A DNA stretch of 28,827 nt. It comes from a virus. How positions within the stretch are numbered: position 1 is the first letter of the stretch; each line of letters starts with the position of its first letter. A program made the position numbers and the translations under genes. The notes under the pieces are model-generated. The model did no database searches. It was given only the letters and a program-made list of their open reading frames with translations, and had not been told where the DNA came from. This document shows positions 1 through 28,827 of this stretch, piece by piece. Where the stretch lies: positions 1-28,827 of the IMG/VR virus record IMGVR_UViG_3300026094_000028; one strand, written 5' to 3'.

Positions 1-13
1 TTCTTCAAGGGGG

Positions 14-1762
14 TCACTCACAACTACGGATACCAGTCTCAACATCAATATAGCAGGCCCCGCCTTCCACTACAGTCTCATCAGGGGAAGCATCAGGTTC
101 CTCAACTACATCCTCAGAAGCACTAGCGTTAAGGATACCAAAGCGTTTACCCGCAGCGCGGAAGGTAGTGCAACCCTTAGCGCCACCCTCGTAAGCCTGA
201 AGATAGACATTCTTGAATTGATCCCAAGTGACATCCTCACCTACATTACAAGTCTTGGAGCAAGCACTGTCAACCCACTGTTGAGCAGCATTCAGCATAC
301 CAATGTGGTCCTCTACAGAGATTTGATCCGCCGTATCACACTCAATTCCCCACTCACGGTAGGCATAGTCCTCGACCTTTTCTACCATAGGGCCATCGAA
401 GGTCTGAATGGTTCGGTCATAAGAGAGACTAAAGACAGGCTCAATCCCACTAGAGACATTGTTAGCCGTGAGGCTGATAGTTCCTGTAGGGGCGATACTT
501 GTCAGGTGACTATTACGGATACCGAACTTAGCAATAGCTTCTTGCACGTCAGGGTCAAGCTTCTGGATGAATTTACCACGAAGGTATTTCTCCCTGTCAA
601 ACATCGGGAAAGGACCCTTCTCAGCAGAGAGACTCGCAGAGGACATGTAGCAACGGTTAGCAATCAGCTTGAGAACCTTACGGGTAAACTCTTGAGCTTC
701 CTCGCTTCCATATTTAATCCCCAAGGCACCTAAGACATTCCCAAGTCCAGTTACACCAAGGCCCATACGCCGCTTGTTCTTAGCCTCTTGCTCCTGCTCC
801 TTCAGTGGGTAGGTAGTTTCATCAATGACATTATCCATAGCACGGACTACATGAGGAATGTCGTGCTCTAGTTGATTCCAGTTGAAATTAAACTCTCCTG
901 CATTAGCCCCAGAATGCTCAGGATATACATACCGAGTTAGGTTAAAGCTCCCCAACAGACAAGCACCATAAGGCGGCAGGGGTTGCTCACCACAGGGGTT
1001 TGTAGCTGAGATGTCCTCACAATACCACAGGTTATTCATCTGGTTCACACGGTCAATGAAGATAACACCGGGTTCAGCCCAATCCCAAGTGTTGCGCAAG
1101 ATGGTTTCCCACAGATGACGTGCCCTTACAGTGTCAAAGGTTCTCCCCTCAAACACAAGATCAAAGTCACTATCAGTTTTGACAGCCTCCATGAACGCAT
1201 CAGTCACCAACACAGAGATGTTGAACTGAGTGAGTTTGTCGTGGTTAGCTTTGGCTGAGATAAACTCCATGATGTTAGGGTGGTCAACCCGAAGGCAACC
1301 CATCTGTGCCCCTCTACGGTGCCCTGCACTAGCAATAGTCTTGCACACAGAGTCCATAATCCCCATGAAGGATACGGGACCACTGGCTTGAGAGCCAATA
1401 GACTTGATACGGGCACCACGAGGGCGGATACCGCTGAAGTCATAACCTACACCACCACCAAGTTGCATAGTGATAGCTGCCTCTTTAGCCACGTCCATGA
1501 TACCAGCCATAGAGTCAGGCACGTCTGTCATAACGAAACAGTTAAACGCAGTCACTCGACGGTAAGACCCTGCCGCTGCCTGCACACGTCCACCGGGAAG
1601 AAACCGTTGCTCCTTCAGGATGTCTCGGAACTTGCTGAAGTGCTCTTCCCCGTCTGAGAGGGCTTGTGCTACTCGTGCTACTTTCTGTCCGTATTCTTCC
1701 CCCTCTTGTCGATACTTCTGTTCATCTGCCCACTGGGCTACGGGGATAGTTGGTCCTGTCAT
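14..1762 (-). CDS. nrdJ: Class II (adenosylcobalamin-dependent) ribonucleotide reductase
   Basis: Reduces ribonucleotides to deoxyribonucleotides for phage DNA synthesis. The 582-residue product has the class II hallmarks: FNCFV with a redox cysteine (C75), the catalytic NPCGE (N255, C257, E259), a second redox-type cysteine in GACLLGS (C268), the APTGTIS stretch followed by SSGIEP typical of NrdJ, and a C-terminal pair C570 and C581 suited to re-reduction by thioredoxin. There is no N-terminal ATP-cone. No small-subunit gene or radical-activase gene is in the window, which fits B12 dependence. The start is set by a strong AAGGAGAG box. It is the last complete gene of the leftward block, in a nucleotide-metabolism and DNA-processing cluster. 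The B12 class is inferred from motifs. Confidence 0.92.
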   Translation of the reverse strand: MTGPTIPVAQWADEQKYRQEGEEYGQKVARVAQALSDGEEHFSKFRDILKEQRFLPGGRVQAAAGSYRRVTAFNCFVMTDVPDSMAGIMDVAKEAAITMQLGGGVGYDFSGIRPRGARIKSIGSQASGPVSFMGIMDSVCKTIASAGHRRGAQMGCLRVDHPNIMEFISAKANHDKLTQFNISVLVTDAFMEAVKTDSDFDLVFEGRTFDTVRARHLWETILRNTWDWAEPGVIFIDRVNQMNNLWYCEDISATNPCGEQPLPPYGACLLGSFNLTRYVYPEHSGANAGEFNFNWNQLEHDIPHVVRAMDNVIDETTYPLKEQEQEAKNKRRMGLGVTGLGNVLGALGIKYGSEEAQEFTRKVLKLIANRCYMSSASLSAEKGPFPMFDREKYLRGKFIQKLDPDVQEAIAKFGIRNSHLTSIAPTGTISLTANNVSSGIEPVFSLSYDRTIQTFDGPMVEKVEDYAYREWGIECDTADQISVEDHIGMLNAAQQWVDSACSKTCNVGEDVTWDQFKNVYLQAYEGGAKGCTTFRAAGKRFGILNASASEDVVEEPDASPDETVVEGGACYIDVETGIRSCE

Positions 1763-1798
1763 TATGTGTTCTCTCCTTAAATTATATTTTTCCTAAAG

Positions 1799-1996
1799 TC
1801 ATGCAAAGCGGTGAACTATCTCGGGGTCATCGTCTGGGTGCTCTAGCTTATACACAGTTCCGTTAGTGTATTGCTGCCCATCAACAATGCTGTGGAGCAC
1901 ACGGACAGCTTCTTTCTTAGTCTTACACTCGGAAACGAAAGATTCCCCCCAGAGACCACCATTGAGATACGTCCTCCCGTAAACTTCATAAATCAT
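1799..1996 (-). CDS. Hypothetical protein, 65 aa
   Basis: Not recognised. It is a small, mixed-charge soluble protein starting MIYEVYGRTYLNGG. Its start overlaps the end of the upstream MazG-like gene by 4 nt (ATGA), so translation is probably coupled to it. It lies directly upstream of nrdJ in the same leftward transcript. The phase-tight packing is the main support for its being real. Confidence 0.7.
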   Translation of the reverse strand: MIYEVYGRTYLNGGLWGESFVSECKTKKEAVRVLHSIVDGQQYTNGTVYKLEHPDDDPEIVHRFA

Positions 1997-2397
1997 ACTA
2001 AATCTCCTAGATTCACTTTCGGGTAGTCTTTATTCTTCAGGATTTTACCATCGGCCCTACGCTTAATGGTCCCGTCAGGTTGTAGGCACCTACCCAAGTT
2101 ATTCTCATGCACACGCCTTACAGCAGCCTCTAGGTTATACCCTTTAGCATTAGCATAGCCATAGATTACATATACTAGGTCTGCTAGTTCTTTCAGTTCC
2201 TCCCCATCACTGTCTGCCGCTTGCCACTCTTTATATTCCTCATCCATCAGGGCAGCGTAGAGATACTCATTAGGCTCCTGACTGGTGACCTCAGCAAACT
2301 CCTTTACCATATCCGTAGTAGTCATAGTTTCAGGCTTAACCCCGTTGTAGTATTCTTCTGAGTGCACCCAGTCATCAATATCTCGTTGTGTAATCAC
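1993..2397 (-). CDS. MazG-like nucleotide pyrophosphohydrolase
   Basis: Predicted all-alpha NTP pyrophosphohydrolase. The family hydrolyses nucleoside triphosphates to monophosphates; phage versions may trim aberrant nucleotides or (p)ppGpp. The 134-residue product has the metal-binding pair of helices: EExxE at residues 53-57 (EEYKE) and ExxD at 70-73, followed by a helix ending HENNLGRC that occupies the place of the family's basic substrate-binding motif. The start is GTG, overlapping the stop of the membrane-protein gene upstream. It sits next to ribonucleotide reductase, consistent with a nucleotide-pool module. The substrate cannot be told from sequence. Confidence 0.82.
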   Translation of the reverse strand: MITQRDIDDWVHSEEYYNGVKPETMTTTDMVKEFAEVTSQEPNEYLYAALMDEEYKEWQAADSDGEELKELADLVYVIYGYANAKGYNLEAAVRRVHENNLGRCLQPDGTIKRRADGKILKNKDYPKVNLGDLV

Positions 2398-2564
2398 TTA
2401 TAAATTCCCCATAGTTCAGTAAACACCCCTGCCATGTACATAAGGCCACCTACAATAAGAATAGCAAAAACCCTAATCCACATCGGCTCTTTAGATTTTA
2501 CCATAGTTTCGGCCCAACTCCATACAAACACTGTTAATAGTGCGATAAGCCACCAGTTAATCAT
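2394..2564 (-). CDS. Small membrane protein, 56 aa, two predicted TM segments
   Basis: Starts MINWWLIALLTVFVW, behind an AAGGGGAT box. The two hydrophobic stretches (about residues 3-18 and 30-50) are separated by a short charged loop containing MVKSKEP. The stop overlaps the GTG start of the MazG-like gene and the start overlaps the stop of the 42-aa gene upstream, so it is translationally embedded in the operon. The size and topology would allow a holin or a membrane-modifying early protein. There is no motif to decide; function unknown. Confidence 0.65.
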   Translation of the reverse strand: MINWWLIALLTVFVWSWAETMVKSKEPMWIRVFAILIVGGLMYMAGVFTELWGIYK

Positions 2565-2685
2565 TCTTAATCCCCTTTAGCTCTAAAGTCTTTACCCAAG
2601 GGTCACTAAAAGGACCCCTAAACTCGACAAAAACCACCAGATACCTCTTACCCCGTAACTCAATAATTTGCCCCTCTTCGACCAT
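2557..2685 (-). CDS. Hypothetical protein, 42 aa
   Basis: Starts MVEEGQIIELRGKRYLVV and ends KGIKND. It has a good GGGAGG box and overlaps the following membrane-protein gene (GATTAAC joins stop and start). The sequence looks like a small beta-barrel fold, with alternating hydrophobic residues and a G-K-R turn, but no family is recognised. It is placed immediately after the adenine-methyltransferase-like gene. Confidence 0.6.
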   Translation of the reverse strand: MVEEGQIIELRGKRYLVVFVEFRGPFSDPWVKTLELKGIKND

Positions 2686-2687
2686 CT

Positions 2688-3218
2688 TTAAGACCTCCCA
2701 TAAAATACTGTAGTTGTGTCATCAGTAGCACCCTGCTTCCAGAAATACCACGCAAAATTATCAGTGCTAGTGTGCTTACTATCCTTGAACCACCTCAGTC
2801 TTCCCACTGAAACCACCTTAGAGCACTTCTCCATGTAGCTACTAAAGTAAATGTTATGCGCGTAGTCTGCTGGTAGAAGCAGCCATGTAGGCTTTAGGTT
2901 AATGAAGTGGTCAATCATGGGCAAGAGAACATCTCGGGAATAAGGCGGGTTGGTAATTATCAGGTCGCACCTTTCTAGTTCATTCTTGGAGAGGCACATA
3001 GCATCCCACTGTTTGCCACACCCTCGATACTCAATATCACTTTCCCACCTACAGCTACTAATGTCCATGAGCAATTCCGTCAAGTCCCCCTCCCCACAAC
3101 AAGGTTCTGCATAAGTCTTACCACGGATAAACTCAATGAACTTGGGTGGGAGAGCTTTAGGGTCCGTTGTTGGGTAGTAGTCACGAGGGATTTTCTCGAA
3201 GGAACTACGTTTCGACAT
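2688..3218 (-). CDS. DNA adenine-N6 methyltransferase-like protein
   Basis: Predicted S-adenosylmethionine-dependent methyltransferase. The 176-residue product shows a motif I-like EPCCGEGDL at residues 38-46 and the catalytic NPPY at 90-93, the signature of amino-methyltransferases acting on adenine N6. The rest is short, with no evident separate target-recognition domain. The start chosen (MSKRSS) has CAGGAGG just upstream; a longer in-frame reading would lie inside the HNH gene. No cognate restriction enzyme is visible, so it is probably an orphan modification enzyme, perhaps protective. The exact substrate (DNA or RNA) is inferred. Confidence 0.78.
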   Translation of the reverse strand: MSKRSSFEKIPRDYYPTTDPKALPPKFIEFIRGKTYAEPCCGEGDLTELLMDISSCRWESDIEYRGCGKQWDAMCLSKNELERCDLIITNPPYSRDVLLPMIDHFINLKPTWLLLPADYAHNIYFSSYMEKCSKVVSVGRLRWFKDSKHTSTDNFAWYFWKQGATDDTTTVFYGRS

Positions 3219-3756
3219 CCAAAACCTCCTGTGACACATCTTCAAAGACTTGGTTGAAAGACTCGGGATTGAAGCCTAAATCCAACGCCCTGTGGTTATA
3301 AGACAAAGCCGCCTCAAGTTCTGAGTAAAAATACCCACGGAACACTCGCTTATAGTCGCTTGTTATCTGAGTAACCCATAAGCCTTTTTCATTAGAGAAA
3401 CTAACCCCCCTAAACAATGATGTACTACCTTTTGTAGGTTTATTGTAAGACCTCATGTTGTCGTGGTGACTGAGTAACCGTAAATTACTTGGGTTATTAT
3501 TACTTTTGTTTCCATCTTTGTGGTCTACGTATTGCCGATCAGGCCAATACCCATAGTGTAAAAAGTAAATTATCCGGTGGACATACCAAATATTACCGTC
3601 AAAATTTACGGTGTGTCTACCTGCTTGATCCCTATACTTTCCGGTTTGCCTGTAGACACCTCTTTTGTTTCTTATGTAGAGGAGTCCATTGTCTGTTTTG
3701 AACCTAAGCTTGACCTTGTTTAACTGTTCTTCTGAAACCTTTCTCGGGCTAGTCAT
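3205..3756 (-). CDS. HNH homing endonuclease with AP2-like DNA-binding domain
   Basis: Free-standing homing-type nuclease, 183 residues. The HNH core covers about residues 58-95: the histidine of the YVHR segment, then VDHKDGNKSNNN and NLR. It is followed by an AP2/ERF-like segment at about 112-165 (FRGVSF, WVTQI, GYFYSELEAA) used by phage HNH-AP2 proteins to bind DNA. The start MTSPRK overlaps the phosphoesterase stop (ATGA) and uses GGGAGG just upstream. It is inserted between phosphoesterase and methyltransferase without visibly disrupting either; the 3' end overlaps the methyltransferase start by 14 nt. Confidence 0.85.
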   Translation of the reverse strand: MTSPRKVSEEQLNKVKLRFKTDNGLLYIRNKRGVYRQTGKYRDQAGRHTVNFDGNIWYVHRIIYFLHYGYWPDRQYVDHKDGNKSNNNPSNLRLLSHHDNMRSYNKPTKGSTSLFRGVSFSNEKGLWVTQITSDYKRVFRGYFYSELEAALSYNHRALDLGFNPESFNQVFEDVSQEVLDVET

Positions 3757-4532
3757 CTGGAGTATTCCTCCCGAAGTCTGTCGATGGAGACCCATTCATG
3801 GTCATAAACCCCATCCTCAATATTACGCTTTATTACCACTCCAGTTCTCCACTCTTGGTTGACGTGACCTGCCCAAGCCTCCTCTTTTCCCTTGAAGCAG
3901 CCGACCACATGGCCGATAACCGGATTAGGCCGGGCAGCGCCATCAAAATGATAGCTGTATTTATGACTATGGCCAACGGTAACAGAACACTTTGTGTGGG
4001 CCACAAGAGAATGAGCAGCGTGCTTACCTCCAATACCAACAGTAGGTTTATAAGCAGACACAAAATGGCCGTATAACACACCATCATAGTCAACGAGGGC
4101 GGGCGCGGAATTAACATACCTGTGGTATTCGTCAAACCACTTGTTTGTCTGAAGATGCCTGAAGGATAGCCCGTATTTTTCTCCCTTAAGTCGTGGGTCA
4201 TAGGAGACAGCCTTTTCGATTCTATGCTCGTGGTTTCCCTCAAAGCCAATCCAATGTGGTCGCTTTCTCTTGTTCTTCTTGAAAGGTTTCCGAAGACGTT
4301 CTTGAGCATCATTATAAGATTCAATGTCTGCTTCATAGGACTGACTCACAATAGCTTGGGGGTAGCGGGTGTCAAAGGAGTTAAGACTGCACATGTCAGC
4401 CCCGTCTCCGAGATCAACTACATAATCAGGGCGGATGTCATATATCAACTGGGCCAGCCAATCAAACCTTTCATTACTTACCTCGGGTTTAGCATGGGAG
4501 CAACTAAACACTACAGCCGTTTTACCGCTCAT
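3753..4532 (-). CDS. Calcineurin-like metallophosphoesterase
   Basis: Predicted two-metal phosphoesterase, 259 residues. Visible motifs are DLGD at residues 40-43, GNHE at 99-102, a histidine in YGHF (155-157) and GHSH at 187-190, matching motifs II to V of the family. The usual first motif D-x-H reads S-C-S-H (10-13), so the first metal-ligand aspartate is replaced by serine; metal affinity or activity may differ. Phage relatives are often annotated as DNA-associated phosphoesterases, but the substrate is unknown. It lies in the DNA-processing part of the leftward operon. Confidence 0.82.
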   Translation of the reverse strand: MSGKTAVVFSCSHAKPEVSNERFDWLAQLIYDIRPDYVVDLGDGADMCSLNSFDTRYPQAIVSQSYEADIESYNDAQERLRKPFKKNKRKRPHWIGFEGNHEHRIEKAVSYDPRLKGEKYGLSFRHLQTNKWFDEYHRYVNSAPALVDYDGVLYGHFVSAYKPTVGIGGKHAAHSLVAHTKCSVTVGHSHKYSYHFDGAARPNPVIGHVVGCFKGKEEAWAGHVNQEWRTGVVIKRNIEDGVYDHEWVSIDRLREEYSR

Positions 4533-4542
4533 AAGAGTCTCC

Positions 4543-4794
4543 TTAATAATCGACCTCTAGTGGCTCCATAGATTTGTCCACCTCAGTCTTGAATTTATAT
4601 ACTTCACTAAAAGTAGGGAAGAAAATGGGTATGTAGTCGTAGTATTCAGGGTCACTCTTGTAGGATACCATAACCTCAACCCAAAAGTCACAACCATCTA
4701 CAGGATACTCTTGTTGGTCCTCTGTAGGTAAGTCATCAATACAGAAAGGGCCTGCCGAGACTTTCCATACCAGCAGTGGGTCATCCGTATCCAT
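4543..4794 (-). CDS. Hypothetical acidic protein, 83 aa
   Basis: Not recognised. The protein is acidic and aromatic-rich (starts MDTDDPLLVWKVSAG, contains several Y and F pairs, ends EPLEVDY), with no membrane segment. The start overlaps the 3' end of the 53-aa gene upstream by 14 nt. It precedes the phosphoesterase by 10 nt in the same direction. Confidence 0.65.
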   Translation of the reverse strand: MDTDDPLLVWKVSAGPFCIDDLPTEDQQEYPVDGCDFWVEVMVSYKSDPEYYDYIPIFFPTFSEVYKFKTEVDKSMEPLEVDY

Positions 4795-4942
4795 GTTTTA
4801 CCTCGCTGTGGTCACTAACTGCATCATTATAACCCATAGTGTAAGCCTCCCTTAGCAGATCAAAAAGGTCTTCATCTTCAGGGTCTAACCCCAAGGCACA
4901 AATCTCCCACCAAAGTTCTTCTATTAGTTCCTCTCTAGTCAC
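4781..4942 (-). CDS. Hypothetical acidic protein, 53 aa
   Basis: GTG start 6 nt after the endonuclease I stop, with GGGGAG upstream. It begins (V)TREELIEELWWEICALG and ends KHGYG. It is helical, strongly acidic and tryptophan-bearing, like many phage proteins that pair a W-W helix with an A-Y-x-x-G-Y segment (here AYTMGYNDA). It fills a gap that would otherwise be 150 nt of untranslated sequence. Function unknown. Confidence 0.55.
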   Translation of the reverse strand: MTREELIEELWWEICALGLDPEDEDLFDLLREAYTMGYNDAVSDHSEVKHGYG

Positions 4943-4948
4943 TTTCTG

Positions 4949-5314
4949 TTACTCCCCTAACCAACTTTTAGGTATCACCTTGTCAGACCAGAGAAAGCCG
5001 TGACGATCACACCAGTCGGCATATGTTGTCTTGGACTTCTTATTGAGCCTGTTCTTACTGTTGCTAAAGACAAACCTAATGTCTAACTCAGGGTGCTGTT
5101 GCTTAATCAGCAGGTGCTTGGCTCTGTCGCTTGAAGTGAACCTCCCCTTAGCCTCAATTATGATACCGTTAGGAAGCTCGAAGTCAGGTGTGTATGTGCT
5201 TTCTGGACGCCTATACTTCACCCGAAGGTTCTCATACTCATAAGCTACACCGTTATCCTCAAGCCATTTAGCTACCTCATACTCTAGCCCTGATCTGAAG
5301 TCACTACGCTTCAT
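4949..5314 (-). CDS. Endonuclease I (T7 gp3-like Holliday junction resolvase)
   Basis: Resolves branched DNA before packaging and helps degrade host DNA in T7-type phages. The 121-residue length is close to T7 gp3. The PD-(D/E)XK active site is complete: E11, D44 (YTPDF), E54 and K56 (IIEAKG), with the same D-to-E spacing of 10 as T7 E20/D55/E65/K67. It overlaps the preceding homing-type gene by 4 nt (ATGA). Confidence is high from the motif spacing. Confidence 0.9.
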   Translation of the reverse strand: MKRSDFRSGLEYEVAKWLEDNGVAYEYENLRVKYRRPESTYTPDFELPNGIIIEAKGRFTSSDRAKHLLIKQQHPELDIRFVFSNSKNRLNKKSKTTYADWCDRHGFLWSDKVIPKSWLGE

Positions 5315-5955
5315 AGGGAAGGCTCTATGTATTTTTCACGAAGGGCTTTCTTAACACGAGGGTCGCTCTCCATGTCTGCTAAGATAAAAGCTAATTCACG
5401 TTTCCGATTCAACCAAGCCAAGTGTGCATCTTTAGCTGTTGAGAAAGTCCCTAGATGTTTCGTACCACCATACTCAAAGTCACCTATAGTAGACCTAAAC
5501 TTATCTGGGCCGACTTGTTGAACGCCAATGGGGAGATTGGGATTACGCCCTTTCTTACGAGGTTGTCTTAAGAAGTTGTTAGTCTTGTCAAGGATAAAAC
5601 AGCAAGTATCAGGGCTATAGAACTTCCCATCACCTAGAAGGTCTTTGTCCAACTCTTTCCCGTGCCAATCTAGATTAACCATCCAATCAAAGAACTTTGT
5701 GAATCTAAGCCAATCTTGACAGACATCTAAGCCAACGTATGTAGGTTGCAACTTATGACATGAGTCATAGTAAACCCTCTCAAGCATCTTCTTCCACTTA
5801 GCATAAAATGGGCATATAACTTGTTTGCCGTTGACTCTAGTGTAGACTTGGTAAGTAGCATCGTTGACACCTACGCCAAATACCCTCTTAAACTTCCGGG
5901 GGTTCCCAGATTTCACCTTCGTATTTTTGCAAATGCGCAAGTCTTCCATTCTCAA
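5311..5955 (-). CDS. Putative homing endonuclease-like protein (HNH/AP2 type)
   Basis: The 214-residue protein resembles phage-borne proteins sandwiched between replication genes. It has a FGVGVNDATYQVY opening, a central KWKKMLERVYY plus VGLDVCQDWLRF segment, LDKDLLGDG and YSPDTCCFI, then an AP2-like C-terminal part (GVQQVGPDKFRS, LGTFSTAKDAHLAW). The first 23 residues are read in another frame through the 3' end of the exonuclease gene (68 nt overlap), while the family-like part only begins around residue 24. The ATG in GAGAATGGAAG (second Met) is an alternative start. It probably entered between exonuclease and endonuclease I. Nuclease activity is inferred. Confidence 0.65.
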   Translation of the reverse strand: MRMEDLRICKNTKVKSGNPRKFKRVFGVGVNDATYQVYTRVNGKQVICPFYAKWKKMLERVYYDSCHKLQPTYVGLDVCQDWLRFTKFFDWMVNLDWHGKELDKDLLGDGKFYSPDTCCFILDKTNNFLRQPRKKGRNPNLPIGVQQVGPDKFRSTIGDFEYGGTKHLGTFSTAKDAHLAWLNRKRELAFILADMESDPRVKKALREKYIEPSL

Positions 5956-6646
5956 TAACCCTTTCTACTCTGCCCTCGTAAGCCTCCACACACCTCTGGA
6001 AAAGTTCCTTTTCGGTCGTAGCCCCCTCTAGTATTTTTTGAGCCTTTTTTGGGCCAATTCCATGTATTCCGATTATATTGTCAGTTCTATCCCCTGTCAA
6101 AATTTGTTCATACAGAAACAAAAGAGATTCCCAATGTGTGTTCTTGACCCACGTGCTTGTCACAAAGTTAAAGTTCCAACAGGGGATAGTGAGCATATCT
6201 TTATCAACTGAGACAATCACTGTTGACTCTAGGTCTCCCCTATAAGCCTCAATAGAGATAGCATCATCAGCTTCACACCCCTCAGTGACTTGTGCACCCC
6301 ACTCTGTTTGTAGGTATTCTCTGATGTGCTGGTAGTGTGCAGGCTTGACGTTATCCCTACGGTTCCCCTTATACTCTTGTGTCTTGGCTAGGTCATACCT
6401 GAAGTTACCCCTCCCTGTTAGCCACACAAAGAAATTATCCCCGTGAGGGAACATGATAGTCTGACCTATCACATAGTCCATAAGCTGATTGATAACATTT
6501 TCTGCTTCTTCAGGTGGCTTATCTTGAGTGGCAAAGGCTGCCCTGTATACCAAAACATCGCCGTCAACGATTGCTTTAGTTATTCTTTTAGGTCTTTCCA
6601 ACGGAGCCTCCAAAGTATTCAATGTTGTCCATCTTCGAAAACCCAT
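5888..6646 (-). CDS. 5'-3' exonuclease / flap nuclease (T7 gp6-like)
   Basis: Removes RNA primers and recycles host DNA. The 252-residue product carries the acidic clusters of the FEN/T5-exonuclease fold: DGD (residues 28-30), EADD (125-128), DKD (148-150) and DRTD (186-189). A helix-hairpin-helix GIHGIGPKKAQ follows. It ends EGEIWEPPEV. The first 17 residues before ERPKRITKAIVDGD look non-conserved, and a TTG preceded by GGAGG at about residue 16 is a possible true start. Coordinates use the ATG, which overlaps the upstream membrane-protein gene. Confidence 0.9.
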   Translation of the reverse strand: MGFRRWTTLNTLEAPLERPKRITKAIVDGDVLVYRAAFATQDKPPEEAENVINQLMDYVIGQTIMFPHGDNFFVWLTGRGNFRYDLAKTQEYKGNRRDNVKPAHYQHIREYLQTEWGAQVTEGCEADDAISIEAYRGDLESTVIVSVDKDMLTIPCWNFNFVTSTWVKNTHWESLLFLYEQILTGDRTDNIIGIHGIGPKKAQKILEGATTEKELFQRCVEAYEGRVERVIENGRLAHLQKYEGEIWEPPEV

Positions 6647-6783
6647 TTAATGAATGTTATAAACCCAATCATAAAGAAACAGCCAGCTAGGACAGGCCCT
6701 TGTGGTCTTTCGTCCACATAAAGAGCAAACCCAAAGCCAAACACCGACAAGGATGTTATAAAAGCGTTAGTTGCATTAAACAT
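6619..6783 (-). CDS. Small membrane protein, 54 aa, two predicted TM segments
   Basis: Starts MFNATNAFITSLSVFGFG, has a short polar turn with DERPQGP, then a second hydrophobic stretch (VLAGCFFMIGFITFI) and a charged tail. It overlaps the exonuclease start by 28 nt. Holin-like topology is possible, but position in a replication operon argues equally for a host-takeover membrane protein. Function unknown. Confidence 0.6.
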   Translation of the reverse strand: MFNATNAFITSLSVFGFGFALYVDERPQGPVLAGCFFMIGFITFIKWVFEDGQH

Positions 6784-6792
6784 AAGTCACAC

Positions 6793-7014
6793 CTACAAGT
6801 CAGTCTTATAGAGGTTGCTGACTTCTTCATTAAGGTAATCCCTCATTGCCTGAACTTTTTCCATAAAGCGACAACTCACTATTCCACGAAAATAAGGGTC
6901 TTTCAGCCTAATCACATCTTTACGAACAATACGCTTTAAGCCAAAAACTGTCTCAACCTCTTCTTCAAGGAATACTACGGCAACATTACCTTCTTCTCTG
7001 TACTTATAATCCAT
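6793..7014 (-). CDS. Hypothetical protein, 73 aa
   Basis: Not recognised. The soluble charged protein (MDYKYREEGNVAVVF) ends NLYKTDL. The same terminal YKTDL, encoded by nearly the same bases, ends the next gene upstream, suggesting a small duplication. It lies between SSB and exonuclease in the leftward operon. Confidence 0.65.
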   Translation of the reverse strand: MDYKYREEGNVAVVFLEEEVETVFGLKRIVRKDVIRLKDPYFRGIVSCRFMEKVQAMRDYLNEEVSNLYKTDL

Positions 7015-7023
7015 GTTAACACC

Positions 7024-7227
7024 TCAAAGATCAGTCTTATAGATTGCACCACGAGAGGTAAGCAACTGTAGCTGTTCACAGTCATAACCTGCCATCTCAG
7101 TGATCTTTACCATATACCACAGCCAAGAGTATACATCCAAGTCCTCTACGTCTTTTGAGTAAATGAGAACCTCGGCGTCACCGAAGCCCTCCTCCTCGTA
7201 GCTGATTGTCGTTGTTACTTTAGGCAC
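7024..7227 (-). CDS. Hypothetical protein, 67 aa, paralogue of the upstream neighbour
   Basis: Starts MPKVTTTISYEEEGFGDAEV. It aligns by eye with the 67-aa product of the next gene upstream: both 67 residues, M-x-KVT, an acidic FG segment, a central LD and a Y-x(2)-K-x(3)-AG pattern. This suggests tandem duplication. The C-terminus IYKTDL matches the following gene instead. Function unknown. Confidence 0.65.
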   Translation of the reverse strand: MPKVTTTISYEEEGFGDAEVLIYSKDVEDLDVYSWLWYMVKITEMAGYDCEQLQLLTSRGAIYKTDL

Positions 7228-7289
7228 TCTTTTCTACCCTTTCATAATAGAAAAACTCAAGAAGGTCTTTAGACCCACAATAAAAGTCA

Positions 7290-7493
7290 TTAGATTTCTC
7301 CCCAAAACTCAGGCCCCCCGTCAAGAACAGCCCCCACACGATCTACACGCCAGCCTGCCCCTTTAGCAGCGTAGCGATAAGTATCTACGAGTTGGTCCAA
7401 CGTAACCACATTCTCTCTGGCGGTAAGGGTGCGGTGTCCGAACTCACCTTCATGCTCAGCTTCAGGCTCAATAAGAATTGTTACTTTAGCCAT
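7290..7493 (-). CDS. Hypothetical protein, 67 aa
   Basis: Starts MAKVTILIEPEAEHEGEFG and ends PEFWGEI. Its start codon overlaps the SSB stop (TAATG), so it is translationally coupled to SSB. It is the likely partner in a tandem duplication with the 67-aa gene downstream. No known domain is recognised. Confidence 0.68.
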   Translation of the reverse strand: MAKVTILIEPEAEHEGEFGHRTLTARENVVTLDQLVDTYRYAAKGAGWRVDRVGAVLDGGPEFWGEI

Positions 7494-8056
7494 TAAAAGT
7501 CATCCTCATCATAAGGTTCATCAGAAAACTCTACAAGATCAGTGATACCGAGTGCCTCAAGGCGCATATACTTAGGTTCAAAGCGGACCTTGCTCTCAGT
7601 GCCATTACCGACAGGGCCATACTCACTGTAGTCATAGTCTACAAAAGCATCGTCCACGAGAATCTTCACACTAGGGGCACCCCCTTTGTCCATCTCCTTG
7701 ATTTCACCCTGCTTGTTACGGTATTCACGAATGTCATTCAGCTTACGCTTCAGGACGATATACTTACCAATACCGAACTCTTCGTTACCCTCTTTGATAC
7801 GGCTGACTTCCTCGCCAGTCTGGGGGTTCTTTACGATCTCGTCAAAGCCATCATATTCCTTGAGGAAGTCAATCTGTTCCTCACTGGTGAAGTAAGCATT
7901 GACCTTGGCTTCAGGGTTCTTAGAAAGCTCCCGCAACCACTTCTTGTCGCTGTCAGCCTTACCTCGATCGAGGTCTCCCGGTTGATCTTCTGCATCAAAC
8001 ACCTTTGCATACTCAAGAACCATATCAAGAGTCATGGTGTGGCCGTTCTTTTTCAT
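7493..8056 (-). CDS. Single-stranded DNA-binding protein (T7 gp2.5-like)
   Basis: Predicted replication SSB that coats single strands and docks polymerase and helicase. The 187-residue product has a basic N-terminus (MKKNGHTMTLDMVLEYAKVF), a central beta-rich part and a very acidic C-terminal tail with a terminal phenylalanine (EPYDEDDF), the arrangement used by gp2.5 to bind partners. The ATG start follows AAGGATT; an upstream TTG would add three residues. Assignment rests on tail, size and place in the replication operon rather than a diagnostic motif. Confidence 0.7.
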   Translation of the reverse strand: MKKNGHTMTLDMVLEYAKVFDAEDQPGDLDRGKADSDKKWLRELSKNPEAKVNAYFTSEEQIDFLKEYDGFDEIVKNPQTGEEVSRIKEGNEEFGIGKYIVLKRKLNDIREYRNKQGEIKEMDKGGAPSVKILVDDAFVDYDYSEYGPVGNGTESKVRFEPKYMRLEALGITDLVEFSDEPYDEDDF

Positions 8057-8061
8057 CTTTC

Positions 8062-8322
8062 TCAATCCTTCTCCGTTGTGTAAACTGTTGTCATAACTTG
8101 TTTAGGGAAGACTTCAACCATTTCAAAGTTGGGCTCAGGGTCTTGGTATTCCGTTGCCCCCACTTCCCAATTGAGAAGAAAGAACTTCCCTGTTTTCTCT
8201 TCTTCAATCACCATCTCCATATAATGAGACCAACGGGAATTGCCCACGATCTCCTCATCAACCACTGTTTTGTAGTTTGGGTGGTCTCCAAACGTAATAT
8301 CATAAAATTCATCGTTATCCAC
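8062..8322 (-). CDS. Conserved-looking phage hypothetical protein, 86 aa
   Basis: First gene after the phage-type promoter near 8.4 kb. GTG start with AGGAGAAA six bases upstream. The product is acidic with a pattern of short beta strands (EEKTGKFFLLNWEVGATEYQ), seen in small phage proteins beside SSB. Function unknown; its position implies expression together with SSB. Confidence 0.65.
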   Translation of the reverse strand: MDNDEFYDITFGDHPNYKTVVDEEIVGNSRWSHYMEMVIEEEKTGKFFLLNWEVGATEYQDPEPNFEMVEVFPKQVMTTVYTTEKD

Positions 8323-8389
8323 TTATGTTTCTCCTACTGTTCTGTTAGTCTGTAGAGATACAGTGATTCTCTTTTGCGCCTCTATAGGT

Positions 8390-8421
8390 ATATAAGTACT
8401 TTTTCTAGGGTAATTATTCCA
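8390..8421 (-). promoter_or_regulatory. Phage-type promoter, copy 1 (GGAATA-N15-GTACTT)
   Basis: Read leftward, GGAATA (8415-8420) is followed after exactly 15 bases by GTACTT (8394-8399) and then ATATA. The intervening AATTACC and AAAAA are shared with the other two copies (near 15.45 and 23.79 kb). It lies about 70 bases upstream of the 86-aa gene and SSB. The GGAA plus 17 bases plus GT layout resembles ECF sigma-factor promoters. The leader contains CTGTA-tctc-TACAG, related to the repeat motif of the other leaders. Confidence 0.72.
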
Positions 8422-8458
8422 CTTTCAGGTAAGAAACCTTGAGTGTTGCAAAAGGGAC

Positions 8459-9217
8459 TCACACCCTAAGATTGCTATGAAGATGATACCCTAGTTTCTC
8501 AACGATAGGCCAATAGACCGTATTACCTACTTGCTTAAGTCGGTCCACCCACTCGGGACGCTGAACATCCACTCTGCGAAGTAAGGGTTGAGGCCAACTA
8601 TCGGATCGTCTGAAGGGGTCACTGAAGATTTGCTGCACAACCTCCTTGCTACTCTCCCACCCTTGTCCAACTTTTTCAAGACGCTGAAGCGGCTCAAATC
8701 CTTCCCCTCCGAGGCCCCGATTGTAGGCAAGTATAAAGAGTCTGTCTCTCTCGTGATAGGCACCAAAGTGTTTAGCTGTGATACAATGCCATTCCGCATC
8801 ATACCCGATCTTGTTGAGGTCGGAAAGAACGACTCCCAATCCTCTACGTCGAAGGGCAGAAACATTTTCAATGATAACTCCTTTAGGTTTGATTTCATTT
8901 ATTAAGCGAGCGTAGTGGGACCAATGCCCCGAACGTTCTCCAGTAATCCCATCACCTTTACCAGCGTAGCTGATGTCTTGGCAGGGGAATCCCCCCGTGA
9001 TTACGTCAATACCACCGTGAGGCCACTCAAGCTCTTTTATATCGCTGTGACAAGGGACATTAGGCCAATGCTTCTTTAGGACCTCCTGACAAGACTTATC
9101 CCACTCACAGAAAGCAACAGTCTCATACAACCTAGTCTTTTCTAGGCCATAAGAGAACATCCCGATACCTGCAAACAAGTCTAGCACTTTTAACTTATCC
9201 TTAGTGGACACTCGCAT
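8459..9217 (-). CDS. DNA cytosine-5 methyltransferase
   Basis: Predicted to methylate cytosine C5 in phage DNA. The 252-residue product has DLFAGIG (13-19), the catalytic GGFPCQ (nucleophile C79), IIENV (115-119), AYHERDRLFI (153-162) and QVGN (229-232), i.e. motifs I, IV, VI, VIII and X in order. It is short for the family, so the target-recognition region between about 165 and 225 is minimal. The start (MRVSTK) is chosen for its GGAGG box; a longer reading overlaps the polymerase further. No cognate endonuclease is seen. Confidence 0.92.
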   Translation of the reverse strand: MRVSTKDKLKVLDLFAGIGMFSYGLEKTRLYETVAFCEWDKSCQEVLKKHWPNVPCHSDIKELEWPHGGIDVITGGFPCQDISYAGKGDGITGERSGHWSHYARLINEIKPKGVIIENVSALRRRGLGVVLSDLNKIGYDAEWHCITAKHFGAYHERDRLFILAYNRGLGGEGFEPLQRLEKVGQGWESSKEVVQQIFSDPFRRSDSWPQPLLRRVDVQRPEWVDRLKQVGNTVYWPIVEKLGYHLHSNLRV

Positions 9218-10682
9218 AGGACCCTCCAAACTCTACATCAATACCTACAGTCACATTCAGCTTCAGTGTTTCATTCACTTTCTTCATAGCTTCTCGTAGT
9301 TTCTCCTCTGTCTGTTTCTCTTGGCCTTTAGGCAAACTAAAAAGAACCTCATCGTGCATCTGTGCTTGAGGGTGAACCCCCAGCTTTCGCATGTTGGCAA
9401 CCCACAGATCAAAGATATAGACACCTAGCCCTTGGTTTAGAGTGCTGAAACGGTCCTTGTCATGGCGTAGGCTGTAGTAAAACCCAGAGACAGGGTTCTT
9501 GAGCCACATAGAGCCATCCTTAAGGGTCTTTACGTATTGGTCCTTAGACAGCTTCTCCACAGCCCAATTACGCTCCCAATAAGCCTTGAGCAATTCCTGT
9601 GCCTCCCTCTGTGTCATCCCTGTCTCACGAGCCAACTTAGGTGTTCCTACGCCATAGATTGCGCTGTAGTTGGTTGCCTTGAATTTACTACGCAGGGGTT
9701 TTAGTTCAGGTGCTCCACCTCTAGCATACCTATCAATATCCTCTTGGGTGATTTTACTTGCATGTTTGGCTAGGTCTAGGTGTTCATCGAAGCCCTCCTT
9801 GGACATTTCAGTTACGTAGTCGGGGTCATATTCCCACATCAGGTGACGTTTAGTGCAGGACTCTAGTGAACTCACATCAGCACCACACATAACCTCATTC
9901 TCACTTGGAGCTACAATACACCCTCGAATCTCTTTACCCCACTTAGCGTCTACACCCGGTAGGTTCACAATAGGCTTTCTGTGCTTCAAACGTAGAGTAT
10001 TCGTAAGACCCGCTGCACCAGCTACTAGTTTACCAGTTTTTACCTCTAGGCTGTCCCCATCTTGTGGGTAGTCGTTCCAAGAGTCTATAGTATACTCACT
10101 CAGGAAAGCCTCAAAGATACCCCTACGATGTTGTGCTACGGTAAGGCCCTCAAGCTCCTCAATAGCAGGTTCCCTATCCTTAAGCCTCAAGACACTATCC
10201 GTCAGTTCTCCCTTACGAGGATCACTCTGAGCAACATAGCGCACTTGAGGTATCTTCTTCTCTTCACCAGTTACCTTATTCCTCTGGTACTTGTAGGTGC
10301 AAGGTTCCCACCCTAGAGAAAACAACCAGTCTTTCACTTGAATGGTAGACGCAGGGTTCCCATCCTTCCATGTGACAACTACAGGCCCCTCTGTTTCCAT
10401 TGGTAGCTTAAGAGACTTCAGTGTATCAAACCATTCCTTACCCTTGACACTGTAGCTGCCATCTTGCTTGTAGCAGTTCTTAGGCTTGTTCTTAGTCTGG
10501 TCTGGAACTTTAGGCATTACCTTGGCGAGTGCTTTAGTTTTCTCCTCAATTACCTCCGTCAGTTCATCATAGTGCTTCTGAGCTTTTCCCACGTCTAGAG
10601 TCAGGGGGTTAGCCTCTTGCTCACGCAAAGAGTCAGCCTTGAAGCTGAGATACCGTAGAAACCTTAGAATGTCACTGTTCAT
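9201..10682 (-). CDS. DNA polymerase, family A, polymerase domain only
   Basis: Replicative polymerase, 493 residues, lacking the exonuclease domain, which is a separate gene upstream. Motif A is DVSSLE (269-274), motif B has R331, K335, Y339 and Y343-G344, and motif C is HDE (443-445). The residue equivalent to E. coli Pol I F762 is tyrosine (Y339), as in T7 gp5, a change known to relax dideoxy discrimination. The ATG chosen overlaps the stop of the 61-aa gene; an in-frame ATG 27 nt upstream is possible. Separate exonuclease and polymerase chains presumably associate (inference). Confidence 0.92.
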   Translation of the reverse strand: MNSDILRFLRYLSFKADSLREQEANPLTLDVGKAQKHYDELTEVIEEKTKALAKVMPKVPDQTKNKPKNCYKQDGSYSVKGKEWFDTLKSLKLPMETEGPVVVTWKDGNPASTIQVKDWLFSLGWEPCTYKYQRNKVTGEEKKIPQVRYVAQSDPRKGELTDSVLRLKDREPAIEELEGLTVAQHRRGIFEAFLSEYTIDSWNDYPQDGDSLEVKTGKLVAGAAGLTNTLRLKHRKPIVNLPGVDAKWGKEIRGCIVAPSENEVMCGADVSSLESCTKRHLMWEYDPDYVTEMSKEGFDEHLDLAKHASKITQEDIDRYARGGAPELKPLRSKFKATNYSAIYGVGTPKLARETGMTQREAQELLKAYWERNWAVEKLSKDQYVKTLKDGSMWLKNPVSGFYYSLRHDKDRFSTLNQGLGVYIFDLWVANMRKLGVHPQAQMHDEVLFSLPKGQEKQTEEKLREAMKKVNETLKLNVTVGIDVEFGGSYASVH

Positions 10683-10857
10683 TGTATAACTCTTGACTCT
10701 CGACTGCATTACTTAAAAAAGACTTCAAGTTAAGTAGGTCAAAAACTACTAATGATTCAATACAACCATAAAAATCATCTATTTGATATGACTCAAAGAT
10801 AACTTGATTCCCTCTAACAGTAACCTCACAGTCCTTATCACAATTAAGCATTTTCAT
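10672..10857 (-). CDS. Hypothetical protein, 61 aa, between exonuclease and polymerase genes
   Basis: Starts MKMLNCDKDCEVTVRGNQ and ends YNEQ. It overlaps the exonuclease stop by 4 nt (ATGA) and the polymerase start by 11 nt, so all three are translationally coupled. It is more AT-rich than its neighbours. It is not recognisable as part of either enzyme. It may be a linker subunit or an insert that split the polymerase gene. Confidence 0.6.
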   Translation of the reverse strand: MKMLNCDKDCEVTVRGNQVIFESYQIDDFYGCIESLVVFDLLNLKSFLSNAVESQELYNEQ

Positions 10858-11300
10858 TCATAAATCTCCTCTAAGCGTTTCTCTTGCCGTTTCCACTCTA
10901 GCCAGTTAATCTTCACGTCCTCAACGCACCTGTGAGCATACTCCTCATAGCTAAGGTTCTCCCAGTCATCCACCTTGGGTTTCTGAACCCCATGTTCCCT
11001 GCCAATAGCATCAAGCCCATGTGAAGCACGGTCAGGATAGAGATACCTAGAGACCCAAAGAGTGTCGATATACTTCTTGTAGTCTAGCGGTATGCCAAGG
11101 AGCCTGTTGAAAACCACTTGGTCGTGAGCGACAGCATTGTGCATTACCAGAAGGTCGGCACTCTCATGGACTTCTCTCATGGTTTGGTAATCATTGGTAG
11201 ACTCATAAGTCTCCCCGTCTTCTGTCCATGACATCACATGGAGTTTACTACAGTCGTAGGCTAGACCATCTGTTTCTGTATCAGCTACTAGGATTCTCAA
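10854..11300 (-). CDS. 3'-5' proofreading exonuclease (detached polymerase N-terminal domain)
   Basis: The 148-residue DnaQ-like exonuclease corresponds to the N-terminal domain of T7-type polymerases. Exo I is D7-x-E9 (VADTETDGL) and exo II is HNAVAHD (54-60). Exo III reads RCVED (124-128), with Arg where YxxxD would have Tyr. It overlaps the helicase stop by 4 nt and the 61-aa gene by 4 nt. It likely provides proofreading in trans for the polymerase encoded just downstream. Confidence 0.88.
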   Translation of the reverse strand: MRILVADTETDGLAYDCSKLHVMSWTEDGETYESTNDYQTMREVHESADLLVMHNAVAHDQVVFNRLLGIPLDYKKYIDTLWVSRYLYPDRASHGLDAIGREHGVQKPKVDDWENLSYEEYAHRCVEDVKINWLEWKRQEKRLEEIYE

Positions 11301-12937
11301 AAGTCGTCCTCTCTGTTAGGAGTGGCGGGTGCCGTAGGTGGCATGACTGGTGTCAATGTAAACGATTCGTGGTCAAAGTCAAGTGCCCCAGCGGGTCCAT
11401 TCCCCAATCCTACACGATTCTTCCGGCCAACACGAACATAAGTCCTGTTTCTCTCTTGGGGGTCTTCAGCCTCTTGATCCCTTTGCAGGAGGATTTCAAA
11501 TGCAGCCTTCTTACCAATCATCGTAGCATACATAGTGTCCCCGTTCTGGTTCTGGTGCGCAATTGTAATAATACCTACGTCCAGTTCAGAAGCCATAGTT
11601 CCCAGTCGAGAGGACAGGTCAGCAAGTTTACCCTCCTTGTCTTCCCCATTGACCAAATCCTGAATAGGCTCAAAGAACACAAAGTCGATGTCAAATGCAG
11701 CCTTAAGAAACTTGATCTTCTCTAGCAGGTCTTCATAACCATCTTCAGGTCTAAACGAGAACTGCATCATACGTTCACTTTCCGTCAGCCTCTCAATAGC
11801 AGCCCTCACGTCATCTTCACGCCCTTTGTTCTCAATAAACTTTTTAAGGGTTAGATTGTCCTGCAAATCATAACTCACAAGACCCAAGACAGACCGTAGT
11901 TTAGACTCCTCAAGGTGCATAAAGGCAAACTTATAGTTGCTTTTAGTAAGGCATTGGTATTCAAAATACCTCATGATCTCGGTCTTACCTACACCAGTCG
12001 GAGCTTGGATCACAGTGAAGTAGCCCTTGTTAATACCTAGAATCTTCTCATCCAACTCGGGGATACCAGTCTCAAAGTATTCAAAGTCAGGTGACTCATC
12101 ATATAGATCCAAGTAGTCTTGAGCATCCACAAGCATGTCATCGGGTTTGTAGGCACGAGCAGACCACCATGCGTTTTTGTAAGTCCTGCCATCACCGTTA
12201 ATCAGGAAGTCATTGGCATCTTTGTGCTGCCCGTGGTCCATGACCTTGACTTTACCGGGGAACATAAGAGATACCTTCTCAGCAACCTTACGCCCCGGCT
12301 CATCGTTGTCTACACTCAGGATAATCTCATCGAATGAATCCAACCACCCCTTACACTTCTCCCACAGCTTACCTGAAGGATTTGCACTGGGCAGCGAGAC
12401 CACAGGATTGATGTAGTTGCCATTCTGTAGCATCTGCCAAGCTGACATAGTATCCAGTTCACCCTCAGTCACAGTTACCTTCTTAGAGCAACCAGCAGGG
12501 AACAACTGCATACCAAAAAACTCATCAGACTTTAGGCCCTGAGCGTAGAACTTCTTTTCGTTTTTATCCCTGATCTTCTTACCGCCAGAGGGATACACAA
12601 AAGCTACTTGACCATCTCGGGTAGCTACACCGAAGTGTTCCATAGTGTCTTTAGTGATCCCTCGCCAAGCTACATATTCCCCTACAGGTTTAATGTCTTT
12701 AGGCGTGTAGTCCACATCAAAGTCTTCTTCTACTACGTTACTACCCAAGGTATCTCCTTCGATCTTGAATTTCTTGCCGTTGTGCTTACCCCACAGATCA
12801 CCAGTATGCTCATGGAGCCATGTAGAGAGACTACAAGAGTGGCAATAGCCTTGTCCTTTGCTATCATCCCAGAAGTAACTGTCCGAGCCTCCTGTGTCTG
12901 CCATGTGGTGTGGGCATGGGCCTCTTGTGTTAGTCAT
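11297..12937 (-). CDS. Bifunctional primase-helicase (T7 gp4 / Twinkle-like)
   Basis: Synthesises primers and unwinds the fork. The 546-residue product has an N-terminal zinc finger (CPHH at 8-11, CHSC at 32-35). A TOPRIM primase core follows with EGELD (158-162) and DND (210-212). A RecA-type helicase domain follows with Walker A APTGVGKTE (312-320), FFEPIQD in the Walker B region and IITIAHQ. All parts are intact. ATG chosen over an in-frame TTG two codons earlier; it overlaps the 114-aa gene by 8 nt. Confidence 0.95.
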   Translation of the reverse strand: MTNTRGPCPHHMADTGGSDSYFWDDSKGQGYCHSCSLSTWLHEHTGDLWGKHNGKKFKIEGDTLGSNVVEEDFDVDYTPKDIKPVGEYVAWRGITKDTMEHFGVATRDGQVAFVYPSGGKKIRDKNEKKFYAQGLKSDEFFGMQLFPAGCSKKVTVTEGELDTMSAWQMLQNGNYINPVVSLPSANPSGKLWEKCKGWLDSFDEIILSVDNDEPGRKVAEKVSLMFPGKVKVMDHGQHKDANDFLINGDGRTYKNAWWSARAYKPDDMLVDAQDYLDLYDESPDFEYFETGIPELDEKILGINKGYFTVIQAPTGVGKTEIMRYFEYQCLTKSNYKFAFMHLEESKLRSVLGLVSYDLQDNLTLKKFIENKGREDDVRAAIERLTESERMMQFSFRPEDGYEDLLEKIKFLKAAFDIDFVFFEPIQDLVNGEDKEGKLADLSSRLGTMASELDVGIITIAHQNQNGDTMYATMIGKKAAFEILLQRDQEAEDPQERNRTYVRVGRKNRVGLGNGPAGALDFDHESFTLTPVMPPTAPATPNREDDF

Positions 12938-13274
12938 AGTCAATTATTCCAGCCTTTTTCAGTTCAAGATAATTCCTTGCCTGATACTCAAAGATACCTT
13001 TTTCCTCGGCGAAGGCTTTAACGGCATCTTCTTCATCCATTTGGTCTTTTTCTTTTCGGTTCAAAGGCCGATACCCAACAACAGTTACCCCCTCTTTCTC
13101 TAGGTCATACAGCATAGCCTCTAGTTGCCACTGTAGGTCCGCAACAGACTCACCTACAACCCTCACAGGTTCTTCAGTCCAACTGTTAAGGTCAGGATAC
13201 ATCTCGTGGATACCATACCATACATCCCCGTTGTCCTCAGTGTGCTTTATAGCTTGATAGTGCCAGTGGCTCAT
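12930..13274 (-). CDS. Conserved-looking phage hypothetical protein, 114 aa
   Basis: Starts MSHWHYQAIKHTEDNGDVWYGIHEMY, seemingly one compact domain, then a charged helical tail after YRPLNRKEKDQMDEED. A similar opening (W-x-Y-Q-x-x-x plus YGIHE) occurs in small proteins near helicase or polymerase genes of other phages (from memory). It is coupled to the helicase gene by an 8-nt overlap. Function unknown. Confidence 0.68.
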   Translation of the reverse strand: MSHWHYQAIKHTEDNGDVWYGIHEMYPDLNSWTEEPVRVVGESVADLQWQLEAMLYDLEKEGVTVVGYRPLNRKEKDQMDEEDAVKAFAEEKGIFEYQARNYLELKKAGIIDYD

Positions 13275-13462
13275 TGGTTATCCTCCGGCCCTTTGTAGGA
13301 ACTACACCCAACAGAAAAATCACTGAAGGCCACTGGTGGTCCCCCTTCAAGCCCTTCCCACCACTTTTGAGCGTTAGCCTTTTGCTCATCTGTAAAGTTA
13401 CGGAAACATTCTGTATTCACACAATCACTAGAACAGAATGTCATATCACGGTAGCAGATCAT
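13271..13462 (-). CDS. Cysteine-rich hypothetical protein, 63 aa
   Basis: Starts MICYRDMTFCSSDCVNTECF, giving C3, C10, C14 and C19 in the first 19 residues plus a later GCSSY. This suggests a small metal-binding knuckle, as in many phage proteins that open MICYRDMTFC. It overlaps both neighbours by 1-4 nt. Function unknown. Confidence 0.68.
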   Translation of the reverse strand: MICYRDMTFCSSDCVNTECFRNFTDEQKANAQKWWEGLEGGPPVAFSDFSVGCSSYKGPEDNQ

Positions 13463-13626
13463 TAGGTTTCTCCCTCCTTCAAAAAAGGCTTCAGTGCTTC
13501 AGCAAGCTCCTCAAGATCAATAGAGTATTCTTCCCCAAATTCATGGATAAAGAAACTCAAGGTAGGAATACGCTCTGGTTGCCGTTCCCCCCACTTTTGC
13601 TGGCCCAACCTGTAAGATATTTTCAT
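13462..13626 (-). CDS. Hypothetical protein, 54 aa
   Basis: Starts MKISYRLGQQKWGERQPER, behind AGAGGAGAAGC. An in-frame extension upstream has no ribosome site. The C-terminal half (IDLEELAEALKPFLKEGE) is an amphipathic acidic helix. It ends where the cysteine-rich gene begins. No recognised family. Confidence 0.6.
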   Translation of the reverse strand: MKISYRLGQQKWGERQPERIPTLSFFIHEFGEEYSIDLEELAEALKPFLKEGET

Positions 13627-13704
13627 TAGCTTCTCCTCTAGCAAGTGGATTTACTTTCTTTCGTCATAAGCAAGGGAATCTACTTGACGCTTTTAGTTTC
13701 AACC

Positions 13705-13920
13705 TTAAAGCATTGCATAATGCAGACCCCTAAATTTTGTTTTCAGGTCATAGAGGGAATCCCCTTGGTCTAAATCAACACAAAGTTCTGGAGTCTCTAT
13801 GCAGGCATCATCAGGGCACTCAAGTGAGAAGAAATTAGTCCCTGTGTCATTCCACAACTGCATTTGCTCCCCACAAGGGCACACTAAACCACTCATGCTT
13901 CCGACACACCACCATGCCAT
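13705..13920 (-). CDS. Hypothetical zinc-ribbon-like protein, 71 aa
   Basis: ATG overlaps the stop of the thyX 3' remnant (TGATG); a GTG one codon earlier is an alternative. CPCGEQ near the N-terminus and ECPDDAC later form two cysteine pairs about 20 residues apart, the look of a zinc ribbon. The remainder is acidic. GAGGGAG precedes it. Function unknown. Confidence 0.6.
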   Translation of the reverse strand: MAWWCVGSMSGLVCPCGEQMQLWNDTGTNFFSLECPDDACIETPELCVDLDQGDSLYDLKTKFRGLHYAML

Positions 13921-14063
13921 CACAAGACTCCCTCCACTAGCAACGGTGCAGCTACAGGAAACTGCTTCTTAAGTTCTTCGTAGACTCTCTCAGCAACCAA
14001 ACGACTTTCGTACTGAGCCTCTGGATGGATACGCAGCTTATTGTCTCCCCACTTAAACTCCAT
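13920..14063 (-). pseudogene. Remnant of a thyX 3' end (47 codons), diverged duplicate
   Basis: The open frame starts MEFKWGDNKLRIHPEAQYES and ends PLLVEGVL. Residues 9-47 match the last 39 residues of the intact ThyX encoded just upstream at 28 of 39 positions, with mostly conservative changes, while DNA identity is only about 70 percent. It begins inside the 3' end of the HNH gene. I interpret it as the former 3' end of thyX, displaced when the HNH gene arrived with a homologous 3' end from a relative. It retains a start and stop, so a short protein could be made. Confidence 0.8.
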
Positions 14064-14403
14064 TGTAGTGCCTTTCTATATATTCAGCCGCTATTCTTAA
14101 ATACTTAGGGTTATCTTGTAGTTTACCTATTCCAACATTACAAGGCCAACACAGGATACCCCTAACCTTGCCAGTAGAATGACAATGGTCTATGTTTGCT
14201 GTAGTATCCTTTGACCCCGCAGTTCTGTCAAAATTTATTGGCCTACTACAGATCAAGCAAAGACCGCCTTGGTCAGAAAGCATTTTGTCCCTCTCCGGTA
14301 TCGTTATTTTGTACCTGTGTTTAGCCATGATGCAGGGATCACAGTAGTTATGGTGGGGCTTCTTAGCTGGGTTTACGCAACCTTCGTTTAAGCATATTTT
14401 CAT
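14053..14403 (-). CDS. HNH endonuclease (endonuclease VII-like) inserted at thyX
   Basis: Homing-type nuclease of 116 residues with the recombination endonuclease VII pattern. The zinc ligands are C49, C52, C85 and C88, and the catalytic core DHCHSTGKVRGILCWPCN spans 72-89. An extra N-terminal cysteine cluster (C4, C9, C21, C24) resembles a second zinc knuckle. The start overlaps the thyX stop (ATATGA) and the 3' end overlaps the thyX remnant. The nuclease therefore sits exactly between two versions of the thyX 3' end. Confidence 0.9.
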   Translation of the reverse strand: MKICLNEGCVNPAKKPHHNYCDPCIMAKHRYKITIPERDKMLSDQGGLCLICSRPINFDRTAGSKDTTANIDHCHSTGKVRGILCWPCNVGIGKLQDNPKYLRIAAEYIERHYNGV

Positions 14404-15257
14404 ATGACACCCTCTACCAAAAGAGGTGCTGCGATAGGGAATTGCCTCTTTAGTTCCGTATATATTTTTTCAGCTACCAAACGAGTTTCATACTGACTGT
14501 CTGGAGCAAGACGTAACTTGGCCATATTAGCAAAAGCTCCTAGTGTTCCACTCCATGTCCATGCGGTCATAAGAGACTGAGGGAGAACCATACGTGCTTG
14601 CTCTGGTGCTACTCCAACCTCTTCAACTAATACTCTATACCACCCCCTGACCTTAGCCATATCGTATTGGTACGCCCCCATGACCCCGCTATGATTGAGG
14701 ACACGACCCTCAAGACTCCCTTGCTTCTTATCAGGTGCAGCCTTACGCCAAACATCGGGGGTATAAAACTCAACGTCATCCGTGATATACCTACGGGAAT
14801 ACTCACTCATGATGAGGTACTCATGTTTCACCAACTGCGCCCTTACGAAGATAGGTGCTTTTACCTCGAAACTAAAAAACCCGTGGTTAAACGGTGTGTC
14901 GTGAGTAGGTGTGTTGCGCCATTCCCAGAGTTTTTCTACAAGAGCTTGTTCGTAATACTCCCAGTCTGCTTGATCCTCAACCATGTAACCATCTGCAACA
15001 CAAGAACTTACAAAAGCCTCAAAGTCATCAGCAGTCATACCTCGTGCCAAGAACTCAAGAAGGCGTTTGTCTTTGTCTTTAAGTCTCTTGTAAGGTGGAA
15101 TCTTACCCCCTGTATGCGGGTCAGTAGGACATTCACTTTCAGAGGCCCACTCACTACGCTTACCAAAACTCCTACGTGCTGCATTAATAACGCCAAGATC
15201 ACTTCCTGTAGGCGGGACATCAGGGTTCAACTGCACAATAATCTGTTCTTCACCCAC
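14400..15257 (-). CDS. thyX: Flavin-dependent thymidylate synthase ThyX
   Basis: Makes dTMP from dUMP using FAD, NADPH and methylenetetrahydrofolate. The 285-residue product has the ThyX core, including APIFVRAQLVKHEY and SEYSRRY. The signature RHRx2SxNExSxRY is altered: residues 144-157 read K-H-E-Y-L-I-M-S-E-Y-S-R-R-Y, so the RHR triad is KHE and two further positions differ. GTG start with AAAAGGAGAAAC. The last 39 residues (247-285) have a diverged second copy downstream of the HNH gene, so the present 3' end may be imported. First gene after the 15.45 kb promoter. Confidence 0.9.
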   Translation of the reverse strand: MGEEQIIVQLNPDVPPTGSDLGVINAARRSFGKRSEWASESECPTDPHTGGKIPPYKRLKDKDKRLLEFLARGMTADDFEAFVSSCVADGYMVEDQADWEYYEQALVEKLWEWRNTPTHDTPFNHGFFSFEVKAPIFVRAQLVKHEYLIMSEYSRRYITDDVEFYTPDVWRKAAPDKKQGSLEGRVLNHSGVMGAYQYDMAKVRGWYRVLVEEVGVAPEQARMVLPQSLMTAWTWSGTLGAFANMAKLRLAPDSQYETRLVAEKIYTELKRQFPIAAPLLVEGVI

Positions 15258-15286
15258 TTTAGTTTCTCCTTTTCGATTCTATTAAC

Positions 15287-15302
15287 ACCTACAAAAATAG
15301 GT
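15287..15302. other. Small hairpin in the thyX leader
   Basis: ACCTA and TAGGT are perfect complements separated by six bases, about 30 nt upstream of the thyX start. The stem is only 5 bp with a weak A/T loop, so an RNA role is uncertain. Confidence 0.3.
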
Positions 15303-15305
15303 CCT

Positions 15306-15409
15306 TACTACAGTGATTACTAGAGTCTCTACTACAGTATCTCTTAAGTTAGTTTCTTATTATTATGATTACTACCTTACAGTGAGATACTAAAGTGAAT
15401 ACTATAGTA
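15306..15409. repeat. Array of 12-bp-phased palindromic motifs in the thyX leader
   Basis: Copies of the degenerate palindrome TACTATAGTA begin at 15306, 15318 and 15330 (exactly 12 bp apart) and again at 15388 and 15400. A near-copy of the block 15370-15415 occurs in the other orientation just downstream of the promoter near 23.79 kb, so the repeats keep the same relation to transcription. This looks like a cooperative operator array. The 314 nt between thyX and the 61-aa gene hold this array, the promoter and no convincing gene. Confidence 0.75.
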
Positions 15410-15433
15410 GTCTTTTGATCCCCCTATGTAGGA

Positions 15434-15465
15434 ATATAAGTACTTTTTCAGTGGTAATTATTCCA
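15434..15465 (-). promoter_or_regulatory. Phage-type promoter, copy 2 (GGAATA-N15-GTACTT)
   Basis: Read leftward, GGAATA (15459-15464), 15 bases, GTACTT (15438-15443), then ATAT. The block GGAATAATTACC and AAAAAGTACTTATAT is identical to copy 1. It points at thyX about 180 nt away, and onward to helicase and polymerase. Probably read by the phage sigma factor encoded just upstream. Confidence 0.75.
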
Positions 15466-15571
15466 TCAGGACCCTACTTTTCTCGTGATTGTTACAGGAA
15501 AGACACAAGTATTTTCACCCTAGCAAGTTTCTTACATTTTGTTGTAGTTGTTCTTTATGACTATTACTCAC

Positions 15572-15757
15572 TTATGTCCTTTCTTTATCCTTTTTCACAT
15601 ATACAACTCCATTCAAGTGTATCTCCTCAATTTCTACTTCAGGGGTTACAAAAACACTATCTACAGTCAATTCGAGTGTTTTGTAACCTTCCAGATAAAA
15701 CCCCTTGTCGTCAGACTTTGTTAAATCAATAGGTCCTTGGTGTTTTAATTCACTCAC
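15572..15757 (-). CDS. Hypothetical acidic protein, 61 aa
   Basis: GTG start (MSELKHQGPIDLTKSDD) with GGGGAGAG upstream, directly downstream of the sigma-factor gene. It is rich in short beta-strand-like stretches ending VVYVKKDKERT. It is the last gene before the promoter region at 15.45 kb. Not recognised. Confidence 0.6.
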   Translation of the reverse strand: MSELKHQGPIDLTKSDDKGFYLEGYKTLELTVDSVFVTPEVEIEEIHLNGVVYVKKDKERT

Positions 15758-15778
15758 GGTTTGTCTCTCCCCAGTTTC

Positions 15779-16363
15779 TCACGTAACCTGCTCAAGTGCT
15801 TTCTTCAGCTTCTTCATCCCCTTCCTAGAAACCTTAGAGACAGTCCCTTGGGGTAAGTCTAATTCCTGTGCTACCTCATATTGGGTGTAATCCTCAACAT
15901 ACATCAGGTGGATAACAGCAGCCTCTTGAGGCTCAAGGTAAACCCACAGACAGTCAACTACATACTGGTGAAGCTCCTTTGTTATGTAGGTTTCTTCAGA
16001 ACTCTCAACAACACCCTTAGTGCTGGGCTGTATTGTGTCCAGAGAGCCTGTGAGAGCCTCATACAGAGCCACTTCAGTATTCCCTTGGGGGCTAACCCCA
16101 GAACCACTGTTAATGGCCCCTAGGAGTGAATACACAGCCCCACTCTTAGGGATACTGACGGGCTTTAGTGTGATGTTCTTGTAGTCATTCATAGCCCTTC
16201 TCATAATTCCTATGGCATTAGGCATGTCAGCGCCATTCTCTAGTGCCTCCCAAGCTGCCAAAAAACCCTCTTGATATAGTTCCTCATACTCTTGACTGTC
16301 CTTGTATCTCTTGGCGAGAATGCTGCAGACTTTCATTACTTTCTCTGTTTTGTCTTGAGTCAC
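15779..16363 (-). CDS. Sigma-70 family (ECF-like) RNA polymerase sigma factor
   Basis: The 194-residue predicted sigma factor probably redirects host RNA polymerase to phage promoters. A region-2-like segment lies at about 20-60 (YKDSQEYEELYQEGFLAAWEAL-type helix, then MRRAMNDYKN), with a VSIP stretch at 69-72. Region 4 is clear at about 130-190, where LEPQEAAVIHLMY leads into a helix-turn-helix (YTQYEVAQELDLPQGTVSKV) and a basic helix (RKGMKKLKKAL). Regions 1.1 and 3 are largely absent, as in ECF factors. GTG start four bases after the previous gene, with GAGGTG. It lies in the operon served by the sigma-70-type promoter at 17.69 kb, so it would be expressed early. Confidence 0.82.
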   Translation of the reverse strand: MTQDKTEKVMKVCSILAKRYKDSQEYEELYQEGFLAAWEALENGADMPNAIGIMRRAMNDYKNITLKPVSIPKSGAVYSLLGAINSGSGVSPQGNTEVALYEALTGSLDTIQPSTKGVVESSEETYITKELHQYVVDCLWVYLEPQEAAVIHLMYVEDYTQYEVAQELDLPQGTVSKVSRKGMKKLKKALEQVT

Positions 16364-16366
16364 CCG

Positions 16367-16690
16367 TTACACCTCATAGTCTTTATCACTAGGGCTGCTC
16401 ATTCCCACTGGTGGGTTGTTCTCGCCGTAGTGCCCGTATTCACTAAAAGGTTCTTCGTAAGCATTTGATGCTTGACCTTCAGCGGCAAGGCAATCAAGAG
16501 TCTTCTCCGCCAAAAGTTTCTTCAGCCGCTCGTTCTCGGCTTCCAGCTTGTCGCGTTCGGCGGCTATTGCGCGGAGAAGGTCTTGCCACCGCTGCCCATA
16601 CATCGGGGGTATCATGAGTAGTATTGTGCACTCGTGGATATTCCGGCACTCCCGCTCCACCGCCTCTACGCTTGTGTCTGTGTCAGCCAT
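16367..16690 (-). CDS. Hypothetical coiled-coil protein, 107 aa
   Basis: Starts MADTDTSVEAVERECRN. Residues about 43-70 form a heptad-rich coiled coil (AAERDKLEAENERLKKLL). GAAGGAGAT precedes the start, which overlaps the upstream gene by 8 nt. The 5' two-thirds are conspicuously GC-rich, unlike most of the phage, and resemble Rhodobacter-type codon use; the 3' end returns to phage composition. Likely recent acquisition from host or prophage DNA. Confidence 0.68.
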   Translation of the reverse strand: MADTDTSVEAVERECRNIHECTILLMIPPMYGQRWQDLLRAIAAERDKLEAENERLKKLLAEKTLDCLAAEGQASNAYEEPFSEYGHYGENNPPVGMSSPSDKDYEV

Positions 16691-17195
16691 CGGTATCTCC
16701 TTCGATCATTGAGTCGTCCTGACGGACTAGGGCGAGGATGGCGTCATAGACCGCGTTGCAATATGTTTGCGCCTCATCAGTGTGGGCGTCCTTTACGGCC
16801 CTTCCTGCAATACCCAGAGCCTCCCATAGCGCATCTTCCCTCACCCGATCGTCACGGGCAGCAAGGGCGGCTTGGGCGTCGGCGGGGGTGATGGCGCGGA
16901 TATTCTCGGCTTCGTTCGCCAAGGCTGATGCCTGTGTAAAATTGCCACTTGCTGCGGCCATATGGGACACTTCGTTGATACGTGTCGCCGCGTCCTCATA
17001 AGCTGCCGCGACCGCTTCCAGCTTCTCCCGTTCAAGCTCCCCGATGCGGTCGGCGGCTTCGCGCAGTTTCGCCGATGACCTCCACTCAGGTGATTGTCTG
17101 AGTTCGGACGCACCCTGCGATCCGTTTCGAATATTGTCCCGGTGTTCGAGAAGGGTTGCCAATTCTCGCGCTTCTTTCACCAGATCATCACTCAT
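16683..17195 (-). CDS. Hypothetical alanine-rich helical protein, 170 aa
   Basis: Starts MSDDLVKEARELATLLEHRD. It is almost wholly helical and Ala/Glu/Arg-rich, with a coiled-coil-like centre (KLREAADRIGELEREK) and an ALxxxDDRVREDALWEALG segment typical of uncharacterised alphaproteobacterial prophage proteins. GC-rich with host-like codons. AGAAGGAGA box. Function unknown. Confidence 0.68.
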   Translation of the reverse strand: MSDDLVKEARELATLLEHRDNIRNGSQGASELRQSPEWRSSAKLREAADRIGELEREKLEAVAAAYEDAATRINEVSHMAAASGNFTQASALANEAENIRAITPADAQAALAARDDRVREDALWEALGIAGRAVKDAHTDEAQTYCNAVYDAILALVRQDDSMIEGDTDG

Positions 17196-17225
17196 CGTCA
17201 GTCTCCTTCTGTGCTTCTTAGTATC

Positions 17226-17399
17226 TCAAAACAACGGGTACCACGTATCACCCTGACTGTCAAGCCACTTAAGGCCCTCAATCTCCAAGATAAGCTCTTC
17301 AAGGGCTTCTGGGGCCATTCCTAGCCAGTCCTCTGTGTTACCCACTTCCTGTTGTTTGTCCCTCAAGACTTTCTTCAGTGGGATTACATTGTCAGCCAT
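17226..17399 (-). CDS. Hypothetical protein, 57 aa
   Basis: Starts MADNVIPLKKVLRDKQQEVG and ends DTWYPLF. It overlaps the stop of the gene upstream by 8 nt (ATGGCTGA). An acidic helix (PEALEELILEIEGL) fills the middle. Not recognised. Confidence 0.6.
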   Translation of the reverse strand: MADNVIPLKKVLRDKQQEVGNTEDWLGMAPEALEELILEIEGLKWLDSQGDTWYPLF

Positions 17400-17634
17400 T
17401 AGTGTGCTCCATTAGTGTCACGACAGAGTCTTTGCGGAAAGCTCTCCAAGCACCTTTCTCAAGGTCCATGACAGGCACCACATCTTCACTCTTAGGGGGT
17501 CCACTGGGTTTCTCCATCATAGCTTTCATCCTACGGGTTTCACCGTTAGTCTTGATAAAAACAACTACAAACTCTTTCTGGTAGCCAATGGTCTTCAGTT
17601 TGTTGTCTACCTTCTCGGGTGTCATAGTTTCCAT
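17392..17634 (-). CDS. Small SH3-like/DUF2693-type phage protein, 80 aa
   Basis: Starts METMTPEKVDNKLKTIG after AAGGAGAGAATC. The pattern FVVVFIKTNGETRRMKAM followed by a GAWRAFRKDSVVTL strand matches the small beta-barrel proteins common in phages and grouped as DUF2693/WYL-like (from memory). It is first in the operon that ends with the sigma factor, and its promoter is immediately upstream. Confidence 0.65.
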   Translation of the reverse strand: METMTPEKVDNKLKTIGYQKEFVVVFIKTNGETRRMKAMMEKPSGPPKSEDVVPVMDLEKGAWRAFRKDSVVTLMEHTNG

Positions 17635-17665
17635 TGATTCTCTCCTTCTCTGTGTGTTGTGTCTT

Positions 17666-17694
17666 ACTCTAAGTGATACTTGAGTAAGTGTCAA
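17666..17694 (-). promoter_or_regulatory. Sigma-70-type promoter with repeat motif in the spacer
   Basis: TTGACA (17689-17694), 17-bp spacer, TAGAGT (17666-17671), read leftward. The spacer contains TACTCAAGTATCACT. The 14-mer ACTCAAGTATCACT recurs exactly at 24083-24096 in the leader upstream of terminase. It drives the sigma-factor operon. Confidence 0.72.
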
Positions 17695-17703
17695 GAGGGA
17701 AGC

Positions 17704-17778
17704 CTAGAAAATATAGAAGGCTACTAAGGAAAGCATCAGCATGATAAAGGCTGCTGACAGCTTCTCGTGTTCTCTCAT
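17704..17778 (-). CDS. 24-aa single-span membrane peptide
   Basis: Encodes MREHEKLSAAFIMLMLSLVA plus FYIF. It has a charged N-terminal tip and one hydrophobic segment. A strong AAAGGAGAC box precedes it and it overlaps the lipoprotein stop (ATGA), which supports translation despite its size. It could act with the lipoprotein or in lysis; unknown. Confidence 0.5.
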   Translation of the reverse strand: MREHEKLSAAFIMLMLSLVAFYIF

Positions 17779-18227
17779 TGTTTGTCTCCTTTGTTGCAGT
17801 AGCCTACACCAGACAGACTCATGACTTTATCCAGAGGCACTCTCTCAAAGACAATGATAATCTTGTAGATGCCCTCACCATAGAACCAAGCCCTCATTTC
17901 GGGCGAGTAGTAGTTAGTCATAGCCTTGTCAGACTGTGCCTTAGTCTCACCGGGGTATGGGATTGACCCATGAAAAAGAAACTTGGCGCGAGGAGTAACA
18001 CAGGCACGATCAGCCCCAAGATACATAGTGCAGGCAGACATACACTTTCCGTCTATCACGACAGTCTGTCCACTGCGATTAATCTCTTGAATGTGCCTTG
18101 CGTATGTTTCTATGTCTCCCCCTTCGTCATACTTGATGCGCACTACATCATTCGTAGTTTCATGGATACTACAGGCAGACACCAAGGATGCTGCCAGTGT
18201 TAGGGATGCTATCAGTGAGTGTTTCAT
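17775..18227 (-). CDS. Predicted periplasmic lipoprotein, ClpP-like/COG3904 type
   Basis: Secreted lipoprotein of 150 residues: basic start MKHSLIAS, hydrophobic core, lipobox LVSAC with Cys19 as lipidation site. The mature part has GGDIETYARHIQEINR, DGKCMSACTMYLGADRACV and a later FLFHG, the arrangement of periplasmic ClpP/crotonase-fold proteins in which the Ser of C-x-SAC is the presumed nucleophile. It may alter the envelope, exclude other phages or assist lysis (inference). It lies in the early leftward region near the endolysin. Confidence 0.65.
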   Translation of the reverse strand: MKHSLIASLTLAASLVSACSIHETTNDVVRIKYDEGGDIETYARHIQEINRSGQTVVIDGKCMSACTMYLGADRACVTPRAKFLFHGSIPYPGETKAQSDKAMTNYYSPEMRAWFYGEGIYKIIIVFERVPLDKVMSLSGVGYCNKGDKQ

Positions 18228-18254
18228 GTCGTGTCTCCTTCTAGTTAGTGTCAG

Positions 18255-18539
18255 TTAGATCGTCTCAGGGTTGTGCCTCAGGTAGTCCATGATAAACTCT
18301 TCGACGTTCTCTACAGGCCCCCTACCAGCAGCGTCAATGACTTGCTCGCGGGTCAACTTCAGGCCATCCAAGCGTAGCTCAAAAAGCTCTACACTGTCAA
18401 CCTCAATTCCGTCAGTCCCTCCAATATCAGCGTCGTATGCCTTGGAAAGAGTCACATCGTATGTAGCAACACCTGCAAGACTACAGTTGTCACCCTCAAA
18501 AAATGCTTCGTTGTCTTCATACCAGATCGTGCTGCTCAC
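18255..18539 (-). CDS. Hypothetical acidic protein, 94 aa
   Basis: GTG start with AAGGAAG box. The N-terminal half is acidic and aromatic (YEDNEAFFEGDNCSLAG). The C-terminal part resembles a helical pair with LTREQVIDAAGRGPVENVEE. No recognised family. It precedes the lipoprotein gene in the same operon. Confidence 0.65.
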   Translation of the reverse strand: MSSTIWYEDNEAFFEGDNCSLAGVATYDVTLSKAYDADIGGTDGIEVDSVELFELRLDGLKLTREQVIDAAGRGPVENVEEFIMDYLRHNPETI

Positions 18540-18603
18540 TTCCTTGACTCCTCTTTCTTTCAGCCATTACTTGATGTACATGTAGTCTGATTTGTCAAGA
18601 TAG

Positions 18604-18738
18604 TCAAGCATTTCTCTGTCCAGCCTCGTATGCACGTTTCATTGCCTTGTAAGTGATTGACCGTCTAGCAGCCTTGAACTCATGCTCGTCTGTGAGGCTC
18701 TTGCCGATAGCCCTATCCCACCATTCCTCAAAAGTCAT
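18604..18738 (-). CDS. Hypothetical protein, 44 aa
   Basis: Reads MTFEEWWDRAIGKSLTDEHE and ends YEAGQRNA. The W-W helix followed by AYEAG resembles a small-protein type common in phages, like the 53-aa product near 4.9 kb. It overlaps the upstream 68-aa gene by 11 nt. A TTGACA/TTGACT pair just after its stop (18585-18608) may be a weak promoter for the 94-aa gene. Confidence 0.6.
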   Translation of the reverse strand: MTFEEWWDRAIGKSLTDEHEFKAARRSITYKAMKRAYEAGQRNA

Positions 18739-18934
18739 TTTCTAACCCTTCCTGTTCGTCCCTCCACTGCATCTCTGCATCAAACTGTTGGTCACTGTCA
18801 AGGATAAACTCTTCCCCAGCCTTCATGCCTTCAGTATATACACCAGCGAGATAACCCACCTCGTCCAGAAGTGCCATGTCCACCTCGTACTCGTAGTCAT
18901 CCTCATCAATCATGTAGATACGCTTGTCAGCCAT
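18728..18934 (-). CDS. Hypothetical very acidic protein, 68 aa
   Basis: Starts MADKRIYMIDEDDYEYEVD and is strongly acidic throughout (ends EQEGLENDF), so it could mimic DNA or bind a basic partner. AAAGGAGAAACC box. Directly behind the promoter at 18.97 kb. Not recognised. Confidence 0.65.
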   Translation of the reverse strand: MADKRIYMIDEDDYEYEVDMALLDEVGYLAGVYTEGMKAGEEFILDSDQQFDAEMQWRDEQEGLENDF

Positions 18935-18960
18935 TTGGTTTCTCCTTTGTGATTGATTCT

Positions 18961-18989
18961 AACTTAGTGTGTTTCAGCCGGGGTGTCAA
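18961..18989 (-). promoter_or_regulatory. Sigma-70-type promoter
   Basis: TTGACA (18984-18989), 17-bp spacer, TAAGTT (18961-18966), read leftward into the 68-aa acidic-protein gene. The -35 box overlaps the stop of the preceding gene. The region across the -10 (CACTAAG, then AGAATCA) is a weaker match to the motif in the other early promoters. Confidence 0.6.
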
Positions 18990-19207
18990 TAGTCCGAAGG
19001 ACGTCGGCCTTTGGCCTCAAGTGCGCTGTTTGCTTTTTCTCGGAAATTGTACCAGTCAACAACTGTCTGTTCAATAGCAGGGATAGGCACAACATAGCGT
19101 GTCTCTTGCCGAGCGTCTGCAAAATTACTCGCGTCTCCACTGTCCAAGAACACAGCTACCATAATGTCTCGGATTTGAGCCATCTCGAATACTACGTAGA
19201 GTTCCAT
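18986..19207 (-). CDS. Hypothetical protein, 73 aa
   Basis: Starts MELYVVFEMAQIRDIMVAVF and has an ADARQETRYVVPI segment; ends GRRPSDY. The start overlaps the stop of the 49-aa gene (TAATG). Small soluble protein with no recognised family; third of a coupled trio. Confidence 0.6.
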   Translation of the reverse strand: MELYVVFEMAQIRDIMVAVFLDSGDASNFADARQETRYVVPIPAIEQTVVDWYNFREKANSALEAKGRRPSDY

Positions 19208-19356
19208 TAGTCTTTCTCCAGTTCTTCTTTTAGTGCCTTAGCTACAGCCAATGCAAGATCAGGCACTTCAGTGTCATAGTCAAGAACATTGTCCATTTCG
19301 TTGAACACAAAATCCTCAAGCTCTTCTAGGCTCATGTCTTGTAGTTTTTTATCCAT
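19207..19356 (-). CDS. Hypothetical acidic helical protein, 49 aa
   Basis: Starts MDKKLQDMSLEELEDFVFNE, ends KEELEKD, GAGAG box. Stop and start are shared with the neighbours (TAATG on both sides), so translation of the trio is tightly coupled. Function unknown. Confidence 0.58.
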   Translation of the reverse strand: MDKKLQDMSLEELEDFVFNEMDNVLDYDTEVPDLALAVAKALKEELEKD

Positions 19357-19532
19357 TAGTGACTCTCCTGTTTCTCAATATCAGCCACAGCTTTGGTGTA
19401 ACCCTCGTTGCAACCTTTTGTGTAGGCATCCTTGGAGACACTCGCGCACAAACTCTTAATGTCGTCAATACCTACAAGCCCTTCCTCCATAGCTCGATTT
19501 GCCAAACGGTTTACAAAACTCTCGAAATCCAT
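19356..19532 (-). CDS. Hypothetical protein, 58 aa
   Basis: Starts MDFESFVNRLANRAMEEG, with AAGGAGAGAAAC. A longer in-frame reading would run through the promoter and has no ribosome site. The C-terminal AYTKGCNEGYTKA matches the small-protein pattern seen near 4.9 and 18.7 kb. First of a coupled trio. Confidence 0.6.
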   Translation of the reverse strand: MDFESFVNRLANRAMEEGLVGIDDIKSLCASVSKDAYTKGCNEGYTKAVADIEKQESH

Positions 19533-19560
19533 TAGTTTCTCTCCTTTGTCACTGAGTATC

Positions 19561-19589
19561 TGTATATGTGATTCTCTAGTGTCTGTCAA
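19561..19589 (-). promoter_or_regulatory. Sigma-70-type promoter with repeat motif in the spacer
   Basis: TTGACA (19584-19589), 17 bp, TATACA (19561-19566), read leftward: nearly consensus. The spacer holds CACTAGAGAATCACA, almost the same as CACTACAGAATCACT in the promoter near 20.04 kb. It drives the 58/49/73-aa trio. Confidence 0.78.
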
Positions 19590-19598
19590 CCAGAAACT

Positions 19599-19997
19599 CT
19601 AACAAAAACCTTCACAGGTATAAAACACATGATCCCCAAAAACACCATCAATTACAAAAACATCTGCCCAAAAAGGGGATACAAAAGTAGTGTGATAATG
19701 TGTAGAGGTAGCTCCAAGCCTATTGTTTCTCTCAAGATAGTCACTGGCAAGTTTCAATGCAAGCTCCCTAGCGATAGTGTCCTGATAGCCTTTGTAGGCC
19801 CGCATATCATCTGACAGACCGTCATGTGTGAAGCTGAAGGCCCTCTCTTGGTAGACTACATCACACACTGTATCGGGAAACCTAGAGTGTTCCACCCTGT
19901 TCAGGATCACTTCAGCTACCATCTCTTGCCCTGTGATTGGCTGGTCCCTAGCCTCGAAGAAGATAGCTGTAGCTAGGCACATAAGTTCAGTCATCAT
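19599..19997 (-). CDS. Endolysin, SleB/CwlJ-type cell-wall hydrolase
   Basis: Predicted peptidoglycan hydrolase of 132 residues. It has IFFEARDQP (catalytic Glu15) and GQEMVAEVILNRV, then FPDTVCDVVYQ, AFSFTHDG, THYHTT and SPFWA, and ends near GDHVFY, the full SleB (Hydrolase_2) pattern. There is no signal peptide, so a holin or membrane protein is needed for release; the 24-aa, 54-aa and 56-aa membrane genes are candidates. The ATG is fixed by AAGGGG and by the promoter just upstream; longer frames run into the HNH gene. Confidence 0.88.
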   Translation of the reverse strand: MMTELMCLATAIFFEARDQPITGQEMVAEVILNRVEHSRFPDTVCDVVYQERAFSFTHDGLSDDMRAYKGYQDTIARELALKLASDYLERNNRLGATSTHYHTTFVSPFWADVFVIDGVFGDHVFYTCEGFC

Positions 19998-20024
19998 TTT
20001 AGTTTCCCCTTGTCTGTCAGATAC

Positions 20025-20053
20025 TTGATAGTGATTCTGTAGTGGGTTGTCAA
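20025..20053 (-). promoter_or_regulatory. Sigma-70-type promoter with repeat motif in the spacer
   Basis: TTGACA (20048-20053), 17 bp, TATCAA (20025-20030), read leftward into the endolysin gene. The spacer holds CACTACAGAATCAC. The -35 box overlaps the end of the HNH gene, suggesting the HNH was inserted just upstream of an existing promoter. Confidence 0.75.
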
Positions 20054-20556
20054 AGGTTTTCTTGGAGAAATCTGTCCCTAGCTTTAACAGCTTTACCGAG
20101 GCACTTGTAAAAGCCCCAAAGTTTACCATCAAAACGGACCAACCAAACATCCTTACAAAAACTGACGTGCTTAAAAACCCTACCTTTGTAAAAACCCTTA
20201 TTAAAATTGTTCTCTTTTTGGGTAATATCTCGTAAGTTACACCAACGATTGTCCCAAGAGTCTCTGTTAATGTGGTCAATAGTATACTCAGGCCAATCTC
20301 CGGTTTGCACTAACCAACACAACCGAGATATAATATATGTGTAGCTCTTCCCTTTAATCTCTAGTTTCATCGTGTGGTTTTTGTAGTCATCCTTACTGAC
20401 CCATTTATGACCGACCTCTTGCCCTGCTTTGTTCTCATCAAACCATTTAAAACCTCGTTCAGCCCAAGTCAATGACCCTGTGTCCGGGTTGTAATCTAGT
20501 CTGCTGATAATTTCGTCTTTGACCCACTGTTGTTGTATAAACTCGTCTCTGGTCAT
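20050..20556 (-). CDS. HNH homing endonuclease
   Basis: The 168-residue HNH_3-type nuclease has SRLCWLVQTGDWPEYTIDHI as its first half-site (D94, H95), then NRDSWDNRW and NLRDIT (N107). A basic AP2-like tail follows (FKHVSFCKDVWLVRF). The start MTRDEF has AATAGGAGAAAC. It is the first leftward gene after the control region. Confidence 0.85.
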   Translation of the reverse strand: MTRDEFIQQQWVKDEIISRLDYNPDTGSLTWAERGFKWFDENKAGQEVGHKWVSKDDYKNHTMKLEIKGKSYTYIISRLCWLVQTGDWPEYTIDHINRDSWDNRWCNLRDITQKENNFNKGFYKGRVFKHVSFCKDVWLVRFDGKLWGFYKCLGKAVKARDRFLQENL

Positions 20557-20606
20557 GTAGTTTCTCCTATTATTCCCTCTGTAGGGGATCACATTTTGTT
20601 AGTATT

Positions 20607-20714
20607 GTCAAGCGAACAATTCCCTTGGTGGGGGTCAAGCGAACAATTCCCTTGGTGGGGGTCTGGCGAACAATTCCCTTGGTGGGGGTCTGGCGAACAA
20701 TTCCCATGGTAGGG
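20607..20714. repeat. Four tandem 27-bp repeats beside a leftward TTGACA
   Basis: Four uninterrupted 27-bp units start at 20607, 20634, 20661 and 20688. The first two begin GTCAAGCGAACAATTCCC, the last two GTCTGGCG; the fourth has two changes in its 3' part. Read leftward, units 1 and 2 contain TTGAC, and the array abuts a TTGACA at 20606-20611 facing the HNH gene. There is no good -10 box at 17 bp. The array may be an operator or origin element. Confidence 0.85.
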
Positions 20715-20798
20715 GTGCTACCAGTCTAGTTGCGAGTCATTCTCACGATCACGGAATGTTTCAATATTGTAATAAACATCACGATTTGCCCCATTGAG

Positions 20799-20826
20799 TT
20801 GACTCAACAGGTTGATTCTGTATTAG
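20799..20826 (+). promoter_or_regulatory. Possible rightward promoter overlapping an 11-bp palindrome
   Basis: TTGACT (20799-20804), 16 bp, TATTAG (20821-20826). The -35 lies inside the perfect palindrome GTTGACTCAAC (20798-20808). No open frame follows closely. The stretch 20715-20962 is otherwise AT-rich and apparently non-coding. Confidence 0.3.
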
Positions 20827-20962
20827 AAAGTGTGACATTTTAGCAACTGATTCGCATGTGCCGTCCCCTCCTGTTTTTTGCGATCCGATCAGACTAGCCG
20901 ACCGGACCCGATATGATTCGAATTTGATTCCTTTAAACCACAGATTCCTACTGACGTCAAGT

Positions 20963-21083
20963 GTTCTCGAGATGATCTATAGAGATGCTTGCGAGATGAT
21001 CTATAGAGATGTTCTCGAGGTGAGCTGTCAGGTCAGTCTATAGAGATGTTCTCGAGGTGATCTATAGAGATGTTCTCGAGGTG
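20963..21083. repeat. 24-bp repeat array with two alternating palindromes
   Basis: Units begin at 20963, 20987, 21011, 21048 and (partial) 21072. Each has CTCGAG or a variant followed by GATCTATAGAGAT, so the palindromes CTCGAG and TCTATAGA alternate; unit 3 carries 13 extra bases. The array ends three bases before a rightward TTGACA. A degenerate copy lies at 23577-23596. Probably activator or repressor sites, or origin iterons. Confidence 0.85.
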
Positions 21084-21085
21084 TA

Positions 21086-21114
21086 TTGACAGGCCGCGAA
21101 TCTTGTGTCATTTA
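21086..21114 (+). promoter_or_regulatory. Putative rightward early promoter
   Basis: A perfect TTGACA (21086-21091) directly after the repeat array, with a weak CATTTA/TTTATC about 17-19 bp on. A second TTGACA lies at 21143-21148. The next gene starts at 21251. The -35 box and placement are convincing; the -10 box is not. Confidence 0.4.
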
Positions 21115-21250
21115 TCCTTTATCGCTCCGGCGGTAACGCTATTTGACAATTTAATCTCTACCCCGCGCCATAGGATTCTTTTCCGATAATTGGCGCAAGC
21201 ATTAAGGCGATTCAATCCCGAGTCGCTTTAACCTTGGAAGGGGAAACGTT

Positions 21251-21352
21251 ATGAAAGACACAAAGCAAATCGAGCGCGATGTTGTGGATTACATCATGGG
21301 CCTTTGGCATCAGCGCCGCATTCAACAGTATATCAAGAGCAACGCTAGCTAA
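21251..21352 (+). CDS. Hypothetical protein, 33 aa
   Basis: Reads MKDTKQIERDVVDYIMGLWH and ends YIKSNAS, after GGAAGGGGAAAC. First gene of the rightward small-gene cluster. Probably one amphipathic helix. Unknown function. Confidence 0.55.
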   Translation: MKDTKQIERDVVDYIMGLWHQRRIQQYIKSNAS

Positions 21353-21365
21353 AAGGAACGACACA

Positions 21366-21581
21366 ATGGAAGCTTTTGAGTATTATATAAACTTGGATGA
21401 ACGGGGCCAATTCTTTGCAGATGTAAGGGATTCAAACGGTGAAACGATCTATGAAATACACGGCTTTGATCTTTTTGATGAAAGATACATGCTGGACAAA
21501 TACGACGTGGAGAATCTTGCGGATCATCTGGTGGATTTAGAAATCTTGCCTTTGGGATCATTTATCACGCTTGGAAACTGA
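21366..21581 (+). CDS. Hypothetical acidic protein, 71 aa
   Basis: Starts MEAFEYYINLDERGQFFADV, with AAAAGGAACG upstream. Beta-rich opening (FADVRDSNGETIYEI), then an acidic helical tail. The frame continues upstream through the preceding gene, but the ribosome site fixes this start. Not recognised. Confidence 0.65.
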   Translation: MEAFEYYINLDERGQFFADVRDSNGETIYEIHGFDLFDERYMLDKYDVENLADHLVDLEILPLGSFITLGN

Positions 21582-21595
21582 GAGGGAAACATCTA

Positions 21596-21751
21596 ATGAA
21601 ACTCAACAAAACATTCATGCGGCTATATGCCCTACAATCGAAAGAGACTGGAATCCTATGGGGCCACGCAATGCCCATGCAAGCGGCAGTTAAGGCTCAG
21701 ATCAACGCTAAGCGGCTTGGATATAACTGCGGAATCGTCCGAGTCCAGTGA
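21596..21751 (+). CDS. Hypothetical basic protein, 51 aa
   Basis: Starts MKLNKTFMRLYALQSKETG and ends NCGIVRVQ. GAGAGGG box. The pattern AVKAQINAKRLGYNCGIVRV looks like a small alpha/beta unit. Basic, unlike its acidic neighbours. Unknown. Confidence 0.58.
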   Translation: MKLNKTFMRLYALQSKETGILWGHAMPMQAAVKAQINAKRLGYNCGIVRVQ

Positions 21752-21783
21752 CTCGCGAAAGTAACTGAACGAAAGGTAAGACA

Positions 21784-22404
21784 ATGCAGAACGAACTAAC
21801 CGACATTCAAGAAATCATCGACGCAATCAAATTCCAATTCGACGGCAATGCTATTGTCGAGTATCTGATCGATGAGCATATCACGCAAGACGGATACAAT
21901 AGCGTCGACTCGCTTATCACTGATCTGGAGCTTGCCCATTGCGCGGCAGGTAGTTTTAGCGGCATGATCTACACTCAAGACATTCTTGACCGTCTCGCTG
22001 ATAGGAACTGGCAAGCCGCTATTGAGCGTGCTTTTGAGGATTATACTGACGCCACCGGGGAATCCCCTAACCTTGATCGTGACGCAATGGGCTATCCGTC
22101 TGGATTTCACTTGGAGAATCTTGTCACTTTTGCCGTGGACTGGTTCTCTAACGAAATTGCAAGCTTCCTGCGCTCTCAAGGTAGGTTCTACATAGTGACG
22201 CAGGCCGTTGACTCGCTTGACCCGAATCCTGAACGCAAGGTCTTTTTGGACGAATATGATGCGCAAGATTATGTTTCCGAGTCGTTGTCTCACAGAATGG
22301 ATTATATCGTACAGCACTCGCCCCACAGCATCACTGAACAGGAATATGAAGAACTTCAGGAACAGGAACTTGCCCTCATGAATATTGAAGAGGAGTCGGT
22401 CTAA
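21784..22404 (+). CDS. Hypothetical acidic protein, 206 aa
   Basis: The largest product of the rightward early cluster. It starts MQNELTDIQEIIDAIKFQFD, is acidic and largely helical, and has a LENLVTFAVDWFSNEIASFL segment followed by a beta part (RFYIVTQAVDS) and a Glu-rich tail. GAAAGG box. Not recognised; such early proteins often target host functions (inference from position). Confidence 0.7.
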   Translation: MQNELTDIQEIIDAIKFQFDGNAIVEYLIDEHITQDGYNSVDSLITDLELAHCAAGSFSGMIYTQDILDRLADRNWQAAIERAFEDYTDATGESPNLDRDAMGYPSGFHLENLVTFAVDWFSNEIASFLRSQGRFYIVTQAVDSLDPNPERKVFLDEYDAQDYVSESLSHRMDYIVQHSPHSITEQEYEELQEQELALMNIEEESV

Positions 22405-22628
22405 TGCAGCTCTATAGCGTTACAATCACAGGTTCTTATCCTTTGCAATGTGCTACGGTTACGGATTGTCGAGAGCACGCAGAGAGAATTTGTGAGGCAA
22501 TCAAAGGCAATTTTCCCCGCTTGCGTGGCGTCACGTATGTTGAGAAAACAGATAGCTTCTATCCTTCGCACATGACAGATTGCGATAGTGCCGTCGCTCA
22601 ATTCCTATCTGATAAACAGGAGTACTAA
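22404..22628 (+). CDS. Hypothetical protein, 74 aa
   Basis: Starts MQLYSVTITGSYPLQCATV; its ATG overlaps the previous stop (TAATG). Contains an HAERICEAIKGNFPRLRGV helix and four cysteines. Unknown. Confidence 0.62.
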   Translation: MQLYSVTITGSYPLQCATVTDCREHAERICEAIKGNFPRLRGVTYVEKTDSFYPSHMTDCDSAVAQFLSDKQEY

Positions 22629-22630
22629 TC

Positions 22631-22840
22631 ATGGATTATGAAAGTGAACAATTCGAAGCGGACTACTGGCAAGGCGTCTTAGTAATAACTGACAAGGCAA
22701 CTGGGCAATGTGGCAACGTGATGCTGCACGATAGCAAGGGGCATAATATAACGCTCAGGCAACTACGCTCAGGTATCAAGACTCATGGCGTGGAGCGCGC
22801 CCTTGCTACCTTTGCTAAGCTTGTTACTGAATGGCACTAG
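22631..22840 (+). CDS. Hypothetical protein, 69 aa
   Basis: Starts MDYESEQFEADYWQGVLVI, two bases after the previous stop, with CAGGAG upstream. A beta-rich half (VITDKATGQCGNVMLHDS) is followed by a helix (RSGIKTHGVERALATFAKL). Unknown. Confidence 0.62.
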   Translation: MDYESEQFEADYWQGVLVITDKATGQCGNVMLHDSKGHNITLRQLRSGIKTHGVERALATFAKLVTEWH

Positions 22841-22875
22841 CTGCCCTTTCTATCACACTAACAGGAGTCGGAATA

Positions 22876-23103
22876 ATGCTTCATACACTTTACGCTAAAC
22901 GAGTAGAACCTAGGGATTTAGGGGGCCAGACATTACCCCCTGTTTACCCCTCGCAATATGATGTTGCCTTGTTTGATAGATCCGGTAAGGAGGTTGGGCG
23001 CTACCCTTGGCACTATAAGAGCAAGCCTGACAGGCGTTTCAAATATGTGATGCACAATTGTGCTAGATATAATCTTGTGTGGGAGGAGTCATCTAGTCAC
23101 TAG
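22876..23103 (+). CDS. Hypothetical protein, 75 aa
   Basis: Starts MLHTLYAKRVEPRDLGG, after CAGGAG; an upstream in-frame ATG would overlap the previous gene and lacks a site. Contains YDVALFDRSGKEVGRYPW and a basic KSKPDRRFKYV stretch. Last gene before a terminator. Unknown. Confidence 0.6.
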   Translation: MLHTLYAKRVEPRDLGGQTLPPVYPSQYDVALFDRSGKEVGRYPWHYKSKPDRRFKYVMHNCARYNLVWEESSSH

Positions 23104-23130
23104 TTTTCCCACTGCATACAAGCTATATGA

Positions 23131-23160
23131 GCGCCCGTGAGTAGCCCTTGCGGGCGTTTG
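23131..23160 (+). terminator. Probable intrinsic terminator of the rightward early cluster
   Basis: CGCCCG and CGGGCG form a 6-bp GC stem with a 13-base loop, ending in TTTG, 28 nt after the last stop. The short T run makes it modest in strength. Confidence 0.55.
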
Positions 23161-23772
23161 ACTATGGTGGCACATGGTTTGCGCTACTGGCCGCCAGTGA
23201 GCTTGACAGCGCCTCTGAGGCATGGGGTATTATATTACCTCAATCAATATGTTATGCGCTTTTTGTTTTGGGTCTAGTTGAGAATGATTTGCAGTTGCAG
23301 GGTCGTGGTGTGAGTCTTATGGCGCTGCGAATCCCTTCGCCTCTGTCAAGTTTTTTCTCCACTTCCCCGCAGATTTAACCTCAAGTGTGATCTTTAAGTC
23401 ACTGACCCTGTTGGTTAATCACATTTTGTTTCATTCCTGTAAGAATCGATCACCTTAGGGAGTCAAGGGGTTGACACTGGTCATGGGACCCTTCAGATTA
23501 TACTGTTGCAGATTCGCCGGGGTGGGTAGCGCTGTTAGAATCCAAAACAAAGGTTTTTCACCAGAAGCGATCTAGCGATCTATAGAGGCTATCGAGGGGG
23601 ACCTTGTAAGAAAGGGTAAGCACAAGTAAGAATACTTAACATGTGTATCACAATTTGTTACAAAAGGGCTAAAACTGTAACATTTCGTGAGGTATGTGAC
23701 GGAATGTCGCACCATAAAATAACACCCAATTACAAACACTTAGCAAAAAGGGCCGAAAAAAGTTGTTCTGAG
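23161..23772. other. Non-coding stretch with isolated promoter-like signals
   Basis: No frame here has a ribosome site. Visible signals are TTGACA (23203) and TATTAT (23228) separated by 19 bp around the palindrome GCCTCTGAGGC (23211-23221). There is also the hairpin GCGAATCCCTTCGC with a nearby T6 run (about 23326-23355), TTGACA at 23471 with GGTCATGGGACC after it, and a degenerate copy of the 24-bp repeat unit at 23577-23596. A short untranslated RNA is possible but unproven. Confidence 0.35.
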
Positions 23773-23805
23773 TGGAATATTTTACCTGCAAAAAGTACTT
23801 ATATA
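23773..23805 (+). promoter_or_regulatory. Phage-type promoter, copy 3 (GGAATA-N15-GTACTT)
   Basis: GGAATA (23774-23779), 15 bases, GTACTT (23795-23800), ATATA. Same spacing and same AAAAAGTACTTATAT core as the two leftward copies, but pointing right, toward terminase and structural genes. The leader to the terminase start is about 480 nt and carries the repeat array. Confidence 0.75.
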
Positions 23806-23826
23806 TTAGTAGAGGGGAGGGGATAC

Positions 23827-24017
23827 TACTATAGTATTTACTTTAGTATCTCACTGTAAGGTTATAATCATCCTTATATAGATTACCCACTATAGAGACT
23901 ACTACAGTATATACTATAGTAATCACTTTAGTATCGTCTATACAGAATAAATTATAATTATGTAGTTGATTACTAGAGTCCTCCCTACAGCGAGATACTA
24001 TAGTAAGAGCTTTAGTA
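23827..24017. repeat. Array of 12-bp-phased palindromic motifs in the late leader
   Basis: Degenerate copies of TACTATAGTA start at 23827 and 23839; at 23888, 23900, 23912 and 23924 (four exactly 12 bp apart); and at 23971, 23983, 23996 and 24008. The clusters are 47-49 bp apart, close to four periods. The first pair plus flanks, through TCTCACTGTAAGG, is nearly the same as the block after promoter copy 2. Probably cooperative operator sites; RNA folding of the leader is an alternative. Confidence 0.8.
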
Positions 24018-24183
24018 AGACTTGAGCTACCCACTTACCAGTATGATATATTATTTTGTAGTTGGTAATCTGTCAGTATAAGACTCAAGTATCACTCGCG
24101 CTACCCACTCTAGAAAGTCAAGAAAGTTTGTAGTTGTTAATTACAGCATCTACTCCCAAGATAGGCCAATAGGCCAACCAAGA

Positions 24184-24247
24184 TTCTCCACTTCAGAATC
24201 GCTCAGTGAGCTTCCTACAGCCTGATGCTTGAGTCTTTAGTGGAGAA
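24184..24247. repeat. Inverted repeat upstream of terminase
   Basis: TTCTCCACT (24184-24192) and AGTGGAGAA (24239-24247) are perfect complements 46 bases apart, ending 41 nt before the small-terminase start. It could fold in the leader RNA or mark a packaging-recognition site; undecided. Confidence 0.5.
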
Positions 24248-24288
24248 CCCCCTTCACAATAATATGCCAAGAAAGTAAGACAGTCAGT

Positions 24289-24696
24289 ATGTCTAAGCAT
24301 CCTAATCAGCTTCAATACAATAGTGAGATCGGTAAGAAGGTCCGTGAGTGTTCCGCTGCTGGTGTAACACTTAAAGACACTATGGCTGAGATTCAATCCT
24401 ATGCTTGGGCACCTGTCAGCACTACCAGCTTCTACAAATACTATGGTGAGGACTGGCATGGCCCTCGGAATGACATCACTCGTCAGGTGGGTAACAAGGT
24501 AGCTAATCAGGCTATCAATGGTGATCCTGAGAGTCCTACTACATTCAAGTCTCAAGACCTTTGGCTTCGCACTCAAGGGGGTTGGACACCTAAGACTGTG
24601 GAGGAAACCCGTGAGGTTGGGACTGAGGAAGAGGAACAAGAGAGTGCTGTAGAGGCTCTGATGAGAGCCTTGGGTAAAGAACTTGATGAAGACTGA
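24289..24696 (+). CDS. terS: Terminase small subunit
   Basis: The 135-residue predicted DNA-recognition subunit of the packaging motor starts MSKHPNQLQYNSEIGKKV. An N-terminal helix-turn-helix-like part (VTLKDTMAEIQSY, then STTSFYKYYG) is followed by an acidic tail (GTEEEEQESAVEAL). The assignment rests chiefly on its place, overlapping the large-subunit start by 1 nt (TGATG), and on size. The ribosome site is weak. Confidence 0.78.
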   Translation: MSKHPNQLQYNSEIGKKVRECSAAGVTLKDTMAEIQSYAWAPVSTTSFYKYYGEDWHGPRNDITRQVGNKVANQAINGDPESPTTFKSQDLWLRTQGGWTPKTVEETREVGTEEEEQESAVEALMRALGKELDED

Positions 24697-26087
24697 TGGA
24701 AACCTTCACAACAACCCGATCAAAACCTCAAGTCCTCACTGCCCAATCCCTCCGAAAGCTACCCGATGAACAGGTTAAGCAAGCCTTATCAGAACTAACA
24801 CCCAATCAGGTTAAAGAACTACAGCATGACTGGAAGTTCTGGGCCAGACCTGAACAGATAGAACCTGAAGGTGACTGGGATGTATGGCTCATCAATGCAG
24901 GTCGAGGTTTTGGTAAGACCCGTGCTGGTGTTGAATGGGTAAGGGAACAAGTCAAGCGTGGTAAGAAACGTATTGCTGCTGTAGCTGCTACCAACTCTGA
25001 TATTGAACGGGTTATGGTAAAAGGCGAGAGTGGTTTCTTGAGTGTCTGCTACGAGAAGGATAAGACCTACAAGGGAGCAGAAATAGGCTACCCTGAGTGG
25101 TCTCCCACCAAACGGTCACTCACTTGGAAGAATGGTGCTAAGGTAGAGTTCTATTCAGCCGAGGAACCTGAACGTCTCAGGGGTCCACAGTTTGAAGCTG
25201 CATGGTGTGATGAACTAGCTGCATGGAACAAAGACATTGATACTTGGGACATGCTTCAGTTCTGTCTTCGTCTGGGTAAGCACCCTCGTGTATGTGTAAC
25301 CACTACCCCAAAGCCTACCAAACTTATCAGGACACTCATTAAGAACCCTAAAGTGCATATCACTACGGGTTCTACCTTCGATAACGCTGCTAACCTCGCA
25401 GACACTTACCTGAAGGCTGTCAAGGACCAATATGAAGGCACCCGCCTTGGCCGACAGGAACTCTACGCTGAAGTCATGGAGGAAGCTGAAGGCGCTCTCT
25501 GGACTACCGACATGCTGGATAGTTGTCAGGTGTCACTTAAGGAAGTCCCTCAACTTAATCGTATTGTAGTCTCACTGGACCCTGCCATTACAGCCAACAA
25601 AGAATCTGACATGACTGGTATTGTAGTTGCTGGTGTAGATGTCAACGGTAAGGGATACGCTTTGGGTGACTACACTGACAGGCTCTCACCTCAAGGCTGG
25701 GCCTCCAAGGCCATTGAACTTTACCACCACTTCCAAGCTGACCGTATCGTAGCTGAACGGAATCAAGGTGGAGACATGGTGCGTAGGACTATCGAGGTAG
25801 AAGATGAGACTGTTCCTATCAAGCTTGTCCATGCGTCCAGAGGTAAGTTCGCTAGGGCTGAACCTATTAGTGCATTATACGAACGTGGCCTTGTCCATCA
25901 TGTGAGGGACTGTGAGGCCTCTCTCGGGGAGCTTGAGACCCAAATGCGCACATGGGAACCTCTCGGAAGTATCGGCTCTCCTGACCGCCTTGACGCCCTT
26001 GTATGGGCACTTACAGACCTGATGCTAGGGTCACACCAGAAACCGCAACTCCAACTTGTATACAGTAGCTCCAAAGGACTTCGATAA
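24696..26087 (+). CDS. terL: Terminase large subunit
   Basis: Packaging ATPase and nuclease, 463 residues. Walker A is AGRGFGKTR (68-76) and the Walker B/catalytic pair is DE (172-173, in AAWCDELAAW), followed by VTTTPKP as coupling motif. The RNase H-like nuclease has SLDPAIT (D295), AERN around E354 and SPDRLDALVW (D433). Length and motif layout fit the Terminase_6 type used by headful packagers and gene transfer agents. Complete and intact. Confidence 0.95.
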   Translation: METFTTTRSKPQVLTAQSLRKLPDEQVKQALSELTPNQVKELQHDWKFWARPEQIEPEGDWDVWLINAGRGFGKTRAGVEWVREQVKRGKKRIAAVAATNSDIERVMVKGESGFLSVCYEKDKTYKGAEIGYPEWSPTKRSLTWKNGAKVEFYSAEEPERLRGPQFEAAWCDELAAWNKDIDTWDMLQFCLRLGKHPRVCVTTTPKPTKLIRTLIKNPKVHITTGSTFDNAANLADTYLKAVKDQYEGTRLGRQELYAEVMEEAEGALWTTDMLDSCQVSLKEVPQLNRIVVSLDPAITANKESDMTGIVVAGVDVNGKGYALGDYTDRLSPQGWASKAIELYHHFQADRIVAERNQGGDMVRRTIEVEDETVPIKLVHASRGKFARAEPISALYERGLVHHVRDCEASLGELETQMRTWEPLGSIGSPDRLDALVWALTDLMLGSHQKPQLQLVYSSSKGLR

Positions 26088-27002
26088 GTGGTTGATACCT
26101 CACAATCTATGAGAGACTATGTAGAGAACTTCCGGGCTAATCTCCCGGCGGGTATTACGTATGACCCTATTCTTAGTCGTTACTTCTGCAATGACCGTAG
26201 GTTTCTCAATGAGTGGGAAGTTGAGCGTTATCTGAACTACATTAACAAGTTTGGGTTCACATCGTTTCCATCCTCTCTTTTCGCCAACGGCGAGGAAGGC
26301 GCTTGGTTTGACCCTAGCGACCTCACAACGATGTTTACTGACACTGCTGGAACTACACAAGCGACTGTGGGCGACCCTGTTGCTTTGATTCAGGATAAGT
26401 CTGGTAATGATTGGCATCTGACACAATCCACAGCGTCTAAACGTCCAGTCCTGCGCGAAGACAGCGGACTTTACTACCTTGAGTTCGATGGGGTTGATGA
26501 TTTCATTGGCGAGGAAGACTATAACTTCGGCGGGCCAGATAACGTAGAGGTTTTTGTTGCTGGGGAATATTTCCAGACCGCCGGCGCAACTATTGTTTCT
26601 TTTGGCGGAAACAATAGTTCCGCGTATTTTATCAGTCACCCTGATGGTTTTTCTGACGCTGAAGCTCGCGTAAGGTTCAACAGCGGAAATAACTATGCTA
26701 TTGGCGAAACCCCAATCCCGGCTGCGCCGCATAAAAGTGTGATTTATGCTGCATCTGAGTCTGATACTGCTTTGGTATGGGCAAGAGTTAATGGAGTTCA
26801 GTATTTAACAGCAAACAATGACACAAGAACGTCAGGCTGGGATCGCGACCAAAGAATGTTGTTAGGCACTTTTAGAACGAGTTCCGGCTTCTACTCCGGT
26901 AAATTCTACGGCGCAATCACACGCGGCGGCACTCGTAGCACTGACGAAACGGTTCAGGCTGTTGAGCAATACCTAGCAGATAAATCGGGCACAACACTAT
27001 GA
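26088..27002 (+). CDS. LamG/concanavalin-like virion protein (fibre or decoration), putative
   Basis: The 304-residue product starts at a GTG directly after the terminase stop; ATG at 26109 is an alternative. An N-terminal adaptor-like part (about 1-60) precedes WFDPSDLTTMFTDTAG, a VALIQDKSGNDWHLTQST segment and FDGVDDFI. This is the pattern of LamG-like jelly-roll domains in alphaproteobacterial phage structural proteins. The rest is Ser/Thr/Asn/Gly-rich beta sequence. It likely binds carbohydrate or decorates the head. Its place between terminase and portal and its distinct codon style suggest a swapped cassette. Confidence 0.65.
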   Translation: MVDTSQSMRDYVENFRANLPAGITYDPILSRYFCNDRRFLNEWEVERYLNYINKFGFTSFPSSLFANGEEGAWFDPSDLTTMFTDTAGTTQATVGDPVALIQDKSGNDWHLTQSTASKRPVLREDSGLYYLEFDGVDDFIGEEDYNFGGPDNVEVFVAGEYFQTAGATIVSFGGNNSSAYFISHPDGFSDAEARVRFNSGNNYAIGETPIPAAPHKSVIYAASESDTALVWARVNGVQYLTANNDTRTSGWDRDQRMLLGTFRTSSGFYSGKFYGAITRGGTRSTDETVQAVEQYLADKSGTTL

Positions 27003-27262
27003 ACGACTGGAAAAGAATCACCATTGCAGTAGCAGAAACTGAAGTAGAACAAGCAAATGAGTTGTTAGGGGAACCTGCATTTGATAACATCAATTATGAA
27101 GATGCACAAGGTAATAAATTTTCTGTAGCATCTGGTTTGTATAAAGAAGAACAAATCAGACACATAATTAAAAACTTTGAAAATGCCGTAATCAATGAAG
27201 ATCCTATACAAGCTTTGCAATATCTAAATCTAAAACTGATAGAGCTTGATACCAATGCCTAA
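26999..27262 (+). CDS. Hypothetical protein, 87 aa
   Basis: Starts MNDWKRITIAVAETEVEQAN and ends LIELDTNA; overlaps the LamG-like gene by 4 nt. A beta-alpha opening is followed by an amphipathic helix. Markedly A-rich codons compared with terminase and portal, shared with the broken gene after it. Unknown. Confidence 0.62.
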   Translation: MNDWKRITIAVAETEVEQANELLGEPAFDNINYEDAQGNKFSVASGLYKEEQIRHIIKNFENAVINEDPIQALQYLNLKLIELDTNA

Positions 27263-27488
27263 CAATATACCCAATTAAACTAGTTACGAACACCCAAACG
27301 AACCGAACCTTGTAAATCTACACAAGGCTATGGAATACAATGTCAATGGTGAACCACACATAAGAGTCAAAGTTGATGCCGGCACAGTAACAGTTACTTA
27401 AATAGACCTAGGCGTAGTAGAAATAGCAAACGACGAAGGTAACCCAATACCTGTTACCGTAACTACACCAGCAAATAGAATGCTTTAA
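27255..27488 (+). pseudogene. Small virion-type gene with two in-frame TAA codons
   Basis: From an ATG overlapping the previous stop by 8 nt, the frame reads MPNNIPN-stop-TSYEHPNEPNLVNLHKAMEY, then DAGTVTVT-stop-IDLGVVEIANDEGNPIPVTV, ending ANRML-stop. TAA occurs at 27276-27278 and 27399-27401. The reading between and after the stops is plainly protein-like, resembling small proteins beside portal genes of other phages (from memory). Each stop would be CAA with one C-to-T change. Decay, readthrough or sequencing error are all possible. The final TAA precedes the ribosome site of the HNH gene. Confidence 0.7.
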
Positions 27489-27498
27489 GGAAGACCTA

Positions 27499-28047
27499 AT
27501 GGTTAAGCAACTCTCAGAAACCGAATCAAAGCAAATCCTTGGTGTTGCTGGTGACTGTCGTGTTTGTGGGCAGACAAAAGACCTAAGTGAGTTTTACAAA
27601 GATAAGAGTAAAAAGTCTGGATACTCTACTATTTGCAAAAACTGTGGTAGGGCTAAACGAAAAGCCTACTACGAATCAAATAAAGAGAAGGTCCTAAAGG
27701 CCAACAAGAAGTGGCTTGCAAATAACCCTGAAAAACGGCTTGAGCAGCAAAGACGTTATACGAAGAAAAACAAAGAATCGGTGAACGCCTATGCGAGATT
27801 TAATTCAAGTAACTACAGGGCTTCCAAGGAACTGAAAACCCCAAACTGGCTGTCGGAACAGCATAGAAAAGAAATCCGGGAAATCTATGCTCATGCTCGT
27901 GACTGTGAAATTGTAAGTGGCGAGAAATATCACGTAGACCACATCGTTCCTCTGAACGGGGAAAGTATTAGCGGGCTGCATGTGCCGTGGAACCTTCAAG
28001 TCCTACCTTCCGACCTCAATATAGCAAAGAGCAATTCTTATGGTTAA
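27499..28047 (+). CDS. HNH endonuclease fused to a copy of the portal N-terminus
   Basis: 182-residue nuclease. Residues 1-19 (MVKQLSETESKQILGVAGD) copy the portal N-terminus encoded just downstream (15 of 19 identical). Next comes a zinc finger (C20, C23, C46, C49), a basic helical region, then the HNH core HVDHIVPLNG (145-154), WNLQVL and NIAKSN. The gene holds the AAGGAAG ribosome site that presumably once served the portal. Its last codons overlap the portal start by 8 nt (TATGGTTAAG). DNA identity with the portal 5' end is about 80 percent after an identical 19 bases, so the copy is not recent. Confidence 0.9.
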   Translation: MVKQLSETESKQILGVAGDCRVCGQTKDLSEFYKDKSKKSGYSTICKNCGRAKRKAYYESNKEKVLKANKKWLANNPEKRLEQQRRYTKKNKESVNAYARFNSSNYRASKELKTPNWLSEQHRKEIREIYAHARDCEIVSGEKYHVDHIVPLNGESISGLHVPWNLQVLPSDLNIAKSNSYG

Positions 28048-28827
28048 GCAACTCTCAGGGACAGAAGCTAAGACGATTCTTGGGGTTGCTGGTGAGAATA
28101 CCCACAACGGTCAAATCCGTAGTGATGAATTTCTGCCTGAACTCCGTGGCAAGCGGGCTATCAAGAAGTATCGTGAGATGCGTGAGAATGATAGCACTAT
28201 CGGCGCTGTCATGTATGCAGTCGAGCAGATTCTCAGGGATGTTGACCTTAAGGTTCAAGCTGTAGATGACTCCGACGCGGCTAAGAAAGAGGCCGACTAC
28301 ATGGAGAGTGTCCTTGAGGATATGGAACACACTCTTGATGACCACATCTCTGAGGCTCTTTCCTTCTTGAGCTATGGTTTTAGCTGGTTTGAGGTGGTAT
28401 ACAAGCGTCGAGAGGGGATGGGCACCAGAAACCCCAAGAAGCGGTCTAAATACGATGATGGTCGCATTGGTGTCCGTAAGATTGCCTCCCGTGCCCCTTG
28501 GACTGTCTCTAGGTTTGATGTGGACCAAAAGACCGGGGAGATTCTTGGCATGTATCAAGAAGGCTCCTACGGCAACCACAAGCACTATATTCCCACGCGG
28601 AAGAGCCTCTACTACAGGACTACAAGCATCAACAATGATCCTTCTGGCAGGCCTATTATCCGTAATGCTTACACTTCCTACGAGTTTCTGAACAACCTTC
28701 AGGTTATCGAAGCTATTGCAGTGGAACGTGAGCTTGCTGGTATTCCTGTGGCCCGTATCCCTGCTGAATACCTTAGCCCTGATGCTACCGCTGCACAGAA
28801 GGCTTTTGTCTCTGAGCTTCAAGCTAT
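28040..28827 (+). CDS. Portal protein (5' part, runs off the window)
   Basis: Open to the window end with at least 262 codons. It starts MVKQLSGTEAKTILGVAGEN, then REMRENDSTIGAVMYAVEQI, DHISEALSFLSYGFSWFEV, YKRREG, APWTVSRFDVD and KTGEILGMYQ, a pattern of DUF935-like portal proteins that form the head vertex channel. It lies downstream of terminase, as expected. Its own start lacks a good ribosome site; translation may depend on termination of the overlapping HNH gene. Good confidence for portal, moderate for the family name. Confidence 0.82.
   Translation, partial: MVKQLSGTEAKTILGVAGENTHNGQIRSDEFLPELRGKRAIKKYREMRENDSTIGAVMYAVEQILRDVDLKVQAVDDSDAAKKEADYMESVLEDMEHTLDDHISEALSFLSYGFSWFEVVYKRREGMGTRNPKKRSKYDDGRIGVRKIASRAPWTVSRFDVDQKTGEILGMYQEGSYGNHKHYIPTRKSLYYRTTSINNDPSGRPIIRNAYTSYEFLNNLQVIEAIAVERELAGIPVARIPAEYLSPDATAAQKAFVSELQA

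Follow-up and report, generated by a model that had tools for sequence, protein, structure and literature searches.

A sigma-70-family factor and covarying, probable two-box promoters in a clade of marine phages

Overview

Very probably, the phages of one marine group encode a sigma factor of their own for the host RNA polymerase. In the window (the whole 28,827-nucleotide stretch of viral DNA analysed here), a 194-aa sigma-70-family protein is encoded alongside three copies of a two-box motif. We consider it highly likely that the phage sigma guides the host core enzyme to these three sites as promoters, and that the sigma-promoter pair has diversified across the clade. The earlier note on this DNA had proposed that the sigma reads these promoters; comparison with relatives, in which the boxes change in step with the sigma domains, supports it.

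According to the proposed mechanism, the 194-aa sigma would join the host core RNA polymerase, and the holoenzyme would go to the three phage promoters, where region 4 would read the −35 box and region 2 the −10 box. The sigma gene precedes the first of these promoters, so early transcription driven by the host probably supplies the protein. The number of host-type promoter matches in 15200-24400 shows no excess (17 versus a shuffled mean of 14.3, sd 4.7). With transcripts predicted to start at the three sites, the new holoenzyme would turn on replication genes from promoter A, recombination and nucleotide genes from promoter C, and packaging and virion genes from promoter B.

A sigma-70-family protein of ECF-like layout

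15779 to 16363, minus strand: phage sigma, sigma-70-family factor, 194 aa (Pfam, TIGR02937, and structure matches)
15794 to 15853, minus strand: start of the region 4 recognition helix (PQGTVSK...), codons of residues 171 to 190

The assignment of the 194-aa protein to the sigma factors was borne out by Pfam matches to Sigma70_r2 (PF04542; 3e-6, 27.4 bits against a cut-off of 24) and Sigma70_r4 (PF04545; 2.5e-12, 46.5 bits against a cut-off of 24.1). TIGR02937 scored 58.9 bits (cut-off, 42.9), with three relatives, including the cultured Roseobacter phage CRP-6, slightly below that cut-off at 38.8 to 40.3. Among 40 family members, Pfam at an E value of 0.001 recovered region 4 in 34 and region 2 in just 11, and 37 matched the PHROG sigma family 351. 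The AlphaFold model (pLDDT 86.5, pTM 0.48) has a flexible joint between two domains; the Foldseek matches listed all bear titles of sigma factors or polymerase initiation complexes (best E value, 5e-6), with TM scores of only 0.27 to 0.37. The nearest solved sequence is Staphylococcus aureus SigB.

The protein comprises only regions 2 and 4, separated in the model by a two-helix linker, which is the layout of the ECF (group 4) factors. None of the ECF subfamily models reached its cut-off among the 25 matches listed of 47, and PF07638 (Sigma70_ECF) was found in 2 of the 40 members; the protein is described here as ECF-like and is not assigned to the ECF group. Residue 171 is the proline of PQGT, and the recognition helix spans residues 172 to 193 in the model. 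This helix covaries with the −35 box, as detailed below.

Three motif copies and the genes that they face

15435 to 15465, minus strand: promoter A, TGGAATA-N10-AAAAAGTACTTATA; reads into thyX, primase-helicase, and polymerase
8391 to 8421, minus strand: promoter C; reads into an 86-aa gene, the 190-aa "SSB"-position gene, exonuclease, endonuclease, and RNR
23773 to 23803, plus strand: promoter B; reads into the small and large terminase and portal
14400 to 15257, minus strand: thyX (Pfam Thy1, 3.5e-32), first large gene downstream of promoter A
11297 to 12943, minus strand: primase-helicase (phrog_239, 6.6e-96)
24289 to 24696, plus strand: small-terminase-position gene, first downstream of promoter B, preceding terL
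24696 to 26087, plus strand: terminase large subunit (Pfam Terminase_6N, 1.8e-25; 62% identical to CRP-6)

As first described, the window contains three copies of GGAATA-N15-GTACTT and no more, at 8394-8420 (−), 15438-15464 (−), and 23774-23800 (+), each time with the 15-bp gap, AAAAA preceding GTAC, and ATAT after GTACTT. When gaps of 13 to 17 were allowed, the same three matches compared with a shuffled mean of 0.02 (largest count, 1 in 100 shuffles). A scan that included the trailing ATAT and tolerated up to three mismatches added one site, at 14796 (+), with two mismatches and within thyX. The sequence common to the three copies is longer than had been noted, TGGAATA-N10-AAAAAGTACTTATA.

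Of the genes named for these modules, thyX, the primase-helicase, and the large terminase are supported by Pfam or PHROG matches. The portal is present only as a gene truncated at the window end (28025-28825), and the name "SSB" for the gene at 7493-8065 was not confirmed: it has no PHROG family match, though it shares 37% identity with its CRP-6 counterpart at the same place. The gene at 24289-24696, also lacking a PHROG match, shares 38% identity over 135 residues with its positional counterpart in CRP-6.

A clade of phages with their own boxes

A sigma gene lies upstream of the primase-helicase at 85 loci (50 clusters) of a marine phage clade. CRP-6 (MK613348) belongs to this clade and is the closest cultured relative found (TerL 62% and helicase 53% identical to the window); its sigma homolog, gp14, is annotated as hypothetical and shares 35% identity over 69 residues with the window sigma. 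In CRP-6, TTGACT-N13-GACGTCAT occurs three times and no more, at 4092, 8031, and 42183, in gaps equivalent to those of the window. The gap after the sigma gene, the position of promoter A, holds a promoter motif in relatives too, and lineages have their own boxes.

The earlier note expected the motif in relatives that keep the sigma gene. To the letter this fails: the window motif is present in only 4 of 42 tabulated lineages, the others having different two-box motifs in the same gap, and the GAATA box is missing from 37 of 42. Such absence is misleading as grounds for refutation because those gaps are occupied by another motif, which follows the sigma. Scans of 10 long records, each with its own motif, gave exactly three matches in five, four in one, two in three, and two plus a weak one in the last; promoters C and B lie kilobases from the sigma gene in these records.

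A phage RNA polymerase elsewhere in the genome had been named as a competing reader of these sites. PF00940 was found in none of 12 sigma-bearing records, which include the complete CRP-6 genome and otherwise records most of which may be incomplete. The model was silent in all 14 control genomes, and CRP-7 was therefore added as a positive control (2.5e-58).

Each box follows a different sigma domain

Across 42 cluster representatives, the −35 box correlated with region 4 given region 2 (r = 0.40, 0/5,000 permutations) and not with region 2 given region 4 (r = 0.02, 1,642/5,000), while the −10 box correlated with region 2 given region 4 (r = 0.39, 0/5,000) and not with region 4 given region 2 (r = 0.02, 1,907/5,000). 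The −35 box thus tracks region 4 and the −10 box tracks region 2, and neither does the reverse. These Mantel permutations assume that representatives can be exchanged freely, and the other sigma region is their sole correction for ancestry. Eight of the 50 representatives (L039, L042, L155, L024, L113, L097, L087, and L111) were left out, their promoter being unclear or within a gene end. The −35 positions were assigned by eye; a fixed-position control on 33 representatives agrees (r = 0.48, 0/5,000).

This pattern bears on the possibility that host sigma-70 uses the three sites as promoters, through a TATATT-like −10 and with help from an activator encoded by the phage; the sigma-like protein would be this activator or do something else. 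TATAT does follow the window motif, and 6 of the 42 representatives have TTGAC, which resembles a host −35, as their upstream box, but the other 36 have no TTGAC box. An activator would leave the host box as the −10, whereas both boxes vary by lineage, each with a different sigma domain. We regard this explanation as very unlikely, though it is the best surviving of the alternatives.

Reading by the phage sigma also predicts agreement at promoters far from the sigma gene. At 34 distant sites in 28 genomes, located by the −10 box alone, the genome's own −35 box matched at 6.09 of 7 positions, versus 3.80 (sd 0.25) when genomes were permuted (0/5,000). No foreign box equalled the own box at 24 of these sites, and one to three did so at 5; the other 5 clearly fail (L028 twice, L099, L187, and gap C of L051, where the box is TGTTACA though L051's own is TGTCTAG). 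Gap C was dropped for L050 and L055 (own −10 not found) and for L086 (gap too short). Given region 2, the distant −35 box followed the helix at C (n = 22, 0/5,000) and at B (n = 11, 11/5,000); with C and B pooled, region 2 was also weakly correlated with the −35 box (r = 0.16, 52/5,000).

A candidate helix-to-box code and replacement of region 4

Six helix classes predict the −35 box in 33 of 33 members, from patterns drawn up after seeing those members. Among loci added later, with sigmas <90% identical to the first set, all six class members with a readable box agree. The nearest helix predicts 5.58 of 7 box bases, versus 3.61. With Q as the second helix residue, K or R at the third goes with TGTCTAA (QK[ST][IV]S[IM]-type helices are the exception and pair with AGTAT), S with TGCATAA, T with TGAATAA, and V with TGTATAA; K-M goes with TGTTACA and K-Q with TTGAC. 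The −35 code may be simple enough to read from helix residues.

The sister phages L051, L056, and L064 have almost the same region 2 and a replaced region 4; they keep the −10 box and differ in the −35 box. Region 4 and the adjoining −35 box of promoter A have been exchanged between sister phages as one block.

A motif serving as the binding site of another phage function (replication, packaging, or termination), made similar within a genome by copying, would suit the roughly three copies per genome, which adjoin repeat-rich leaders. The copies are nevertheless oriented into gene modules, have two boxes at near-constant spacing, and covary box by box with regions 4 and 2; moreover, L051 and L064 differ in the −35 box of gap B, although its flanks are almost the same in the two. 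Such a role seems even less probable than host promoters. Least credible, and already largely refuted, is mere physical linkage of the sigma gene end and promoter A, which fits their exchange as a single block but not the way promoters C and B, kilobases off, still follow the helix.

For the phage sigma and its promoters, the exchange suggests a further step. The helix lies near its own box (about 60 to 80 bp in many lineages, about 390 bp in the window), and therefore one recombination event could replace both in register. We lean slightly toward the view that the sigma gene end together with promoter A acts as a specificity cassette open to exchange, with promoters B and C following later. 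If so, it would let these phages keep changing promoter specificity and perhaps keep co-infecting relatives from switching on each other's genes.

Relation to known systems

Phages of the T7 group encode one transcription protein, a single-subunit RNA polymerase, where the early region ends, and use their own promoters thereafter; the promoter specificity of this enzyme has diverged between relatives. In the 12 sigma-bearing records scanned here no such polymerase was found, and a sigma gene stands instead beside a T7-like replication module.

Phage sigmas with their own promoters are a known kind, and in the window clade, as in phiEco32 and 7-11, such promoters stand before phage modules, judging from sequence. 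According to PMC8948821, Salmonella phage 7-11 sigma SaPh711_gp47 likewise works with the host core polymerase at two-box late promoters (GTAAtg-(16)-aCTA), eight per genome, and the divergent relative phiEco32 has dissimilar promoters at similar genome positions. The 7-11 spacing is close to that of GTTACA-N16-CCTATA in L073 of the clade. Phage 7-11 has 89.9 kb, and its sigma gene lies among late genes and not before the helicase as in the clade. Coliphage phiEco32 gp36 uses the host core polymerase to transcribe middle and late genes from a single-element promoter, tAATGTAtA, and is described as without region 4 homology (PMC8948821), whereas the motifs of the clade have two boxes and its sigmas a clear region 4. 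The window sigma lies outside the gp36/gp47 sequence family, as judged against gp47 rather than gp36: the relation is weak, with family profile A6 reaching gp47 at only 6e-5 and a best blastp match of 34% over 53 aa.

In engineered ECF chimeras, domain 2 reads the −10 and domain 4 the −35, and mixing the two yields new orthogonal specificity (Rhodius et al. 2013, PMC3817407). Those chimeras were laboratory-built from bacterial ECFs; the clade points to natural exchange among phages, in which the domain and its cognate box are neighbors. What is new here is the sigma family, the readable helix-to-box code, and the natural exchange of specificity.

Several marine phage groups have a T7-like replication module and lack a phage RNA polymerase, among them the cobaviruses (PMC6918029). 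As to how the CRP-6 group times its genes, the sigma-promoter pairs offer an answer that is concrete and can be tested. Neither "sigma" nor "promoter" appears as a word in the main text of the CRP-6 paper (PMC6918029), and the open-access literature searched yielded no mention of either for CRP-6. The clade amounts to a natural experiment: in dozens of pairs both the sigma and its promoter are known, and some of the sigmas are almost the same except, for the most part, in the domain assigned to the −35 box. From it come a candidate code linking region 4 residues to bases and a ready set of sigma-promoter pairs that may be orthogonal.

Further searches

Cobaviruses (subfamily Cobavirinae) were considered as carriers of the same sigma and rejected (0/5; ICBM2, CRP-4, CRP-5, SIO1, and T5S1). 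In a scan of 84,980 genomes for a cellular source with one degenerate peptide pattern, none of 33 pattern matches was confirmed. By itself the window motif is a poor probe for relatives: a viral search with GGAATA-N10-AAAAAGTACTT returned 14 stretches, and among 13 records checked (11 of these plus two known sigma loci) the sigma gene was found only in the two loci. Three motif-found stretches (L005, L008, and L015) come from the same metagenomes as these loci and may be fragments of relatives.

Ungapped 30-mer matching over whole gaps was noisy (its null, 40 rounds of shuffling in two-base blocks, was crude), with a leader repeat rather than the promoter as best match in several contigs; the later promoter tests are independent of it. 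Two near-copies of a conserved element precede promoter B:

23648 to 23662, minus strand: near-copy (one mismatch) of TGTAACAATTYGTGA
23676 to 23690, plus strand: near-copy (one mismatch) of TGTAACAATTYGTGA, 83 bp before promoter B

Promoter motif and sigma gene of the window

Exact matches to GGAATA-N15-GTACTT number just three in the window (28,827 bases, possibly incomplete), compared with a mean of 0.02 in shuffled sequences, which bears out the earlier note's claim of a three-copy motif. Its reading of a 194-aa protein as a sigma factor with regions 2 and 4 was likewise upheld by domain matches, by a score above the cutoff of the sigma-70/ECF superfamily model, and by a predicted structure (pLDDT, 86.5; pTM, 0.48) whose matches are sigma factors. 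Approximately 315 bp separate the sigma stop codon from the second motif copy (promoter A) downstream of it, and a candidate 61-aa gene lies in this interval.

8394-8420, minus strand: promoter C, exact motif match
15438-15464, minus strand: promoter A, exact motif match
15779-16363, minus strand: sigma gene, 194 aa, regions 2 and 4 present
23774-23800, plus strand: promoter B, exact motif match

Relatives of the sigma gene

A protein search of 50,697 phage records returned three distant matches to the window sigma, including gp14 of Roseobacter phage CRP-6 (L021:3586-4101, QBQ72738.1), which is annotated as a hypothetical protein; the terminase likewise points to CRP-6 as the nearest cultured phage. 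Assignment of gp14 to the sigma family is supported by a profile E value of 4.5e-46, from a profile that included gp14, and a pairwise value of 4e-4 in the phage collection. Viral contigs were scanned with sigma, helicase, and terminase queries, and the best 80 loci were taken for each of the latter two. The family profile gave at least 88 matches over the scanned loci, or at least 85 after removal of L002, L004, and L037 (repeats of the same stretch), forming at least 50 clusters at 90% identity; the few same-contig loci left in the set (e.g., L064 and L156) were grouped within one cluster. The sigma is present in 60 of the best 80 helicase loci and 8 of the best 80 terminase loci, many loci being too short to show it. 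The recurring gene order is sigma, gap A, helicase, polymerase, gap C, a 190-aa gene, exonuclease, endonuclease, and RNR, with gap B and terminase on the opposite strand and thyX before the sigma, after it, or elsewhere. The sigma is absent from all five cobaviruses examined, and no relative turned up in a limited bacterial genome scan.

Equivalent gaps carry different motifs

The window motif is not above chance in the CRP-6 genome, whose three equivalent gaps carry TTGACT-N13-GACGTCAT. The 44.9-kb genome has this motif in three exact copies, with none further at up to two mismatches; three copies were reached in 2 of 100 shuffles with mismatches allowed. Ten long records were scanned, each with its own phage's motif (threshold, at least 14/17). 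Exactly three matches were found in CRP-6, the window, and the contigs of L071 (46 kb), L022, and L028, and two each in those of L155, L027, and L069. The L152 contig has two plus one weak match; the query is uncertain for L155 and L152. The L160 contig (20,000 of 21,696 bases covered) has four, the fourth scoring 15, equal to one of the other three. Since shuffled controls gave 0 to 2 matches per record, a stray match is expected.

Domain-by-domain covariation

The promoter boxes track the sigma protein domain by domain, the -35 box with region 4 and the -10 box with region 2. In partial Mantel tests (5,000 permutations) on promoter A from 42 of the 50 cluster representatives, the -35 box correlated with region 4 given region 2 (r = 0.40, reached in 0/5,000) but not with region 2 given region 4 (r = 0.02, 1,642/5,000), while the -10 box followed region 2 given region 4 (r = 0.39, 0/5,000) and not region 4 given region 2 (r = 0.02, 1,907/5,000). 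Because the -35 positions had been picked by eye, the test was repeated on 8 bases at a set distance past a conserved 15-bp element at the sigma gene end (33 representatives), giving r = 0.48 (0/5,000) for the recognition helix of region 4 given region 2 and r = 0.05 (846/5,000) for region 2 given the helix.

The helix-coding gene end and promoter A adjoin each other, so linkage alone could couple helix and box. For this reason the -10 box alone was used to find promoters C and B, and 34 of 36 genome-gap pairs were retained. At these distant sites the -35 sequence nevertheless matched the box of its own genome at 6.09 of 7 bases, compared with 3.80 (SD, 0.25) when genomes were permuted (0/5,000). 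No foreign box, defined as one from a genome whose box differs at 3 or more of 7 bases, equaled the own box at 24 of the 34 sites; five sites had one to three equally good, and five clearly failed (L028 C, L028 B, L099 C, L187 B, and L051 C). Given region 2, the -35 box tracks the helix at both promoter C (n = 22, 0/5,000) and promoter B (n = 11, 11/5,000). The coupling of helix and box is thus not just linkage.

Natural replacement of region 4

Up to residue 135, the sigmas of L051, L056, and L064 are identical at 133 to 135 of 138 positions, whereas only 9 to 13 of 27 agree at the helix end. Their promoters share the -10 sequence TATCCCTATT and differ at -35 (TGTCTAG, TGTTACA, and TGTTGAC, respectively). 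DNA identity in 30-bp windows is mostly 83 to 100% ahead of region 4, drops to 20 to 83% from region 4 through the -35 box, and returns to 83 to 100% for at least 60 bp beyond. This pattern is that of a natural domain replacement among the three. L046, a member of the L051 cluster, combines helix NQSTVSR with box TGCATAA; L048 has the same box with helix DQSWVSR. The gap C -35 of L051 is TGTTACA, whereas its A and B boxes are TGTCTA; the gap C box may be lagging behind an exchanged sigma domain, or may be a recombinant.

A candidate helix-to-box code

The -35 box may be readable from the recognition helix.

Table. Helix classes and -35 boxes (patterns composed post hoc, with these data already in view)
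Helix NKM[WL]VSR: box TGTTAC, 8/8
Helix [NST]Q[KR][WTLQ]VSR: box TGTCTA, 9/9
Helix [ST]KQA[IV]: box TTGAC, 6/6
Helix TQQ: box CTTGT, 3/3
Helix [ST]QK[ST][IV]S[IM]: box AGTAT, 3/3
Helix [PSG]QG: box GAATA, 4/4

Nine of the 42 representatives fall outside all six classes, and GAATA also occurs in one representative outside its class (L071). In the structure model of the window sigma, the helix-class residues (171 to 174) lie at the beginning of the recognition helix.

A later scan using the element yielded at least 117 new loci, examined in batches of 78 and 39, with sigma-profile matches in 19 and 11. Removal of repeats of known sigmas (at least 99% identical; 6 and 5) and partial matches (2 and 1) left 11 and 5 new sigmas (<90% identical). 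Seven of these 16 fit a class, all NKMW, and TGTTAC is present in all six with a readable box (L255, L281, L225, L244, L310, and L332, of which L281 and L225 are alike); the element is missing in L265, of the same class. The fixed patterns do not cover the other nine: L236 and L299 (NQTW) have TGAATAA, as L071 does; L251 (NQVW) has TGTATAA, as in L026; L328 (HQSW) has TGCATAA, as in L048 and L046; L271 (NQKI) has TGTCTAA; L334 (SKQR) has TTGAC; and L269, L293, and L266 have boxes new to the set. When the box is predicted from the nearest helix among 47 distinct helix-box pairs, 5.58 of 7 bases are correct, compared with 3.61 when another pair is drawn at random.

Probable mechanism and known systems

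Early genes through the sigma would most likely be transcribed by the host polymerase, and the sigma would then most likely bring host core to promoters A, C, and B. In agreement with the earlier note, which had seen no single-subunit RNA polymerase, PF00940 was not found in 12 sigma-bearing records (CRP-6 complete, the others possibly not), while the positive control, CRP-7, was detected.

Phage sigma factors with their own promoters are already known, and the present family is only weakly related to gp47 of phage 7-11. Phages 7-11 and phiEco32 have divergent sigmas with dissimilar promoters at similar positions (PMC8948821), and exchange of bacterial ECF domains in the laboratory has given new specificities (PMC3817407).

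Conserved element, repeats, and other features

The element, TGTAACAATTYGTGA, is near-invariant at the sigma gene 3' end, adjoining promoter A (e.g., L021:4077-4091), and is present in 36 of the 50 representatives when up to two mismatches are allowed. It lies in three reading frames (17, 13, and 6 representatives) and is therefore conserved as DNA or RNA rather than protein. It is single-copy in CRP-6 (up to two mismatches). Element sites and leader repeats in the window are as follows.

15382-15411, minus strand: leader 30-mer after promoter A
23648-23662, minus strand: TGTAACAATTYGTGA near-copy, one mismatch
23676-23690, plus strand: TGTAACAATTYGTGA near-copy, one mismatch
23825-23854, plus strand: leader 30-mer after promoter B

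The near-identical 30-mers (ACTACTATAGTATTyACTTTAGTATCTCAC, 29/30) lie in the leaders 3' of promoters A and B, and some relatives have similar TACTATAGTA-like units in their leaders. In L051, L064, and CRP-6, the region upstream of promoter B has a TTGACA box, then GGGACCC, then a TATTA(T/C)-like box, an arrangement resembling a host-type promoter whose spacer contains an operator; in the window, boxes of these types near 23471 are spaced further apart. Four tandem copies of the 27-bp repeat GTCAAGCGAACAATTCCCTTGGTGGGG (20607-20714) sit in the divergent region separating leftward from rightward small genes, and spaced GATCTATAGAGATGTTCTCGAGGT repeats (20952-21093) may be replication-origin iterons or operators. 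The window also encodes HNH or endonuclease VII-type genes (e.g., 5311-5955 and 27499-28047), and two genes (10857-11315 and 9204-10712) with a small ORF between them make up its DNA polymerase A, a split also seen in cobavirus ICBM2.
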